A DNA stretch of 64,000 bases, from the NCBI GenBank assembly GCA_902806435.1, contig CADCWO010000064.1, positions 1 to 64,000 on the forward strand, read 5' to 3'. Positions within the stretch are counted from its first letter, which is position 1, and every line of letters begins with the position of its first letter. Of the stretch, positions 1-64,000 are shown piece after piece. The position numbers and the translations under genes were made by a program. The DNA is from an uncultured Synechococcales cyanobacterium. Its GTDB lineage: Bacteria > Cyanobacteriota > Cyanobacteriia > Thermosynechococcales > Thermosynechococcaceae. The notes under the pieces were generated by a model. The model made no database searches. It saw nothing but the letters and a program-made list of their open reading frames with translations, and was not told the origin of the DNA.

Positions 1-961
1 AGTCTGCACTGACATACCAGAAGCAAAAGGGGATGAGTAGAACCATGCTCAGCCCAACCAGACTCACGAGTGGATCCCGTTGATAAACTGGCTGTAATCG
101 GTAGATTGGTTTGCGTAGATTTAAATCCAAACGGCTAGCGCAACCCAAACGGCGGCGCAGCCAGGCACTGCTGTAATCCACCAGTCCATTGAGTACAACC
201 AATGCATAGAAAAACGTCCACAGCTGCTCATAGCGCAGCGATTGCAGGCTGAGGAGGATTTCATAGCCTAAACCACCTGCCCCAATAATGCCCAAGACTG
301 CTGCAGACCGAATCGAACACTCAAAGCGATAGAAGGTGTAAGAGAGCAGATTGAGAAATGCTTGGGGAAGCAGTGTATAAAAAAATGCTGGTAGCGGTGC
401 TACTCCACTGTTCAGCAAGATCAGCAGGGATTGGCGGGGGGTTTCGTCCAGAATTTCTGAAAAGACCTTGGCAGTGATTGCACCAAAGGGAACCGCAATC
501 GCCAGAGTTGCCGTCAGGGGGTCAAGCCCCCACAGATTGACAAAAAATAGCCCCCAAATCAATTCGGGAATTGCCCGAGGGACTACCAGTAATCCTCTGA
601 TCCCAATCCACCAGGGAGAAGACTGATTAGCGGCTCGACGCGGAAAGACCGCTAACCACCAAACTTCTGAGGCTAAAATACCTCCCCCCATTCCTAGCAT
701 CACACTCAGAACCGTGCCACAAACTGCATACGCCAGAGTGATAAGACTTGCATCCAGCGTCAGGCGTAGAAGCGCAGGGCTCAAGTCCGGCCGGATACTG
801 GCCTGCACAAAGGACCAAAGCTGATTCCAACCGCTGAGGTTGAGCCAATCTTGTTGCAGCACTCCTGCCTGGAAAATGGAAATGGCGATCGCGGCTAAAG
901 TAGCCAAGCCCCACCCGATAGGTAGGTTAAGTAGAGGACGGGGTGCCGGTTGGCTCTTCAT
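1..961 (-). CDS. phnE: Phosphonate-type ABC transporter permease (3' end outside window)
   Basis: Inner-membrane permease of a PhnCDE-type importer for an oxyanion such as phosphonate, phosphite or selenate. The reading frame opens at ATG 961 and stays open to the left edge, about 320 residues. A first hydrophobic helix at about residues 14-30 is followed by the BPD_transp_1 fold and the family signature (GAGGLGYE, about residue 228). The start lies 2 nt after the phnC stop, so the order is phnD-phnC-phnE in one operon. One permease domain is normally about 270 residues; here the frame goes on past it into a new hydrophobic helix at the edge, which suggests a fused two-domain PhnE as seen in some cyanobacteria (inference). 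Substrate unknown. Confidence 0.85.
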   Translation of the reverse strand, partial: MKSQPAPRPLLNLPIGWGLATLAAIAISIFQAGVLQQDWLNLSGWNQLWSFVQASIRPDLSPALLRLTLDASLITLAYAVCGTVLSVMLGMGGGILASEVWWLAVFPRRAANQSSPWWIGIRGLLVVPRAIPELIWGLFFVNLWGLDPLTATLAIAVPFGAITAKVFSEILDETPRQSLLILLNSGVAPLPAFFYTLLPQAFLNLLSYTFYRFECSIRSAAVLGIIGAGGLGYEILLSLQSLRYEQLWTFFYALVVLNGLVDYSSAWLRRRLGCASRLDLNLRKPIYRLQPVYQRDPLVSLVGLSMVLLIPFCFWYVSAD

Positions 962-963
962 TC

Positions 964-1719
964 TTACTCTCCCAGCCGGTACAACTCCCCAATCATCTCA
1001 AGCGATACCAGAGCAGTTGGCACATCAAACACTATTCGTCCCTGGCGTAAGCCGATGATGCGCTGGCAATGACTCCTGGCAAAGTCAACATCATGGAGGC
1101 TAACGATCAGAGTTCTGCCTGTTTGCTGAGCCAGGTCTCGTAGCAAGTCCATGACCTCGCGGCTTAATTCCGGATCAAGGCTGGCAATTGGTTCATCTGC
1201 CAAAATTATCAGGGGATCTTGCACCAATACCCGTGCCAAGGCCACCCGTTGCTGCTGTCCTCCTGAAAGCTGATCAGTTCGCACATAGAGCTTTTCTAGA
1301 ATCCCCACTTGGGCAAGCGCTTTAGCAGCAGTCTCCACTTCTAGGGGGAATACCAGCGACATCAGTGCTTTCAAGAAGGACCAGTGCCCTAAATGTCCAG
1401 CATTAACGTTGTGAATCACCTGCAGGGTGTCCACCAAATGAAACTGTTGATAGACGGTACCAATTTGCCTTTGCACCCGACGTAATCGACGCGGTTTTAG
1501 CTGAGCAAGATTCTGCCCTAGTGCCCAAACTTCTCCTTGACTCGGTAATAAAGTGCCGTTTAGCAGCCGAATCAAGGTACTTTTACCAGCACCGCTCGGC
1601 CCCACCAAAGCAACTCGCTCTCCAGCGTAAATTTGCAGGTTGAAATCGACTAGTGCTAGAAACCGACCGAACTGTTGAGTCACCTGCTTTAACTCAAAAA
1701 TTGGCTCAGCTTGACTCAT
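964..1719 (-). CDS. phnC: Phosphonate-type ABC transporter ATP-binding protein
   Basis: Cytoplasmic ATPase (251 aa) that energises the neighbouring permease. Walker A GPSGAGKS at about residue 40, ABC signature LSGGQQQR at about 152, Walker B ending LADEP at about 175, and the switch histidine in SLHDVDFA near 207. PhnC family proteins are about 250 aa, so it is full length. The ATG overlaps the stop of phnD by 4 nt (ATGA), a sign of translational coupling, and the permease starts 2 nt downstream. A paralogous phnC lies at 18213-18965 in the second transporter cluster. Confidence 0.93.
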
Positions 1720-2633
1720 TTAATTTTGCCAATCTTCCGACCAATTTGCTCAATTTGAGCATAGTTAGCGTTTTGAGTCGGAATAAACTTCACAGCCCCA
1801 AATAAATCCAAAATTTCTTTCTGCTGTGGCACTTTAGGATCGAGCTTCGTCAGAGCTACCTGCACCCTCCGGGAGAAATCATCTCCATAGCGCTCCTTGA
1901 TGCTGGGATTGATCACCCAGTGGTAGTCGTAATAGGGAGGCGATCGCCAAATAACCTGCACCTTATTTTGATCGACTTCACCTGCTTTTGTGCGACTCAA
2001 CCACACTTGCTCATTTAATACACCCGCGTCATAGGTGCCAGCCTGTACAAGCTGAATCGTGGCATCATGAGACTTGGAAAAACCAGCTTGTCCCTTAAAG
2101 TCTTGTAGTTGCACACCTGCCTGCTCGAGAAAATACTGGGGCATTAAACGTCCAGAAGTGGAGGACTCGCTGCCAAAAGTGAAGGTGCGCCCTTTCAATT
2201 GCGTTAGATCCTTCATAACCTTGATAGAGGCGAGCTCACTCTTTTTGTTAGCAATAAAAACACTATGAAATTGAGCATCAATATCCCGCTGGGCAATCGC
2301 CTCAGCTCCAGGCACCTGCAATCGTGCCTGTACTCCGGTGAGTCCGCCAAACCAGACTATATCCAGGTCTCCCACCTTAAAGGCAGTAACTGCAGCTGTG
2401 TAGTCTGTCACAGGCTTATATACTACAGGCACCTTCAGCTCGGCTTCTAGATACTTAGCTAACTTACTAGAGAGCCGTTGTATCTTCTCCGGATCCTGGT
2501 CAGGAATAGCGCCCATTGTAAAGGGCTTTACTTCTCCAGTGTTAGTTGTAGAGGTGGAGTTAGGGGCAGAAGTACAGGCTGTAACCGGTAATAACAGTAG
2601 GAGTAGAAATCCTGATAATAAAACTTTTTTCAT
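1716..2633 (-). CDS. phnD: PhnD-type substrate-binding lipoprotein (phosphonate or putative selenate)
   Basis: Solute-binding lipoprotein feeding the PhnC/PhnE transporter. I start at ATG 2633, not the longer frame to 2675, because it gives a clean signal: MKK, a hydrophobic stretch, then lipobox PVTAC, so Cys about 20 would be lipidated. The mature part has the PhnD-like type-2 periplasmic binding fold. The early stretch with GAIPDQDPEK and the segment DIVWFGGLTGVQARL resemble the subgroup annotated as putative selenate-binding proteins (from memory), so the substrate may be selenate or another oxyanion. The gene overlaps phnC by 4 nt. No Pho-box-like repeat was recognised upstream. Confidence 0.88.
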   Translation of the reverse strand: MKKVLLSGFLLLLLLPVTACTSAPNSTSTTNTGEVKPFTMGAIPDQDPEKIQRLSSKLAKYLEAELKVPVVYKPVTDYTAAVTAFKVGDLDIVWFGGLTGVQARLQVPGAEAIAQRDIDAQFHSVFIANKKSELASIKVMKDLTQLKGRTFTFGSESSTSGRLMPQYFLEQAGVQLQDFKGQAGFSKSHDATIQLVQAGTYDAGVLNEQVWLSRTKAGEVDQNKVQVIWRSPPYYDYHWVINPSIKERYGDDFSRRVQVALTKLDPKVPQQKEILDLFGAVKFIPTQNANYAQIEQIGRKIGKIK

Positions 2634-2695
2634 GCTGGACCTGTAACTGTGTGGGAGAAGTGATAATGACGGCACCGAGGACTACACGAGCATAA

Positions 2696-3022
2696 ATCTA
2701 TTTGCACTTGATAGATGGCTGGATCAAGATTCAGGCTCGGCTACAGGGAGCAATTGTGTTGATCACGATCACGAATACCTGCAAACCGATTCTACCTAGC
2801 GATCAAGAACGCATATTTGAGTGGTTTCATCGCGGTGAGTTGGCTCGTACCCGTAAAGTTGAAGGAACAGGGCTAGGGCTAAGCCTGTCACGCAAAATTG
2901 CGCGGGCACATCGCGGTGAGCTGGCTCTTGGTTCGGCCCCATCTGGCCAGTTTGCGTTTACGTTAAGCTTGCCGGTAGTTAGTTTGAAATCGATTCCATT
3001 GCTTCCAGCTTTAGGGAATTGA
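2696..3022 (+). pseudogene. Sensor histidine kinase C-terminal fragment
   Basis: An open frame after a TAA at 2693 encodes the end of a histidine kinase ATPase domain: a stretch like TITNTCKPI (the N/G1 side), then FEWFHRGE and GTGLGLSLSRKIARAH (G2 box), then the final beta strand GQFAFTLSLP. The dimerisation/phosphoacceptor part, the N box and any sensor domain are missing upstream, where phnD begins on the other strand. The only start codon is TTG at 2702. It is best read as the tail of a kinase gene cut by rearrangement. A link to the neighbouring transporter is possible but cannot be shown. Confidence 0.72.
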
Positions 3023-3374
3023 GTTGGTGTACTGCAAGCTCAAGCCCGTAGCTTTGGATTGCCCTAGACGTCAGCCGGAGCGGATTGAGCAGCTGATTCT
3101 GATCATCAGCTTGGTGCTTGATTAGGCATCCTCAGCCGGAATGACAAATGCTACACCACCGCCATCTCAAAACAGGGTGCTCTTGTGTATTTCTTGGAGG
3201 TTCCTGCTTTACAACTGGACTGCGCCTGATGGCAAGAGCCATCCCGACTGCTTTATCTCTTCCTCCACTTTAAATTCACTAGAAATTTAGGGAGTGGTAA
3301 GTTCGATAAATCATTGAAAGCGAGCCTAAATTGTGATAGAAGATCCCCACACTACGATTGATTAAGGGGAAGCT
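3023..3374. other. Intergenic region, no gene recognised
   Basis: About 350 nt between the kinase fragment and a small membrane-protein gene. No ORF with family resemblance was seen. The last 100 nt are AT-richer and probably hold the promoter of the gene at 3375. Confidence 0.4.
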
Positions 3375-3722
3375 TTGGGATTTACAGGGATGATTGTTCG
3401 GGAGGTTGCTGTAGAAGCAATTTTTTCTCTGCTCATTGTCTTTTGTTTCAAGGAGATTACCACTTCTGGAAAGTACCTTGCACCGAAAGTACTGTATGGT
3501 TCCGCTTTAGCGTTGACAGCGGTTACATTGGTTTGGTTGAAAAAGGATAGTGTTTTAATACTTCTGGCTGGCATCGTAACTCCTGAAGTTTATCAATCCC
3601 TATTGACTTTAAAGCGGGAAGAATTTAAAGACCGTCCTTCCTGGATTTGGGTATTTTCTATTAGCCTACTTTGGTTAACAATCTTGGGCTTGGGGCTCTA
3701 TGGCCTGAGAACCAAGGGTTGA
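3375..3722 (+). CDS. Small integral membrane protein, unknown function
   Basis: A 115-residue protein not recognised as a named family. Hydrophobic segments lie at about residues 12-28, 42-56, 60-75 and 90-110, so three or four membrane passes are likely. The TTG start at 3375 is preceded by a purine-rich AAGGGGAAG at usable spacing; ATG at 3390 would remove 5 residues and has its AGGG too close, so I keep the TTG. The gene stands alone between a kinase fragment and the convergent topA. Confidence 0.55.
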   Translation: MGFTGMIVREVAVEAIFSLLIVFCFKEITTSGKYLAPKVLYGSALALTAVTLVWLKKDSVLILLAGIVTPEVYQSLLTLKREEFKDRPSWIWVFSISLLWLTILGLGLYGLRTKG

Positions 3723-3969
3723 GAGGTTATTGAGAGATAGGATGTCGATAGCTCACTCTTCGGCTATTTGATCTGCCTCAAAGATTATTGATTATATTGC
3801 AATTGCCTTGTCGGCCCAAAGCGCTGAGTGGCTTGCTACTCAATCGGTTGTCTAATCACTGCCTAACAACGGACGCTGGAAGCTGGGCAATAAAGTTGTG
3901 CTCTTAGCGAGGGCCTATGGTCGGCCGTAGACCACCACAATCAGCAATCCCCACTAGTCCTAATCTCCT

Positions 3970-6120
3970 TTATGGAAGTTCGCCATATTTCGGACTCCAC
4001 CAGCCACTCTGGGTCTTGAAGTAAACAACTTCTTTATGCTGCTTGTCGTTTCGAGAGTTAGGATCTGAGCAGCGCAGCAAGCTTTTCGGTTGCCCTTCTT
4101 TTTCGTAGCGATACTCTTCCAAAGGCTTAGGACACACAGGGCAACCAAGAGTGGTGATAGTGACTGGAGGTCTGCCTGTACTTTTTCCATCAGGAGTTTT
4201 AGCACGAGATTGCTCCCATTGCTTCTGCCGGTCGGACCAGAAGAGAACCACATCTTCACAACCGCTGATGCATTTGAGGAAGTACTTCTTTTTTACCTTC
4301 TTGCTCGGGATCTTCGCCAAGTATTTTCGACACTGTGGGCACTGCGTTCTCGATAGCGCTAGAGCTTTTCCTATTAGGGCTGCTGTACTGTTAGGAGCCT
4401 GACTCACAGCCAGCTTTTTCGCCCGTTCTAAGGCGGGGATAAAGTAGTCATAGTTCCAGGTGGTGATGTATTGCTGCCAATCCTCTTTGCCCTCAGCAAT
4501 CTGATCCAAGGCTAGCTCCATCTGAGCTGTGAAATCGGCTTCTAGTAAGTCTGGTAGTGCGTGCTCCAAAAACTGGTCCACTTCTAAACCCAAGGATGTC
4601 GGTTCCAAGTGTCCCTGGGCAGTATCAACGTACTGCCGTTGCTTCAGGGTTTGAATGGTGGGAGCGTAAGTACTCGGTCTCCCGATCCCCCGACGTTCCA
4701 TCACCTGCACCAGCTTCGGTTCGCTATAGCGCGGGGGTGGTGAGGTTTGCTTCTGCTCGTGCGCCGCTTTCTGAAGCTGCAGAAGCTGTCCCTGCTGAAG
4801 CACGGGTAGCTCTGAGTCTGTACTCAGGTTGTTCCAGTAGCGACTGTAGCCCTGGAACTCGACTACTTGCCCCCGAGCTTGCCAGAACACTAACCCAGAC
4901 TGGGTGAGCAGGCGGGTTATCCGGAGTCGAGCAGCTTGGCATTGAGAGGCTACTGCCCGCTTCCAGATCAACAAATAAAGGCTAAATTCATCCGCAGATA
5001 GCTCAGCCTTTAGTTGGACTGAGGGTCGAGTCAGGTCGGTGGGCCGAATCGCTTCATGGGCTTCTTGAGCATTCTTGGAGCTACGATGCTGAGCGACTTT
5101 CTTCGGGACATTAACGGGATCATGGGCTTCTAGCCAGCGTCGAGCCGCCGTGCAAAAGTCTGGGCTCAGGGTTACGCTATCTGTCCGCATGTAGGTAATC
5201 AAGCCAGCTTCGTAGAGCTTCTGGGCGATCTGCATGGTGTGCTCTGGGCTATAGCGTAACTTGGAGCCAGCAGCCTGCTGCAGTGTGGAGGTGGTAAAGG
5301 GAGCTGGAGGTTTCCGAGTTGTTGTTTTACCCTCAACTTTCACCAGCCTGTGAGGATGTTGCTGTGCTTGCTGTACCAGCCGATTCGCTTCAGCCTCACT
5401 CAATACCTGCTCAGACTCTGTAACCTGCTGATCACTACTACTAGCGGCATCATCATGTTGAGGTTCATCCACCTCAGCAGCGTTAAGGGTGCCCTGATAA
5501 TAGGCCCGATAGCCCTCCTCGTAGTCAACGTAAACACTCCAATAGTCTTGAGGGACGAATGCTTGGATTTGCCGCTCTCGTCGGCAGACGATGTGCAGTG
5601 TTGCGGACTGGACACGGCCCATGCTCTTTGCCCCGTTATTGAGGGACCAGAGTAGCGGGGAGCCCCTAAATCCAACTAGCTTGTCCAAGACAGCTCGGCA
5701 CAGACCTGAGTTGACTAGGTTTTGGTCCAGCATCCGAGGCTGAGCGATCGCGGCTTGCACAGCAGCCGGGGTAATCTCTGTATAAATGACTCGCTGAGCT
5801 TTCTTTAGCTTTAGAGCCTGTTGTAAGTGCCAAGCGATAGTTTCCCCTTCCCGGTCTGGATCAGTGGCAAGAACTACCGTTTCAACTTGCTTGACCGCAG
5901 ACTGTAGCTGCTGAATTGTTTCCTTTGCGCGATCGCCGCGCGCTACATAACGACAATGAACGGAGTTGCCTTCTAAGTCAAAGCCTAGGGAGTCAATACC
6001 ATCGCTGGCTAGCTCACGAACGTGGCCCATACTGGCTTTGACAATCCACTCAGAGCCCAGGATTTGACTCAACTTCTTTGTTTTACCGGGAGACTCAACG
6101 ATTAAAAGTCTCTTGCCCAT
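3970..6120 (-). CDS. topA: DNA topoisomerase I (type IA)
   Basis: Relaxes negatively supercoiled DNA by transient single-strand cleavage. The 716-aa protein starts MGKRLLIVESPGKT, with the conserved TOPRIM Glu at residue 9 and DPDREGE at 87-93. The catalytic tyrosine is Y310 in the motif TYMRTDS. The core ends near residue 570, followed by two Cys-rich stretches (CPQC...CISGC and CPVCPK...LLRC) that look like C-terminal zinc-ribbon repeats, the second with an altered last cysteine pair. An acidic/glutamine linker at about 215-240 is an insertion in the cap region. A LexA-box-like site lies 89 nt upstream of the start. Confidence 0.95.
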   Translation of the reverse strand: MGKRLLIVESPGKTKKLSQILGSEWIVKASMGHVRELASDGIDSLGFDLEGNSVHCRYVARGDRAKETIQQLQSAVKQVETVVLATDPDREGETIAWHLQQALKLKKAQRVIYTEITPAAVQAAIAQPRMLDQNLVNSGLCRAVLDKLVGFRGSPLLWSLNNGAKSMGRVQSATLHIVCRRERQIQAFVPQDYWSVYVDYEEGYRAYYQGTLNAAEVDEPQHDDAASSSDQQVTESEQVLSEAEANRLVQQAQQHPHRLVKVEGKTTTRKPPAPFTTSTLQQAAGSKLRYSPEHTMQIAQKLYEAGLITYMRTDSVTLSPDFCTAARRWLEAHDPVNVPKKVAQHRSSKNAQEAHEAIRPTDLTRPSVQLKAELSADEFSLYLLIWKRAVASQCQAARLRITRLLTQSGLVFWQARGQVVEFQGYSRYWNNLSTDSELPVLQQGQLLQLQKAAHEQKQTSPPPRYSEPKLVQVMERRGIGRPSTYAPTIQTLKQRQYVDTAQGHLEPTSLGLEVDQFLEHALPDLLEADFTAQMELALDQIAEGKEDWQQYITTWNYDYFIPALERAKKLAVSQAPNSTAALIGKALALSRTQCPQCRKYLAKIPSKKVKKKYFLKCISGCEDVVLFWSDRQKQWEQSRAKTPDGKSTGRPPVTITTLGCPVCPKPLEEYRYEKEGQPKSLLRCSDPNSRNDKQHKEVVYFKTQSGWWSPKYGELP

Positions 6121-6208
6121 AGCTAATTTGGATGAACAACATTGAGCGGATAATCTTGAAGTGCTGACATCAAGACGTCGGGCTAAGGGTACAGTACTTC
6201 CTATTTAT

Positions 6209-6222
6209 AGTACATTTGTTCT
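6209..6222 (-). promoter_or_regulatory. Candidate LexA (SOS) box upstream of topA
   Basis: AGTACATTTGTTCT fits every position of the cyanobacterial LexA consensus RGTACNNNDGTWCB. It sits in the 172-nt divergent region between topA (start 6120, minus) and the VOC gene (start 6293, plus), so it could serve either. The match is seen; binding is inferred. Confidence 0.5.
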
Positions 6223-6292
6223 AGTCTTTGATTAGACCAAGGCGACTTAAGTTTCTAAATCGACTTGAACTGATTTTTAAGGAGTTTACATC

Positions 6293-6664
6293 ATGCACAA
6301 CGCAATCAATTGGTTTGAAATTCCTGCCGCTGACTTTGACAGGGCTGTCACCTTCTATAACACTGTTCTGGGGATAGAAATTCGCAAAGACAAATTTATG
6401 GGTGAGCCGCAGGGCTTCTTTCCTGGTGACGATATGGCTGTTAGGGGCGCTATTGTTTACAGCCAGAGATTAACTCCTTCTACAGCAGGCAGCCTGATCT
6501 ACCTGAACGCAGGCACAGCCGATGGTTTAGAACAAGCGCTATCGCGAGTTGAGTCGAGTGGCGGTAAGATCACGATGCCTAAGACAGACATTGGCGAAGC
6601 AGGATTCATTGCCATCATTCTAGATACAGAGGGTAACTGTGTTGGATTGCATGCCCTCCGGTAA
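6293..6664 (+). CDS. VOC family (glyoxalase/bleomycin resistance-like) protein
   Basis: A 123-aa single vicinal-oxygen-chelate domain with two beta-alpha-beta-beta-beta modules: NAINWFEIPAADFDRAVTFY at the start and a C-terminal module ending in DTEGNCVGLHAL. Proteins of this YdhE/PhnB-like subgroup are often of unknown substrate; some bind metal and act on small electrophiles. The ATG follows AAGGAG (about 6282) at good spacing. It stands alone, divergent from topA, and may share a promoter region with the LexA-like site. Confidence 0.88.
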   Translation: MHNAINWFEIPAADFDRAVTFYNTVLGIEIRKDKFMGEPQGFFPGDDMAVRGAIVYSQRLTPSTAGSLIYLNAGTADGLEQALSRVESSGGKITMPKTDIGEAGFIAIILDTEGNCVGLHALR

Positions 6665-6990
6665 AGTCGTTCTCCGAAGGGGTAATTCAACAGTCAAAGC
6701 AGGTGCTGTGCAATAGCTTGTAAGGTTATTCACTTGAGCATGTAAATTGTCCATCATTCTGCTGAGACCCCTAGATTGCCCAAGCATAACCATTGGAGGG
6801 GGTCACTCATGGACAATAATCCTAGTATTTGCCCGTGCTACTGATGCTCATCAGGTTGAAGCATCCTTCTCGGATACGAAGCTTGTTCACATCTGTGTGG
6901 ACAAACTAGCATCATCTCACCGTAGTCCTTGGGTAGTCCTTGAAAAGCTGGGTGATCAAACTAATGTACGCAAGTAGATTGCCCAGTACT
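6665..6990. other. Intergenic region, nothing recognised
   Basis: About 325 nt between the VOC gene and a convergent small gene. A plus-strand open frame at 6747-6977 has no recognisable family, no good ribosome-binding site and unusual composition, so I do not call it a gene. Confidence 0.35.
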
Positions 6991-7203
6991 TTAAAGTCTC
7001 AGTAATTGCTCCCGCTCTAGCACTGCTTCACCGTGATCGGGAACCCAGACTACCCAACGACCATCGGCTTCTTCACATAGGAGTAGAGCCTGATCAGCAC
7101 TGTAATTGGAGAGGCGATCGCGTAATTGCACCCACTGACCGGCTTGGGGGACAAATGCTGCTGGAGCTACTGCATTCTGAGAGACTGGGGCTGCTATTCT
7201 CAT
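6991..7203 (-). CDS. Small conserved cyanobacterial protein, unknown function
   Basis: A 70-aa soluble protein. The C-terminal part (EEADGRWVVWVPDHGEAVL) resembles a short conserved hypothetical known from cyanobacteria; the function is unknown. No signal peptide or membrane helix. ATG at 7203 follows a revcomp AT-rich leader with AGGTTTTT-type purines. It is monocistronic, with an AT-rich promoter-like stretch upstream (7204-7260). Confidence 0.65.
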   Translation of the reverse strand: MRIAAPVSQNAVAPAAFVPQAGQWVQLRDRLSNYSADQALLLCEEADGRWVVWVPDHGEAVLEREQLLRL

Positions 7204-7602
7204 AAAAACCTCATTCTGTATTACTTGTTACAGAAATTATAGAGCTTTTTATTGCTAATCCTTGGCATTGTGGTGCAACTTAATACATTGACAGGAAGCC
7301 GTGCTCCAGTTGAGCTTATGCTTTAGCCCAAAAGCTGAGGGAGAGAAGCATGCCCTATTTCAGATGTGAAGGCAGTCTTGGCCCATTGGGTATAGTCTAA
7401 TCATTGCGTGGCACTGTTTCGCCCATATCCTGATTCAGCGCTACGCGATCGCTTTGGCAAAGTGGGGAAACAGAAGTGGGAATACGCATTGCCTAAATGC
7501 TGCCCAGGCTCACCACAACAGCATTTAGGTTCAGAGCCAACCAGGTCAAGACAGTACGTTTACACTCCGGCCATCCCATCCCTCTGTAGAAAAGTGTCAC
7601 GC
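7204..7602. other. Intergenic region with one inverted repeat
   Basis: About 400 nt. The first 60 nt are AT-rich and probably carry the promoter of the small gene at 7203. The only structure seen in the rest is the 11-bp inverted repeat at 7492-7529. The plus-strand frame at 7408-7611 shows no family resemblance and runs into the next gene's tail. Confidence 0.4.
7492..7529. repeat. 11-bp perfect inverted repeat with 16-nt loop
   Basis: CCTAAATGCTG at 7492-7502 pairs exactly with CAGCATTTAGG at 7519-7529. It lies about 75 nt beyond the stop of the beta-lactamase-like gene on the minus strand. It could form a transcript hairpin, but no T run follows on either strand, so it is not a classical terminator. 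Confidence 0.5.
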
Positions 7603-8895
7603 TTAGGGTGAGCTAGCTGTAGACGACCCAGGTGATTGGCTAAGGTAACGGTAGACAATCCGGGATACATCCTGGATGTAGTCTCTGGCTGCAGGGTCAT
7701 CGTAGGAGCTTTCTACCAGTACAGCTACCAGATAGCGTTTTCCTGTGGGCATATAGACGATGCCAGCATCGCCTAGCAGAAAGCCAATATCTCCAGTCTT
7801 GTGAGCGATCGCTGCTCCTTGGCCCAGACCAACAGGCAGTAGTTTGCGATTTCTTACCTGACGCAGTATAGTAATCGCTTTCCCCTGCGTGCTTGAGAGC
7901 AGTTTCCCCTCCTCCAGCATTGCCATCAGGTGCACCAACTCTTTGGCTGTCGTTGTATTGGTACCCCTCAGGTCAGGCAGTCGGTTGCGAAGCCTAGTTT
8001 TTTGCAGTCCCCAGCTGCCAAATCGCTGATTCAACCTCTGGACTCCCCCCATGCGTTTGATGATCATATTAGTGGCCGTGTTGTCACTGGTGATGATCAT
8101 GTTAGTAGCGCTTTGCAAAGCGCTAAATTTGCTGCCGAGGGGTAAATCCTGCATATAGCCTGAGCCACCAACTTTCACGTCTCGGCTCATGACTAAGGTC
8201 TCATCCAGCCGAATCTTCCCGGCCTCCACATCTTGAAAGAAGGCAATTAGAATCGGTAGCTTGATAATGCTAGCAGTCGGAAATACCTTCTCCCCATTCA
8301 GGCTCAGGTAGTTACCATTGTCTAGGTCCAGGAAGAAGGTGCTGGGCTTGAGGGAAGCATATTGACCCCTCCGCAGAGCCCTCAGCCGCTGTTGGAGCCA
8401 TACAAGAGGTCTGCCAGCCCGAACCAAACCACCAAAGGTATCCGCAGCAGGCATGGGGACTGCAATCGGTTGCGGGGTCGCCCTGATCCGTGTCGAGATC
8501 GGCCTACTCAATTGAGGTTTTGGGAACTGCACGATCCAGCGTGTAGGAGACTGCGATTCCACTTTCACCTGCTGCGGCTCGACTTGATAACCAGGTGCCA
8601 GTTCAATGACTACCCGGGTAGTATCAGCGTTAAACTGCCCTACTCGCACAGCTTGAACTGCACCCCCTACCGCTTGAGTAATCTTGGGATGCCCCAGTTT
8701 GATTCCTGGCAAATCAATCACCAACCGGGTGGGATTGGTGACGAGCTGTGCTGCGGGATAGACACTCTCATCGGTGGTGAGAGCCAGTTGGTTTTGACGC
8801 GAGTCAAAATGCCAAGCCTGTAGTTTAGCTGCCTGGGCAGGAGCCACATGCATGCCAATACTAACGAGACCAGAAACTAGCCAGGGAAGTTTCAT
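7603..8895 (-). CDS. Secreted AMIN-domain / class A beta-lactamase-like serine hydrolase
   Basis: I start at ATG 8895, giving 430 aa with a signal peptide (MKLPWLVSGLVSIG...APAQA). An AMIN domain, usually a periplasmic or peptidoglycan targeting module, covers about residues 25-125. The C-terminal half is a beta-lactamase2/class A-like domain with all three hallmark motifs: SIIK (S-x-x-K), SDN, and KTG (HKTGD). The Glu of a true omega loop could not be placed with confidence, so hydrolysis of beta-lactams is not assured; a cell-wall-related role is as likely. The longer frame to 8943 adds 16 charged residues before the signal, so I rejected it. Confidence 0.87.
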   Translation of the reverse strand: MKLPWLVSGLVSIGMHVAPAQAAKLQAWHFDSRQNQLALTTDESVYPAAQLVTNPTRLVIDLPGIKLGHPKITQAVGGAVQAVRVGQFNADTTRVVIELAPGYQVEPQQVKVESQSPTRWIVQFPKPQLSRPISTRIRATPQPIAVPMPAADTFGGLVRAGRPLVWLQQRLRALRRGQYASLKPSTFFLDLDNGNYLSLNGEKVFPTASIIKLPILIAFFQDVEAGKIRLDETLVMSRDVKVGGSGYMQDLPLGSKFSALQSATNMIITSDNTATNMIIKRMGGVQRLNQRFGSWGLQKTRLRNRLPDLRGTNTTTAKELVHLMAMLEEGKLLSSTQGKAITILRQVRNRKLLPVGLGQGAAIAHKTGDIGFLLGDAGIVYMPTGKRYLVAVLVESSYDDPAARDYIQDVSRIVYRYLSQSPGSSTASSP

Positions 8896-9044
8896 GATTG
8901 GATTTTCATCCACACACTTGTGGCGAATGTATACCTTCGCCAAGGAAGGATACCACCATAATTAACGAGGTGCCTATAGCAAATAAAAGAATTACTTTAC
9001 TGGCAAGCGCTTTCGCCTACAACATGTTAGCTAACCACTGCCGC

Positions 9045-10175
9045 TTAAACTTTCGCCGTCTTTTGCCTAATATTTTCTACGATCTGCCAATACCAGTCAT
9101 TTTCACTTAATAAAGCATGAATGATAAATTTTAGATTCTCTCTATGATCTGTAAACACGGGTAGAAAGCCTGTGCGAATTAGCTTTTGAGGATCCCCCCA
9201 TGTATGAACAACATAGTTATTCATCTGTCTGGGCACTTTGGCTTCAGCCAAGATAGGCTTCATCCCTGACGGCAGAAGTGCTTCAATCTGTTTTGCCATC
9301 TCTCGAATCGAGACAGGTTTCCCTTGCCCAATGTTATATGTAAGCGCTGAGATGTCATCAGGTCGAGGTCGAGGGGCAGGCAATGTTAGCAGATGTAGAA
9401 TTGCACGCGATACTTCAGGCGCAAAGATAATGTCCCTGGTCTGCTCCCCGGGCGCGAAGTGATTGGGTTGCCCCCATACTTCAAAGGGCGTTCCTTGAAT
9501 CGCATGCCACAGAATCTGGGTATAAAGATTGCCGAAATTGTTCTTGTGTTGCTCTGTTACCCCATAAACGGAGAAGAATCTACAGATTTGTACAACTAGA
9601 CCATTACAAAGGGCTTGTTGGATGGCCATTTCTTCCATCATCAGTTTCGTGAGTTCATAAAGGGAAGCAGGCCACACTCTCTGTGTCTCTACTGAAGGAA
9701 GTTGCTTACATAAGCTGCTTGTACTGGCAAAGATTAATCTGATTTTTTTATCAACGCACCATTCTAAAGTAGCCTTCCACATTTCAATCTCTTCCATGAC
9801 AGTATTGAGATTCTCAAAATGGGGGGCACTGGATCGTCCTCCCACGAAAACAATGATGTCTGGGGTATGGGTGGGGTTTTGCGAATACTCAAGATGGTTT
9901 CTGGTGTCTACGCGATCGCGTAGGGGTTCGGGCAAGTTCTCTCGCTTTCCCAGGCTTAGATTGTCGTTGATATAAAGGTTGTCAACGGGAAAGCTAAGTT
10001 CATATAGTTTTGCAATTATGTGTGAGCCAACCTGGCCACAGCCCCCCATGATGCTGATTTTTTGGCTTCTTAGATCGTGGATGTTCTCTAAAAGCTGATC
10101 ATTTACACTTTTACTGATGTACCAGTTTGCTACTTCTTCTCTAGGGTATGTTAGTTCTATTTCTTGCTTTGACAT
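9045..10175 (-). CDS. NAD-dependent epimerase/dehydratase (extended SDR)
   Basis: A 376-aa extended short-chain dehydrogenase of the sugar-nucleotide epimerase/dehydratase type. The glycine motif reads GGCGQVGSH at about residue 44 and the catalytic pair YELTK at about 174. An N-terminal stretch of about 30 residues precedes the Rossmann fold, more than usual. The substrate is unknown. ATG 10175 and ATG 10214 are both possible; neither has a clear ribosome-binding site, and I chose the first that avoids a hydrophobic leader. It is not next to a sugar operon; the glycan cassette is 14 kb away. Confidence 0.8.
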   Translation of the reverse strand: MSKQEIELTYPREEVANWYISKSVNDQLLENIHDLRSQKISIMGGCGQVGSHIIAKLYELSFPVDNLYINDNLSLGKRENLPEPLRDRVDTRNHLEYSQNPTHTPDIIVFVGGRSSAPHFENLNTVMEEIEMWKATLEWCVDKKIRLIFASTSSLCKQLPSVETQRVWPASLYELTKLMMEEMAIQQALCNGLVVQICRFFSVYGVTEQHKNNFGNLYTQILWHAIQGTPFEVWGQPNHFAPGEQTRDIIFAPEVSRAILHLLTLPAPRPRPDDISALTYNIGQGKPVSIREMAKQIEALLPSGMKPILAEAKVPRQMNNYVVHTWGDPQKLIRTGFLPVFTDHRENLKFIIHALLSENDWYWQIVENIRQKTAKV

Positions 10176-10445
10176 AAGCTTAATTTTTAATATTGGGATT
10201 TTAAAGAGGGGCATAGCGTGAAGGCTTTAAGGATCGAAGCACAAGAAGCATAAATTTTTGGTGACGCAGACCTTTTTCTTTATGCGGATGAGCTTACTTC
10301 GTTGTCCAAGCTAATGCTTCCACTCATAAAAGCCACTTGGCGCGGCAGTCGCAGGGCCAATGGCAGCAGTAGAGACTTTACCTTGAGAAAGGTAATAAAC
10401 CTATCATGGGAATAGCAATGTCTTCTGCCTTGCCATGAGAATGCT

Positions 10446-11612
10446 ATGAAACTTTGCTCTGTAGAAACTACCCCCAGTCCCAACTGTATCAAGCTGAACC
10501 TAGACGAAGAAATTAGTGCTAAAGCTTTGACGCTGCAAGGCAGTGATACTGACCGTTCTAATTCACCAGTGGTGGCGCAGCAGTTACTCAATATTACTGG
10601 CATTAAATCGGTTTTTCTGGTCAAAGACTTCATTACCCTGACTAAAGAGAATAGTGCTGACTGGCAACCGATTCTCACTCAGGCAGCCGACTTATTGGGC
10701 AAAGCGCCAGACCCGATCGCTATACCTTCTACTAAGATCCAACCCCAGCTGCCAACCCAGGCACAATCCGACGCCAGCCAAAACCTTGGTCAGGTTGAGG
10801 TGGCCCTCCAGGTCTTTCGCGGTATCCCAGTACAGGTACGTGTAACCGGAGAGGGTGAGCAAGTAAGGGTCGCGCTCCCTGAACGGTTTAATCAGGCTTT
10901 GCAGCGGGCGATCACTGCCACTAATGCTGATTATGTGGCTGAACGCCGCTGGCAACCCTATGAACCTCGCTTTGGCAACCCAGAGGAGGTAGCGCGGATG
11001 GTAGCGGACGAACTGGACAGCGCGATTGATACCGTCGAGTTAGACCGCCGGGAAAATGCTGCCGTTGCCAATCGACCTGAGAAATCAGCGGAGCGTTTGT
11101 CTCAACAGGCTCTACTCTCTGAATTGCGGCATCCTGTGTGGGGCCGCAGGCTAAAAGCTATTCAGGCAGTTGAAGTCAATGCGCAAACTCTAAGCGACGT
11201 AGTTGCTGCCCTTAATGATGAGCACAGTGCTGTGCGCCGTTGGGCCGCCGCCATTCTAGGTGCCAGTGGTATGGCGGAGGCGGTAGAGCCTCTTTGCCGT
11301 AGTCTCCACTCTGATAACTCTGTCGTTGTACGTCGTACTGCCGGGGATGCCTTGAGTGACTTGGGGGATACCCGCGCGATCGCGACCATGTGTCAGGCCT
11401 TGGGAGACCGCTCTAAGCTGGTACGCTGGAGGGCTGCCCGCTTCTTAAATGAGATTGGGGATGAGACCGCTGTGCCATTCCTGCGTCGTGCTGCTGAGCA
11501 AGAAACCGAGTTTGACGTACGCTTGGAGATGCTGGCAGCAAGCGATCGCATCAGTGGCGGTGGGGAAGCCCAGCTTCCAATGTGGATGCGAATTTCTGGT
11601 GGCAGTGCTTAG
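10446..11612 (+). CDS. Nfu_N/HEAT-repeat protein, CvfC-like
   Basis: A 388-aa cytoplasmic protein. Residues about 5-85 resemble the N-terminal domain of Nfu/NifU scaffold proteins (TPSPNCIKLNLD, then GIKSVFLVKDFITLTK). A middle domain (VFRGIPVQVRV...) follows, then from about 225 several HEAT/PBS-lyase repeats (LRHPVWGRRLKAIQAV, LNDEHSAVRRWAAAIL, LHSDNSVVVRRTAGDA, LGDRSKLVRWRAARFL). This order matches the conserved virulence factor C family (YpgR in Bacillus). The molecular role is unknown. The Nfu_N part lacks the Cys-x-x-Cys cluster site of true Nfu. Monocistronic. Confidence 0.82.
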   Translation: MKLCSVETTPSPNCIKLNLDEEISAKALTLQGSDTDRSNSPVVAQQLLNITGIKSVFLVKDFITLTKENSADWQPILTQAADLLGKAPDPIAIPSTKIQPQLPTQAQSDASQNLGQVEVALQVFRGIPVQVRVTGEGEQVRVALPERFNQALQRAITATNADYVAERRWQPYEPRFGNPEEVARMVADELDSAIDTVELDRRENAAVANRPEKSAERLSQQALLSELRHPVWGRRLKAIQAVEVNAQTLSDVVAALNDEHSAVRRWAAAILGASGMAEAVEPLCRSLHSDNSVVVRRTAGDALSDLGDTRAIATMCQALGDRSKLVRWRAARFLNEIGDETAVPFLRRAAEQETEFDVRLEMLAASDRISGGGEAQLPMWMRISGGSA

Positions 11613-11860
11613 AAGATTAATTTGTCGAACCTCCTGAGCCTCAACCAGCGTCAGCCCAAGAGTATATCTTAGGCGCTTCAAGTAAAACGCAACGCTAAAA
11701 TTATCTTACGCCCCACAGCGGGGAAATGTACCCAAGTACGATTTAAGCTGAATTGCAAGCATCCCTAAAAAGGGTCTCAGCTATAGTGCAATCGATCCAA
11801 CTTGACAATAGCCGTGATGTTACAACGACAATCCAGCTATCTGGGCCTTGCTTAATTCCT

Positions 11861-12172
11861 ATGTTCACCCAGATTTATTACTTGATTCGCTCAAAGGCGG
11901 ATGGTCGCTATCTTGTTGCCCATCCTGAGCAAGACCTTCAACAAGATAGGTCACAATCTCGCTACTTGTTGCTGTTTCGGGAGAGTTTTGAAGCGCTGAG
12001 TTACCTTAACACCCATAGTCCAGATATGGCTGGACGCTTTGCAACTGAATCAGTATCAAAGAATCAAGTAGCAGGTCTGCTTCAACGTTGGAGCTATCAA
12101 GGGGTAGGGATTGTCCTAGATCCACTACTGCCAAGAATTGAGTTTTTAGCTGACTGTTCAGGAGAGTTTTGA
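11861..12172 (+). CDS. Conserved hypothetical protein
   Basis: A 103-aa protein of no recognised family. I start at ATG 11861 (MFTQIYYLIRSKADGRYLVA); the longer frame from 11753 adds 36 residues of low-complexity leader without a start signal. The sequence looks soluble and mixed alpha/beta (SRYLLLFRESFEALSYLNTH...), without membrane helices or a signal peptide. No operon partner. Confidence 0.6.
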   Translation: MFTQIYYLIRSKADGRYLVAHPEQDLQQDRSQSRYLLLFRESFEALSYLNTHSPDMAGRFATESVSKNQVAGLLQRWSYQGVGIVLDPLLPRIEFLADCSGEF

Positions 12173-12432
12173 CTTAATGAATGCTGTTTTCAGCATCCTA
12201 ATGGAAGTTGTCAATTTTGAGGCACACCCTGTCCAGAATTAAACTTGTAAAGGGTGCAAGAAGTTGCTGCCTCTACTCTTGATCATTACAGCAGGTTAAG
12301 CTGCGCAGTGCTGCGGAGCAATGCAATGTGGTTGGCAAAGCACTCATGCCGATTGCGACAACAAAATCAACAAGGAATGGCCCTATATCAGCTTGATGCC
12401 ACTTTGATGCGTAGTCCCTCAGCGGCCATCAA

Positions 12433-12618
12433 TCAATCCTCAATCCGCACCAACTTCAAGCGCCCAGACACACCGCTGTTGATCGAGACTTGAGCCTTGC
12501 GCACTTTGAAATGCGGGGCGAGCAGTGCCACTAACTCCTCATTAGCTTTGCCGTCAACCGGTGGAGACTTGACTCGTGCCAGCCAAGAGCTGTCACTCAA
12601 TTCCTCGATCCCACGCAC
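12433..12618 (-). CDS. DUF167 / YggU family protein, 5' end uncertain
   Basis: A 61-residue frame with the family core: SSWLARVKSPPVDGKANEELVALLA and HFKVRKAQVSI...GRLKLVRI. YggU proteins are small, of unknown function, and normally begin with a strand ending in the motif VKPNAR. That motif is present here in frame just upstream (about 12621-12638), but no ATG, GTG or TTG opens the frame before a stop near 12690. Either a rare start such as ATT is used, or the gene has lost its start, in which case it is a young pseudogene. GTG 12618 is only the first standard start. Confidence 0.65.
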   Translation of the reverse strand: MRGIEELSDSSWLARVKSPPVDGKANEELVALLAPHFKVRKAQVSINSGVSGRLKLVRIED

Positions 12619-12769
12619 CCGTGCATTGGGCTTAACTTGACTTGGATCGACCTCGCTAATGCTTACTTTCCTTGTCCTCTCAAGTGATTATTAGTATGTC
12701 TAAGGATAGTGGAAGCCAGCCCGGAGCTAGAGCGATTATGTGGCTAAGAGTTAATCACCCATAACAACC

Positions 12770-12907
12770 ATGACTAATAGAACTAAACAAACTCCAGGTA
12801 ATGACAAAATAACCAACGTAGTTTTTAACACTACAGTGTGGCTTTCGATAGGAGCGCTTGTGATTGTAGGGTTGTTTACCTTTTTGTATTATCGAGGAGC
12901 CGCTTAA
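12770..12907 (+). CDS. 45-aa single-pass membrane protein
   Basis: ATG 12770 to TAA 12905-12907. The protein has a polar N-terminus (MTNRTKQTPGNDK) and one strongly hydrophobic helix at about residues 22-40 (WLSIGALVIVGLFTFLYY), then RGAA. The pattern is like the small membrane subunits and light-harvesting-like proteins of cyanobacteria, but I cannot name it. No clear ribosome-binding site, which is common for cyanobacteria. The GTA/GTG-rich helix and clean frame argue for a real gene. Confidence 0.5.
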   Translation: MTNRTKQTPGNDKITNVVFNTTVWLSIGALVIVGLFTFLYYRGAA

Positions 12908-13911
12908 TCGTGTTTTGAGGGCCGCTGTTGCTGCCCGTAGATGTGTACCTGCTGTCGTTTTTTGTCAAACTGATTTTCAGTACTGAGATGACAGCTAACT
13001 TTTTAAACAGCGCAAAGAGCCCCCTGAAATGCTTCTCCTATGAAAAATGCCTTAGCTGGTTTCGATCAGGTCGAGAACGTATCCAATTTAGACTGGGCTC
13101 TGGTGCCGACACTAACTAGGATGCGGAGTATGGCTGCATTCATGTAGAGGAGCAAAGCTAGCAAGATTTGGGCAAAAAGTTACACTCTAAGAACTAGACG
13201 AAGTAGAGAACAAAAAACCTCTAGCTCTGAGAGCTCTGTGGTCAACTCAGAGTTGCTTGACTACAAAATTTTGTCCCGCACTAACATCCCCATTCGTTGC
13301 GCCTAGGATTTTGGCATTGCCAACAATGTCAAATTTTGTCTAGGTGTACAAGTTTGAATCGCTGCTGATTCGTCCTCATCACGGCTACGATCAGAAGCAA
13401 TTCGTCTGTTTGAACAAGCCAGTTAACGAAGCAGGATTTAGAGGCACACTAGCATTGCTTAACTATGACTTGCTGCAATACATTCGATGGTTTAGATTGA
13501 TTCTCTGAACAAAGATCAGGTGTAGAAGCGACACCATACCCTGACTTATAAATTCGAACTCAAGTCTAAGGTGTCCTGCTGCTCGTTCTTACTTGTAATT
13601 GTCACACCTTGTGTAGGGCTGAGGATTTAGCATGATGCTATTCTCAGAGACTGCACCTCAGCTAACGAGAGGAATTGGTTGAAGCTAGAGAAAAAGAGGG
13701 AAAACAATGTAGTTTCAAGATGGCTTAAGTAACTGCTTTTTATAGCTGTCAGCGCTTCTTTAACTCTCCCTATTTAGTCTGCACCATGCATCTCACCGGT
13801 CCAGATATAGAGGAGTGCTTGAACTTTGCCCCAGAGGCAGGAACAGCGATCGCTTGCCCTTCAGTGAAACTATGTTTGCTGTGGGAGAAAGGATTTCGTA
13901 TAAATTCACCC
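12908..13911. other. 1-kb region without an intact gene
   Basis: No ORF with a family resemblance was found. Frames at 12928-13119 and 13786-14043 on the plus strand look spurious; the second overlaps the minus-strand lipoprotein gene antisense. A short palindrome CAAAATTTTG is near 13265 and a 7-bp inverted repeat (CTCTGAG/CTCAGAG) near 13230-13250. The composition is AT-richer than nearby genes, consistent with decayed DNA. Confidence 0.4.
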
Positions 13912-14424
13912 CTATTGCGGCTCAGCCTTCAGGACAAAATGCCCAAGCCCCAGAATGAACTTGAGTGGTTGTTTAGAAGCGTAGGCTTTAGCAACCTGGC
14001 GGTAGACCTGATAGTTGGTGGGAACTGTTACGTTGTTGCCTGAAGTTTGGTAGGTCACTTGATACTTCACTGACTTTAAGAGCTGGGGTGGGCCGACTTC
14101 TTCAAAAGGTCGCTGATGCTGCTCAATTTCATCAACTATTGGACGTGGAGGTAGAGCCGGCTACCACAGGCCACGATCATCCGGTCCAGTGATAGCACCA
14201 GGAGGTTCAGAGCCATTGTGATTGAGCATAGAAGTGGAGGCAAAATTTACCATGCGAGTGGTAGCAAGCTTTTGAGGGTTGGTAGCGTACTCCACTCGCC
14301 AGGTATAGGTGACACGGGCTGTTGCTGAGTATCGGTTCGTTGTAGCCACCGCACAGCTGCTAAGTGCTAAGACCACCCCGATTGCGGGCAGTACCCACCG
14401 AAGCTGGCAGCACCGCGCAGTCAT
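13912..14424 (-). pseudogene. Lipoprotein gene interrupted by an in-frame amber codon
   Basis: The frame from ATG 14424 encodes a 87-aa lipoprotein-like N-terminus: signal peptide VLPAIGVVLALSSC with lipobox LSSC at about residue 24, then a strand-rich part (ARVTYTWRVEYATNP). It meets TAG at 14161-14163 and then continues in the same frame for 82 more codons (PALPPRPIVDEIEQ to ...VLKAEPQ, TAG at 13912-13914). The downstream part is protein-like (VKYQVTYQTSGNNVTVPTNY), so the two halves look like one gene of about 170 codons. Either the stop is a recent nonsense mutation or it is read through. The family is unknown. Confidence 0.6.
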
Positions 14425-14455
14425 TGCTTCGCTTGGAGAAAGACCATTTGATGCA

Positions 14456-14617
14456 TCAAAGACGAGAATCTGCCGAATCGACTAGATTCCCATGAAAATG
14501 TGCTGTCACAGCTTCCAATGGACCAATCAAAGCCATCCGCTGTTGCGGAGGGAGCTTGATAAGCGCCAATAGTAGCACCAGGATAGCTGTCGACCAAACG
14601 CCTAATTGCTTTGCCAT
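14456..14617 (-). CDS. 53-aa membrane protein upstream of the lipoprotein
   Basis: ATG 14617 (MAKQLGVWSTAILVLLLALI), with one hydrophobic helix at residues 7-20 followed by a basic turn (KLPPQQR) and a polar tail with two histidines (AHFHGN). A GAGG lies 9 nt upstream; an alternative ATG sits at 14623. The gene ends 31 nt before the lipoprotein start on the same strand, so the two are probably co-transcribed. Unknown function. Another frame (14421-14642) overlaps but is rich in Ser/Gly without family resemblance. Confidence 0.5.
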   Translation of the reverse strand: MAKQLGVWSTAILVLLLALIKLPPQQRMALIGPLEAVTAHFHGNLVDSADSRL

Positions 14618-14703
14618 GAGCATCCACCTCACCACACTCCATATCTCATAAATACCCCAGAAGTAGAGGAGAGAGCACAAGAGGTGTGCAACTTTTAGAA
14701 TTT

Positions 14704-15097
14704 ACACAAGGGCTGTCATAAGAATGATTGCCATGGCCAAGCTGGCCAATCCATTGCTGCATTCGCTCATGCCCAGCTGTGCGGATGGTACCTGGCCAAA
14801 CCAGACAGGAGAATCCTTAAGTGCCTAACGCCTATTAATATTGTGATTCCACTCGGGAAACTTCCGCTCGATTCCATCTCAGGGAAGTACAACCAGATCA
14901 TCAGCAACAAAAGCTATTTCTAATGCCAGCAGCGAGTTGAAAATCTTGAATATTGAATCTGGCAAGAATGCCGTTGTGTTTCGTTGAGTGTTGTGCCCAT
15001 AGGAATGGCTATTGTTTGAGTCGTAAATCAAGATCGAGCCATCAAGCCTTAGTTTTCTAAAGCGCTCTCCCAAATCTGGCACTTTAGCTACGACCAT
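14704..15097 (-). pseudogene. Class D (OXA-type) beta-lactamase pseudogene
   Basis: The frame from ATG 15097 shows a class D core: GSILIYDSNN, then FLPDSIFKIFNSLLALE, with S-x-x-K as SIFK. After a stop at 14879 the homology continues in the same frame: WDGIERKFPEWNHN, a TAG, then ALKDSPVWFGQ; it then shifts frame to GHERMQQWIGQLGHGN. Active class D enzymes keep F/W-x-x near this motif, the S-x-V and K-T/S-G boxes further on; these are lost. The N-terminal signal peptide is also absent. It is thus a dead oxacillinase-like gene, cut at the 3' end near 14700. Confidence 0.75.
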
Positions 15098-15339
15098 TGT
15101 TGGATGTTCAGATGCGTAGGAGCTGGCTGAGCCAGAACCCGCATTTCTCTGGAACTAGGATCTGGAACTAGGATTAAGACAATAGTTTGCCGTGACTGCC
15201 GGCGGCAGCTCAGAAATCATCGCCGCAGATAAACAGCATTTTCTTACCCTCTAATGTTCAGAGGGCAAACTGATAGTGGTGCTTGGAAATTGGGGACCGT
15301 ACCAATTCCAGTGAGCCTTTGGTTGTAGCAACTATCGCT

Positions 15340-15579
15340 GACTTGTTCTAATCCCCATGGCATCCGCTATAGGTGTAGACCGTTTGCCAGCCTGGAAAGC
15401 GATTGGGTAAGTCTGGCCATTTGCAGCTTTGGGCCACTAAGGACAAAATGGCCTTGAAGACAGCTTCCCGATTCACTTCCTGAGGACGACCATTAGGTTT
15501 GGCAGGAGGTAGAAGGAATCAGGGGGTCAATCAACTTAAATTGGGCTTGAGTTTATTTGCTGGAGTATGCTTTACTCAT
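15340..15579 (-). pseudogene. IS5-family transposase 5' remnant
   Basis: From ATG 15579 the translation reads MSKAYSSK, stop, TQAQFKLIDPLIPST, then in a shifted frame AKPNGRPQEVNREAVFKAIL and KWPDLPNRFPGWQTVYTY before a stop. This matches the N-terminal DUF4096 part of IS5-family (IS1031-like) transposases, with at least one nonsense codon and one frameshift, and the catalytic DDE part is gone. No terminal inverted repeats were identified. It shows that this zone received insertions. Confidence 0.75.
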
Positions 15580-15740
15580 TGCTCTCTTGGTAGTGTGTTT
15601 GAAATGATTACAGCTGATGCTAAGTGAGCTTTCTTCCCGAATTGCTAGCTTCTCAAACATCCTCCTAGAAGATTCTCAGTAATTGAACATGAATTTCCTC
15701 TTGATCAGGCAAAATAGCCTTAAAGTGAGTATCAACTAAC

Positions 15741-17066
15741 GTGGCGCAGGTTGTCTTAGAAAACATTTATAAAAGCTACGCGGCTCGCAAAGGTGAGCGC
15801 TCAGATGCGTCGGTGGCAATTGAGCCACTGGTCTCGCCCGTCGATGAAACTGGCTTGATTGCTGGGCTTCCTTCCAGTGCAACAACCGCCGTCAGTGTCT
15901 TGCGGCGCATTAACTTGACGGTGCAAGATGGAGAGTTCATGGTCTTGGTCGGGCCCTCTGGCTGTGGTAAAAGTACGCTGCTGCGGTTAATTGCTGGTTT
16001 AGAGCAGTTGACGGGTGGCAATATTTGGGTTGGGGATGCCCTGGTCAACGACCTGCCGCCAAAACAGCGGGATATTGCAATGGTGTTCCAAAGCTATGCC
16101 TTGTACCCCCACATGACGGTTTATAACAATCTGGCTTTTGGGCTGCGCCGAACACAGAGCGGGATCAGAATTAAATCGAGCCAAAAGCTACCGGGATGGG
16201 TAGAAAATATGGCGGTTGCAGCAACGCGATCGCTACCCAAAAATTTGCGATATTCTTCGCAGCGAGAGCGGGCTGTGGATCAGCGCGTCCGTACTGTTGC
16301 CCAAATGTTGCAAATCGACCCTTTGTTACAGCGATTGCCCAAACAACTCTCAGGAGGCCAAAAGCAGCGGGTTGCCCTCGGACGGGCGATGGCGCGCAAT
16401 CCCCAAGTTTTCTTGATGGATGAACCACTCTCTAACCTAGATGCCAAGCTGCGGGCGGAGACTCGCGCCCAGATTGTCAAGCTTCAGCGCCAGTTAGGGA
16501 CAACGACGATTTATGTCACCCACGACCAGACAGAGGCGATGACGATGGGCGATCGCATTGCAGTGATGAACGCTGGACAGATCCAGCAGCTTGCCACGCC
16601 ATTGGAGCTTTACAACCGTCCCGCCAATCGATTTGTGGCGGAGTTTATTGGTTCACCGCCGATGAACTTCCTGACGATGCAAGTTAAGTCTGACCGGTTA
16701 CTGGCTCATTCTCATTTTCACTTGAGCTTGTCCCCCGCTTGGGCATCGGTTCTACAACAATACACCGGACGATCTTTACTCCTCGGTATCCGGCCAGAAC
16801 ACCTGAATTTAGGGGATGCAAATGAGCAACACCTCCCCGTTCAAGTTGAATTAGTAGAAGCCTTGGGAAATGAAACCTACTTATCCACGACCTTTGAGCA
16901 ATCTCTGGCTAAGACTGACCTAGACCTGTTGCCTGGAATGCTCCACGCTCGGATTGAACCAGACCAAACGGTGCGGGTTGGTGATGCTCTCTGGCTGTCG
17001 ATTCAAATGGATAAAGTGCATCTATTTGACCCTGAGACTGGTATGGCCTTGAGGGCACAAGTTTAG
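15741..17066 (+). CDS. ugpC: Sugar-type ABC transporter ATP-binding protein (UgpC/MalK-like)
   Basis: Cytoplasmic ATPase (441 aa) of the carbohydrate-uptake CUT1 type, possibly serving several permeases. Walker A GPSGCGKS at about residue 73, signature LSGGQKQR at about 197, Walker B LMDEPLSNLDA, switch His in THDQTEA, then a C-terminal MOI/TOBE regulatory domain (about 290-441). Two insertions relative to the roughly 370-aa family: about 35 residues between YKSY and VLRRINL, and about 40 residues after GLRRTQ, rich in Ser/Arg. No permease or binding protein is adjacent. Start GTG 15741. Confidence 0.9.
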   Translation: MAQVVLENIYKSYAARKGERSDASVAIEPLVSPVDETGLIAGLPSSATTAVSVLRRINLTVQDGEFMVLVGPSGCGKSTLLRLIAGLEQLTGGNIWVGDALVNDLPPKQRDIAMVFQSYALYPHMTVYNNLAFGLRRTQSGIRIKSSQKLPGWVENMAVAATRSLPKNLRYSSQRERAVDQRVRTVAQMLQIDPLLQRLPKQLSGGQKQRVALGRAMARNPQVFLMDEPLSNLDAKLRAETRAQIVKLQRQLGTTTIYVTHDQTEAMTMGDRIAVMNAGQIQQLATPLELYNRPANRFVAEFIGSPPMNFLTMQVKSDRLLAHSHFHLSLSPAWASVLQQYTGRSLLLGIRPEHLNLGDANEQHLPVQVELVEALGNETYLSTTFEQSLAKTDLDLLPGMLHARIEPDQTVRVGDALWLSIQMDKVHLFDPETGMALRAQV

Positions 17067-17448
17067 AGTTTAGTCCACGCTCATCTTTGCACCCCAATCA
17101 GCAACCCCTACTTGTGGTGCAGTGAAGAACGTCGTCATTTTGCAGGTAGGCAAGGGATGAGTAGAGGGAGTGCGCAAACAGTTCGATATCCCTAATCATC
17201 TCAGTGGAGTTTCTCAGCGCATTAATTAAACGAGACAACCAAGCAAAGCAAAATGCCGTCATTTGTAGACTACGTAATTGGTTACAGAAGCCCAAAATTA
17301 ACGATAGAGGCTAGTGGGAGCCGATAAGTTTTGGCAGCTTGCACAACCTAATCGCCAGCAGTAATTCATAAGCTGAGAGTATTGTAGTGTTAGAAGTAGT
17401 TACACCCTTGCAGCTACTTAAACTCCTACCCTGCATCAGGTAAGCAAC
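17067..17448. other. Intergenic region, nothing recognised
   Basis: About 380 nt between two plus-strand genes. Minus-strand frames at 17098-17295 and 17311-17499 show no family and no ribosome-binding site. The stretch near 17380-17440 is probably the promoter of the following gene. Confidence 0.35.
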
Positions 17449-18216
17449 GTGGCAAAGGCTCCGTCTTGGAAATATCCAGTCCTTAGATTGATTAAACAAG
17501 ATTTGCTGTCCTTTGCTTGCGAATTATCTGAACTGCGAGGCAGTAAGCGTTTTCTCCTAAAAGCTTTGAGGAAGCGGAATTTACTGTTTTTTCTAGGGGG
17601 TGCGATCGCGCTTTGGCAATGGCAACTGCTGCTGGCAGCTGGTATCGGTCTACTGAGTACAGGCTTAATCTACAAAATACAGCAGCGCGGCTGGCAACTG
17701 CCTTGGGCTAGTATCAGGCGGTTGTGGGATAGCGCCAACCGTCAGTTAATCTTGGCTGTTACTGCTGGCGGTGTTACTACACTGGGCGCTTACCTGGCGA
17801 TTGAGGTCTGGATCGATTCCAAAAATCCCTGGATTGCGACTGGAGCGATTCTTCAAGGCTGTGGCACATTAGCTGTCTTGATATTGCTAATTTGGCAAAT
17901 GGCTGAGCGTCATTCTTCCAGCAGTGATCTTCAATTCAACCAGTTAGTGCTCGATTTAACCCACTCTGACCCTCTAAAGCGGTTAATTGCTGTCCGCCAG
18001 CTCACTCAATCAGCTCAAGCGCGGCCTGACAAAACCCGTAATATGATGATTGCTGAGTATTTTCAGTTAATGCTGAGTCGAGAACTAGAAGTTGTAGTTC
18101 AAAACGCGATTTTAGACGGTTTAGAGGTTGTGGGCGCTTCGCAACTTAATTCCGCAGACAGTCCTGCTTGGCTGATTAACCCAGCTAAAACCAAAACAGT
18201 GCCTAGTTCCCACTAA
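17449..18216 (+). CDS. Membrane protein of the cyanobacterial armadillo-type-fold family
   Basis: A 255-aa protein. Hydrophobic helices are at about residues 44-72 (two passes), 100-120 and 132-152, then a soluble C-terminal part of about 100 residues (LVLDLTHSDPLKRLIAVRQLTQ...) that resembles a short armadillo/HEAT repeat. Similar cyanobacterial proteins are annotated only as armadillo-type fold proteins; the function is unknown. The start is GTG 17449. Its 3' end overlaps the convergent phnC by 4 nt. Confidence 0.65.
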   Translation: MAKAPSWKYPVLRLIKQDLLSFACELSELRGSKRFLLKALRKRNLLFFLGGAIALWQWQLLLAAGIGLLSTGLIYKIQQRGWQLPWASIRRLWDSANRQLILAVTAGGVTTLGAYLAIEVWIDSKNPWIATGAILQGCGTLAVLILLIWQMAERHSSSSDLQFNQLVLDLTHSDPLKRLIAVRQLTQSAQARPDKTRNMMIAEYFQLMLSRELEVVVQNAILDGLEVVGASQLNSADSPAWLINPAKTKTVPSSH

Positions 18217-18965
18217 TCTTTTTCCAAGCTGGAGGGGCGATAAATTTGATTGATATCAGCTTCGTCTAACTCGTCAGTCGGTGTATCCAGGACCAACCTT
18301 CCGGCGCGGATACCGAGGATGCGATCGCTGTATTGTTTGGCAAACTCTACTTGGTGCAGGTTGCAAATCACAGTCAATCCTTCTTGCTGGCAAAGCGATC
18401 GCAGCAAACTTAGTACCACTTGGGCTGAGTTTGGATCAAGGCTGGCAACGGGTTCATCGGCTAGAATCAAACCCGCACCCTGAGTTAGGGCCCGGGCAAT
18501 AGCCACTCGCTGCTGCTGCCCTCCCGAGAGTTGATCCGCTCGCTGAAACGCAAAGTCCAGTAATTGCACCCGGTTCAAAGCGCTCAGGCCTTCAACTAGT
18601 AGCGAGGTCGGATATTGGTTGAGAAAACAACGCCAGAGAGATAGCTCCGGTAGCCGCCCGGCTAGGCAGTTGGCTAAAGCACTGCGACGACGTACCAGGT
18701 TAGATTGCTGTGCGACCAGGGCAATTTGGCGACGACAAAAGCGTAGTTCCTTAGTAGAACAGGTTGTGAGGTTGAGTCCTTGAAACCAAATCTGGCCTTG
18801 ATCCGGCTGGAGGAGCCGCGGAATACAGCGTAGTAACGTCGATTTTCCGGCACCGCTTGGCCCCAAGATTGCTGTAAAGGAGTGGGGCTTGATTGTAAAG
18901 CTGATATCCCTCAGCGCGATCGCGCCACTGCGATAGGATTTAGAAAGTTGGGTAATCTGAAGCAT
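18213..18965 (-). CDS. phnC: Phosphonate-type ABC transporter ATP-binding protein, second cluster
   Basis: ATPase (250 aa) with Walker A GPSGAGKS at about residue 35, signature LSGGQQQR at about 148, Walker B ILADEP and switch His in NLHQVEFA. It powers the permease encoded by the next gene upstream (18970-19845), which lies only 4 nt away. The whole set (phnD-phnE-phnC, 20807 to 18213) is complete and distinct from the left-edge cluster, whose order is D-C-E. Substrate: phosphonate, phosphite or phosphate by family. Confidence 0.92.
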   Translation of the reverse strand: MLQITQLSKSYRSGAIALRDISFTIKPHSFTAILGPSGAGKSTLLRCIPRLLQPDQGQIWFQGLNLTTCSTKELRFCRRQIALVAQQSNLVRRRSALANCLAGRLPELSLWRCFLNQYPTSLLVEGLSALNRVQLLDFAFQRADQLSGGQQQRVAIARALTQGAGLILADEPVASLDPNSAQVVLSLLRSLCQQEGLTVICNLHQVEFAKQYSDRILGIRAGRLVLDTPTDELDEADINQIYRPSSLEKD

Positions 18966-18969
18966 TCAG

Positions 18970-19845
18970 CTAGCCGAGACGGTGACGTAAAGTAGCACTG
19001 AGGGCATCAATGCTGCTGACCATCACTAGGATCAAGATCAAAATTGTAGCCAGACGCGGGAAATCTAATAACTTCAGGCTAACCATAAGTTCGTAGCCAA
19101 TTCCTCCTGCCCCGACAATGCCAAGAATGACGGAGGAACGGACATTAAATTCCCACAAGTATAAGCTGATACCGATCAGCCCCGGCAAAGCTTCTGGTAG
19201 CACCGCAAAAGCAAAGGTGCGCAGACGGCCAGCCCCAATTGCTTCCACCGCCTCAATCGGCTCCGGGGGTAGAGTTTCTAATACCTCTGCGTAAAGCTTT
19301 GCCATCGAACCTGTGGTGTGGAAGGCGACACCCAATACTCCGGCAAAAGGCCCTAGGCCGACGACGGAGACAAAGATCAAGGCAAAAATAGCTGTGTCAA
19401 TTGCGCGCAGGCCATTTAAGGCAGCTCGCAGCGGGGTTGCTAATAAAGGAAGCGGGGTGATGTTCCGAGCAACAACAACTGCTAGTGGTAGCGCCAGCAC
19501 AATCGCGATAACGGTACCGATAATCGCGATCGCCAGGGTTTCCCAAGTGGCGGAGGCAAAAGCAGGCCACTCCGAAAAGTCTGGCGGCCACAGCCGGACT
19601 AGCCAATCCCCTAAGCGGGGTAAGCCAGACCAAAGTTCCTGGGGCGCAACCTTGGCTTTTTGCACACTAGCAGCTATGACCGCAAATCCCATCAAACCCC
19701 AGAAGCTACGGCGTAGAAAGCGCCCTATCCAGGTGCGTTTGTACCTGGACTTTAAGATTGCCTCAAAATCCGGCGGCGGATGCAGACGCTGGGATGTTGA
19801 GGATGACCCTGGCGGCCTACAGCCCTCCGGGACGTTTCTCGTCAC
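18970..19845 (-). CDS. phnE: Phosphonate-type ABC transporter permease, second cluster
   Basis: Inner-membrane permease of 291 aa, the normal single-domain length. A cytoplasmic N-terminal tail of about 45 residues is followed by about six hydrophobic helices and the BPD_transp_1 signature around GIVGAGGIGYELM (about 245). The start ATG overlaps the stop of phnD by 4 nt. Compared with the left-edge permease, it does not continue into a second domain. Confidence 0.92.
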   Translation of the reverse strand: MTRNVPEGCRPPGSSSTSQRLHPPPDFEAILKSRYKRTWIGRFLRRSFWGLMGFAVIAASVQKAKVAPQELWSGLPRLGDWLVRLWPPDFSEWPAFASATWETLAIAIIGTVIAIVLALPLAVVVARNITPLPLLATPLRAALNGLRAIDTAIFALIFVSVVGLGPFAGVLGVAFHTTGSMAKLYAEVLETLPPEPIEAVEAIGAGRLRTFAFAVLPEALPGLIGISLYLWEFNVRSSVILGIVGAGGIGYELMVSLKLLDFPRLATILILILVMVSSIDALSATLRHRLG

Positions 19846-20807
19846 TTCACTGTACCTACTGATCGTCCTGCCGCCTCAATCGGAGCATAGTTACTGCCAT
19901 CGGACTTGACGAAGCCTGTGTAATTTTGAGGTAACAGCTTTTTAGCTTGCTCTGGGGAAAAGTTTACCAGCACAGTTTGTACTTTGGTTTTAATAGCATC
20001 CGGTAGGCCTCCCCGAACGGCGATCGCATCATTAGGCAAAGGATTGGACTGCCAAATAATTTTCAGTTTTGATTGATCGATCCGTCCTTCGCTGACTAGC
20101 ACATCTAGGTTGCGATCGTAATCAGAGGCAATGTCAGTTTGGCCGCTTAGCACAGCAATTGCTTGGGCGGCATGGCTGGCGCCCTCGTTATAGTCAAAAA
20201 CGGTTTTAGGGTCAATTTGGCGTCGCTTGAACTCTGCTTGGGGAACCAGCCAGCCGGAAGTAGAGCCGACATCCGCCAAGCTGAGCTTGAGTTTCGCCTT
20301 GGTTTGACTTTGACTGATGGCCTGATCTAGGGTATCAAACGGAGCATCCGCCCGCGCCATTAAGACAGCCTGATAGGTGGGCTTATCTTTGTATTTAACT
20401 GTCGCGATCGCCTGGATTGACGGCTCATTATGCTGGGCGAGCACGAACCCCCAAGGCCCCAACCATGCCGCATCTAGAGTGCCAGAGCGTAGAGCTTCTG
20501 AGATGCCCACCCAATCTTCGGTTATGGCAACCTCAGCAGCTGGAAGATTGACCTGCTTTGCCAATTCCTGAAACAGCGGCTCAAACTGTTTACGGTTCTC
20601 ACCAGGGGTCGGGAAGTAAGGGCCAACGCCAAATTTGATCTGCTCTAGCTTTGCCTCGGGAGTTCCCGTTGTGGGAGCTTGTCCTTCAGGGCTACTATCA
20701 GGGCCACCGCTACAGGCAACCACAAGGACTAGGGCCAGTGTTCCTAGAATGATTCTCCGCAGCCAACGGGGAACAAAGTGAATATAATTTTTACTGCGAT
20801 TATTCAT
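19842..20807 (-). CDS. phnD: Phosphonate/phosphite-type substrate-binding lipoprotein, second cluster
   Basis: Start ATG 20807 (a longer frame reaches 20831). The signal is a basic stretch, RRIILGTLALVLVVAC, with lipobox VVAC, so a lipid-anchored binding protein. The mature part (FGVGPYFPTPGENRKQFEPLF, then SGTLDAAWLGPWGFVLAQ) is PhnD/PtxB-like. It overlaps phnE by 4 nt. The substrate cannot be told from sequence; phosphite or phosphonate are the usual choices. No ptxD or C-P lyase gene is in the window. Confidence 0.9.
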   Translation of the reverse strand: MNNRSKNYIHFVPRWLRRIILGTLALVLVVACSGGPDSSPEGQAPTTGTPEAKLEQIKFGVGPYFPTPGENRKQFEPLFQELAKQVNLPAAEVAITEDWVGISEALRSGTLDAAWLGPWGFVLAQHNEPSIQAIATVKYKDKPTYQAVLMARADAPFDTLDQAISQSQTKAKLKLSLADVGSTSGWLVPQAEFKRRQIDPKTVFDYNEGASHAAQAIAVLSGQTDIASDYDRNLDVLVSEGRIDQSKLKIIWQSNPLPNDAIAVRGGLPDAIKTKVQTVLVNFSPEQAKKLLPQNYTGFVKSDGSNYAPIEAAGRSVGTVK

Positions 20808-20889
20808 GCGCTCGATTGTGTCACCTAGCAAAAGCTGCGAGAGCCGGAATGTCTGCTTATCTAGCCTAAAGCAACATGCTTGAGCCTTT

Positions 20890-21240
20890 GTGTCTCATTC
20901 TTCCAGGTCTGTGTTGTGCCAACTCCTTTATCCTGAGGCAAGGGGTGGACAAGGTAAGTGCTGGCAGCAGGTAGCGATCGCTAAGAATATCCGCCTACTT
21001 GTTCAACCTACTCACAGCCCGCAACTTAATCCCATTGAGCTTATAGGGGAGGAGGTTCCAACGCTTCTACATCCGAGGATTGAACTTAAGGGAAGCTGTG
21101 ATGGGCGCTTCTTGGAAGGCAGATCGGTATTGAATACTTGCCACAATAGCCTCCAGAAGAGGAGCCCCAATCTCCTCCGTAGATCTGCACAAACAAGCTT
21201 TAGGAAGCTAAATGTGATGGAAGTTCCCGCTTGGTTAACT
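20890..21240 (+). pseudogene. IS630-family transposase remnant
   Basis: The frame contains the IS630/Tc1-mariner DDE signature NIRLLVQPTHSPQLNPIEL, normally the region around the third catalytic residue, followed by a degraded tail. The upstream catalytic domain is missing, and no terminal repeats were found. It is a dead fragment lying between phnD (start 20807) and the convergent hydrolase gene. Confidence 0.72.
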
Positions 21241-22014
21241 GATCACTTTCTGGACCAGGACAAGATTGTCCCGTTGTGAAGGATGAAAGTGTTTCTTGCA
21301 GTAATCCCAGGAATTCAAAAATGCTTTGGCTAGAAACTTGTCTTTAGTGAACCAGAACTGAAACATTTCCTGCCAAACCTGGGAATTAAAGAGCTGTTTA
21401 TCTTGATACAACATTACAGCTAAACCGAAGTTAAGGAATCCCAAAATTAGAACATGGGCCACGATCATCCCCACCAACCGAAGTGGGTAACTCTGTGTTG
21501 CACTTTGAAATACGTCATAGGCAACGGATTGATGCTCAATTTCCTCCGCAGCATGCCACTCAAAAAGTGCTTTTAGCTGCGGCTGCGCTTCTGCCAGAAA
21601 GTTGTCTTTCAAGGCGAATTCAGCCATCAAAGCTGTCAGGTGCTCAATACCGGCAACGATTGCTAGATTTAACCTGATACTCAGCCGCTTTTCCAGCATA
21701 TTTAGAAGAACCCGCAACCAGCGAAGGTAAGGAGTAATCTCATAACCCTGTTGGTGGAGGTTATTCCAAAAATTTTTATGCTGAACGGCATGTTGTGCTT
21801 CCTGAGCGATGAATGCCCGAACGTCCTGGCTAATCTCGCCTTGACTAGTCTGCTTCAACCACTGCCTGACATTACGAATTATGTATTGTTCGACATCAGG
21901 AAATAGAAGCGTAATGCTGTTCAAAAAGTGAGTTTTGAAGGGACTATTTCCAAACCAATACCTATCGATTTGTTCTGGAAACTCAATGTTTACTGGTCTA
22001 ACCACGACAGACAT
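21235..22014 (-). CDS. Metal-dependent hydrolase-like protein (PF10118 type)
   Basis: A 259-aa protein with the ferritin-like, possibly diiron motifs of the metal-dependent hydrolase family: AQEAQHAVQHKNFW (E-x-x-H), an E in GIEHLTAL, and WHAAEEIEHQSVAYDV (E-x-x-H). A hydrophobic segment lies at about residues 185-215 (VGMIVAHVLILGFLNFGLAV), so membrane association is likely. I chose ATG 22014; GTG 22029 is also possible but sits directly on the AAAGGTG purine stretch. Substrate unknown. Confidence 0.78.
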   Translation of the reverse strand: MSVVVRPVNIEFPEQIDRYWFGNSPFKTHFLNSITLLFPDVEQYIIRNVRQWLKQTSQGEISQDVRAFIAQEAQHAVQHKNFWNNLHQQGYEITPYLRWLRVLLNMLEKRLSIRLNLAIVAGIEHLTALMAEFALKDNFLAEAQPQLKALFEWHAAEEIEHQSVAYDVFQSATQSYPLRLVGMIVAHVLILGFLNFGLAVMLYQDKQLFNSQVWQEMFQFWFTKDKFLAKAFLNSWDYCKKHFHPSQRDNLVLVQKVIS

Positions 22015-22308
22015 ATCTGGATGCACCACCTTTATTTATCTTTCAAGGTGTTCCCAAGAAAGTTGCAATACTGCTATGACTTCGAATTGTAGTTTTAGCT
22101 ACCTCTAGAAGCTGCTCTCCATTTGTGCGAACCTAACAATATAGAGATTGCTTGGGTGAGTTTCAGCGACAGTGCGCTCAAGCTATGAGTAGTTCTCAAC
22201 CTTAAATAGCACCGCAGTTGTTACTGACCCAATTCTTAATCTAACCTTTGGCCCACTAGGTGTGTAAACTTCTACTTGTGAGCCATATTGTTGCAGGAGA
22301 TGTATATC

Positions 22309-22542
22309 ATGACCCAGCAAAATGCGGCCCGGTTCTTTAAAGCGGTCAAGCAAAATGAAGCATTACAGGCAAGATTCAAGGCAATAACTGATCCAGATGC
22401 CTTCATCAATGTTGCTGCTAAACATGGCTTTTCCTTTCAAAAAGAAGATCTAAAGACTGAGCTCAGCAAATTATCCGAGGAGGAGGTTGCAGCAGTATGT
22501 AACCCGGGGATTGGTCCTCGACTACATATAGTGCCCAGGTAA
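22309..22542 (+). CDS. Nif11-like peptide (RiPP-leader family)
   Basis: A 77-aa protein. The Nif11 leader domain is clear: MTQQNAARFFKAVKQNEALQARF...ITDPDAFINVAAKHGFSF...LKTELSKLSEEEVAAV. ATG 22309 has AGGAGA 10 nt upstream, which decides against the earlier in-frame ATG/TTG at 22288. The usual Gly-Gly cleavage site is replaced by a short tail CNPGIGPRLHIVPR, found in many cyanobacterial Nif11 proteins that are not obvious bacteriocin precursors. No LanM, cyclodehydratase or peptidase gene is near. The next gene is a class IV aminotransferase. Confidence 0.82.
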   Translation: MTQQNAARFFKAVKQNEALQARFKAITDPDAFINVAAKHGFSFQKEDLKTELSKLSEEEVAAVCNPGIGPRLHIVPR

Positions 22543-22647
22543 AAATGTGACAACCATTATCTTGGCTGACGATTGTCAATTAGGCTGGTGGTTGTGCTCT
22601 AGATCAACTTCTATAAGGATCACTGACTTACAATAGGCATGATCTAA

Positions 22648-23511
22648 ATGCGCTTGGAAGCAACGCCAATTGTTTGGCACAACGGTACACTCGTTCAACG
22701 AGAAGAAGCTGCGCCCTCAATTGCTAGCCATTCGCTCCACCTGGGTGTTGGGGTGTTTGATGGCATTATGGCCTACTGGAATGGCGATCATTACTATATT
22801 CATCGTTTAGAAGCGCATCTAGAGCGCCTCCGGCACAGTTCGGTGCAGATGGGCCTAAGCTTTGCCTGGACAAATGCAGCACTGGAATCAGGGGTATGGT
22901 CTCTCTTGGAGGCACTACCAGCCGATAACTATTACATCAGACCGATTGTTTATCGTTCGGGTCCCTATCTAAACTTTAACGACACCATGCCTGTGGATGT
23001 CGCCATTCTGGGTGCGGCGATTGCCCGTGACGTAGATCAGCCTCTGACCTGCCACATCTCGGAATTTGAGCGAGTATCCGGTCGAGCTATCCCGGTTACC
23101 TGGAAGCTCTGTGGCACCTACGTGAATAGTTACTTAGCCCGGCGGGCAGCGATCGCCAGTGGATTTAGTGATGCGATTATGCTAGATGAAAAAGGCCGAA
23201 TCACGGAAGCAACCGCTGCCAACCTTTTTTTGCTGCAAAAAGATAGCGTTGTTACCCCTGCCCTAACACCAAATATTTTTCCAGGCATTACCCGCACTAC
23301 TCTACTTGAGATTGCCCAGTCGTTGCGAATCGAAGTGATAGAACGCGATATTTGGCCTGAAGAGCTAAAACATTTTGATGGTGCTTTTCTGGCGGCGACA
23401 ATGATCGAGTTGAAGCCTTTGGCAGCCATTCATCCCTACCAGTACAGCTCAGCTAGTCATCCTCTATTCTGTAGTTTCTTAGAGGAGTTCCGAGCAATTA
23501 GCCATCAATAA
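22648..23511 (+). CDS. Class IV (branched-chain/D-amino acid-type) aminotransferase
   Basis: A PLP enzyme of 287 aa, fold type IV. The PLP lysine sits in PVTWKLCGTYVNSYLARR (about residue 155), the substrate/PLP-binding EATAANLF at about 192, and the C-terminal loop GAFLAATMIELKPLA at about 255. Closest to branched-chain aminotransferase (IlvE) and D-amino acid transaminase; substrate uncertain. It is 105 nt downstream of the Nif11 gene, on the same strand, so may or may not share a transcript. Confidence 0.85.
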   Translation: MRLEATPIVWHNGTLVQREEAAPSIASHSLHLGVGVFDGIMAYWNGDHYYIHRLEAHLERLRHSSVQMGLSFAWTNAALESGVWSLLEALPADNYYIRPIVYRSGPYLNFNDTMPVDVAILGAAIARDVDQPLTCHISEFERVSGRAIPVTWKLCGTYVNSYLARRAAIASGFSDAIMLDEKGRITEATAANLFLLQKDSVVTPALTPNIFPGITRTTLLEIAQSLRIEVIERDIWPEELKHFDGAFLAATMIELKPLAAIHPYQYSSASHPLFCSFLEEFRAISHQ

Positions 23512-23615
23512 CTGAAGTTCGGATTGGAGTAGTTTCTTGTCCTAGCTGATCAATCATCACGGATGGCTCTAGAGCTAGAGCCAACGTTGATAGCTAGAAC
23601 CTTTAGCGTAATCGC

Positions 23616-23708
23616 TTACAGTTCTCTATTTGATTGTCCTGAAAAACGCCGAAGCAGAAAGTACAAAGTTACTACACCTAGCAAGGCGGCAAGAATGAGA
23701 AAAGCCAT
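23616..23708 (-). CDS. 30-aa single-pass membrane protein
   Basis: ATG 23708 to TAA 23616-23618. Almost all of residues 2-19 (AFLILAALLGVVTLYFLL) is one hydrophobic helix, followed by a basic, polar tail (RRFSGQSNREL). A GGAG about 9 nt upstream and the strong hydrophobic/basic pattern make it likely to be real. It is in the size class of small photosystem and cytochrome b6f subunits, but does not match those I know. Confidence 0.5.
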   Translation of the reverse strand: MAFLILAALLGVVTLYFLLRRFSGQSNREL

Positions 23709-24008
23709 AAATTCTCCAATCACTCCTTACATGCTAAATCGCCTCTTATTCGCAGCACTTCAGTCTTGAGGCAGGTTACTATCGCCCTGATTGCAGCTCT
23801 AACTTAGGATGGTCAATTGATTAGCCGGAGGGTCGGATAAGCCCGCTATGGCCTATGGAACTGGGTAGATTCTCTTAGATTTGGGGGTAACCATTCCCCC
23901 ATCAGAGCTGTAGCTGTTGCAAGATAAGAAAATCTATAATGTCTTCTCTAGATTTGTAGACTACCCTTCAATGCCAGAGTATTGGTCTAGATCACCTTGT
24001 AAGGTTGA
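23709..24008. other. Intergenic region, nothing recognised
   Basis: About 300 nt between the tiny membrane-protein gene and the end of the glycan cassette. No gene or strong hairpin was seen. Confidence 0.35.
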
Positions 24009-25106
24009 TCAGCACTCAACGCTACTATCTATGTCGCCGTGGCATAGTAACTGCTCTAGTTGAGTAACCCGTTGGGTATACGTATGTTCTGCCAAAACTC
24101 TTCTGCGGGCAGCATCACCGATCTGGCGAGCTCGATCTGGGGTGAGTGACTGTAGCAGTTCAGCTACCTGCTGTCCATTGTGAGCAATCAGGATTTCCTC
24201 GGCTGGCTCCAGGAACTGCTCTATGCCCTGCCAAGGATCGGTGATTAAACAGGCGCCTGCCCCGGCAGCCTCAAATATTCGTGTCGCGGGGGAGAAGCCA
24301 TAGGTGGCCATACTCTGGCGATTAATGTTTAAGACGGCCCGCGAGGAGCAATTGAAAGCATTGTGTTCGCAGGTGCGGACGTGACCAATAAGATGAACAT
24401 TTTGGGGCAGAACTTTATCATCCCAGCCGCTCCCGCCAAGCAAAAATTTACTTGTAGGTATCTGGGCAGCAGCCTTCAGAAGAAATTCCTCAACTCGCGC
24501 TTCACGATCAGGTAAGCGATTGCCTAAAAAGCTAAGATCCGCCGCAAAGCTTGGGTCAGGCCCTACTGGGTAATGAGTGGTGGGGTCCAAGGCATTGTAG
24601 ATAGGTGTACAGCTGTGCGCCCCAAGGCCAGTATAGGCTTCAACTACTGGCGCCCCACCTCCGTAGGTTAAAACCAGGTCATACTGAGGAATCAAAGAGC
24701 GGAAGGGGTCTTTGGGGTTGGCTAGCACCCGATCCAGCGTGGCAGGCGCATCCACGTCCCAAAATCCAATTAGGTTGTTGGCTTGTTTCAGTTCTAGAAC
24801 TGCCGCCTCAAGCAGGGCGTCGAACACCCCGACACCGCTGGCCTTGAGGATCAAGTCAGCACCTCTGGCCTGCTCTAAAGACTGCAATACCCCCGTTTCA
24901 GTGGCTGGATAGACGACAACCCTGGCCCAATCTGGATCGGGAATATCCCGATGAGCTTGGCGGCCAAAGGCATCCGGTTCATAGAAGGTTACTTGATGAT
25001 CGCGATCGCTAAGGGCTCGGATAATTCCTCGGTAATAGGTTGCTGCGCCATTCCAGTAGGCAGAGACTAGGCTAGAGCCGAAAAAGGCGATGTTGAGACC
25101 AGTCAT
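24009..25106 (-). CDS. CgeB-like glycosyltransferase (last gene of glycan operon)
   Basis: A 365-aa glycosyltransferase of the CgeB/DUF3880-type GT-B fold. Characteristic features are NIAFFGSSLVSAYWNGAAT near the start, DADLILKASG, a D-rich middle, a substrate-side LSFLGNRLPDREARV, and the C-terminal nucleotide-binding stretch RIFEAAGAGACLITDPWQGI. It overlaps the upstream gene by 4 nt. A similar motif order occurs in the genes at 25103 and 32114, so these three are paralogs. Donor and acceptor are unknown. Confidence 0.83.
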   Translation of the reverse strand: MTGLNIAFFGSSLVSAYWNGAATYYRGIIRALSDRDHQVTFYEPDAFGRQAHRDIPDPDWARVVVYPATETGVLQSLEQARGADLILKASGVGVFDALLEAAVLELKQANNLIGFWDVDAPATLDRVLANPKDPFRSLIPQYDLVLTYGGGAPVVEAYTGLGAHSCTPIYNALDPTTHYPVGPDPSFAADLSFLGNRLPDREARVEEFLLKAAAQIPTSKFLLGGSGWDDKVLPQNVHLIGHVRTCEHNAFNCSSRAVLNINRQSMATYGFSPATRIFEAAGAGACLITDPWQGIEQFLEPAEEILIAHNGQQVAELLQSLTPDRARQIGDAARRRVLAEHTYTQRVTQLEQLLCHGDIDSSVEC

Positions 25107-26221
25107 GCCAGTAACGCCTCCGCTTGACTTATTTCCTCCAGTTGTCTGTAGATGTGGAGCAATTCATCCACCCGATGAGCACAGGTATGGCGCGCCCGAA
25201 TGGTTTTCAGTCCATGGTCAACCAGAGTCTCGGCCTCGCTAGGATTTGCCAAGAGCCTCTTCAGGTGATGCTGCATAGCCTCCCCCGTAGGAGCTACCAA
25301 GAAGTCTTGACCAGGGGTAAACAGTCCTTCTGCGTCCTGCCAGGGAGCAGAGATCAAGGGAATCCCACAGGCTAGGGCTTCAAAGGGCCGAATTGTGGGG
25401 ATACCCGGTAAAGCGTCAGCATAAGGGCGGCGGGGGACATGAACGGTGACCCGAAAGCGACTAAACACCTGAGGGACTTGGTAGTTCGGTAACCAACCAC
25501 CATACTCAATGCCAGCATCACTCAAAGCTTTCTGGGCAGACTGCGGATAGCGCACCCCATAAACCCGTGCCTTTAGACCAAGCGTTTTGATCGGGTTAAT
25601 TAAGAACTCATCCAGCTCCGCCGTGCGCTCATCATCGCCCCAGTTGCCAATCCAGACCAGATCTCCTTCACACTCAGAAGATCCAATGGGGTGAAAAATC
25701 CGGGTGTCAGCTGCTTCATGCCAGGCCCAGGCTTGCTTGATCCAGCCTTGGGCAAGGTAAAGATCACGAATCACTGCTCCAAAAGCCAATAGGCCATCGT
25801 AATTGGTTAGATCATAGGCTGCCATGCTATCCGGGGCGGTAACCGAACGATGGTGAGTATCGTGGAATATCAGGCGGTAGCTACCTGCCTGGGCTCGGTG
25901 TTGACCAATCTGCTGTACCAGCACCGGATCATTCCACTCATGCACCAGGACGAGATTGGCCCCGGCTAGAGCTTGATCTAGGTCCAGCACTGAAGGGTCG
26001 TAGCGGGTGCTCTGAAGCTGGGGATAGGCTACCTGAAATTCAGCGATCGCGCTATTCCCAGCGTCCGCCAGCAGGTTCTGAAGGCTCCAAGCGTCCTTGG
26101 GTTCATAAACCCGAACTTGATGTCCCCGAGAAAGTAGTTCCGTCGTGATACCACGCAAAAAGTGAGCGTTGCCGTGGTTCCAATCCGACAGCAGGGAATG
26201 GCAAAAAATTACGATCTGCAT
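25103..26221 (-). CDS. CgeB-like glycosyltransferase
   Basis: A 372-aa GT-B glycosyltransferase similar to its neighbours. The start IVIFCHSLLSDWNHGNAHFLRGI and the C-terminal RPFEALACGIPLISAPWQDAEGLF mark the CgeB/GT4-like architecture. It overlaps the downstream gene by 4 nt and the upstream GT4-like gene by 13 nt, so the three GT genes are almost certainly translated from one message. It may act before or after the 24009 enzyme; order cannot be seen. Confidence 0.82.
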   Translation of the reverse strand: MQIVIFCHSLLSDWNHGNAHFLRGITTELLSRGHQVRVYEPKDAWSLQNLLADAGNSAIAEFQVAYPQLQSTRYDPSVLDLDQALAGANLVLVHEWNDPVLVQQIGQHRAQAGSYRLIFHDTHHRSVTAPDSMAAYDLTNYDGLLAFGAVIRDLYLAQGWIKQAWAWHEAADTRIFHPIGSSECEGDLVWIGNWGDDERTAELDEFLINPIKTLGLKARVYGVRYPQSAQKALSDAGIEYGGWLPNYQVPQVFSRFRVTVHVPRRPYADALPGIPTIRPFEALACGIPLISAPWQDAEGLFTPGQDFLVAPTGEAMQHHLKRLLANPSEAETLVDHGLKTIRARHTCAHRVDELLHIYRQLEEISQAEALLA

Positions 26222-27312
26222 AATGATTCTGTTTGAGGTGGCCCAACCGTGGACTGGGTAAGCTCGCCATAGAGCCTCAGATAGCCAGCCGCCATCCGCT
26301 GTGGACTAAATTCCAAGGCGCGATCGCGGGCCTGGGCTGCCAAAGTTTTGCACTGCTCAGGCTGGGCAATCAGGCTTTGCAAGGTGTGCCTCAAGGCTAC
26401 CGGATCATCTGGTGGGACAAACAACGCTGCCTCTGCCCAAAGTTCTCGCAGGCTAGGGATATCCCCCAAGACTAGAGCACAGCCAGATAACCCCGCTTCC
26501 AGAATAGACAGGCCAAAGGGTTCATAGCGGGCGGGCAAGGCATAGATAGTAGCTTTGGCTAACCAGGAGGCTAGGGCCGAAAAAGAGAGGTGGCCCAGCA
26601 GCTGTACCTGCTCAGGTTCTACCGCTCCCCCCTGGGGATGCCGGGGCTCACCGGCAACATAAACTGGCCAGTTCAAATCACCAGCTACCTGGTCGAGGGC
26701 AGATAGATTCTTGGCTTCATCCCATAGCCGCCCCACACTAATAATGCTTTCCGACTTCTCCCCTGGCTTGAAGTGAACCGGATCTCGACCGTTGGGAATC
26801 ACCTGCGCCTTAGGCAGAGGGCCATAATGTCGCTGGAGTAACGCTAGCATGGCTTGGGAAGGGGCAACCACCCGCTCGGCTGCTTGCAATCCATGCGTGA
26901 CGGCATGATGATACCGTCCCCACTCTTGCGGGGCTGCTTCACCTTTAACAGCCTGCCACCAGGAGAGAACACAGGAATGTCCGACTACCAAGACAGGAGA
27001 CTGCCAGTCTAAGGCAGCGTGAACATATCCATTCAGATGCACCACATCCGGCTGAACCTGCGTTTCTAGGTGTAATAACCACTCTCCTGCTTGCTGCAGA
27101 TCAGCCCAGGGCTCGTCCATCCACTCCAACTTGAAGCAGCTCTCTACGATCTCCAGGTGAGGAAGCCGGACTTGCAACCGTTGTTCCTGCGTCAGGGGTG
27201 CTCCCATGGTGGCGATCACCACCTCTACGCCATGACGGGACAAAGCTTCAGCCAGCTCCAGGGCATAGGTCCATACCCCCCCTACAGTGTCGGCGGTCAT
27301 TAAGATCCGCAT
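26209..27312 (-). CDS. GT4-family glycosyltransferase
   Basis: A 367-aa GT-B retaining-type enzyme. The N-terminal MRILMTADTVGGVWTYALE and donor-domain motifs VIPNGRDPVHF, SVGRLWDEAKNL and YEPFGLSILEAGLSGCALVLG (with the E-x7-E-like element) are classic for GT4. It overlaps genes on both sides (13 nt each). Within the cassette it is the enzyme most like capsule or lipopolysaccharide GTs; the sugar is unknown. Confidence 0.88.
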   Translation of the reverse strand: MRILMTADTVGGVWTYALELAEALSRHGVEVVIATMGAPLTQEQRLQVRLPHLEIVESCFKLEWMDEPWADLQQAGEWLLHLETQVQPDVVHLNGYVHAALDWQSPVLVVGHSCVLSWWQAVKGEAAPQEWGRYHHAVTHGLQAAERVVAPSQAMLALLQRHYGPLPKAQVIPNGRDPVHFKPGEKSESIISVGRLWDEAKNLSALDQVAGDLNWPVYVAGEPRHPQGGAVEPEQVQLLGHLSFSALASWLAKATIYALPARYEPFGLSILEAGLSGCALVLGDIPSLRELWAEAALFVPPDDPVALRHTLQSLIAQPEQCKTLAAQARDRALEFSPQRMAAGYLRLYGELTQSTVGPPQTESLCRS

Positions 27313-28580
27313 TGCTCTAGCTGAGGCAGCGGCAGCGGCTGTTCTGACTGAATATCACTAAATTGGGCGTAAACATCTAAATAATAAGCATGGGCACGCT
27401 CCCATGCTTGCTGATCGGGCACCCCCCACTTTTTCATGTAGTCGGGTGACCCAGGATAAGGAAACAGGGGAACGGGCTGGTTCGCCCAGACCCCAAACTG
27501 CTGGAGGTGCTGCCGCCACTGAGTGATCGCTGCCGGGTCATCGACCCGCGATTCCAAAAGATTTGCCTGCACAAAAGGCACCCGCTCTTTGGCGTAGATC
27601 AAGCGATCGCTCAGTTCTAGCGTAGAGAGCTTGCAGTGTTTGTCCAATAGTTGCCGGCCGGCCTCAGTGATGCTTTCCACCCCCGCTTCAATCGAAACAC
27701 AGCCCGCTGCCCCTAATAGATCCAGCATGTCGCGATTCCAGAGGTCAATTCGTGTCTGCACACCAAACTTAACTGGGCGCTCCACCAGGGCTTGCAGCAG
27801 TTCTGGGTTGGGCAGGAAAATTTCATCAATGAAGTAGATATACTCAACCCCTTGAGCCAGCAGCCCATCTAGTTCCTCCAGAATTACTGCCAGGGGACGA
27901 CGGCGATAGCGATCGCGGAAGTTCTGCTTGGCACAGAAGGAGCAACGATAGGGGCAACCGCGAGAAGTTTCCATCTCTGCCCCTGGCCCTGTGGGCACTG
28001 CCTCAAAGCGGTGGTGGTGATGGTGGTGACGCTGAATCATCTCTAGGGGCCAGTGGAGCGCTGGCAGGGCGCTCATATCGGAGGCGTGAGGAATGCCCTG
28101 TACCCGCGGTACTTCTGCTTGCCAGTAGCAAAGGGAAACAACCTGCGGCCAGGGATTGGTCAATTGGGGCAAAATCTCCTCGCACTCACCCAAAATGACA
28201 ACGTCTACGCCCAGTTTCCGCAACGTAGCCTCGGGGGTGGTAGAGCCATGAGGCCCAATTGCCACCAGGGTTCCCCCAACATCCCGCAGATGCTGCACAA
28301 CCATTTGTGGCACCCGCAGTTCTGGGGGGGCACAGCGCCAGAATAGATAGCTGGGGGCAGTCGTGACGACGGTAAAATCTGGCCCAAAGGCAGCAAGGCG
28401 CGATCGCATCTCCTCTAAACTCAGATCTGCTAGTTGGCCATCTACCAGTAACACGTCATGCCCTGCTTGCTCTAGCAGTAGCTTGGCATAGCCATATTCC
28501 AAGGGCAGATGGGGCTCCCGGCAGCCAAAGTAGATGCTGCCCTCAAAGCTCCAATTGGGGTTGATCAAGGCATATTTCAT
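27300..28580 (-). CDS. B12-binding radical SAM protein
   Basis: A 426-aa protein from ATG 28580; the longer frame to 28688 would overlap the upstream gene by more than 100 nt. A cobalamin-binding-like N-terminal domain (about 1-165) precedes the radical SAM barrel, with the cluster motif CPYRCSFC at Cys209, Cys213 and Cys216. It belongs to the BchE/PhpK-like class of B12 radical SAM methyltransferases and related enzymes. The B12 domain lacks an evident DxHxxG motif, so cobalamin may bind in a base-off or histidine-independent way. A natural run of six histidines (about residues 185-190) sits just before the cluster motif. In this operon it may methylate or rearrange a sugar. Confidence 0.85.
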   Translation of the reverse strand: MKYALINPNWSFEGSIYFGCREPHLPLEYGYAKLLLEQAGHDVLLVDGQLADLSLEEMRSRLAAFGPDFTVVTTAPSYLFWRCAPPELRVPQMVVQHLRDVGGTLVAIGPHGSTTPEATLRKLGVDVVILGECEEILPQLTNPWPQVVSLCYWQAEVPRVQGIPHASDMSALPALHWPLEMIQRHHHHHHRFEAVPTGPGAEMETSRGCPYRCSFCAKQNFRDRYRRRPLAVILEELDGLLAQGVEYIYFIDEIFLPNPELLQALVERPVKFGVQTRIDLWNRDMLDLLGAAGCVSIEAGVESITEAGRQLLDKHCKLSTLELSDRLIYAKERVPFVQANLLESRVDDPAAITQWRQHLQQFGVWANQPVPLFPYPGSPDYMKKWGVPDQQAWERAHAYYLDVYAQFSDIQSEQPLPLPQLEQCGS

Positions 28581-30679
28581 CGTGCTCCTCCCCCAGCGAC
28601 TAGCGGCAGGGTAGGTACTCCCCGCGATGAGCGTAACCACTGATATAGGGTTTGGACACCTTGGTACACGCCTATCTGAGGCACCCAACCTGTCGCCCTG
28701 GAAAACTTGCCAATGTCAGCCACGTAGTAGCGTTGGTCACCGGAACGCCAGCGATCAAATTGTACGGGTGGCCTGCTGCCGTGGATCTGCTCAATCAAGT
28801 CAATCAATTCCAGCAAACTAGTTGTACTACTAGGGCCACCCCCGATATTAAACGCCTGACCGCAAAGGCTGCCCATATGATTCTGAGCTAGCAAAAAAGC
28901 ATCTACCAGGTCTTCTACAAATAGAACATCCCGCACCTGCATCCCATCCCCGTACAAGCAGATTGGCTGATCGGCCAAAGCTCGAATCAGAAAATGGGCT
29001 ACCCATCCTTGATCCTCGGTCCCAAACTGGTGAGGGCCATAGATACAGCTCATCCGAAACACGACGGCCGATAGACCAAAGGTGCGAGCATAGTCGAGGA
29101 CATACTGATCTGCGGCGCCTTTGGAGCAACCGTAGGGGCTGTGGAAGGTCAGCGGCTGCTCCTCGCTAATCCCGGCAGCTCGGATTAAGGGGTCCGCTGG
29201 CTGATAGCGCCTGTTATCCAATTGCAATTCAACATCTTCCAGCCCTCCGTAGACTTTGTTGGTGGAGGTAAAGACGAGCGGGGGCGGATTCTCTAAGCTG
29301 CGCAAGGCCTCCAGTAGATTCAAGGTACCCTGGACATTAATTTCAAAGTCATGAACTGGATTTTTCAAGCTGGTGGTTACCGCCACCTGCGCGGCTAGGT
29401 GAAATACTTGCGCTGCTCCCGCCACAGCCTGCCGCAGGGCATAGGTATTGCGAACATCGCCAATTTTAATCTGGAGGCGATCGCCATGCATCTGCCGTAG
29501 CCAGGACAAGTTCTGTTCCACCCCTGGTCGCGAGAGGTTGTCGAACACCAGCACTGGCTGCCCGGCGCTCAGTAAGCGATGGGCCAAGTTGGTGCCAATA
29601 AATCCGGCGCCACCAGTAATCAGCACCGGACGTTCTTCCCGAGAGTTGAGCGAGACAGCCGAGGCAGGCTCCCCCAGCTCTACGATCTGTTGTACGGTTT
29701 CAAAACCTCGCTGTGACCAGAGCCGATAGAGCAGCTTGGGGGTACCATCGGCCTGTTTAAGACCCATGTGATAGTGGCGAACATCGCAGTACAGCCCATC
29801 CTGGGTCGGTACATCAGTGGGCAGATCGTAGCCAGAATACCAGTACAGCCGCTCTACTGGGGCAGCGATCGCTTGCAGAAAAGCCTCAAGCTGGGCATAT
29901 TGATCATGCCGCCAGGTAGAAAACCCCGTTTCCGTAATCCACACCTGTGCCGCTGAGCCATGCTCCGCCATGACTGCTCGCACCTGGGCAACATTTGCGA
30001 CCCACTCTTGCGCATCAAATTCCCAGGTTCCCGGAAAGCCATGGATACCCACGGCATCAATATGAGCCAAAATGCCCCGCCGGGCAATCAAGCGCAGCCA
30101 GTTGAAGTCAATCGGAGCCATGCCAGCCAGAACCGTCTTTTTACCCCGCTGCTGAGACCAGTAAGCGGCAGCGCCGATCATTTCACAAAAAATTTGCCAA
30201 TCGGGATCAAGACGCCAATCCCAGTCCGCCAGATTATTCGGCTCGTTCCAAAGTTCCACCCACTCAAAGTAATCGCCGAACTCTGTAATCATCCCATCTA
30301 GGAAGTCAGCGTAAACTTTGGGGTGCCGGGGGGGTGCTGAGGTTTTAGGCTGAATGCCTAGGGAGGGTGGGGTGTAGTGAAAACAGGGTAGAAGATTGAC
30401 GGATTGCGCCAGTCGCGGCAGCAGCCAGCGATACCATTCCTGCCCTACCGGGGTATGCCAATCGGCCCAGGAAACACCGGTACGAAGTTCCGTAACCCCT
30501 AGGGCTTCTAGATCAATGAGCAGCGACTCCACCCGTTGATGCTCACCTGGCCGGAACCACTCCACCAATCCCAGCAGTGGCCTAACAGAGAAGGTTGAAT
30601 TTAAATTGCGGGCTTCATTTTTGAAGGCACCAACCCCTGTTTCAAAAGGTTGGGATGGTCCGCCATGTTGCTCCCTCAT
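28577..30679 (-). CDS. Fusion: clan GH-A glycoside hydrolase + NAD-dependent epimerase
   Basis: A 700-aa two-domain protein. Residues about 35-330 resemble the GH39/beta-xylosidase-type TIM barrel, with acid/base E146 in LWNEPNN and nucleophile E250 in WITETGFS. Residues about 350-695 are an extended SDR epimerase: glycine motif GGAGFIG at 356-362 and catalytic Y516/K520 in YGCSK. Both active sites look intact. The start ATG overlaps the upstream epimerase stop by 4 nt and its end overlaps the radical SAM start by 4 nt. A hydrolase and a nucleotide-sugar epimerase in one chain suggests turnover coupled to donor synthesis, but this is inference. The GH part has no signal peptide, so it is likely cytoplasmic. 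Confidence 0.86.
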   Translation of the reverse strand: MREQHGGPSQPFETGVGAFKNEARNLNSTFSVRPLLGLVEWFRPGEHQRVESLLIDLEALGVTELRTGVSWADWHTPVGQEWYRWLLPRLAQSVNLLPCFHYTPPSLGIQPKTSAPPRHPKVYADFLDGMITEFGDYFEWVELWNEPNNLADWDWRLDPDWQIFCEMIGAAAYWSQQRGKKTVLAGMAPIDFNWLRLIARRGILAHIDAVGIHGFPGTWEFDAQEWVANVAQVRAVMAEHGSAAQVWITETGFSTWRHDQYAQLEAFLQAIAAPVERLYWYSGYDLPTDVPTQDGLYCDVRHYHMGLKQADGTPKLLYRLWSQRGFETVQQIVELGEPASAVSLNSREERPVLITGGAGFIGTNLAHRLLSAGQPVLVFDNLSRPGVEQNLSWLRQMHGDRLQIKIGDVRNTYALRQAVAGAAQVFHLAAQVAVTTSLKNPVHDFEINVQGTLNLLEALRSLENPPPLVFTSTNKVYGGLEDVELQLDNRRYQPADPLIRAAGISEEQPLTFHSPYGCSKGAADQYVLDYARTFGLSAVVFRMSCIYGPHQFGTEDQGWVAHFLIRALADQPICLYGDGMQVRDVLFVEDLVDAFLLAQNHMGSLCGQAFNIGGGPSSTTSLLELIDLIEQIHGSRPPVQFDRWRSGDQRYYVADIGKFSRATGWVPQIGVYQGVQTLYQWLRSSRGVPTLPLVAGGGAR

Positions 30680-31794
30680 ACGGTTAATCCTCGGCTGGCA
30701 AGTTCTGAGCGAGCTTCTGTAACCCGGTCTAAGGCAACTTGCCCTTCAAGCCAAGCTGCCAGTTCCAGCAAGCCTGTTGATAGCATTACTTGCGGTTGAT
30801 ACCCCAGTACCTGTTGGGCCTGGGTGATATCTGCAAAGCAATGGCGGATGTCCCCCATGCGATATTTGGCGGTGATTTCCGGTTGAATTCCTTCCTTACC
30901 CAACGCCTGAGACACCTGCTCCGCAACCTCTCGAATCGTGTAGTGGTGGCCACTGCCGATATTAAAGACCTGCCCCGCTGCATCAGGAACTTCTAGAGCT
31001 AAGCGGCAAGCTTGAGCAACATCGTACACACTGACAAAATCTCGCTGTTGGTAGCCATCCTCATTGATCAGCGGTGGCTGGTTGTTCAACAATCGCGAAG
31101 CAAAGATCGCTAAAACGCCGGTGTACGGGTTAGAAAGCGCTTGCCGAGTGCCGAAGATATTAAAGAAGCGCAAGGCAACGGTGGGAATACCATAGGCCCG
31201 CCCGATCATTAAGCACATTTGCTCTTGATCAAACTTGGAGAGGGCATAAATCGAAGACAAAGCTGGGGCTTTAGTTTCAGGGGTCGGGACGGGTGTTAGT
31301 ACCTCCCCAACCGCGTTGTGAATTTCCCAGTTTTTGGCCTTTAGTTGGTCGAGACTCCGTTGGACGCCTACTGTCAAGCTCCCGCTGGGTGTCAGGTAAA
31401 GACCTTCTCCGTACAGGCTCATACTCGAAGCGACAATCAGGCGCTCAACTGGCTGCTCAATTAGGGCTTCTAACAGGGTGGCTGTGCCCATATTGTTGAC
31501 GCTGGTGTACTGAGCAATCTCGTACATGCTCTGACCAACGCCAACAACCGCAGCCAGGTGGTAGACGGCATCAATCCCTTTAACAGCCCGCCGCACGATA
31601 TCAGGATCGCGGACATCCCCAATTACCAACTCAATCTCTGAGTCTAAATAGTTGGGCCGTCCAGCCTCTGGCCCATGGACTTGTGGGGTAAGATTGTCCA
31701 GAACTCGAACCTGGTAGCCGTTGGCCAGTAGTTGATCGGCTAAATGTGAGCCAACGAACCCGGCGCCACCGGTGATCAGAATACGTTTACTCAT
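30676..31794 (-). CDS. NAD-dependent epimerase/dehydratase
   Basis: A 372-aa extended SDR (UDP-sugar epimerase-like) starting at ATG 31794; the frame to 31914 adds 40 residues without the family. Glycine motif GGAGFVGSH at about residue 8 and catalytic YALSK at about 178. It is the first gene of the cassette operon and overlaps the fusion gene by 4 nt. It probably makes a sugar-nucleotide donor for the GTs. Confidence 0.86.
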   Translation of the reverse strand: MSKRILITGGAGFVGSHLADQLLANGYQVRVLDNLTPQVHGPEAGRPNYLDSEIELVIGDVRDPDIVRRAVKGIDAVYHLAAVVGVGQSMYEIAQYTSVNNMGTATLLEALIEQPVERLIVASSMSLYGEGLYLTPSGSLTVGVQRSLDQLKAKNWEIHNAVGEVLTPVPTPETKAPALSSIYALSKFDQEQMCLMIGRAYGIPTVALRFFNIFGTRQALSNPYTGVLAIFASRLLNNQPPLINEDGYQQRDFVSVYDVAQACRLALEVPDAAGQVFNIGSGHHYTIREVAEQVSQALGKEGIQPEITAKYRMGDIRHCFADITQAQQVLGYQPQVMLSTGLLELAAWLEGQVALDRVTEARSELASRGLTV

Positions 31795-32113
31795 ACCCAG
31801 CGATCCAAGATGTCTAGAGTCAAGATCTGTCCTTGGCAAATCCTTGCCGTAAAAAGTGGAATCTTCAGAGCGTGATAGCTTTAATAGGCTTGAGAGCTGC
31901 AGAATAAAAAACAAGCAATTCTAAGCTAATTTGACAGTAAATATCCCCTTATTCAACAGTCTTAGGATAGATTAAAGGGTTTTTCCCAATACTTAGGCTG
32001 AGCGATCGCTTAGACTCCTAGTAAAGTTTGGCGAACTGTTTAGGGCCACTTTTTGAAGATGTTGTAGAGCAGGCGCAAATGAGCAGGCATCATCAATACA
32101 CGAGGCTGAGCCC
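31795..32113. promoter_or_regulatory. Divergent promoter region of the glycan cassette
   Basis: About 320 nt between the first minus-strand gene (start 31794) and the divergent CgeB-like gene (start 32114). AT-rich around 31900-31980 (many A/T runs) and with a GCGATCGC copy near 32000. A shared regulatory region for both transcription units is likely; I see no defined operator. Confidence 0.45.
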
Positions 32114-33178
32114 ATGCTGAAAATTATTATCCTGGGCCTGTCGATCACCTCCTCCTGGGGCAACGGCCATGCCACTACCTACCGGGGATTAGTGCGGGAA
32201 CTTTCTCAACGAGGACATCAGGTATTGTTTCTAGAGCGGGATGTTCCCTGGTACGCCGCCCAGCGGGATTTACTTTCTCCCCCTGGCGGGCGAGTCGAAT
32301 TGTATACCAGTCTGCCAGAGCTCAAACGCTTTACTCAAGAAGTCCAAGCCGCCGACCTAGTGATCGTCGGGTCCTATGTCCCGGAAGGCGTGGCGGTTGG
32401 GGAGTGGGTTACGAAGACTGCCCAGGGGATAACTGCCTTTTACGACATTGATACCCCGGTAACCCTGGCAAAGCTAGAACAAGGTGATACAGAGTATCTC
32501 TGTTGTGAGCTGATTCCCCGCTATCACTTGTACCTCTCCTTTACAGGAGGCCCCATCCTTAACTGGATTGAGAAGCACTATGGATCACCGATGGCACGGC
32601 CTCTCTATTGTGCGGTCGATCCGTCACTCTACTACCCAGAAGCAACCGAGCCCAGGTGGGATTTGGGATACATGGGAACCTACAGCGATGACCGCCAACC
32701 GGTATTAGAGCGACTGATGCTTACACCCGCTCGCCAGTTACAGACGGGTCACATGGTTGTGGCCGGACCGCAATACCTTGCGGATATTCAGTGGCCTCAA
32801 AACGTAGAGCGAATTGAGCATCTTCCTCCGGCTGAGCACCGCACTTTTTATAATGCCCAACGATTTACCCTCAATGTCACCCGGGCGGATATGGTACGGG
32901 TGGGCTATGCTCCCAGTGTGCGCCTATTTGAAGCGGCTGCCTGCGCTACGCCAATTATTAGTGACTACTGGCAGGGGCTAGAAAGCTTTTTTGAGCTGGG
33001 TTCAGAGATTTTAGTCTCTAATTGCGCAGCAGACACCCTGCGCTACTTGCGCCAATTGCCAGATGACGAGCGGCTGGCTGTTGGAGCGCGCGCACGCCAA
33101 CGAGTTTTGTCTGCCCATACCGCAGCTCACCGCGCTGCTGAATTGGAACAGTATGCGATCGCAATTTTAGATGCCTGA
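32114..33178 (+). CDS. CgeB-like glycosyltransferase, divergent from the cassette
   Basis: A 354-aa GT-B protein: IIILGLSITSSWGNGHATT at the start, LDYPEATEPR-like middle, and RLFEAAACATPIISDYWQGL near the end. It is closely similar in layout to the gene at 24009 and less so to 25103. It faces the other way from the six-gene operon but shares the 320-nt divergent region, so it likely belongs to the same system. ATG start at 32114. Confidence 0.82.
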   Translation: MLKIIILGLSITSSWGNGHATTYRGLVRELSQRGHQVLFLERDVPWYAAQRDLLSPPGGRVELYTSLPELKRFTQEVQAADLVIVGSYVPEGVAVGEWVTKTAQGITAFYDIDTPVTLAKLEQGDTEYLCCELIPRYHLYLSFTGGPILNWIEKHYGSPMARPLYCAVDPSLYYPEATEPRWDLGYMGTYSDDRQPVLERLMLTPARQLQTGHMVVAGPQYLADIQWPQNVERIEHLPPAEHRTFYNAQRFTLNVTRADMVRVGYAPSVRLFEAAACATPIISDYWQGLESFFELGSEILVSNCAADTLRYLRQLPDDERLAVGARARQRVLSAHTAAHRAAELEQYAIAILDA

Positions 33179-33216
33179 CGAACACAGACCAGTCGTACAA
33201 CATTCATCAATGGTGA

Positions 33217-33939
33217 TTAAAACGTAATTGCTCTAGCCAAGTCTGCCTCAATTAGCTGAGCTTCTCTCAAGTTAGCGCCCCTTAAGTCTGTCTCATTCAG
33301 GTCTGCCCCTCTAAGATCGGCTAGCCATAAATTGGCCTCTCTAAGGTCTGCCTGACTCAGATTAGACCCGCTTAAGTTTGCTTTGCTCAAGTCTCCTCCT
33401 TTTAGGTCTGCCTGTCGTAAGTCTGCCGCAGCGAGATTTGCTCTTGTTAAGGATGCTCCCTTTAGGTTGACGCCTTTCAAGTCTGCTTCGCTCAGGTCTG
33501 CGTGAGTGAGGTCAGCCTGATTTAAGTGTGCCTGAGTTAAGTTTGCACCACAAAGCTTGGCCCAGCTCAGGTTAACGGCAGCTAAGTTCAGCCCGCTCAG
33601 CTGGGCGCCCCTCAAGTTTGCATTGATGAAATTTCGATCGCCTGCTGTATACCGCCTTAAAAGTTCACCAGCAGAAAATCTTACTAACAGCGTGCTAAAG
33701 GCCCCGCTGTAGCACCAATTCGCATCTACTAACTTGGCAGCCATGTTGACTGCAGCCTCGTCATGATTAAGTACTACAACCTGATTACACCCATCCCACT
33801 GGCCGTTGAGCAGAAAGGCAACTTCTTGAGCAGCGTGAGGAGAGTCAAATAAGAGAACACCTTGGCTACCGAGTGAGCGCCCCCCAACTCTGTCAAATCT
33901 GCTTGTAATCGTTAACATTTTGTCGATCAGGCTTTTCAT
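33217..33939 (-). CDS. Pentapeptide-repeat protein
   Basis: A 240-aa protein. Residues about 1-100 form a leading domain of unknown family; from about 105 to the end there are about 25 A(D/N)LXX-type repeats (ANLRGAQLSG, ADLSEADLKG, ANLSGSNLSQ), which fold into a right-handed quadrilateral beta-helix. Pentapeptide proteins are abundant in cyanobacteria; most functions are unknown, some protect DNA gyrase. It is cotranscribed, by spacing, with the two genes upstream (33990 and 34362). GGGG lies about 8 nt before the ATG. Confidence 0.85.
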   Translation of the reverse strand: MKSLIDKMLTITSRFDRVGGRSLGSQGVLLFDSPHAAQEVAFLLNGQWDGCNQVVVLNHDEAAVNMAAKLVDANWCYSGAFSTLLVRFSAGELLRRYTAGDRNFINANLRGAQLSGLNLAAVNLSWAKLCGANLTQAHLNQADLTHADLSEADLKGVNLKGASLTRANLAAADLRQADLKGGDLSKANLSGSNLSQADLREANLWLADLRGADLNETDLRGANLREAQLIEADLARAITF

Positions 33940-33989
33940 ACTACCCCAGATCTGAATAGTTGCTTAGAGCGAATCATTAGCGGCTTCTA

Positions 33990-34310
33990 CTATCGATCCG
34001 AGTCGGAGTTGCTTAATCCTCGTTGTTTAAGTTGGTCAGCGAACGCTTGAGCAAGATCATCTTGGTTTGGAATTTCGACCTCCTCTATCGATTTCGACCA
34101 AGGATGACTCAAAGGCAATGATTGGCCAGACAATTGTTGCTCCTGCTCACCAGCGGTGCGTTGAGCGAAATCATCAAAGTTTTGGTAGTTTCTCGGATCA
34201 AAATTTTGTTCTAGCGGCAAGGGAAAAATTGGTGTTTCACCGGCAGGATTAACATACCCTTGCGCTAAATCTTTCATGATTTGGCGCTTATCGTCATCGC
34301 TAATATCCAC
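33990..34310 (-). CDS. Acidic hypothetical protein
   Basis: A 106-aa protein of no recognised family, with high Asp/Gln/Glu and no membrane helix. The start is GTG 34310, preceded 9 nt upstream by a perfect AGGAGG, which decides the start. It is 51 nt downstream of the CAAD gene and 50 nt upstream of the pentapeptide gene, so the three form a likely operon. Confidence 0.55.
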   Translation of the reverse strand: MDISDDDKRQIMKDLAQGYVNPAGETPIFPLPLEQNFDPRNYQNFDDFAQRTAGEQEQQLSGQSLPLSHPWSKSIEEVEIPNQDDLAQAFADQLKQRGLSNSDSDR

Positions 34311-34361
34311 GCTTTTAGCCTCCTAAGTCCAAAATAAATTTTAATCATTTAAGCTATTTCA

Positions 34362-34910
34362 TTAATTTTTTACTCCACCAAAAAACTTTTGTGTTAGCAC
34401 AGAAAGCTCTTGCCGCTTGGAGTCAAACAGCAAATACTGGTAGATAAACCAGGCAGTGTAGCTTATTCCTATCAGCTTAAAGATGGGCGCTGCTAGGGGA
34501 ATAGAGTTAATCACGCTCAATAAGCTCAACGTCAAAATAATTAACGGTAACGGCACTAAAAATAAGGCCAACGCTACCACAAAGATTCTGCTATTATTTT
34601 CCCAAAATTGGCCGAAGGTATTCATCAACGGAGCCAGCAATTCCCCAACTCCCGAACTTTGATCAGGAGACTGTTGTGGCAATAACGTTTCTGTTGTGAC
34701 ACCAGTCGCCTCATTAGAATGTACGCTTCCAGAGATTGAATTTACTTCATGGGCCATCGACAGGAATTCATCCGGGTTGCCTGTTGGTTGTTGATCAGTT
34801 TCAGACTCAAGAAGGTCTTTTGGTGCTTCCTCTGCTACAGTGCTCTCTTCAGTTAACTGCTGAGTATTTTCGGGTTGAGAAGGATCCCATTCAGGCATGG
34901 AATTAGACAT
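34362..34910 (-). CDS. CAAD-domain membrane protein
   Basis: A 182-aa protein with an acidic, low-complexity N-terminus (about 80 residues) and a C-terminal CAAD domain (cyanobacterial aminoacyl-tRNA synthetase appended domain): a hydrophobic pair of helices at about residues 90-145, then PIFKLIGISYTAWFIYQYLLF. CAAD proteins locate to thylakoids and take part in membrane organisation; here the domain is not fused to a synthetase. ATG 34910 has AGGAGG about 8 nt upstream; the TTG at 34943 is rejected. Confidence 0.82.
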   Translation of the reverse strand: MSNSMPEWDPSQPENTQQLTEESTVAEEAPKDLLESETDQQPTGNPDEFLSMAHEVNSISGSVHSNEATGVTTETLLPQQSPDQSSGVGELLAPLMNTFGQFWENNSRIFVVALALFLVPLPLIILTLSLLSVINSIPLAAPIFKLIGISYTAWFIYQYLLFDSKRQELSVLTQKFFGGVKN

Positions 34911-35253
34911 CAGGGGTTCCTCCTGTAGTTGATTTTGGGCCAAATCTTTTCATCTCTAAACTCTATTGGAGTTACCCCTCAAACAACGAGTCCCGCTGGG
35001 TAGATCATCGGCCTCTTACCCTAGAGAGAGACTGGCGTTTCTCCAAACAACTGGGTGCGTCTGTGAAGATGACAAGCAGATGTCCTGTAAACAATGCGAA
35101 GGTTTTGCCGAGGACTGTATTCGTAGTGACAAACGAACTTAATACTAGGCCACACCTCGGCTGGAAGCTAGGAGAAAGTAACCTCACTACAATTTCAGCA
35201 GAGGACACATGTCATAGCGAAACAAGCCAGAACAACTCATAGGAGGCAGTTGC
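34911..35253. other. Intergenic region, nothing recognised
   Basis: About 340 nt between the CAAD gene and the SRPBCC pseudogene. A strong AGGAGG (about 35241) just before the pseudogene start shows it was once expressed. No other gene was recognised. Confidence 0.4.
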
Positions 35254-35735
35254 CATGAATCAACTAGTCAAAGTTGAAAAGACAGACGATGGCGATTAAC
35301 AAGCCGGCGAAGAACTCAACCGTTTCTGGTACAACTTTGACAACTTACCCCGCGTCATGAAGCACCTCGAAGCGCTAATGGTGTAAAACCCTCAACGTTT
35401 CCACTGGCCGACCAGTGGGCCTTTAGATGGCACGGCCAAGTGGGATGCAGAGATCACCGAAGCTCGAGAAAACGAATTAATTGCCTGACCTTCAGTTGAA
35501 GGTGTAGATGTTGATAAAGCTCGTGTAATCCGTTTCCAGCCAGCGCCTAGCGATTGCGGCACTGAAGTAACATTTGGGGCTGAATATAATTTGTCTGGTG
35601 GTTTGTTTACCTCTACATCACCAAATCCTTCCCAAAAGAACCGCAACAGCAGATCATCTCCAATCTACGTCGCTTTAACATGCATATGGAAGTGGACGAC
35701 ATTGCCATAACACAACGTCAATCTAAGGGTGGATG
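35254..35735 (+). pseudogene. SRPBCC/cyclase-family pseudogene
   Basis: ATG 35254 follows a strong AGGAGG, but the frame (MNQLVKVEKTDDGD) stops at TAA. It resumes in frame as EELNRFWYNFDNLPRVMKHLE and, after another TAA, HWPTSGPLDGTAKWDAEI; a TGA replaces a likely Trp in NELIA-W-SVEG. A frameshift near the end leads to QQIISNLRRFNMHMEV. The order is that of small SRPBCC cyclase-type proteins that are often next to zinc alcohol dehydrogenases. At least three stops and one shift make it inactive. Confidence 0.85.
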
Positions 35736-35753
35736 TTCAAAAAGGATGAAGCG

Positions 35754-35781
35754 ATTACTAATTACTAATTACTAATTACTA
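35754..35781 (+). repeat. Four tandem ATTACTA heptamers (STRR)
   Basis: Four exact copies of ATTACTA, 28 nt, ending 13 nt before the first alcohol dehydrogenase start (35795). Short tandem heptanucleotide repeats are common in filamentous cyanobacteria. The position in the untranslated leader could affect translation. Confidence 0.85.
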
Positions 35782-35794
35782 AGCCAAAATTGAT

Positions 35795-36964
35795 ATGAAA
35801 GCTGTTTGCTGGCAAGGCGCTAACCAAGTGCAGGTAGAGACGGTTCCAGAGCCGAAGATTCTCAACCCGCGTGATGCCATTCTTAAAGTTACATCAACGG
35901 CAATTTGTGGCTCTGATTTGCATATCTACGGCGGTTATATTCCCACAGTCCAGAAGGGTGACATTATTGGTCACGAATTTATGGGAGAAATCGTCGAAGT
36001 TGGTAAAGGAGTAAATACTTTAAAAGTAGGCGATCGCGTAGTCGTACCTTCAACTATCGGCTGTGGTAACTGCTTCTACTGCCAACGGGATATGTGGTCG
36101 CTATGCGATAACTCCAACCCAAACGGCTGGATGGAAGAAAAACTGTGGGGTAATATCACCTCTGCGATTTATGGCTACTCCCACTTATTAGGCGGCTATG
36201 CAGGCGCTCAAGCTGAATATGTCCGCGTACCTTTTGCCGATGTCGGTGTCGTCAAAGTCCCTAAAGACATACCAGATGAAAAGTTGTTATTTATTTCAGA
36301 TGCTATCCCCACTGGCTATATGGGCGCAGAGTTATGCCATATTCAACCAGGAGATACCGTAGCTGTCTGGGGTTGTGGCGCAGTGGGTATATTTGCCATG
36401 ATCAGTGCCTACATGATGGGTGCAGAACGCGTTATCGCGATTGACCGCTTTCCAGAACGTTTAGAAATGGCCAAAAAACACGCCAAGGTCGAACTTATTA
36501 ACTACGAAGAAGTTAGTGCTGGGGATGCGCTTAAGGAAATGACGGGCGGACGTGGCCCCGATGCTTGTATTGACGCAGTAGGCTTAGAAGCACATGGCGT
36601 GGGTATAGAAGACTTCTATGACCAGACAAAACAAAAGTTAAAGCTAGAAACAGATCGTCCTCACGTTTTACGAGAAATGATGGTTGCTTGTCGTAAAGGC
36701 GGCACACTATCAATCATGGGAGTGTATGGCGGCTTCGTAGACAAACTCCCAATTGGTGCAGTCATGAATAAGGGCTTAACTTTGAGATCGGGGCAAATGC
36801 ACGGTCAGAAGTATATGCATAAGTTACTGGATTTGGTTTTAACTGGAGAACTCGATCCTTCTTTTGTGGTTACCCATCAATTACCGCTAGAACAAGCGCC
36901 TCACGCCTACAAGATTTTTCAGCAGAAACAAGACAACTGCATCAAGGTTGTACTCAAACCATAA
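35795..36964 (+). CDS. Zinc-dependent alcohol/formaldehyde dehydrogenase (copy 1)
   Basis: A 389-aa MDR-family dehydrogenase. Catalytic zinc ligands C and H lie in [10 protein letters not shown] and [12 protein letters not shown]; the structural zinc loop has four Cys in [15 protein letters not shown]; the NAD-binding motif is GCGAVGIF. Most like glutathione-independent formaldehyde dehydrogenase-type enzymes; substrate not certain. It and the next gene are recent duplicates (very similar ends, [11 protein letters not shown]). The leader has a tandem heptamer repeat. Confidence 0.9.
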
Positions 36965-37064
36965 AAGAGTCTTTTGTCCTTAGTTATTAGCAATCACACT
37001 ATAGATAGGCCTTGCTCGGTTTTCCATAGGGTAAGACTTAGGGAGGGGAGAATTGTGTGCTAAC

Positions 37065-37110
37065 GATTAATGACCAATGACTAATGACCAATAATTAAGG
37101 ACTAATAATC
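37065..37110 (+). repeat. Degenerate heptamer repeats upstream of second dehydrogenase
   Basis: Six or seven imperfect heptamers of the type CCAATGA/CTAATGA/CCAATAA/CTAATAA, ending directly at the ATG of the second dehydrogenase (37111). The unit is related to the ATTACTA of the first copy (both TAATnAn-rich), suggesting that the leader was duplicated or that repeats settle in such leaders. Confidence 0.75.
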
Positions 37111-38280
37111 ATGAAAGCAGTTTGCTGGCACGGCACTAACGATGTACGGGTCGAAACAGTCCCCGATCCCAAAATCATTAACCCGCGTGATGCAATCATC
37201 AAAATCACGTCGACCGCGATTTGCGGTTCTGATTTACATCTTTATGACGGCTACAACCCAACGATGAAGTCAGGGGACATCCTAGGCCATGAATTCATGG
37301 GAGAGGTTGTCGAATTGGGTAGCGCTGTCAAGAACGTCAACATAGGCGATCGCGTTGTTGTCCCTTTTACCATCTCCTGCGGATCGTGTTTTTTCTGCCA
37401 AAAAGATTTGTGGTCACTGTGTGATAACTCTAACCCCAACGCTTGGATGGTGGAAAAAATCATGGGTTACTCGCCCTCTGGTCTTTTTGGCTACTCCCAT
37501 TTGACGGGTGGTTACGCCGGCGGTCAAGCAGAATATGCCCGGGTACCCTTTGCCGATGTCGGTTTATTTAAGATTCCTGATGGGCTGACAGACGAACAAG
37601 TCTTATTTCTGACAGATATTTTCCCCACCGGTTATATGGCAGCAGAAAACTGCGACATCGAGCCCGGAGATACTGTTGCAGTCTGGGGCTGTGGACCAGT
37701 CGGACAGTTCGGCATTAGAAGTGCCTATATGCTAGGTGCAGAGAGAGTAATTGCAATTGACCGAGTTCCTGAACGCCTGAAAATGGCTAAGGAACAAAGT
37801 AAGGCAGAAGTCATTAACTATGAGGAAGTAGATGCAGGTGAAGCCCTGAAGGAGATGACAGGGGGGCGCGGTCCTGATTCTTGCATGGACGCTGTAGGAA
37901 TGGAGGCACACGGCACGGGCTTAGAAGGATTCTACGACCAAGCAAAGCAAGCAGTGCGTCTAGAAACAGATCGGCCTACTGCCCTGCGGCAAGCGATCGT
38001 TGCCTGTCGTAAAGGTGGGACTGTATCAGTGCCTGGTGTTTACACTGGCTTTGTAGACAAGATACCGATGGGTGCTTTCATGAATAAAGGTTTGACAATG
38101 AAAACAGGGCAAACGCACGTTCATCGGTACTTCCGCCCATTACTCGAACGCATCCAAAATGGCGAGATCGATCCCTCTTACATAATTACCCATCGCTTGC
38201 CTTTGGCGAAAGCACCCCACGCCTACGAGATCTTTAAGCACAAGAAGGACAACTGCATCAAGGTTGTGCTCAAGCCTTAA
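37111..38280 (+). CDS. Zinc-dependent alcohol/formaldehyde dehydrogenase (copy 2)
   Basis: A 389-aa paralog of the preceding gene and of equal length. It keeps [22 protein letters not shown], the four-Cys loop [15 protein letters not shown] and NAD motif GCGPVGQF. Both copies appear intact. The 146-nt gap between them is filled by a short leader and heptamer repeats. The neighbours (SRPBCC pseudogene, DJ-1/PfpI tail, GST, peroxiredoxin pseudogene) suggest aldehyde or oxidative-stress detoxification. Confidence 0.9.
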
Positions 38281-38518
38281 GTGCATGAGCTTACTGTATG
38301 TCGATGTTCAACTTTGGTGCTTATGTAGAAAGTTGGTGCCTCAAAAAATATCGAGAAGAGGGTTTGACAAGGTTGACGGATTGGGGATGCAGCGATCGCA
38401 TTTAGCAGATAGGTGCTGACAAGGTCAGCACGGCTGGTGTCTCTACCTAATGCCCAGCTGAAAGCGGTGGACAAACTTGCCGTTCTACTCACTAAGGAAG
38501 AACAGTCTGCCCTGGTCC

Positions 38519-38770
38519 ATTTATTTTTCCCATTTTTGTGCCGGCATATTTCTGATAAACGGGGTGCCCCATCTCGTTAACGGCATCTCTGGACACCGCT
38601 TCCAAACTCTGTTTGCGTCTCCGCCTGCTGTTGGTCACCCATCATCAGTGTGGTTTGGGAGATAGCAAATATTGTGATGGCCTGTTGTTGGTGTTTAACT
38701 TCGGGGAGCTCAAGTTTGGCCTGGCTCCTGACACGAGCGCCTCTGCTGGCAAGCCTGTTTCTGCTCTGTG
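38519..38770 (+). pseudogene. Frameshifted small membrane-protein gene
   Basis: Frame 1 carries YFSHFCAGIFLINGVPHLVNGISGHRFQTLFASPPAVG; a +/-1 shift near 38650 continues in a second frame as DGLLLVFNFGELKFGLAPDTSASAG. The composite resembles a conserved bacterial membrane protein of unknown function (HFFAGIFL-x-NGVPHF-type start, VNVLWG and LLLF-x-FGEF-type middle). One indel and a degraded C-terminus make it a pseudogene. Name unknown to me. Confidence 0.6.
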
Positions 38771-38815
38771 TCATGGTCCTTGGGCTCGAATCGAACCAGA
38801 AGTTGTTGAAGAAGT

Positions 38816-39010
38816 AGCCTCACCTCTTGGCCTTTCCTCAAAGCTGCTCTTCAGAATGCAGGAGCTGAGTGGTTGGTCAAGAAGGTGGTGGTAGGCAAGG
38901 GGTTCGTAACGAGCCGTAATCTTGGTGGCATTCCATCCTTTAATAACAAGATGATTACAGAATTCGCTGAGGGCAGCATGAAAAGTAACGTCGCTCAGAT
39001 CAGCGGCTAG
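38816..39010 (+). pseudogene. DJ-1/PfpI family C-terminal fragment
   Basis: The 64 codons from 38816 (SLTSWPFLKAALQNAGAEW... VVVGKGFVTSRNLGGIPSFNNKMITEFAEG...) match the last part of PfpI-type intracellular proteases/deglycases, up to a TAG at 39008-39010. The N-terminal two thirds, with the catalytic Cys, are missing. It follows directly after the membrane pseudogene, so the locus has suffered at least one deletion. Confidence 0.78.
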
Positions 39011-39213
39011 TTGAATCACTCATTGATTCCCCATCTAGATCCTCAGATACTCCAATGATTATTCACTCTTGGCTGAGCTTGCTATTTAGGTGTCTTTGAT
39101 GTTGTTGCGTTTGATGAGCCTATCTGTCACATAGCTCGACTAAGCACTGTATGTGTATCGTGAGGGTATTAGCACTATCCCAAGCCTGATCATCTTTTTG
39201 GTATTGAGTCGCT

Positions 39214-39819
39214 ATGCTCCGGTTGTATGATTTTCTGCCCTCTGGCAACGCCTACAAAGCTCGTTTAATCCTGGCGCAACTGGGCGTTCCATTTGAGCGA
39301 ATTGAGCTGAACATCCTCAAAGGCGAAACCCGAACACCGGCGTTTTTGAGTAAAAATCCGAACGGCCGGATTCCAGTTTTAGAAACAGAGCCGGGGCAAT
39401 TTCTGGCTGAATCTAATGCCATTTTGGTTTATCTCAGTGAAGGAACTGAGTTTTTACCCAGTAAAGCTTTTGAACGGGCACAAGTGCTTCAATGGTTGTT
39501 TTTTGAACAGTACAGCCATGAGCCTTACATTGCTACGTCTCGATATTGGATGGCTATCCTCCGTCAGGCGGATGAGTATCGAGAGGCGCTTCAACAAAAA
39601 CAACAGCCGGGTTATGCAGCCTTAGCAGTAATGGAGCAGCACTTAAGTAATCACTCCTTTTTTGTTGCAGAGCGTTACACGATCGCTGATATTGGGCTAT
39701 TTGCGTATACTCATGTAGCGGAGGAAGGGGGATTTGCCCTAGAGAAATTTCCGGCGATTCAAGATTGGCTAGCACGAGTCAAAGCGCAGCCCCGGTATAT
39801 TAGCATCACCACCCCTTAA
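39214..39819 (+). CDS. Glutathione S-transferase
   Basis: A 201-aa two-domain GST: thioredoxin-like N-domain (LRLYDFLPSGNAYKARLILAQL; ESNAILVYLSEG with the glutathione-binding E/S) and an all-alpha C-domain containing the conserved ADIGLFAYTHV Asp. A Ser at about residue 9-10 may serve as the catalytic residue. It is 13 nt upstream of the RNA methyltransferase gene, so probably in one operon. It lies in a stress-related neighbourhood. Confidence 0.88.
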   Translation: MLRLYDFLPSGNAYKARLILAQLGVPFERIELNILKGETRTPAFLSKNPNGRIPVLETEPGQFLAESNAILVYLSEGTEFLPSKAFERAQVLQWLFFEQYSHEPYIATSRYWMAILRQADEYREALQQKQQPGYAALAVMEQHLSNHSFFVAERYTIADIGLFAYTHVAEEGGFALEKFPAIQDWLARVKAQPRYISITTP

Positions 39820-39832
39820 AGATATAACCTTC

Positions 39833-40954
39833 ATGACCAACTACTTTGCGACGGTCGCCCGTGGTCTAGAGCCAATTGCCGCTCAGGAACTAGAGCAGCT
39901 AGGGGCACAGTCCGTGCGACCTGACTTTACGGGGGTGCATTTTGTGGGAGACCAAGCACTGCTTTACCGGGTGAATCTCTGGGCGAGAACGATTTTTCGG
40001 GTACTCGTCCCCATCTGCGAATTTGACTGCCCAAATGCAGATGCACTGTACCGGCAGGTGCAAAAAATTGCCTGGGAGGACTACCTCCAGCCCCATAACA
40101 CGTTGGCGGTAAACAGTACTGGGGGGAGCCAAGCCTTAAATCATAGCCACTTCACAGCGTTACAGGTCAAGAACGCGATCGTAGATCAACAGCGTCACAA
40201 GTGGGGCCAGCGCTCCAATATTGATTCTCAAAATCCGGACCTACTAGTTAATCTCCATGTCAATCAGAACCGTTGTATTCTTAGCCTAGACAGCTCAGGC
40301 ACCAGCCTACACCGGCGGGGATACCGGCCAGCGGTGGGTCAAGCGCCGCTAAAGGAGACACTCGCTGCCGCCTTGCTGGAGATGGCAGCCTGGGACGCTA
40401 ACCTGCCTTTTTTAGACCCGATGTGTGGGTCTGGCACCTTGCCCCTAGAGGCAGGGTTAAAGGCCCTAAATATTGCCCCCGGTTTACACAAAAACTTTGG
40501 CTTTATGACCTGGCCAGACTTTGACGAACAACTATGGCAGGGATTGCTCACAGAAGCTCACCATAGCCAGCGATCGCATCTCAAAACATCGATTGCTGGC
40601 AGCGATCACGACCCTGATGTTTTAGCCCAAGCTCGTAGCAATGCCGAACGCTGTCACCTTGCCGATCAGATTACTTTTACCCAAACGGAGCTATCTGAGC
40701 TAGAAGCTCCAGCAGATAAAGGCGTTTTAATCTGCAACCCGCCGTACGGAGAACGTCTGGGCAGTCCGCAAGAGCTGAGCAGTCTCTACAAAACCTTGGG
40801 GGATATTTTTAAACAACGCTTCAAGGGCTGGACTGCCTTTGTCTTGACAGGGAACAAGGAACTAGCTAAAAGGGTGGGGCTGCGAGCCTCTCGCCGTATT
40901 CCTGTCTATAACGGTTCCCTAGCTTGTACGTTACTAAAGTACGAACTGTATTAA
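39833..40954 (+). CDS. THUMP/UPF0020 RNA (guanine-N2) methyltransferase, RlmL-like
   Basis: A 373-aa SAM-dependent methyltransferase. An N-terminal THUMP-like domain (about 1-155) is followed by a class I MTase domain with FLDPMCGSGTLPLEA (SAM motif) and CNPPYGERLG (NPPY target-base motif). Closest to the RlmL half of 23S rRNA G2445 N2-methyltransferases; the RlmK half is absent, as is normal outside gamma-proteobacteria. It follows GST closely. Confidence 0.88.
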   Translation: MTNYFATVARGLEPIAAQELEQLGAQSVRPDFTGVHFVGDQALLYRVNLWARTIFRVLVPICEFDCPNADALYRQVQKIAWEDYLQPHNTLAVNSTGGSQALNHSHFTALQVKNAIVDQQRHKWGQRSNIDSQNPDLLVNLHVNQNRCILSLDSSGTSLHRRGYRPAVGQAPLKETLAAALLEMAAWDANLPFLDPMCGSGTLPLEAGLKALNIAPGLHKNFGFMTWPDFDEQLWQGLLTEAHHSQRSHLKTSIAGSDHDPDVLAQARSNAERCHLADQITFTQTELSELEAPADKGVLICNPPYGERLGSPQELSSLYKTLGDIFKQRFKGWTAFVLTGNKELAKRVGLRASRRIPVYNGSLACTLLKYELY

Positions 40955-40994
40955 GCGTATTAAGGTTTATAGCAGGTGGTGTATTATTTACCTT

Positions 40995-41460
40995 CTATGC
41001 ACCAAGGTAAGCGCTAAGGGCTTCCGAGTCCCCAATTGATTCACCATCAATAAATACTTGGGGAACAGTTGTTGCTCCTGTAACTGCCCGCGAAGCACGA
41101 CTACTGATTTTCTGGTTTAAGACAATTTCTTCATAGTCCAGGCCATGCTCTTGTAGCATTGTCTTGGCACGGGCACAGAACCGACAACCCACCTTTGTAA
41201 ACAAAGAGACTGATTTGGGCTTCATGGCCTTGGTATTGATAGCTCAGCATCATCTCTGCATCCGACACCTTGAAGGGGTCACCTGGTTCATCTGGCTCAA
41301 CAAGCATCTTTTCAACCACACCATCCTTGACCAACATAGAGTAACGTCAAGAGCGGTGGCCAAAGCCTAGGTCTGCGCCATTGTCCTTAAACACTTTCGC
41401 TAAATCGTTGTAGCTATCTGCTACTGCCTTGTCCCAACCTGGCAACATCTATACGTTCAG
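40995..41460 (-). pseudogene. Hybrid peroxiredoxin-glutaredoxin (hyPrx5) pseudogene
   Basis: The minus-strand 3' part (40995-41225) is a glutaredoxin domain with the active-site CRFC (VGCRFCARAK) and TTVPQVFIDGESIGDSEAL. The preceding Prx5 part is in another frame (MLVKDGVVEKMLVEPDEPGDPFKVSDAEMML), so a shift lies near 41228, and a TGA at 41347-41349 interrupts HRS-stop-RYSM where family members have Trp. Further upstream pieces (DKAVADSYNDLAKVFKDNGADLGFG) remain up to about 41460. The peroxidatic Cys region is not seen. Originally a Prx5-Grx hybrid that reduced peroxides with glutathione. Confidence 0.8.
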
Positions 41461-41642
41461 CTAGAGACTGCCAGGAGTGACTTGGAGCTATGGCCTCGGC
41501 AGCTGGAAAGACCGTTGTTGGCAATGGCGTTGGGGTACTCTTGCCAGAACAGAAATTTTGAAGCGATCGCTACGATGGTTACTGCACTCCTTTATTGGAC
41601 CGCTTTCCTTTGAACAGCAACCAGCAAGGCTCATCCTCACAA

Positions 41643-42512
41643 ATGGTTAAGTCTGGTGCCTTGTATGCGGTTCTCGCCTACACAGCTTGGGGTTTGCTAC
41701 CAATTTACTGGAAGTTTTTTGGACAGATATCAGCGGTTGAAGTACTGAGCCATCGCGTCATCTGGTCGATGGCTTTCCTAGCTGGGCTACTGTTTCTCCA
41801 ACGACGAGGCTCAGAATTCAGTCAACTTTTGGACTCTCCAACCCACTTGAAAATACTACTGGCAACTGCTTTGTTGCTCACCTTCAACTGGGGGCTCTAC
41901 ATCTTTGGAGTTAATAGTGCTCGAGTGGTTGAAACAAGCTTGGGTTACTTCATTAATCCACTTGTGAATGTCTTGCTAGGGTGTGTGTTTCTCAAGGAGC
42001 GGTTAAATCATGCTCAAACACTGGCTGTCCTATTAGCTGGAATTGGCGTTGCTCAGTTTATCTGGCATTTTGGACAAGTGCCCTGGCTTGCTTTGGGGTT
42101 AGCGTTTTCCTTCGCCTTCTACGGTCTGCTGCGTAAGGTGGTGGCAGTTGGTCCAATGGTAGGATTAGCGGTTGAAACACTGCTGATTGCGCCTGTGGCA
42201 TTGATCCTGGTTGGATACTGGGCTGCGACTGGCGCCGGACATTTAGGTGTGGCTTGGTCTACATCACTTTTGTTGATTGGGTCTGGCGTCATGACCTCGC
42301 TACCACTTCTCTGGTTTAACAATGCCGCCAAACGGCTACGGCTTTCTACCTTAGGTTTTTTCCAGTACATGGCTCCAAGCCTACAGCTGATGCTGGGGGT
42401 ATTGCTCTACCATGAACCCTTTACCCGTACCCATGCTGTTACCTTTGGCTTAATCTGGTTAGCGCTCCTCATCTACTCCACAACCTCGTTGTCTACTCAA
42501 CGGTCTAGCTGA
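41643..42512 (+). CDS. rarD: RarD/EamA-type transporter
   Basis: A 289-aa inner-membrane protein with ten hydrophobic helices and two EamA units, starting at ATG 41643 (MVKSGALYAVLAYTAWGLLPIYWK), the usual RarD opening. The TTG at 41595 gives a 16-residue polar leader and is rejected. RarD family proteins are drug/metabolite transporters of uncertain substrate; some export amino acids or chloramphenicol-related compounds. Monocistronic, between the peroxiredoxin pseudogene and the convergent cobL. Confidence 0.9.
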   Translation: MVKSGALYAVLAYTAWGLLPIYWKFFGQISAVEVLSHRVIWSMAFLAGLLFLQRRGSEFSQLLDSPTHLKILLATALLLTFNWGLYIFGVNSARVVETSLGYFINPLVNVLLGCVFLKERLNHAQTLAVLLAGIGVAQFIWHFGQVPWLALGLAFSFAFYGLLRKVVAVGPMVGLAVETLLIAPVALILVGYWAATGAGHLGVAWSTSLLLIGSGVMTSLPLLWFNNAAKRLRLSTLGFFQYMAPSLQLMLGVLLYHEPFTRTHAVTFGLIWLALLIYSTTSLSTQRSS

Positions 42513-42734
42513 ATCACATTCAGTTTAAGGGGTCGCAAGAACTAGCGCCGTTAATGGAGACAGCTTGTCAATCACCCTATTTTCTTGGGGGCTCGACATT
42601 CAAGCTTTCATGTTTGAGTCCGCCAGCTTCAATAGCACTCAAATGGGTAAGCCTTCACGTCTATGGCTGGGTTTTACACTGCTCCCGGTAATCCTTGTGA
42701 ACTGTCTCGTAGCTAGACATCTGAGCATGTTACG

Positions 42735-44021
42735 TTAGGCCTGAGTGACGTGGCCTAGGTAATTAGGATCTCTCTTTGGCTCACCGTTTGGCCTAAGCTT
42801 TACCACAACCCATTGCGTCACTGGTGCCATTGCTTTCCAACCCAGGAATTTGCCCACAGGTTCTGCCCGCTGAATTACAATGCGGGTCAGTTCGCCTCCC
42901 AGTTTGCTCTGCCCCTTGAAGACCATTTGTTCGCTTTCAACCGTGACGGCATTGGCGACCAGACGGCCTCCTGGAAGAAGCGCCTGCCAACAGGTTTCGA
43001 ATAGCTCTGGCGTGATCAAGCCGCCGCCAATGAAGATGGCATTGGGTTGGGGCAGATTCTTGAGTACGTCAGGGGCTTTTCCCGCAACAATTTTGAGATG
43101 AGGTGTGCCCAGGGCGATCGCATTGTCCGCAATATATTGCAGCCGATTCGGATGCTGTTCAATGGCGATCGCCTGACACCTGCGATCGCTGCGTATCCAC
43201 TCAATGCCAATCGAACCACAACCCGCCCCCACATCCCACAGTAGTTGTCCGGGTAAAGGGGCAAGAGCAGCCAAAGTCACGGCACGAACTTCGTACTTGG
43301 TCAATTGCCCATCGTGCTGGTAAGCGGTGTCGGGGAGTGCGCTGCGATTACAGGAAGAGAGGAGTGGAAGACTAGCAGGAATGCAGGTAATGGCAATCGT
43401 ATTTAAATCTGCAAGGTCTGTGGCGGTCCAGGAGGAAGCGATACCTGCAACAATGCGCTCGTGGGTACCGCCCATGCGTTCCAGTACGGTTATTTGACTA
43501 TCTCCAAAGCCTTGCTGAACGAGAAGTTGGGCAGCCGTTATCGGAGTAGATCGATCTGCGCTCAACACGAGTAATCGTGCACCGGCATACAGCACTGCAT
43601 TTAACAGAGCCGGATCGCGGCCACATAAACTGAGGGTTTCCACCTCTGTCAGCGACCAGCCCAATCGAGCACAGGCAAGGCTAAAAGCAGAGGGAGCCGG
43701 AACAATAGTAATTTCAGCAATAGAAATATGGCGGGTCAGGGTGACTCCAATGCCATAACACATCGGATCGCCACTCGCCAAAACGCAGACTGGTTGCCCG
43801 CGACGCTGAATCACCTCATTCACCGATTCTTCAATCGGCGCAGTCCAGGAAAGCTTTTCTCGCGTATCGGCTACGGGCAACATAGCTAGATGGCGTTCTC
43901 CACCCACCAGAATTGCTGCTTGATCAATCAGCGATTGCCCTGCCGGGCTTAATCCAGCTAGTCCATCTTCACCCACGCCGACAATCGATAACCATTTTTG
44001 CTTGAAATCCCTGCTGCTCAT
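42735..44021 (-). CDS. cobL: Bifunctional cobalt-precorrin-7 C5-methyltransferase/decarboxylating C15-methyltransferase
   Basis: A 428-aa fusion of CbiE (about 1-210: GVGEDGLAGLS, SGDPMCYGIG, PAPSAFSLACA) and CbiT (about 225-428: GQLLWDVGAGCGSIGIEWIR SAM-binding motif). It works in vitamin B12 corrin-ring synthesis. Both SAM-binding sites look intact. Cobalamin synthesis is notable because the B12-binding radical SAM enzyme in the glycan cassette would need the cofactor. No cobalamin riboswitch was recognised upstream. Confidence 0.92.
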   Translation of the reverse strand: MSSRDFKQKWLSIVGVGEDGLAGLSPAGQSLIDQAAILVGGERHLAMLPVADTREKLSWTAPIEESVNEVIQRRGQPVCVLASGDPMCYGIGVTLTRHISIAEITIVPAPSAFSLACARLGWSLTEVETLSLCGRDPALLNAVLYAGARLLVLSADRSTPITAAQLLVQQGFGDSQITVLERMGGTHERIVAGIASSWTATDLADLNTIAITCIPASLPLLSSCNRSALPDTAYQHDGQLTKYEVRAVTLAALAPLPGQLLWDVGAGCGSIGIEWIRSDRRCQAIAIEQHPNRLQYIADNAIALGTPHLKIVAGKAPDVLKNLPQPNAIFIGGGLITPELFETCWQALLPGGRLVANAVTVESEQMVFKGQSKLGGELTRIVIQRAEPVGKFLGWKAMAPVTQWVVVKLRPNGEPKRDPNYLGHVTQA

Positions 44022-44396
44022 CTATATCAGGAAAATTTGGGGAATCATTTTGTATATCAACGTTTATGTTGTGCTGCTGTAGCTTGGTCTACCATCATTA
44101 ACCTCTCGCGGGCCACGTCTGTAGGGCTATAGATAGAAGCCATCTTTGCCTTTGGATGCTGTCTTACCTGCATCGAGTGAAGCCAAACCGACGCTAAACT
44201 ACCGTTCTGAGTCACTCTATCAGTCATGCCTGCAATTTAAGCCGGCCTGCGCAAAAGCTAAAGATCAAGCCTATGAGCCTCAGCGTATCAGGAGCACAAC
44301 ATACCCTAGAAGGTACAAATCATCCACTTTAGGACAGATGAACCACCAAGCGGGATGCGTCAAGGTTATTTAGAAACCCTATTGGAGATTAAACTT
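44022..44396. other. Intergenic region, nothing recognised
   Basis: About 375 nt between cobL and a small divergent gene. No gene, tRNA or riboswitch could be supported. A frame at 44146-44373 has no family resemblance. Confidence 0.35.
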
Positions 44397-44630
44397 ATGC
44401 AAAGTACTGAAACTTCACAAGGTATTAGTGACCTTGAGTACAATTTGCTAACTGTGCTGCAAAATAAGGCTGAAGCACTCCAAGCGTATGACACTTACAT
44501 TCAAGACGCTCAGAGTGCTGACTCTCACCCCTGTGTAGAGCTATTTCAGAAACTGCAGCAGTCTGATATGCAGCAGGTCCAGGAGATCCGTCATCACCTG
44601 CAAGAAGTGATGCAAAAGGGCAAGATGTAA
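44397..44630 (+). CDS. Small helical protein, unknown function
   Basis: A 77-aa soluble protein, almost entirely helical and charged (LEYNLLTVLQNKAEALQAYDTYIQDA, LQQSDMQQVQEIRHHLQEVMQ), likely a coiled coil or ferritin-like helix pair. ATG 44397 has GGAG about 9 nt upstream; the longer frame from 44355 is rejected. It is convergent with hpf and ends before a perfect 16-bp inverted repeat. Confidence 0.6.
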   Translation: MQSTETSQGISDLEYNLLTVLQNKAEALQAYDTYIQDAQSADSHPCVELFQKLQQSDMQQVQEIRHHLQEVMQKGKM

Positions 44631-44638
44631 CTATTTTT

Positions 44639-44682
44639 GGGTAGGTCAGTAAGACTCAGCTACTGCTCTTACTGACCTACCC
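44639..44682. repeat. 16-bp perfect inverted repeat, bidirectional terminator candidate
   Basis: GGGTAGGTCAGTAAGA at 44639-44654 pairs perfectly with 44667-44682 around a 12-nt loop. It lies between two convergent genes (stops 44630 and 44727), the right place for a shared terminator, but there is no T run directly after the stem on either strand; a TTTTT precedes it on the plus strand. Confidence 0.7.
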
Positions 44683-44726
44683 ACTTGAGCTTGATTGAAT
44701 TAGGTACCCAGTCTTCACTCAGGCGT

Positions 44727-45320
44727 TTAACCTGCTGTAGACTTGTGGCCGTTTAATCTGGGTTGAATCACACCATAACCGCCGTGATTACGTTCGTAAA
44801 TCACGTTAATCTCGTTGGTTTCGTGGTTGAGGAACATATAGAAGTCATGGCCGACAAGCTCCAATTGCTCTAGAGCTTCGTCAACACTCATCGGCGACAT
44901 GGCAAAGTACTTTGTTCGCACAACTTCCTGGGGTAGCTCAGGTGAGCGATCGCCGGTTAAATCCGACAGTACCGTTTGTTCAGCTACAGCCATACCCGTT
45001 TTGGTACGCGTTTGGTTTTTGAGCTGCCGTTTTTCCTTGTATTTACGTAATTGCCGAGCAATCTTATCAGCAACTAGATCAATACTGGCGTAGAGGCTAT
45101 CACTACTCTCTTCAGAGCGAATTACAGACCCATTGGCATAGATGGTAACTTCAGCTGTTTGTTTGGAATTAACTCTTGGATTACGGGCTACAGAAAGGTG
45201 AACATCAATTTCACTAGTCAGATTCTGAAAGTGACTAGCTGCTTTCTCAATCTTCTGATGTACATACTCTCGAATTGCCTCAGTAATCTCAATGTTTTTG
45301 CCATGAATAACAAGCTTCAT
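44727..45320 (-). CDS. hpf: Ribosome hibernation promoting factor, long form (LrtA/HPF)
   Basis: A 197-aa protein from ATG 45320 ([20 protein letters not shown]), with a GGGGAG ahead of the start. The N-terminal S30AE/HPF fold (about 1-100) binds the 30S subunit, and the C-terminal domain (about 135-190: [32 protein letters not shown]) dimerises ribosomes into 100S particles. In cyanobacteria it is known as LrtA, a light-repressed transcript. The frame to 45344 adds 8 residues and is rejected. Confidence 0.95.
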
Positions 45321-45478
45321 AGGCCTAACTCCCCTAAAATCCAAGTCTTAGCATCACGGTAGCACTTTGTATTCTGTAACACGATCCATTTCAGCTTGTC
45401 TTTAATATCTGTTGCATCCTGTGACAATTCTTGACACTGGATTGTTAGTTTTGTCTTAGCTCCCTCTTGATTTCGGCA

Positions 45479-46192
45479 ATGAAACCTAGTACCGAGCCCT
45501 ACTCCTCAATTGCGATGCTTCATCCTTGCTGGTTTTATAACCAGGGAATAACCCCCTATGCCCAAGCGTGGCATTGGCAGCAAGAGCTAGTCCGGGAACG
45601 ACGGCTCAACCCCAGTTTGCCGGATGTCTTCATTTTGTTGGAGCATCCCCCCGTCTATACCTTGGGCCAAGGATCGAATTTGGATTTTCTCAAGTTTGAT
45701 CTAACTCAGGAGGCGCGAGAAGTTTACCAAGTTGAGCGGGGCGGGCAGGTCACCTACCATGCTCCCGGCCAACTCGTTGGCTACCCCATCTTAAATTTGG
45801 GCCATTACCAGAAAGATTTGCACTGGTACCTGCGGCAGCTTGAAGAAGTACTGCTGCGAGTCCTGGCCGCTTATGGGCTCTTAGGGGAACGAGTGGCTGG
45901 CTTGACCGGGATCTGGTTGGAAGGTCGTAAGGTAGCCGCGATCGGGATCAAAGTCAGCCGCTGGATCACCATGCACGGTTTTGCCTTAAACGTCTGCCCA
46001 GAACTAAAAGGATTTGAGCAGATCGTACCCTGTGGTATTGCAGATCGGCCTGTGGGTAGCTTGGCAGAATTTATCCCAACGATTAATCCTACACAAGTCC
46101 GGCAGCAACTTGCTGGTATGTTTTCAGAGGTTTTTCAAGTGGAGTTGGTTGCTGTTGAACCTGGAATGCCTCCACTTCATAATCACAAATAA
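45479..46192 (+). CDS. lipB: Octanoyltransferase
   Basis: Transfers octanoyl from acyl-carrier protein to lipoyl domains. The catalytic lysine lies in [20 protein letters not shown] and the cysteine in [17 protein letters not shown] and [18 protein letters not shown] are typical. ATG 45479 gives 237 aa; TTG 45467 and an ATG at 45515 are alternatives (the family often starts close to the latter). lipA is 14 kb away at 60106-60981, so the two lipoate genes are not clustered. Confidence 0.92.
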
Positions 46193-46230
46193 AACCGACT
46201 CCCTCCCTTGCGTCAGAAGTGCAGTCGGTT
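46193..46230 (-). terminator. Hairpin between lipB and psbY, terminator candidate
   Basis: AACCGACT (46193-46200) pairs with AGTCGGTT (46223-46230), 8 bp with a 22-nt loop. Read on the minus strand, the stem is followed by TTTATTTG, typical of an intrinsic terminator for psbY; on the plus strand it lies just after lipB. Confidence 0.6.
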
Positions 46231-46250
46231 CTTGAAATACCGAATTGGGC

Positions 46251-46379
46251 CTACGCTTGTCTGTTATTTAGAAAGCCTTGGACTTGTTTGATAGCAGCCG
46301 GAGCAATGTTGGTTGCTGCCCAGCCCAGTGCTAACAGGATTGGTAGCACCACAACTGCAACACGAAAGTCGATATCCAT
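46251..46379 (-). CDS. psbY: Photosystem II protein Y
   Basis: A 42-aa single-helix protein: [25 protein letters not shown], then [17 protein letters not shown]. The pattern (MDxDFRV start, helix, QVQ-x-FL tail) matches PsbY, which sits at the edge of photosystem II near cytochrome b559. GAGG lies about 9 nt before ATG 46379. It is too short for usual ORF cut-offs and confirms an oxygenic phototroph. A probable terminator follows at 46193-46230. Confidence 0.88.
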
Positions 46380-46492
46380 TCTCAATTGCCTCTTGATAAA
46401 GATCTATTGAATTGTTGCCAATACTTATTTTGCATTTAAATGGGTTTAGTTGAACGCTGCGAGTGAAAAGCTTCACCTTCACAGATCTAGGG

Positions 46493-47041
46493 CTAGGCCG
46501 AGTGGGGCGGAGTAAATCCAGCGTCTGTTCCTTTATTAGCATGAACAAGAGCTAGTTTTTCATACTTGCGGGCATGTTCAATTAAGTCTGCTGCTTCAAT
46601 TTCACTCACTTCCCGTAATCGCTTGGCCGGAACACCTACCACTAGCGATCGCGGTGGCACATCTTTGGTTACCACTGAACCAGCACCGATTATACTTCCT
46701 GCCCCCACCCGCACACCATCCAGGATGATTGCTCCAATTCCAATCAAACTCCCCCGCTCGATGTAGGCAGAGTGAATCACCGCACGATGACCAACCGTTA
46801 CATGGTCTTCCAGGATGGTTGGTTGGCCAGGATCGCCGTGCAAAATTGCTCCATCTTGAATATTTGTCTGCTCACCAATTTCAATTCGCTCAATATCCCC
46901 TCGGACGGTAGCTGTGTACCAGATGCTAGCCCCCGCTCCTACCTGCACTGCACCGATAACTGTTGCATTTGAGGCAACAAAGGCTGCCTGGGAAAGATCA
47001 GGGGGTGGCCAAAAAACGGGAGAACTATTAAGCGGATTCAT
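46493..47041 (-). CDS. Gamma-carbonic-anhydrase-family hexapeptide protein
   Basis: A 182-aa left-handed beta-helix protein of the YrdA/gamma-CA family. Zinc-type histidines are present in ILHGDPGQP and [12 protein letters not shown]. Carbonic-anhydrase activity is not assured, since many family members are inactive; in cyanobacteria related domains occur in CcmM. No carboxysome gene is nearby. ATG 47041; the next gene diverges 110 nt away. Confidence 0.88.
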
Positions 47042-47151
47042 AGAAATTCACCCATACATTAAGGCAGGATTGCCATAGAGGTTGAAGTATCCCTAGCTAT
47101 AATAAAGCCACCGGGATTGGTGTGCAGAGGATTCCCATCAATAGGCACTTC

Positions 47152-47661
47152 ATGACTCATCCAGGCTTGCAATATCCAATTTTTGGCCCGGAAATTCAGT
47201 GCCCTCACTGCCGCCAAACGATTCCGGCCTTGACGTTGACAGATACTTATCTGTGCCAGCGCCATGGCGCCTTTGAGTCTGACCCTAAGACAGAGGAGTT
47301 AATTCATCTTCAATCGGGGCGTCACTGGCGACAGTGGCAGGGAGAATGGTATCGCCAGCATACGCATCCCGATGGTATCCGGTTTGAGATCCACGAAGCC
47401 TTAGATCGGCTCTACACGCAGGGCTATCGAGCCACACGGGTGATCATTGCCCAACGCTACAAAGACTTAATCAGCACCTATTTAGAGCGCAACGTTCCCT
47501 GGCGGGGGCAGTCTGATTCTACGCGGCCGCGTCTTTATGGCTTACCGGTAGACTTTAGCCCCGACCCCCCCCAAGAGCCCTGCTGGGATGTGATTAACTT
47601 TGATTTAGAAAAGGAGCCAGGAGCACCTGTGCGTCCGCCCTATTTTCGGATGTTTGATTAG
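47152..47661 (+). CDS. TIGR02652-like cyanobacterial protein
   Basis: A 169-aa protein from ATG 47152 (MTHPGLQYPIFGPEIQCPHC). Cys residues occur as CPHCRQ and YLCQRHG, likely a small zinc ribbon, followed by a conserved alpha/beta part (RFEIHEALDRLYTQGYRATRVIIAQRYKDLI) and the WDVINFDLEKEP end. It matches from memory a family conserved in cyanobacteria (TIGR02652) of unknown function. The stop is 1 nt before the next ATG. Confidence 0.78.
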   Translation: MTHPGLQYPIFGPEIQCPHCRQTIPALTLTDTYLCQRHGAFESDPKTEELIHLQSGRHWRQWQGEWYRQHTHPDGIRFEIHEALDRLYTQGYRATRVIIAQRYKDLISTYLERNVPWRGQSDSTRPRLYGLPVDFSPDPPQEPCWDVINFDLEKEPGAPVRPPYFRMFD

Positions 47662-47662
47662 G

Positions 47663-48109
47663 ATGCGGTACCATCACACCTCGATTAGGACCGCTGACAT
47701 TCACCGGGCAATTGCTTTTTATGCTCAATTAGGGTTCGAAATGGAGGAGCGGTTTACCACCGGCTATACCCTGGCTTGCTGGCTGGTAGGGGCCGGAGGA
47801 CGTTTGGAGTTCATCCAAATTCCCTATCCCAGCCCCACTCCCGATGCCTTCAACGACGAGCATTATGTCGGCTACTACCACCTGTCTTTTGATCTAAGCG
47901 ATGAATTGGGTGAGGAGATGGATCTAAAAGACTGGCTGGAAAACTTGCAGGTGCGTTTGGCTCAGGTATCTTTACCCTTGAAGATTTTGTTGCCCCCAAC
48001 AGAACAGGTGATTGGCGATCATTGTTACCAGGTTGCTTTTATTGCTGACCCAGATGGGCTACCCCTTGAGCTGCTTCAAGAGATGGATAGCGTTGCTAGG
48101 ATTCAATGA
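47663..48109 (+). CDS. VOC family lactoylglutathione lyase-like protein
   Basis: A 148-aa VOC protein (MRYHHTSIRTADIHRAIAFYAQLGFEMEERFTTGY). It has H near the start (YHHTSI) and E in LEFIQI, and a final stretch ADPDGLPLELLQEM. It is close to cyanobacterial glyoxalase-like proteins with an unknown substrate. It is translationally coupled or nearly so to the TIGR02652-like gene (1 nt gap), so they share an operon. A DUF3386 gene follows. Confidence 0.87.
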   Translation: MRYHHTSIRTADIHRAIAFYAQLGFEMEERFTTGYTLACWLVGAGGRLEFIQIPYPSPTPDAFNDEHYVGYYHLSFDLSDELGEEMDLKDWLENLQVRLAQVSLPLKILLPPTEQVIGDHCYQVAFIADPDGLPLELLQEMDSVARIQ

Positions 48110-48182
48110 TGGTAGAGCTTTTCAGGGAGTTTCTAGCAATTGGGATAGACTAATAGGGCGAAGACAGACGTAAGGAGAATGC

Positions 48183-48833
48183 ATGACTGGACCAACTACT
48201 GCTCGCGACCTGTTTCAGGCTGCCTATGAAAATCGTTACACCTGGGATGCTGGCTTCCCCGGCTATGCTGCCGATGTCGAGCTAAAGCAAGGGGAAGAAG
48301 TTTATACGGGCAAAACCCGGATCAGTGGGGACTTTAGCGTTGAAGTCAAAGATATCGGTGATGAAGAGGTTAAAGAGTCTCTCTATACACAACTGCGGGA
48401 TGTGGTTACCCACCGCAAGCGGAATGCTTTTGAAAAGGCTCATGGCGCTAATACCTTTAGCCTAGGAGAGCAGGACGAGACTGGAGCGGTGGAAATTCTT
48501 GTCCAGGGTGATGCCATGGGTTCAAACTACAAGGTGCGAAACAAGCAAATCTCCCTTGTCAGCCGAGTGATGGGTCGCATGGCCTTTGTTATTCACCATA
48601 AAGCTAGTTTGGACACTGGGGACGGTTACATTTCTAGTAACTACACAGCGGTTTTTCGTAACCCTCAAACCAATCAAGTCATTCGCCAAATGGAGTTTGA
48701 AGATACTTACGAGAAAGTAGGGGATTACTACGTGATGACTCGGCAAGTGGTTCACACCAACGAGCAAGGCCAAAAGAGCACAACGGAGATCAATTTTTCA
48801 AATATAAAACTGCTGCAACCTGCAACGGTTTGA
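48183..48833 (+). CDS. DUF3386 family protein
   Basis: A 216-aa soluble protein conserved in cyanobacteria and plastids: RDLFQAAYENRYTWDAGFPGY, then MAFVIHHKASLDTGDGYISS, then QMEFEDTYEKVGDYYVM. Function unknown. TAAGGAG 6 nt upstream of ATG 48183 fits a strong ribosome-binding site. It converges with mrdA, with only 14 nt between stops. Confidence 0.87.
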   Translation: MTGPTTARDLFQAAYENRYTWDAGFPGYAADVELKQGEEVYTGKTRISGDFSVEVKDIGDEEVKESLYTQLRDVVTHRKRNAFEKAHGANTFSLGEQDETGAVEILVQGDAMGSNYKVRNKQISLVSRVMGRMAFVIHHKASLDTGDGYISSNYTAVFRNPQTNQVIRQMEFEDTYEKVGDYYVMTRQVVHTNEQGQKSTTEINFSNIKLLQPATV

Positions 48834-48847
48834 GCGATAACACTCTA

Positions 48848-50632
48848 CTAGTCAGTGTTAGAATTCAGCGGTTTTACGGGCTGGGGCTTGGCAGTTTTGA
48901 AGTAAGCTTGCATGACTTGAAGAACTAGAGGCCCAGTATCCGAGCCACCATGCCCTCCTGAATTTTCAGCAAAAGCTACAACTGTAATTTCAGGACGATC
49001 AAAGGGGGCATATCCCCCAAACCAGGCATGGTTAGGCCGGCCTTCATCCTCCGCTGTGCCACTTTTACCGGCAACCGGGGGGAGCGTCGGAACGTTAAGG
49101 ACTGTCCCGGTTCCCCCCGTAACAACTGCTCGCAGTCCATTTTGGAGAACTTTGAGCGTGGATGGTTTGAGGTGAATAGACTCTCGCCAGTTTCTAGCTT
49201 CTTCATGATTTTTCAACAGATGGGGTTTCACTTTATACCCACCGTTGGCTGGGACTGAGAACATGACTGCTACTTGGAGGGGCGTGGTCTGGAGAGCACC
49301 TTGACCAATAGAAATAATGACGGTATCCCCTGCATACCAGCCATCTCCGAGTACTTGTTTCTTCCAAGTTTCATCGGGAACCAGACCCGCTGACTCTCCA
49401 GGGATATCAATCCCGGTTTTACGGCCAAAGCCATAACGCCTTGTCCATTGGATCAGCGCTTTTTCTCCAACTCCCATGCCAATTTGGTAGAAAAAGGTGT
49501 CACTACTCCACTGCAATGCTTGGACAAAGCCTATCGGTCCAAATCCTGCATTATTCCAATCATGAAAGGCAATTCCACCGACATTAATTGCTCCATAGGT
49601 GGGCAGGATTGTACTGGGTGAAAACTTCCCAGATTCCAGACCAGCGCTCGCCGTCACAATCTTAAAAGTGCTAGCCGGTGGAAAGCCCTGCATCGCCCGG
49701 TTGACAAACGGAAATTCTCGACTTTGTAGCGTTTTCCACTGAGCTTCAGTGATCCGGCTGGCAAACCAGTTAGGGTTGAACGCAGGTTGACCCACCATTG
49801 CTAATACAGCCCCATTTCTAGGGTCCATTGCGACGATCGCCCCTTTGCGGTTTTTAAAGGCGGCCTCCGCTGCTTTCTGCACATCCAAGTCTAGAGTCGT
49901 CTGGACATCATTTCCCGGCTGTGAAGGTTTTTCCCCCAGTACACGCAACACCCGACCTGCACCATCAACTTCCACCTGCTGACCGCCCCAGGTTCCTCGC
50001 AGCTGCTTTTCGTAGGCCGCCTCAATGCCCATCTGACCCATGACATCCCCTAGTCGGTAGCCCTCATCTTCTTTTTCTTTTAATTCTTCGTCGGTTAACT
50101 CTCCGATATACCCTAGGACATGAGCCCCTAGTTCCCCGTAGGGATAGTGGCGAATTGCCTCTTTTTCAACCTCGACGCCGGCGAGTTCACTGCTGTGTTC
50201 AGCTAGGGCAACAACCTGAGCTGGGGTAATACTACGGGCAATCCGAATTAAGGAGGTAGAGCTGTAGCCTGCCTGTTCCAATCGTTTTTGAATCTCGGCT
50301 TCGGGGACCTTGAGAATTTGGGCCAAAAGTGCCTGGGTTTTTGGCCACTGGGCTTTTGTATTCGCGATCGGCCAGACGAACACGGAATAAGAAAACCGGC
50401 TGTTGGCTAATACTCGCCCTTTACGATCTAAAATCTTGCCGCGCTCTGGCTGCTTTGGGATCAGGCGAATTCGATTGTTTTCTGCAAGCTGACGATTGCG
50501 ATCGCCCTCAACCAACTGCAAGTAAGCCAAACGACTGCCAATGGCTCCAACCAAGAATAAACTGACTAGTGCCATCAAAACCAGAGGTTGGTAGCCCATG
50601 CCTACTGTACGCGAACCACTTAAACGACTCAT
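48848..50632 (-). CDS. mrdA: Penicillin-binding protein 2 (class B PBP, transpeptidase)
   Basis: A 594-aa cell-wall transpeptidase. One N-terminal membrane helix (about 12-32) anchors a periplasmic part: a dimerisation domain (about 50-230), then the transpeptidase with PPASTFK (S-x-x-K), SSD (S-x-D/N) and KSGT at about 535. PBP2 extends side-wall peptidoglycan with RodA, which is not in the window. ATG 50632 is divergent from glmM, fitting a cell-envelope neighbourhood. Confidence 0.92.
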   Translation of the reverse strand: MSRLSGSRTVGMGYQPLVLMALVSLFLVGAIGSRLAYLQLVEGDRNRQLAENNRIRLIPKQPERGKILDRKGRVLANSRFSYSVFVWPIANTKAQWPKTQALLAQILKVPEAEIQKRLEQAGYSSTSLIRIARSITPAQVVALAEHSSELAGVEVEKEAIRHYPYGELGAHVLGYIGELTDEELKEKEDEGYRLGDVMGQMGIEAAYEKQLRGTWGGQQVEVDGAGRVLRVLGEKPSQPGNDVQTTLDLDVQKAAEAAFKNRKGAIVAMDPRNGAVLAMVGQPAFNPNWFASRITEAQWKTLQSREFPFVNRAMQGFPPASTFKIVTASAGLESGKFSPSTILPTYGAINVGGIAFHDWNNAGFGPIGFVQALQWSSDTFFYQIGMGVGEKALIQWTRRYGFGRKTGIDIPGESAGLVPDETWKKQVLGDGWYAGDTVIISIGQGALQTTPLQVAVMFSVPANGGYKVKPHLLKNHEEARNWRESIHLKPSTLKVLQNGLRAVVTGGTGTVLNVPTLPPVAGKSGTAEDEGRPNHAWFGGYAPFDRPEITVVAFAENSGGHGGSDTGPLVLQVMQAYFKTAKPQPVKPLNSNTD

Positions 50633-50855
50633 ACTGATTGATGAAGATTGAATTAAAGCTATAGCAAGCGCGATAAGGACTGCAGCAAACTCTGATCTAA
50701 ATCAGGTAAGAATAGCTTAATCATGCTGCTTTTGTGATTGAATTCCAGAACTTGAGTAGAGCTGTCAACATTGCCTTCATCCTGGGGACTCAGAAGACGC
50801 CCGAAGAAAATGTTATTCTCCACGATAAGTGTGTAGCGTGCGGAGTGTTTATTGT

Positions 50856-52307
50856 ATGGTCATCTCTTCTAAGGGTTCTAGAGTGACCCCAGCCCCAGCC
50901 AAAGATAGGAACAAGCAAGGCTCTAGTACCTCTGCTGGTCATGAGGGAACACTGTTTGGAACCGATGGCATCCGGGGGCGGGCAGGACAACTCCTAAATC
51001 CTACCTTAGCGTTGCAGGTTGGCTTCTGCGCTGGTCAAGTACTGCGCGAACAAGCAGGCCTTGGCACAATCATTCTCGGTCAAGATTCTCGTAACTCCAG
51101 TGACATGCTGGCAATGGCTTTATCTGCTGGCTTGACGGCTACTGGTGTAGAAGTTTGCCACCTAGGTTTGTGCCCCACCCCCGGAGTTGCTTATCTGACT
51201 AGCACTTCCGAGTCGATTGGAGGCGTGATGATCTCCGCCAGTCACAATCCGCCAGAAGATAACGGGATTAAATTTTTTGGTGCTGATGGCACAAAGCTGC
51301 CAATGGTTTTACAGCAGCAGATTGAAATGCGGTTAAAGAGCGCCTGGGGACCCTCTGGAGCTTGCGAACTGGGAGGCACCGTGTGGGGCCATCACCATTA
51401 CCAGCCGGAATTAGTCCACACCTATATGCAGTCCCTAGAGCAGCCCCTCGCGGCAGTAAACCTGCAAGGAATGCGAGTAGTCTTGGATCTAGCTTGGGGT
51501 GCAGCGGTATACACCGCGCCAGAAGTTTTTCGGCATTTGGGCGCAGAGGTAATTTGCTTACACGATCGCCCGGATGGAGATCGCATCAATGTTAACTGTG
51601 GTTCTACCCACCTGGCTCCTTTGCAAGCAGCGGTTAAGCTGCACCACGCCGATCTCGGTTTTGCCTTTGATGGGGATGCTGACCGAGTGCTAGCTGTAGA
51701 TGACCAGGGGCGCACGGTGGATGGCGACTATATTCTTTATCTTTGGGGTTGCTCCCTACAACAGGAACAGCAGTTACCAAACAACCTGATCGTCTCGACC
51801 GTGATGGCAAACCTAGGATTTGAGCGCGCTTGGGAGCAACGTGGTGGTCAATTGGTTCGCACTGCTGTTGGTGATCAGTATGTGCATAGAGAGATGAAAA
51901 ATCTGGGAGCAATGCTAGGTGGTGAGCAATCGGGCCATATTCTTTGCCCGCATTATGGTGTCAGTGGGGATGGTCTACTGACGGCGTTACACCTAGCAAT
52001 TCTGGTCCAAAAAGCAGGTTCTACCCTGAATGAACTGGTGGGGCAAAGCTTTCAAACCTATCCCCAACTGCTGCGGAATGTCCGGGTGGAAGATCGAGAT
52101 CGCCGTCTCAACTGGCAAAATTGCGACCCTCTGCAAAGCGCGATCGCCGAGGCGGAAGCGGTGATGGGAGATCAAGGCCGAGTTCTTGTCCGTGCCTCTG
52201 GCACTGAACCTGTAATCCGAGTGATGGTAGAAGCCTGTACCACCGAGCTAGCTAACTACTGGACAGAAAATTTGGTCCTGGCTGTAGAGCAGTACTTGGC
52301 AGATTAA
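50856..52307 (+). CDS. glmM: Phosphoglucosamine mutase
   Basis: Converts glucosamine-6-P to glucosamine-1-P for UDP-GlcNAc and peptidoglycan. The 483-aa protein starts at ATG 50856; a longer frame begins at TTG 50829. An N-terminal extension of about 35 Ser/Gly/Lys-rich residues precedes the core GTDGIRG. Active-site phosphoserine loop [12 protein letters not shown], metal loop DGDADRV, and substrate loop GGEQSGHI are all present. It is divergent from mrdA, 220 nt apart. Confidence 0.94.
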
Positions 52308-52347
52308 CCGCTAAAAGCTTTCTGGCAATAGTGTTAGATACTTGATC

Positions 52348-53664
<1,317 letters not shown>

Positions 53665-53730
53665 TTACAACCTCTGATAGCAGGCTTACTAGCTGGAACT
53701 GAAAAGTCTTCTAGAGAGTGATTTTTATAA

Positions 53731-53781
53731 GTCCCTTTTGAGACTAAGCGTTTAACTGTCTAGCATAGGTCCAAAAGGGAC
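53731..53781. repeat. 10-bp inverted repeat upstream of eno
   Basis: GTCCCTTTTG (53731-53740) pairs exactly with CAAAAGGGAC (53772-53781), loop 31 nt. It lies in the divergent region between eno (start 53652) and gloA (start 53912), and could be a leader structure, an operator or a remnant. Unproven. Confidence 0.5.
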
Positions 53782-53911
53782 CCTCAAGATTGCTATTAAA
53801 AAGGATTTTACTGAATTGAATCAGTAGCCCTGTCTACCAATTGGAGGCCGACTTTTCCTGTGGGGTGCAAAGTGCGAAACTGAAAAATAACCAAGAGATT
53901 AAAAATTAACC

Positions 53912-54295
53912 ATGCGCTTACTTCATACCATGCTGCGCGTCAGCAATCTAGAAGAATCCCTGAAGTTTTACTGCGATGTCTTGAATATGAAGTTGCTACG
54001 TCAGAAAGACTACCCAGAAGGTAAGTTTACGCTGGCTTTTGTGGGCTACGGAGATGAGTCAGATCACACTGTACTGGAACTTACCCACAATTGGGACGTT
54101 GACGAGTACAACCTTGGTGATGCTTACGGCCATATTGCGATTGGTGTAGATGACATTTACGCCACTTGTGAAGCAATGACGGCTCTTGGAGGCAGAGTTA
54201 CCCGTCAACCTGGCCCGATGAAGCATGGCTCTACTGTCATTGCTTTTTTAGAAGATCCAAATGGCTACAAAGTTGAGCTAATTCAACGGAGTTAA
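53912..54295 (+). CDS. gloA: Lactoylglutathione lyase (glyoxalase I)
   Basis: Detoxifies methylglyoxal using glutathione. The 127-aa protein has the four metal ligands of nickel-type bacterial GloA at His5 (LLHTML), Glu56 (LELTHN), His74 (YGHIAI) and Glu122 (VELIQ). Full length. Divergent from eno. With two alcohol dehydrogenases and GST elsewhere in the window, it fits aldehyde handling, though not in one operon. Confidence 0.95.
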
Positions 54296-54598
54296 TCTTC
54301 TAACGCTGTTATCCAGAGCCATTAAAGAAATTTTCATGCAATTTCTAAAGACTAGTGTTCTTTGACGAAGAATATGGGGCAAACTAGAGGAGAGGATATT
54401 TCCTAAAGTGTGGTCTAAAGTTCTTGGCCTCCAGGTTTAAATAAAGTACAATTGACTTGCTAGGCAAGATTGGTCTCTATCTAGCCAGTGCCAAGAGATT
54501 TCTGGGTTAAATGTCACCAGATTAAGTTAGCACTTTATGCGGTGCGCTTAACTAGTGAATGTCTGAAGAAATAACTACTGTGAGTGAGGAGTAAAGAC
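54296..54598. promoter_or_regulatory. Upstream region of the SLH porin gene
   Basis: About 300 nt leader/promoter of the porin gene. AT-rich and without another gene; a long untranslated leader is likely for such abundant porins. No specific operator was identified. Confidence 0.35.
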
Positions 54599-56440
54599 GT
54601 GAGAAAGAGTTACCTATTGGCGGGAAGTTTTGGCTTGCTGGGAGCCATGGCTCAGCTTGTGCCAGCTTTTGCAGCACCTACAACAACCCAACCTACTACT
54701 GCTGCGGCATTGGGCGCACCTACAACCTTAATCAGCAACGCTAGCAACTTGGAGTTTACCGCCGCTGGCCCCAATATATTGGCTGATGTTAGCAAGCCAA
54801 ATCTGCTTGCCTTGACGCCTCAGACTGCATCTACCAAGACTGCACCTGTAGCAGAAGCTGTACCCCAAAATTCAGCACCTAACCTGATTGCTCAAGATGC
54901 ACCAGCTCCGGTAGCTCCAGCTCCAGTAGAGCCAGCTCCCGCAGCACCAGCCACAGGAGGAGGAGCACCTGTTACCTCAGTATCCCAGCTTTCCGACGTA
55001 CAGCCTGGTGACTGGGCTTTCCAAGCATTGCAATCACTGATTGAACGCTATGGTTGTATCGCTGGTTATCCTGATGGCACTTACCGGGGCAATCGGGCCC
55101 TAACCCGTTATGAATTTGCCGCCGGAACGTACGCCTGCTTGAATAGCTTAGCGGAGCGGCTTGGCAGCCTCTCCCCAGAAGATTTAGCAACGATCCGTCG
55201 CTTACAAGAAGAGTTTGCGGCAGAACTCGCTACCCTGAGAGGCCGGGTTGATGCTTTAGAAGCTCGGACTACGGAACTAGAAGCGAACCAGTTCTCCACC
55301 ACCACTAAACTGCAAGGTGAAGTCGTGATCGCTGGTCAGTATGGTGAACAAGGTGGCGCTGGTCGGCCGACCGCTATCGCTCGGGCTCGCTTGAACTTTA
55401 ACACCAGCTTCAGTGGTAATGATTTACTACAAACTCAATTAGAGCTGGGTAACGGTGGTGAAGATCTGATTGGCCAAGACCTCGTAAATGGAGTAAATGG
55501 CGTTGTAACCACCAATGCAGGTGCGATTGGGGCAGGCGTTCTCGGTGCTACAGGTACAGAATTCGATGAAGCACCTTTCCTCGTTGATCTAGGTTCAATC
55601 GATTACTCACTGATTGGTGGGGGTACTGGCAGCCCGATCCTACGTCGTTTGGCCTATACGTTTAAGGTTGGCGACGATTTAGCAGTCACCTTTGGTCCTC
55701 GGTTGTTCCCCAGCGACTTTGTTGATTTCAACAGCTTTGCTAACAACTCAGCCCAAGATTTTAGCTCTGGTTTCTTCATCAACAACCCTCTAATCATCAC
55801 CAATACTGTTGACCTGCCTGGTGGTGCTGGTGCGGCCTTCGACTACAACTTTGGCGGCGGACCTCTGACATTGCGCGCAGTTTACGTAGCGGCAAGCCCA
55901 ACTAACGCTCTACCGAATACCTTCGGTGGTGGTTTATTCGGCGACCCCTATCAGGCTACCGCAGAGCTAGAGATTGCACCCAGCGAGGCCTTTGCTCTCC
56001 GCTTACAGTACACCAGAGCTGCAACTAACGACATCGCGCGCAACGCTTATGGTGCCAACGCTGAATTAAACTTTGGTCGCTTTGGGATCTTTGGTCGTTA
56101 CGGCTATGGTGAGTTTGACACCTATGGAACAGCTGCGGCGGCTGGCGTCCCTGACTTTGATGCTCAAAGCTTTATGGCCGGCATTGGAATTAAGGACATT
56201 ATCGTCAATGGTTCTATGCTTGGTGTTGCTGTCGGTCATCCTTTCTTTGGCGATGCAGTTGGCGGTGGCTTCTTTGGCGAGAATACTCAGACAAACTACG
56301 AAGCGTTCTATCGCTTTGCTGTTAGTGACAATATCTCTGTCACCCCAGCAGTCATGATCATTGAAAATCCAAACAACAATCAGGGTGGTAGTGGTGACAC
56401 TATTTACCAGGGTGTTCTACGGACAACTTTCACCTTCTAG
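54599..56440 (+). CDS. SLH-domain outer-membrane porin (iron-uptake porin type, SomA/SomB-like)
   Basis: A 613-aa outer-membrane protein. GTG 54599 is set by GAGGAG 7 nt upstream; the GTG at 54584 lies on that site. A signal peptide (SYLLAGSFGLLGAM...AFA) is followed by a Ala/Pro-rich linker, an SLH domain (about 125-185: VQPGDWAFQALQSLIERYG...YPDGTYRG...LTRYEFAA), a short coiled coil (about 190-230), and an OprB-type beta-barrel ending in the aromatic TTFTF. SLH anchors it to peptidoglycan-linked polysaccharide. A strong terminator follows. Confidence 0.9.
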   Translation: MRKSYLLAGSFGLLGAMAQLVPAFAAPTTTQPTTAAALGAPTTLISNASNLEFTAAGPNILADVSKPNLLALTPQTASTKTAPVAEAVPQNSAPNLIAQDAPAPVAPAPVEPAPAAPATGGGAPVTSVSQLSDVQPGDWAFQALQSLIERYGCIAGYPDGTYRGNRALTRYEFAAGTYACLNSLAERLGSLSPEDLATIRRLQEEFAAELATLRGRVDALEARTTELEANQFSTTTKLQGEVVIAGQYGEQGGAGRPTAIARARLNFNTSFSGNDLLQTQLELGNGGEDLIGQDLVNGVNGVVTTNAGAIGAGVLGATGTEFDEAPFLVDLGSIDYSLIGGGTGSPILRRLAYTFKVGDDLAVTFGPRLFPSDFVDFNSFANNSAQDFSSGFFINNPLIITNTVDLPGGAGAAFDYNFGGGPLTLRAVYVAASPTNALPNTFGGGLFGDPYQATAELEIAPSEAFALRLQYTRAATNDIARNAYGANAELNFGRFGIFGRYGYGEFDTYGTAAAAGVPDFDAQSFMAGIGIKDIIVNGSMLGVAVGHPFFGDAVGGGFFGENTQTNYEAFYRFAVSDNISVTPAVMIIENPNNNQGGSGDTIYQGVLRTTFTF

Positions 56441-56471
56441 AAACTCAGTTCCTGAGCTGACTTAGTTTGCC

Positions 56472-56505
56472 AACAAAAGCGTCCCGATCGAGGGACGCTT
56501 TTGTT
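56472..56505 (+). terminator. Strong intrinsic terminator of the porin gene
   Basis: A 14-bp perfect stem (AACAAAAGCGTCCC at 56472-56485 against 56492-56505) around loop GATCGA, ending in TTTTGTTGTTT. It lies 32 nt after the porin stop. Confidence 0.9.
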
Positions 56506-56543
56506 GTTTACAGCCTGCCAGGTTACCACGACCTTAGCTTGAG

Positions 56544-56565
56544 GCCACCTTTAGGGGGAGGTGGC
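56544..56565 (+). terminator. Second hairpin before clpB
   Basis: GCCACCT (56544-56550) pairs with AGGTGGC (56559-56565) around TTAGGGGG. It is followed by TTGTTATACT; TATACT at about 56570 could be the -10 element of clpB. So this may be a weak second terminator or part of the promoter. Confidence 0.45.
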
Positions 56566-56612
56566 TTGTTATACTAAACTTTTAGACCCACGGTACAGGA
56601 ACTCTTTAGTCT

Positions 56613-59342
56613 ATGCAGCCGACTGACCCAACCAAGTTCACTGAGAAGGTCTGGGAAGCTATTGTCAAGTCTCAAGATGTAGCACGGCGGTTTAAGAATC
56701 AGCATTTAGAAGTTGAGCATCTAGCGATCGCCTTGTTAGAGCAACAAGGTCTTGCCACTACTGTGCTCAGCCGCGCAGGGGTAGAGCCAGCCACTCTGCT
56801 TAAAAAGCTGGAGGAGTTTACCAAGCGCCAGCCTAAGGTTTCCGCTGGGGGACAGTTGTATCTTGGTCGCACCCTGGATCTGCTGCTCGATAAAGCGGAA
56901 GCGACGCGAGAGGATTGGCAGGATCAGTTTATCGCGGTTGAGCACGTGCTACTAGCACTGACCGAAGATGAGCGGGTTGGCCGCAGTTTAACGAAAAACT
57001 TGGGCCTGACTCGCTCAAAACTGGAAGGAGTTATCAAAGCCAGTCGCGGCAATCAAACGGTCTCCGACCAAAATCCAGAGGCACGATACGATGCGCTTAC
57101 CAAATACGGGCGTGACCTAACTGAGCAGGCAAGAAACGGTAAGTTAGACCCTGTGATTGGCCGAGATGAAGAAATCCGGCGGGTAATTCAGGTCTTGTCA
57201 CGGCGAACGAAAAATAATCCAGTACTCATTGGCGAGCCTGGGGTTGGGAAAACCGCGATCGCGGAAGGGTTAGCCCAGCAAATTGTCAACGATAGTGTCC
57301 CCGAGTCCTTAAAAAATCGCCGTTTAATTTCCCTGGATCTGGGAAGTCTAGTTGCCGGAGCAAAATACCGGGGAGACTTTGAAGACCGCCTGAAAGCAGT
57401 TTTGCGGGAAGTCACTCATTCAGATGGCCAGGTTGTCCTGTTTATCGATGAGCTGCACACCGTTGTCGGGGCAGGCGCCTCCCAAGGCACGATGGATGCT
57501 GGCAATCTCTTGAAACCAATGCTGGCACGGGGTGAGTTGCGTTGTATTGGGGCCACTACCTTAGACGAGTATCGCAAGCACATTGAAAAAGATGCCGCGC
57601 TAGAGCGCCGGTTTCAGCAGGTCTTTATCGACCAGCCCAGCGTTGAGGATACCATTTTTATCCTGCGAGGCTTAAAAGATCGCTACGAAAGACATCACAA
57701 TGTTAAGATTGCCGATTCTGCCCTTGTCGCAGCGGCAAATCTTTCTAGCCGCTACATCAGCGATCGCTTTCTGCCAGACAAGGCGATTGATCTGATGGAT
57801 GAAGCCGCTGCCAAATTAAAAATGGAGATTACTTCTAAACCAAATGAGCTGGAGATAGCTGACCGCCGCTTGAAGCAACTAGAAATGGAGCGGATATCTC
57901 TGGAGCAAGAGGGAACGGCCAGCCGCAGTAGTCGTGGTTACCAAGCTTCTCGCGAACGCTTGCAGCAGATCAAACAGGAAATAGCGCAACTAGGCCCTCA
58001 AAAAAGCCAACTTGAGTCCCAGTGGCAATCTAAGAAGCAGCTGCAAGCTGAGCTCAAGGCGCTCCAGGAAGAAGAAGGCCAGATTACGGTGCAAATTGAG
58101 CAGGCGGAGCGGGCCTACAATCTTAATGAGGCTGCCAAGCTCAAATATGGACGTCTGGAAGCCGTGCAGCGCGATCTGGAAGCTAAAGAAGCTCGGTTAT
58201 TAGAACTGCAAACTCATACGTCTACCCCTCGCACGGAGGAAGTGACCGAGGCAGACATTGCTGAAACCGTTGCCAAATGGACCGGCATTCCTGTTAACCG
58301 CCTATTAGAGTCAGAGCGTCAGAAATTACTGCACCTAGAATCCTACCTGCACGAACGAGTTGTCGGCCAGCAGGAGGCAGTAACCGCAGTCGCGGCTGCA
58401 ATTCGGCGCGCCCGCTCCGGGATGAAAGATCCAGGCCGTCCAATTGGTTCCTTTATCTTCATGGGACCGACGGGAGTAGGTAAAACAGAGTTGGCCCGTG
58501 CTTTGGCTCAAAGCTTGTTCGACTCTGATCACGCCCTGATTCGGCTGGATATGTCGGAGTATATGGAGAAGGGTTCTGTCTTGCGGTTAATTGGTGCACC
58601 TCCAGGGTATATCGGTTTTGATGAAGGGGGGCAATTATCAGAGTCAATCCGACGCCATCCCTACTCAGTGCTGCTGCTAGATGAAGTAGAAAAAGCCCAC
58701 CCAGATGTTTTCAACGTTTTCTTGCAGGTGCTTGATGACGGGCGAATCACCGACTCCCAAGGCCGAGTGATTGATTTTTGCAACACTGTGATTGTGATGA
58801 CCAGCAACATTGGCAGTGAATACATTCTTGATCTGGCAGATGATGGCTCTCAGTCCGAAGAGATGTACCTGCGAGTGATGAACGCTCTGCGATCGCATTT
58901 CCGTCCAGAATTTCTCAACCGAGTAGACGATATTATTTTGTTCCACACGCTTAACCGGAAGGAACTAAGACAAATCGTTGACATCCAACTTAAGCGGGTC
59001 CAGAATCTGCTAACGGCCCAGAGAATGGCGCTGGAACTAACCGAAGCGGCTCGTAACCAGATTACGGAAGCAGGCTATGATCCTGTCTATGGTGCACGTC
59101 CCCTGAAGCGGGCAATCCAGCGGGAGCTAGAGAACCCCATTGCGACAAAACTACTGGAAGATACCTTCACAGAAGGCGATACAATTCTGGTAGATTACGT
59201 TGACGGTCAGCTTTGCTTCAATCACAAGTTAGAACTACCAGTCGCAGAAACCCAGGGGCAAGAGACTCAGACCGAGCTCTCTGAAGTCGCTGTAATAGAA
59301 CCAGTTTCTTCCCAAGCTGGCCGCCGCCGCTCTAAAAGCTGA
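56613..59342 (+). CDS. clpB: ATP-dependent disaggregase ClpB
   Basis: Hexameric AAA+ chaperone that rescues aggregated proteins with DnaK. The 909-aa protein has the N-terminal repeat domain (1-150), Walker A1 GEPGVGKT at about 207, Walker B1 VVLFIDEL, a coiled-coil M domain (about 410-540, Glu/Gln/Lys-rich), Walker A2 GPTGVGKT at about 618, and a C-terminal tail ending RRRSKS. It is somewhat longer than usual ClpB1. Cyanobacteria often carry ClpB1 and a non-heat-inducible ClpB2; which this is cannot be told. TATACT-like promoter near 56570. Confidence 0.94.
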
Positions 59343-59349
59343 ACTTGCA

Positions 59350-60030
59350 CTAACCAGAAGCTAAGCGGTGAGCCCAACGAGTCGTCTCTGGCAGGCGATA
59401 ACGAGTGGTACAACCCATAACATAGTCAATTGCCGTGGCAAGGCTAATACGATGACCAATTGAAATATAGAGCGGCTTAGTCTTGGGGCGAGTACGGAGC
59501 GCTGCCCCAACCGTTTGCTGGCGATGAACCAAAGGGCACCAGCACCCACGTTCCTCTGGAACCTCTGCATGGCGGCCTACTAAGATCGATTTAGCAACCC
59601 CGATTGCCGGTATATCTACCAGTACTCCTAAATGGCAAGCGATGCCAAATCGGCGCGGATGGGCAATACCTTGCCCATCACATAACAAGAGATCAGGTGT
59701 AATGACCAGTTGGGCTAATGCATCCAATACTGCCGGGATTTCTCGGAAGGACAACAGACCGGGGATGTAGGGAAATGTTGTTGGTCGACGCGCGATCGCC
59801 TGTTCTTGGAGTTGTAAGTCTGGCCAACTTAAAACTGCCATAGCAGCCCGGGTTGTTTTACCGCTATCCTCAAACCCCACATCTACTCCTGCCACATGAC
59901 GAATCGGCTCCAGTTGATCAATAGCGACCACCTGAGAGCATAGTTGCTGCTGGAGTTCAATTGCGGCTTTAGGGGTTGTCGGCCAGGCAGGCAAGATTGG
60001 CGTTTCCACAACTGTTCTCACTCTATCCAT
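59350..60030 (-). CDS. nfi: Deoxyinosine 3' endonuclease (endonuclease V)
   Basis: Cuts DNA next to deaminated adenine. Catalytic residues are visible in [10 protein letters not shown] (Asp), LSFREIP (Glu) and [13 protein letters not shown] (Asp), with YIPGLLS and [10 protein letters not shown] conserved. I start at ATG 60030 (226 aa); a GTG at 60069 lies directly on the AGGAGG and is unlikely. It is convergent with clpB (7 nt gap between stops). Confidence 0.92.
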
Positions 60031-60105
60031 TTTCACAGTAGCAAAGTACCTAAAAGTTGCTGTCGCCACCTCCTGAGGCTGACACTAGCGTTTGTAACCT
60101 TTACA

Positions 60106-60981
60106 TTAGCTGTCGCCAGCGTGGTACGAGCTTCGCACGAGGGGTCCGGAGCGAACATGACTAAAACCCATCTTTCGTGCGATCGCCCCCAAGCGGTCAA
60201 ACTCTGCAGGTGTCCAGTATTTCTGCACCGGTAATTGGTCCAAGGACGGTCGTAGGTATTGCCCCAGGGTCAGACGATCGCAACCTACAGTTCGCAGATC
60301 GGTCATCGTCTCAATTAACTCTGCCTCCGTTTCTCCTAACCCCAACATCAGGCCGGACTTGGTCGGTAGGGTAGAGTCAATTTCCTTGACCAACTGCAAC
60401 ACGGCTAGCGATCGCTCGTACTTCGCCCCCCGCCGCACCGGGCCCTGGAGACGGCGTACCGTCTCTAAGTTGTGGTTATAACAGGCTGGCTGAGCATCGA
60501 CGACCGTGGCAATCCGGCCCCGCTCAGCCCAAAAGTCAGGCGTCAGTACCTCAACTTGCGCCTGGGGATTACGTCGGCGCACTGCTTGGATCGTTGCCGC
60601 AAACCAACCTGCCCCGTGATCGGGCAAATCATCTCTGGCAACGGAAGTTAAGACCACATAGCTTAACTCTAGTAAGCGTACCGACTCAGCAATCTTTTCT
60701 GGCTCTGCTGGATCAAGGGCCTGGGGAGCACGGCCCTTATTCACCTGACAGAAGCCACAGGCACGAGTACAAACCGGCCCCATGAGGAGAAATGTCGCTG
60801 TCTTTTGGGCGTAACACTCACCCCGATTTGGGCAACGGCCTTCCTCACAGATCGTATGGATCTGATGCCGCTTGATGATTTGTTGAACTGTTGATAGCTC
60901 ACTCGCCTTACCCAGCGATCGCCGCAACCATTCAGGCAGCCGTTCCGGAGATTGCAGTGCTTGGTCGATTTTAGCTGTCAT
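60106..60981 (-). CDS. lipA: Lipoyl synthase
   Basis: Radical SAM enzyme that inserts two sulfurs to make lipoyl. The 291-aa protein has the auxiliary cluster motif [12 protein letters not shown] and the radical SAM motif CTRACGFC. Full length. It lies 76 nt upstream of nfi on the same strand and may be co-transcribed. Partner lipB is at 45479-46192. Confidence 0.95.
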
Positions 60982-61440
60982 AGGTTGATCACACAGGTAA
61001 GTAACGTGAATTCGAGATGAGAGGAGTACCCAATAAAGTCTTTAAAAATCGGCTGAATAGAGAGTATTGCATTTTATTTTCCCTTGTCTGACTATTATTA
61101 GTCCACTTTCATACTTGAGCGGCATTGCTCGTCAGATAGCCAAAAACTATCGCCGAGTTTGACTAGGCATTACAAATTCATCTCAAACTCAAGGCCTTTA
61201 CTAGAGGAAATCTCAAATCCATGTATCTAAACATGGGTTAATTGGGCACTATTTAGACCAGAGTTAGCAATATTATTCATTGCTCGATCAGTCAACTGAT
61301 TCAACGCTGTGATTTCTTGCTGGTTTTAGTAACCATCAATCGGGGTTGCTCGATTGACATCTTATCTTGCTTGCGACGAGAACCAGACTAACCCCGGCTG
61401 TCTTGTGACAGGTACAGCGTATTTGAGGGAAAGGATTAGG
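60982..61440. other. Intergenic region before the degraded taxis operon
   Basis: About 460 nt between divergent lipA and the PatA-like gene, AT-rich, likely containing both promoters. No gene was recognised. Confidence 0.4.
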
Positions 61441-62073
61441 ATGACAACTGCGCAATACATCACCACGGCTGCTCTTGCCGATCAGTTTACGGCTCTCAAG
61501 CAAGCTCGGTTTAGTGGACGACTATTGCTCAAAGCTTCTCTGGAGCAGGAATGGACCTTTTACCTGTACTTAGGCCGGATTGTCTATGCCACTGGGGGAG
61601 TGCATTCTGTCAGACGCTGGCAAAGGAATTTAGCAATTTACTGCCCTCAGGTTGATTTACGCCATCCCAATTTACCAAGTAATCTTGCTAATCCTTGGGA
61701 ATATCAACTGTTGTGCTGGTGGGTAAAGCAGCAACAAACAAACCGCGAGCAGATCAGCCAGATGATCCGGGCTGTGGTTGCGGAGGTACTGTTTGATATC
61801 ACGCAAGCAACCCAGGTGATGCACCAGTCTCTGCCCGACCCAGAGGGCCCCCCACGATTGCCTCAGCAACTAGTATTAATCGATACAGAGCAAGCGATCG
61901 CACAAGCTCAGAAAGATTGGCAAACTTGGCAGCTCGCAAACCTTACGGACCTTCTACCTAACCGGGCAGCCGCCATCAAACATCCGGAAGAACTCCAACA
62001 GCGAAATCCGGGCATAAACAGGCGGTACAGTCTAAAGCCTCAGAGCCATTTACTCAAACTATGGGCGGCGTAG
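61441..62073 (+). pseudogene. Truncated PatA/PixG-like response regulator
   Basis: ATG 61441 (MTTAQYITTAALADQFTALK) begins the PatA N-terminal DUF4388-type domain: FSGRLLLKASLEQEWTFYLYLGRIVYATGG, WWVKQQQTNREQISQMIRAVVAEVLFDI, then LTDLLPNRAAAIKHPEELQQR, where family members continue into a receiver domain of about 120 residues. Here the frame ends after another 20 odd residues, without the receiver. The 177 nt to the next gene are not readable. It is thus likely a truncated gene. The longer frame from 61354 lacks the family. Confidence 0.75.
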
Positions 62074-62250
62074 GCGCAATTTATACAAAAACCTCTGCAG
62101 ACGCAACCAAGTTTCGGCTTCTTTTAAAGGTTTGTTGTCGGTGACTCAAGAGCTGCAAGCCAGGGCTAGCCAGTTCAAGATCAGCTAGATAACTTCGTAC
62201 TCATCTAAGCGATTACTCCTCATTTCAGCCCCCTCTCACTGACCAAACCT

Positions 62251-64000
62251 ATGACGTTCAACCCCAACATTCGTGACCAAGCTTATCGGTTCTTCATCCA
62301 GGAAGCTTCAGAGCTGTTACATGTGATCGAATCAGGGTTACTGACGTTGGCTCCAGAGCATAGTACATCAAGCGTTCGTAATATTATGTGGGCCGCCCAC
62401 TCTATAAAAGGGGGTGCTGCCAGTGTGGGATTGGAAGCTATCAAGACCTTAGCTCACCGTCTGGAAGAGATGTTCAAGGTACTCTACAGCCAAGGTGAAG
62501 CGTTAGAGATTGATCCTGAGTTGAAAGGCTTGTTACTTCAGGGATATAATTGTCTACGTTCCCCTTTGACTCAAAAAATTGAGACAGGAAATTTTGATGC
62601 AGAGCAGGCTCTAGCAACCGCGGAACCGGTATTTGCTCAAATTGAGGCTAAGCTCAGCGGTTTCTTAACAAATGAAGGCCATTTACCCAGTTTTGTTGTA
62701 TTACGGGTGGACTTGGCTCTGTCTATTTTTGAAGTAGACGTGGCCGAAGGCTTAGATCGCCTTGATAGTGTTGTTGCCAACCCTGAAGCTAATCAGGTAG
62801 CCGGAGAGTTACAGGCTCAAGCTGATACATTCGCCAGGTTGGCAGAATTATTGAATCTACCGGGGTTTGGAGCGATCGCTCATGCTGCCTTGGCAGCCCT
62901 TGATGCTTATCCGAGCCAGGCGTTGCATGTGACGCAAGTTGCACTGGCTGATTTTCGGGCGGCCCAACAAGCAGTGCTCGATGGTGATCGCACGCAAGGC
63001 GGTACTCCCTCTGCTGCACTGGTGGAACTTGCGGAAGGTCCAGCTACAGGATCAGATACTGGGCTCATACCCATCTTGACTGGAGAGGTGGCGGAAGTGC
63101 AGGCTGCCTCTTTAAATGATGTATTTTCCGCTTTGGAAGCCCTGCTAGAGGATGAGAGTTGAGAGCAGGCAATACCTACTCTGGCTCGTGAAAATTTGGA
63201 GCCGGAGTTGCTGTAGGCAGTATCAGAGCAAAGTTCGGAACTAAATCAAAGTGACGTCTTGTCAAATGACAATAATTTTTGGCGAACCAATTGCTAGGCC
63301 AGAAGTAGTAGCTGTTTGGAAGTAGCTGTTTGGTGGACGTATTTCCTCAAAACCCCTGTCCCAGAATCAAGCCCTGACATAAACCCAACTGGTGCCGAGC
63401 CGACAGTGCTCTCTCTGGATGGCTTATTTGGCGACTTTATCTCAGCATCAGAAAGGCTGAATCTGATTCTCCGCCTCAGATTCAATCTGCCCCAGATCCA
63501 TTAGTTACTAGTTCGGATTCAGACAGCGATAGCGCTCTCTTCGAAGAGACGGCAGTAAACGAACAGCCTCCGGCAGCAGAACCTACGAGTGCGGTAATAT
63601 ATACAACCCCCTCCCTGGATGATGTTTTGGTAGCGCGATCGCTGAAATTCCAGAGCCGGAAGCCTAAACTGGCCAGCCTAAAGCACGGCCTCCCGCTCAA
63701 TCTACTGGGCAGACGATCCAGGAGGCAATTCAGTCTGTAGAGCAAGTGTTTGAGAACTTACTACCCCTTGAAGCGGCACCTGTTACTGCACCTACTCCAG
63801 ATGAGCACTTAGATCCTGTCCAATCTACTCAAAATCAAGCCCCAGCAGCTAGCGAATCTGCCCGTCTGTCGGTGCGGGTGGACCTAGATCGACTAGAACG
63901 GATGAACAACCAAGTAGGTGAACTCTCAATCAACCGGAATGGTCTTGCTCTCCAAAACGAACAATTACAGGCAGCAGTACAGGAACTTTTAGGCCAATTC
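62251..64000 (+). pseudogene. CheA/PixL-like hybrid kinase, broken, runs off the right edge
   Basis: ATG 62251 opens an Hpt domain with phosphorylatable His50 in AAHSIKGGAASVGL, then a long regulatory segment. A TGA at 63160 stops the frame after 303 residues, but homologous sequence goes on with more stops (for instance TAG near 63213, TAA at 63665-63667) and frameshifts. Repeated LDDVFG-type linker motifs survive. After 63668 a clean frame runs to the edge with RLERMNNQVGELSINRN, the start of the CheA dimerisation/P3 region. At least three lesions make it inactive, unless the reads contain errors. The rest of the operon (CheY, CheW and MCP genes usual between PatA and CheA) is absent. Confidence 0.82.

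Follow-up and report, generated by a model that had tools for sequence, protein, structure and literature searches.

The window analysed here, a 64,000-nt stretch of DNA from an uncultured Synechococcales cyanobacterium, contains at positions 24009-33178 a cassette of seven genes, all of which are present with intact reading frames (Table 1). With refined starts, the six minus-strand genes are chained by overlaps of 4, 4, 13, 13 and 4 nt, namely EPI2 with the hydrolase-epimerase gene (30676-30679), the latter with the radical SAM gene (28577-28580), the radical SAM gene with the GT4 gene (27300-27312), GT4 with CgeB2 (26209-26221) and CgeB2 with CgeB1 (25103-25106). The start of EPI2 was set at MSKRILITGG, where the Rossmann motif begins (the listed ORF, which extends to a TTG at 31914, is over-extended), and that of the radical SAM gene at MKYALINPNW. 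The chain of 4- or 13-nt overlaps described in the initial annotation is thus borne out; the seventh gene does face the other six, albeit across 319 rather than the reported 320 nt. This divergent region presumably holds the promoters of both transcription units. An Rfam search gave no match in it, neither a B12 riboswitch nor any other known RNA, and a scan for sigma-70-like promoters found no scored match in the gap, with a region-wide count below that of shuffled sequences.

Table 1. Genes and intergenic region of the cassette, in coordinates of the window.
Feature	Position	Strand	Evidence
EPI2, SDR nucleotide-sugar 4-epimerase-like, 372 aa, operon gene 1	30676-31794	-	PF01370, 1.2e-51
GH-EPI1 fusion, 700 aa: N-terminal (beta/alpha)8 glycoside hydrolase plus CDP-tyvelose/paratose 2-epimerase-like SDR	28577-30679	-	PDB match and model
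B12-binding radical SAM enzyme (rSAM), 426 aa, CPYRCSFC cluster motif	27300-28580	-	TIGR04295
GT4-type glycosyltransferase, 367 aa	26209-27312	-	PF13439, PF13692, PF00534
CgeB-type glycosyltransferase C2, 372 aa	25103-26221	-	PF13524, 1.1e-37
CgeB-type glycosyltransferase C1, 365 aa	24009-25106	-	PF13524, 2.1e-40
CgeB-type glycosyltransferase C3, 354 aa, inverted in the window	32114-33178	+	PF13524, 7.2e-37
Divergent intergenic region, 319 nt	31795-32113	.	gene starts

Pfam and NCBIfam searches agree with the gene contents originally proposed: three CgeB-type (PF13524) and one GT4-type glycosyltransferase, a TIGR04295 protein and two SDR epimerases. As a point of wording, the single polypeptide comprises the hydrolase and the epimerase; the radical SAM enzyme is encoded by its own gene. 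The reported lack of a flippase, polymerase or Wzz gene was also upheld, in that the Pfam scan of window proteins (30 of ~45 ORFs, cassette neighbours included) returned no Wzx, Wzy or Wzz and no ABC-2 exporter or initiating phosphoglycosyltransferase.

The PDB relatives of EPI2 are UDP-sugar 4-epimerases (e.g. 4zrm) and an epimerase-family protein (6wjb). Over its whole length the EPI1 part of the fusion protein can be aligned to CDP-tyvelose 2-epimerase (292 bits to 9rl0, E 5e-86, and 291 bits to 1orr, both at E ~1e-85), and it retains the active-site motifs STNKVYG and SPYGCSKGAADQY, which places it in the CDP-tyvelose/paratose 2-epimerase family and suggests that its substrate is probably a CDP-sugar. 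On the other hand, EPI1 is joined to a hydrolase, and neither a CDP-glucose 4,6-dehydratase nor tyvelose/paratose genes adjoin it. No Pfam match was obtained for the N-terminal 335 aa of this protein. The region was modelled (pLDDT 75) as a full (beta/alpha)8 barrel, closest to PslG/GH39 (Z 23.9, the best PDB match) and to GH1 glucosidases, with catalytic Glu residues E146 (NEP), following the beta4 strand (140-143), and E250 (TETG), within the beta7 strand (245-251). Terminal Glu residues on strands beta4 and beta7 of such a barrel mark clan GH-A, to which the predicted structure assigns the domain. PslG, from the Psl system of Pseudomonas aeruginosa, shares the barrel, the NEP acid/base and the second Glu, and is likewise a hydrolase tied to glycan biosynthesis; however, it is only 20% identical to the window domain, which is fused to an epimerase and has no Psl locus around it.

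The radical SAM protein matches TIGR04295 (B12_rSAM_oligo) over the entire profile (1-422 of 422) with 735.3 bits against a cut-off of 400, and is therefore a member of the NCBI family that the initial annotation had mentioned as occurring near oligosaccharide genes. The three cysteines of its CxxxCxxC cluster motif (C209, C213 and C216) are invariant in 38 sequences and follow an N-terminal Rossmann domain of B12 type, an arrangement that defines class B radical SAM enzymes; the Pfam B12-binding match scores 28.4 bits, under the cut-off of 32.1. The model (pLDDT 90) superimposes over 343-385 residues on OxsB (Z 27.1), TsrM (27.0), MgmA (25.8) and AprD4 (25.6). These enzymes and CysS have in common with it the CxxxCxxC motif and the two-domain fold over almost the full length (Z 24-27), whereas sequence identity is 13-20% and their substrates differ. 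By this structural analogy, the most likely reaction would be C-methylation of a sugar, a candidate assignment only, since the fit of the fold to the radical SAM dehydratase AprD4 is nearly as good as that to the methylases.

Each CgeB-type transferase belongs to an orthologous group of its own. Across phyla the members of these groups are 46-75% identical to the window proteins (46-75% for C2, 53-72% for C1), as opposed to ~25-33% among the three paralogs of one genome, and the three enzymes therefore likely make different linkages. In relatives C3 is the last gene and lies on the same strand as the others, and in one cyanobacterium (genome G062, locus L051) it forms a single open frame with a TIGR04290 methyltransferase.

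Occurrence of the same gene set in conserved order elsewhere had been proposed as a check, and it was found, colinear across phyla. A genome scan returned 34 loci, of which 32 have a full or nearly full radical SAM gene flanked by cassette genes and another is truncated at a contig end; a plasmid search added 11 records, and one distant radical SAM match (27%; L040) was left out. Among the 38 scored loci (~38 other than the window), the order EPI2-EPI1-rSAM-GT4-C2-C1-C3 is exact in both sequence and strand in 24, while 13 have colinear subsets (cut by a contig end or missing one gene) and one has C1 and C2 swapped, so that 37/38 are colinear with the core order or a subset of it. The shared gene order is well beyond chance. 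The carriers belong to Acidobacteriota, Pseudomonadota, Myxococcota, Planctomycetota and Cyanobacteriota, and plasmids carry the cassette as well. With few exceptions the core begins with EPI2 in the relatives; EPI1 is absent from 6/38 loci, and its reaction is therefore dispensable in places or supplied from elsewhere. The idea was to be dropped if homologs turned up just singly and without a shared context, or if the genes corresponded to a named pathway. Neither was the case, and the set resembled no O-antigen or capsule locus that has a name.

The hydrolase takes two forms among the relatives. A fusion like that of the window is also found in L044, L047 and, as judged by colinear hits, L035. 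A stand-alone hydrolase, present in 28 loci, is a circular permutant of the window domain: it starts 7 residues ahead of the NEP motif of beta4, passes through beta7 and closes with beta1-beta3, and both catalytic Glu residues are kept in every complete permuted copy (27). Where a permuted copy coexists, the unpermuted domain (fused or adjacent) has lost both Glu residues (L013, L020 and L009, the permuted copy of the last being in L054); where the examined stretch shows no permuted copy (the window, L035, L044 and L047), it is intact. The residue pattern thus suggests that each pathway retains a single hydrolase activity, with the exception of a planctomycete locus, in which no hydrolase was seen.

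Most relatives carry additional genes, including the added methyltransferase that the initial annotation had advised looking for, which is of the TIGR04290 (meth_Rta_06860) family. Together with the hydrolase it forms a second module, often with inositol-phosphate synthase, phosphatase, nucleotidyltransferase and a fourth CgeB, which is either attached to the cassette or located elsewhere in the genome. On annotated plasmids with the cassette (from Azospirillum, Bradyrhizobium sp. 195, Tistrella and a Geminicoccaceae) the extras are varying subsets of inositol-3-phosphate synthase, histidine phosphatase, fourth CgeB, nucleotidyltransferase, TIGR04290 methyltransferase, 'beta-xylosidase', phosphopentomutase and UDP-glucuronate decarboxylase; no exporter, polymerisation or initiating-transferase genes lie beside these plasmid cassettes. 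The myo-inositol-3-phosphate synthase and phosphatase are encoded at 13 loci and, in addition, by two unlinked modules. In five genomes without the module at the cassette, methyltransferase and hydrolase are paired elsewhere (in two of these with inositol synthase and phosphatase), and the association of TIGR04295 with TIGR04290 is therefore functional rather than mere linkage. TIGR04290 is present in 21/23 cassette genomes, the window genome and Mojavia being the two in which it was not found. Of 289 alphaproteobacterial genomes, 13 have TIGR04295, 14 have TIGR04290 and 13 have both (Fisher p 1.2e-21, a nominal value because the genomes are related).

In alphaproteobacteria the cassette often carries a promoter signal of the general stress response. 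We searched for the EcfG consensus, GGAAC-N16-CGTT (PMC7083833), with spacers of 15-18 allowed. The search covered 20 alphaproteobacterial loci, where the 200 nt preceding each inositol synthase or EPI2 gene were examined. Perfect matches were found at 11/20 loci (12/33 upstream regions), starting 58-136 nt before the first gene; 500 mononucleotide shuffles gave a mean of 0.09 and a maximum of 2. These loci are not independent, six being from Bradyrhizobium, but matches also occur in Azospirillum, Rhodoplanes, Xanthobacteraceae, Acetobacteraceae and Siccirubricoccus. Azospirillum sp. SYSU D00513 has a match at the cassette and again at the separate second module; the match at the separate inositol-synthase operon of L055 lies 98 nt upstream. 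Judged by these motifs, the alphaproteobacterial cassette would belong to the EcfG general stress response. EcfG is known from alphaproteobacteria and is not expected in the cyanobacterium, for which a stress role would be carried over from the alphaproteobacterial relatives.

The window cassette is a minimal version, with a fused, intact hydrolase, the last gene inverted and neither methyltransferase nor inositol synthase (the latter not detected in the window genome with a query that lacked a positive control). Its G+C content is 54%, compared to 49% in the remaining window, and 28 other genomes of the same family lack the cassette, which was therefore probably acquired. The cassette occurs in 2/292 sampled cyanobacteria, the window's own genome counted, and three cyanobacterial radical SAM sequences form one supported clade (97/94), which fits a horizontal acquisition of the reduced version by a few cyanobacteria.

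Taken as one unit, the seven genes would make a short, non-polymeric hetero-oligosaccharide assembled in the cytoplasm, or a small molecule carrying it, for stress protection, a reading to which we give a probability of about 0.5. EPI2 and EPI1 would supply sugar donors through 4- and 2-epimerisation, and the TIGR04295 enzyme would alter a sugar via cobalamin-dependent radical chemistry. The GT4 enzyme may begin the chain on a small acceptor, C2, C1 and C3, being non-redundant, would each add one further unit, and the hydrolase domain may trim, recycle or transglycosylate the oligosaccharide. In most relatives the TIGR04290 methyltransferase would cap or decorate the product, its target probably being the unit added by C3, the transferase with which it is fused in one cyanobacterium, and the inositol and xylose modules may lengthen it. 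A small oligosaccharide or glycoconjugate, as read initially, remains the best reading; genes for export or lipid linkage may be located in another part of the genome. A broader proposal is more tentative, and we hold it at somewhat below even odds. It envisages a so far undescribed pathway, shared between phyla, for an intracellular oligosaccharide that is modified by radical chemistry (C-methylated or C-branched), often bears a methyl cap and serves the general stress response; plasmids and horizontal transfer would have spread this pathway, which would be minimal in a few cyanobacteria.

Several other products were considered. The inositol synthase and phosphatase of the relatives, together with the similarity of the radical SAM model to AprD4, would also suit a cyclitol- or aminoglycoside-like secondary metabolite, in which an inositol-derived core would receive sugars from the glycosyltransferases and the radical SAM enzyme would resemble the paromamine dehydratase AprD4 or a GenK-type C-methylase in its action. 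Such a metabolite is unlikely, as no inositol synthase of this type was found in the window genome or at acidobacterial loci, the cassette has no aminotransferase, and stress promoters and conservation across phyla differ from what is typical of antibiotic clusters. We consider a glycolipid head-group pathway, e.g. for a glycosylated membrane lipid, slightly less probable still: the cassette has no conserved gene for lipid modification, although membrane association is common for GT4 and CgeB transferases and hopanoid synthesis is possible in 16/23 carriers. Hopanoid glycosylation was rejected as a general explanation; squalene-hopene cyclase is absent from 7/23 cassette genomes (one of them 99% complete), and a hopanoid is therefore not the universal anchor.

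The least probable alternative is a conventional surface-polysaccharide (O-antigen, capsule or EPS) or LPS-core locus. GT4 transferases and epimerases are typical of such loci and PslG, the nearest relative of the hydrolase domain, serves an exopolysaccharide system, but the gene content of the cassette is uniform across phyla whereas O-antigen loci vary. An O-antigen or capsule locus was rejected on the lack of wzx/wzy/wzz, ABC-2 exporter and initiating-transferase genes among the scanned window proteins and beside the plasmid cassettes.

A functional parallel to the preferred oligosaccharide is provided by the mycobacterial methylmannose and methylglucose polysaccharide clusters, which make a cytoplasmic, non-exported oligosaccharide with a methyl cap and have a dedicated hydrolase in the operon. 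The likeness is one of operation and implies no homology; these clusters are not known to have a B12 radical SAM enzyme or CgeB transferases. TIGR04295 and TIGR04290 themselves are NCBIfam families without assigned function. In the open-access literature we found no paper naming either of them, and nothing relevant on CgeB and stress or on EcfG with inositol or radical SAM. The whole cluster, its two modules, their co-occurrence, the stress promoters and the hydrolase forms thus appear undescribed within the sources searched.

The presence of the complete cluster on defined plasmids makes its deletion and assay straightforward. If correct, the proposed pathway would assign a role to two orphan NCBI families that many soil bacteria carry, and point to a new class of stress-protective sugar made via B12 radical chemistry. 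For agronomic alphaproteobacteria, Azospirillum and Bradyrhizobium among them, it would provide a testable output of the general stress response.

The stand-alone 'beta-xylosidase' genes of the related loci L008-L046 encode a (beta/alpha)8 glycoside hydrolase that is a natural circular permutation, with an identical breakpoint in all 27 complete copies and with both catalytic Glu residues retained in each of them (27/27). Where this permuted hydrolase occurs together with its unpermuted homologue (the domain type fused to EPI1 in the window), both Glu are gone from the latter.

At L051, the cassette locus of the cyanobacterial relative G062, the CgeB transferase C3 and the TIGR04290 methyltransferase share a single open frame, a fusion tying the two functions together. 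Elsewhere in L051, shortened EPI2 and hydrolase genes run into each other, residues 112-243 of EPI2 being followed immediately by the hydrolase from residue 178 on, which reflects either decay of the cassette or a fault of assembly.

Coordinates of the features discussed (residue length in brackets)
Feature	Location	Strand	Source
Permuted hydrolase (example)	L043:8481-9431		
C3-TIGR04290 frame (636 aa)	L051:5261-7168	minus	cyanobacterium G062
EPI2-hydrolase join	L051:17500-18400		G062
Phosphonate-type ABC transporter substrate-binding protein (Pfam)	1716-2675		window
The same type (from appearance only)	19842-20831		window
Zinc-dependent alcohol dehydrogenase, tandem duplicate	35795-38280		window
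tRNA call, four-base anticodon (gaaa)	42140-42231		window

The ARAGORN tRNA call lies within an EamA transporter ORF and is probably a false positive. The tandem dehydrogenases are similar to the glutathione-dependent formaldehyde dehydrogenase type, and a gene so named is likewise close to the cassette on a Geminicoccaceae plasmid (L047). The flanks of the plasmid cassettes (L042, L043, L044 and L047) contain Ku/LigD, manganese catalase, sigma factor and terminal oxidase genes, with a potassium channel gene nearby, surroundings resembling stress islands.

Follow-up and report, generated by a model that had tools for sequence, protein, structure and literature searches.

A cyanobacterial gene joining a clan GH-A type barrel to a CDP-tyvelose 2-epimerase-like domain, and circularly permuted relatives of its barrel

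Why should a barrel of the glycoside hydrolase type be joined to a nucleotide-sugar epimerase in a single polypeptide, and what would such a protein do inside the cell? The question arises from a 700-aa gene in the window, a 64,000-nucleotide stretch of DNA from an uncultured Synechococcales cyanobacterium (Table 1). In a wider form it has precedent: the work on PslG, a Pseudomonas glycosidase with key residues E165 and E276 that is encoded in the psl cluster, poses the need for an intracellular glycosidase in glycan-synthesis clusters as an open question (PMC9075953). In the system described here a glycosidase-type barrel and a nucleotide-sugar epimerase are joined covalently and almost always inherited together, and a circularly permuted relative has apparently taken the barrel's place on repeated occasions.

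Table 1. Features of the fusion gene and of its neighbors in the window
Feature	Position	Strand	Remarks
Glycosyltransferase c (PF13524)	24009..25106	minus	
Glycosyltransferase b (PF13524)	25103..26221	minus	
GT4-type glycosyltransferase	26209..27312	minus	
TIGR04295 B12-binding radical SAM protein	27300..28580	minus	ATG at 28580 overlaps fusion stop
Fusion gene, GH-A barrel + SDR 2-epimerase	28577..30679	minus	700 aa
Extended SDR domain, CDP-tyvelose 2-epimerase-like	28616..29629	minus	residues 351-688
SDR Tyr516...Lys520	29120..29134	minus	within YGCSK
NAD-binding GGAGFIG	29594..29614	minus	residues 356-362
Interdomain linker	29630..29671	minus	residues 337-350; partly low-confidence in model
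GH-A (beta/alpha)8 barrel	29672..30580	minus	residues 34-336; AlphaFold2 model, profile match to PslG/GH39
E250 codon, presumed nucleophile	29930..29932	minus	end of beta-7, within WITETG; 34/34 rows
E146 codon, presumed acid/base	30242..30244	minus	end of beta-4, within WNEPN; 34/34 rows
SDR1, upstream SDR, UDP-sugar 4-epimerase-like	30676..31794	minus	stop overlaps fusion ATG
Glycosyltransferase d (PF13524)	32114..33178	plus	divergent here, in line with cluster in most relatives

Integrity and recurrence of the fusion gene

A sequence-only reading of this locus had described a hydrolase-epimerase fusion with both catalytic centers intact, and this description is borne out. The gene is an open reading frame of the minus strand, the plus-strand translation of the same segment containing many stops, and E146, E250, GGAGFIG, Y516, and K520 are all found at the residues that had been named. 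All 34 readable rows of a 35-row alignment keep the four catalytic residues and the glycine-rich motif unchanged; the remaining row (L047) was left out of the count as it had been read in the wrong frame, its barrel being in two pieces, probably through a frameshift. The alternative that the fusion is a product of chance read-through or assembly error is scarcely credible. An independent genome scan covering Cyanobacteria, Armatimonadota, Planctomycetota, Bacteroidota, and Proteobacteria found the same two-domain gene in 31 of 31 loci, and the domain pair was also found in plasmid records and in a further genome of the window's phylum (G062). Because the gene recurs in these independent sources, we conclude that it is not an assembly artifact. 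The G062 copy itself looks damaged or misassembled, with the upstream SDR running into the middle of the barrel. N-terminal extensions of ~200 residues in five loci (L056, L067, L069, L070, and L076) were not counted as part of the protein; they resemble one another, and judging by where they lie and what they are composed of, they are best read as an out-of-frame translation of the upstream SDR gene. In the public records examined the fusion is annotated as "NAD-dependent epimerase/dehydratase", a label that conceals the hydrolase half.

The lack of a signal peptide, which had also been noted, is supported, and no sign of export was seen. The circularly permuted relatives described below start 5–10 residues before the catalytic glutamate and so themselves lack room for a signal peptide.

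The two catalytic domains

In clan GH-A the acid/base glutamate follows an asparagine at the end of beta-4 and the nucleophile glutamate lies at the end of beta-7. An AlphaFold2 model of the whole chain (pLDDT 85.3, pTM 0.85) contains a clean (beta/alpha)8 barrel, with eight strands in order alternating with helices (35-39 to 277-281), N145-E146 on beta-4 and E250 on beta-7, followed by the SDR domain; residues 1-31 are of low confidence, and a single-sequence fold prediction was uninformative (pLDDT 41). The wider GH-A constellation, consisting of R66, N145-E146, H213, E250, and W280, is invariant in a 26-row alignment. The closest solved relatives of the barrel are PslG and the GH39 xylosidases, both weak profile matches: the best PDB match is PslG at E 1.8e-4, and the GH39 beta-xylosidases 1w91 and 2bs9 match at E 8.6e-4 over profile positions 82-212. 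In the profile alignment E146 and E250 fall on PslG chain residues 139 and 250, which would be E165 and E276 if the chain offset is 26, as we infer; weak as it is, this match is a consistent one. The sequence shows an intact clan GH-A type barrel, and its assignment to family GH39 is not established. A Pfam profile search gave no GH family match for the window barrel, GH39 included, and PF01229 was reached by one of 32 barrels, at E 0.015. GH39 beta-xylosidases 1w91 and 2bs9 carry extra domains that were not seen here. PslG resembles the window protein in having a barrel with two glutamates at matching places and in being encoded inside a glycan-synthesis cluster, and differs in its profile E of only 1.8e-4 and in a psl cluster unlike that of the window. 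When the complete two-domain model was used for a fold search, the matches listed covered the SDR alone.

The second half had been called an SDR epimerase, a label that can be narrowed down to one branch of the extended SDRs, that of the CDP-tyvelose/paratose 2-epimerases, which supplies the closest full-length homologue. Against CDP-tyvelose 2-epimerase (1orr/9rl0) the domain matches over its full length with phmmer E of about 1e-85 to 1e-86 (next matches 1e-38), and in the fold search with Z 41.7 and 46% identity (runner-up Z 35.5). The GxxGxxG NAD motif and the YxxxK of extended SDRs are present in all 34 rows, and the stretches STNKVYG and HSPYGCSKGAADQY are shared with the solved enzyme, from which the window SDR differs in its fusion to a GH-A barrel. 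Its substrate is probably an NDP-sugar other than that of CDP-tyvelose 2-epimerase. A literature search for a CDP-paratose 2-epimerase fused to a glycosyl hydrolase gave nothing relevant among the matches listed. A stretch resembling the interdomain linker precedes the stand-alone epimerases of S. meliloti and R. mucosa.

Operon context and proposed function

The fusion sits in a tightly overlapping cyanobacterial operon. Gene neighbors were tabulated by tblastn, replacing earlier gene groups that were contaminated by shadow ORFs. The conserved content of the cluster comprises a second SDR and four glycosyltransferases, and in each of the 31 loci with a placed neighbor the gene immediately upstream of the barrel is SDR1. 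The radical SAM protein of the window scores 735 bits against a TIGR04295 cut-off of 400; across 48 loci, a B12 radical-SAM enzyme and a Zn-dehydrogenase/Gfo-Idh pair are mutually exclusive, each cluster carrying one or the other.

We propose, with a probability of roughly 0.55, that the fusion is one bifunctional enzyme in which an active intracellular glycosidase trims the operon's own cytoplasmic glycan and is coupled to an NDP-sugar 2-epimerase. The SDR would invert C-2 of the NDP-sugar via NAD-dependent oxidation followed by re-reduction, and the barrel, as a working retaining glycosidase, would trim or edit inside the cell the oligosaccharide built by the four glycosyltransferases, a service like that of PslG to Psl synthesis. 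A different role for the same chemistry, with an appreciably smaller chance of being correct, is that of a transglycosidase, in which the barrel forms a bond by moving a sugar onto a cytoplasmic acceptor during assembly: the same invariant catalytic pair would suffice and the setting is biosynthetic, yet the cluster already has four glycosyltransferases, and we found no sequence feature that distinguishes a transglycosidase from a hydrolase.

Fused, split, and circularly permuted forms

In S. meliloti, Roseomonas, Paracoccus, and others the epimerase stands alone and the barrel is a separate, circularly permuted protein. All eight stand-alone homologues match the barrel profile first from position 106/109/110 to 285-292 and then from 2/3 to 101-103, i.e., with both domain halves in swapped order and at near-full coverage, as expected from sequence for a circular permutation, the cut falling in the alpha-3/beta-4 loop. 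Natural circular permutation of (beta/alpha)8 glycosidases or their domains is described, in the sources available, for GH70 and MalS (GH13_19). The present case is alike in being such a permutation and different in that the barrel is of GH-A type and cut between alpha-3 and beta-4; GH70 and MalS belong to the alpha-amylase clan. Of the papers searched, none mentions circular permutation alongside both clan GH-A and the term glycoside hydrolase.

The GH-A constellation motifs are retained in 8/8 of the permuted homologues, which bears on the other function that the sequence-only reading had offered, a repurposed barrel that does no more than bind sugar; it would steer substrate to the epimerase. 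Being joined to a sugar enzyme would suit such a barrel, and the pTM of the model would allow the two domains to be held in a set orientation. Still, we regard it as very improbable: the fused rows show no change at the two glutamates or at the GH-A residues around them, the permuted ones keep these as well, and the barrel persists also as a separate gene. Of the two functions, processing of an intracellular glycoside thus fits better, because a barrel used for binding only would not need the whole constellation.

Barrel and epimerase are nearly always inherited together. Among 289 alphaproteobacterial genomes, 12 have both, none has the barrel only, two have the epimerase only (G592 and G473, the epimerase of the latter at a contig edge), and 275 have neither (p = 1.6e-19, which overstates independence since the sampled genomes are related). 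Weak matches in two further genomes (G421 and G553) were dropped, as they consist of a 117-aa frame with a stop. The nearly strict co-inheritance could also be read, together with the existence of PslG as a known glycosidase inside a glycan-synthesis cluster (PMC9075953), in favor of a housekeeping or salvage hydrolase that destroys mis-assembled or excess cytoplasmic glycan as a safety valve rather than as a pathway step. We consider this unlikely, as occasional loss would be expected, yet of 13 genomes with an epimerase of at least 52% identity just one, G473 (epimerase at a contig edge), yielded no barrel.

On the epimerase tree, at least four changes between fused and split forms are required, and a permuted barrel is present in all seven split genomes. 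Permuted barrels are monophyletic; their placement on the barrel tree is unsure, given long branches. Both fused and permuted forms occur in R. phaseoli and in G607, the latter counted on the basis of a permuted barrel and the end of a fused copy that is truncated where the contig begins. That the cutting half is lost in several relatives with a permuted copy elsewhere in the genome suggests that the pathway needs the barrel enzyme. Because the permuted homologue appears to replace the barrel where it is missing from the fusion, glycosidase and epimerase would serve one pathway and not merely share one chain.

The permuted barrel gene usually adjoins genes for inositol-phosphate synthase, a phosphatase, and a methyltransferase, which points to an inositol-linked glycan in these organisms. 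The idea may hold only for them, since inositol-phosphate synthase was found in 0 of 32 fused loci and a search of the window's genome with the S. meliloti enzyme gave no match. We think it reasonably probable that the permuted GH-A glycosidase spread with this module and displaced the fused barrel at least four times, so that within a single cytoplasmic glycan pathway a fused canonical and a free permuted barrel could stand in for each other at the glycosidase step, with R. phaseoli and G607 as intermediates. The system lets circular permutation of a GH-A type barrel be tested in evolutionary terms, and the question of why glycan clusters need a glycosidase becomes testable by simple gene removal in S. 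meliloti, a laboratory organism.

Literature searches gave only a sugar-transporter gene for the S. meliloti locus tags of the SMb2023/SMb2024 series, and no description of the cluster product under the names TIGR04295 or TIGR04290. The S. meliloti TIGR04290 protein has weak matches at best in the window's genome. The two clusters are alike in belonging with TIGR04295/TIGR04290 oligosaccharide-type clusters, the window through its TIGR04295 neighbor and S. meliloti through TIGR04290. In S. meliloti the permuted gene lies ~7 kb from the epimerase on the opposite strand, and in public records a permuted homologue is labelled "beta-xylosidase".

The fusion gene and its two catalytic centres

The fusion gene encodes a single chain in which E146 lies in the motif WNEPN and E250 in WITETG of an N-terminal GH-A barrel, followed by a C-terminal SDR with GGAGFIG at residues 356-362 and Y516 and K520 in YGCSK. 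The sequence-only reading, which had described this chain, was right in content, down to the residue numbers, and left unstated only the strand (table). The gene is one of six consecutive minus-strand genes overlapping by a few bases each; its own overlaps are with SDR1, an upstream UDP-sugar 4-epimerase-like gene (stop at 30676), and with a downstream radical SAM gene (ATG at 28580). Its Pfam match covers the SDR half only, from residue 352 onward, and the barrel half matched zero Pfam families even at E 10.

Both catalytic centres are intact, as had been claimed: the two glutamates, the tyrosine, the lysine and the glycines are kept without exception in 34 of 34 fusion rows (35 were aligned, and L047 was left out for wrong frame). 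In a 26-row fusion alignment R66, N145, E146, H213, E250 and W280, the clan GH-A constellation, are all invariant. Modelling of the chain, proposed earlier as a check, agrees: AlphaFold2 with the 26-row alignment (pLDDT 85.3, pTM 0.85) predicts an eight-stranded barrel (35-39 through 277-281) with E146 directly after beta-4 (140-143) and E250 within beta-7 (245-251), then a low-confidence stretch (340-347) after which the SDR begins. In a PDB profile search with 32 barrels the top match, a weak one, was PslG (E 1.8e-4), with GH39 beta-xylosidases next (8.6e-4), and in the PslG alignments E146 and E250 line up, by manual count, with residues 139 and 250 of the chain, in line with the proposed glutamate assignment. 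The PslG paper gives E165 and E276 as key residues (PMC9075953); these would be the counterparts of E146 and E250 provided that the chain offset is 26, as we infer. The nearest relative of the SDR half is CDP-tyvelose 2-epimerase (phmmer E about 1e-86; model Z 41.7, rmsd 1.9 over 328 residues, 46% identity). Both halves look functional.

Coordinates of the fusion gene and of the permuted barrels
Feature	Locus	Position	Strand	Form
Fusion ORF	window	28577-30679	minus	700 residues
Permuted GH-A type barrel	L080	3829-4791		stand-alone
Permuted GH-A type barrel	L081	15109-16056		stand-alone
Permuted GH-A type barrel	L083	7400-8344		stand-alone
Permuted GH-A type barrels	L085, L105, L106, L108, L109			stand-alone

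Distribution and gene neighbourhood

Scanning genomes with only the barrel half as query yielded 31 loci, and barrel and SDR share a reading frame in all 31, which shows the same domain pair elsewhere and rules out an accidental fusion by read-through. This fused architecture is widespread and masked by annotation. By record titles its hosts include Mojavia, Armatimonadota, Phycisphaerales, Pontibacter, Salinimicrobium and many Alphaproteobacteria; Mojavia belongs to Cyanobacteria, Phycisphaerales to Planctomycetota, and Pontibacter and Salinimicrobium to Bacteroidota. The fusion is rare in the window's phylum: among 292 genomes searched, a close barrel occurs only in its own genome and in genome G062, the four other matching genomes standing at 26-31% identity; the same two genomes are the only ones of 386 in the phylum with the neighbouring TIGR04295 protein above cut-off. 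Because the distribution is sporadic, it suggests horizontal transfer of the fusion.

Two loci are irregular. On contig C26 of G062, near 133522 (L010), the upstream SDR is apparently joined into mid-barrel by deletion or misassembly. Near 9001-9900 of L047, from Xanthomonas sacchari, the barrel falls into two separately read pieces, a frameshift being the probable cause, and the annotation begins inside it.

The neighbourhoods of 32 fused loci (the window and 31 others) were tabulated by tblastn with named reference proteins. Gene order is constant in most: SDR1, the fusion, a B12 radical SAM protein or alternative enzymes, then the glycosyltransferases. SDR1 is found in 31 of 32 and immediately precedes the barrel in all 31 loci where a neighbour was placed; the four cluster glycosyltransferases, GT4, b, c and d, are found in 31, 31, 31 and 30. 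The B12 radical SAM protein follows the fusion in 7/32; alternatively, a Zn-dehydrogenase (22/32) and a Gfo/Idh oxidoreductase (18/32) lie on one or other side of SDR1 and the fusion. A TIGR04290 methyltransferase occurs in 22/32 and UDP-glucuronate decarboxylase in 19/32, the window's genome having a homologue of the latter (59%) elsewhere. When split loci (epimerase alone) and permuted loci are included, 21 of 48 loci have the radical SAM protein (TIGR04295) and 27 the dehydrogenase/oxidoreductase; some of these loci nearly duplicate one another or are one place counted twice (e.g., L048/L157, L052/L162). Since the two never co-occur, they are suggested to perform the same job, possibly as non-homologous replacements at a single step, an epimerisation for instance.

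The window also holds a CbiE/CbiT protein of cobalamin synthesis (42735-44021), whose presence alongside the B12-dependent radical SAM gene is probably coincidence, two adjacent zinc dehydrogenases of 389 aa, alike in their family matches (35795-38280), and phnCDE-type phosphonate transporter genes (18213-20831).

A circularly permuted counterpart and its history

The more surprising result is a permuted counterpart of the barrel. S. meliloti pSymB, Paracoccus yeei and Roseomonas mucosa encode the epimerase separately (53-56% identity to the C-terminal half of the window's fusion). Their barrel has a gene of its own in the same cluster, with its two parts in swapped order: in pairwise comparison the first part corresponds to window residues 138/143-315/318 and the second to 34/36-135. 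All eight stand-alone proteins tested match a profile built from 34 canonical barrels in two pieces, positions 106/109/110 to 285-292 first and 2/3 to 101-103 second, which jointly span nearly the whole domain. The cut falls between alpha-3 (121-137) and beta-4 (140-143) of the fusion model, and the motifs around the glutamate pair, the arginine, the histidine and the tryptophan are retained in 8/8. By inspection, no recognisable barrel piece lies in frame ahead of the three annotated permuted genes (named 'beta-xylosidase', 'hypothetical protein' and 'glycosyl hydrolase'). Permuted barrels are common: a tblastn search using the S. meliloti protein matched 146 plasmid records, 97 at ≥80% coverage, and among the 60 matches listed, 40 have ≥88% coverage and 20 have 56-61%, the latter being fused genes where annotated.

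Barrel and epimerase are almost always inherited together. The barrel occurs in 12 of 289 alphaproteobacterial genomes (two further weak matches were left out), all 12 with a close epimerase, and an epimerase without barrel was found in two of the 289, G473 (at a contig edge) and G592 (only 44% identity); the Fisher p of 1.6e-19 is overstated because the genomes are related. The barrel is permuted in six of the 12, fused in eight and present in both forms in two (G396 and G607, the fused copy of the latter being cut by its contig).

An epimerase tree of 50 domains places the seven split members at four points within the fused ones, and its well-supported branches force four changes. Each of the seven belongs to a genome or record that has a permuted barrel. 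On the barrel tree the permuted barrels are a single group (100/99), whose exact parent is unsure because of long branches. Repeated independent fusion of barrel and epimerase could also give this pattern, and it would require the same domain order every time. The most economical interpretation takes the fusion as the older state, with a permuted barrel that came in as part of another module permitting the fused one to be lost on at least four occasions. The S. meliloti and R. mucosa stand-alone epimerases are preceded by sequence similar to the linker between the two domains in fused relatives (HLAAPAL is common to L080 and L077, and L081 has LAAP), likely a scar of separation; no clear linker remnant was found before five other split epimerases (L083, L148, L149, L150, L152).

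Canonical-order stand-alone barrels occur as well, beside a fusion in L091 (Phycisphaerales) and about 8 kb from the fusion on a Phycisphaerales contig (L162, 2442-3404), the latter possibly related to the permuted lineage.

Proposed function

The analysis establishes the intact active-site residues, a modelled fold, the operon, co-inheritance and the permutation at sequence level. As a mechanism, we propose that the SDR half would epimerise an NDP-sugar at C2 in the cytoplasm, that the cluster glycosyltransferases would then assemble a small glycan or glycoside, and that the GH-A half, fused or in a presumably equivalent permuted form, would remove or edit one sugar on it, also cytoplasmically. 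The mechanism as a whole is probable. Of the two alternatives raised earlier, cytoplasmic glycoside processing is favoured over a barrel that only binds sugar. In S. meliloti the permuted gene and the epimerase lie some 7 kb apart on opposite strands, which counts against the mechanism, as does the barrel's place outside the assigned families.

Inositol-3-phosphate synthase was detected by tblastn in 0/32 fused loci and accompanies the permuted gene in 8/9 loci (the exception is L151). In organisms with the permuted barrel a cyclitol-linked glycan is therefore plausible; for the window's organism it would be conjecture. Usually present with the permuted gene as well are a histidine-type phosphatase and a methyltransferase of the TIGR04290 type.
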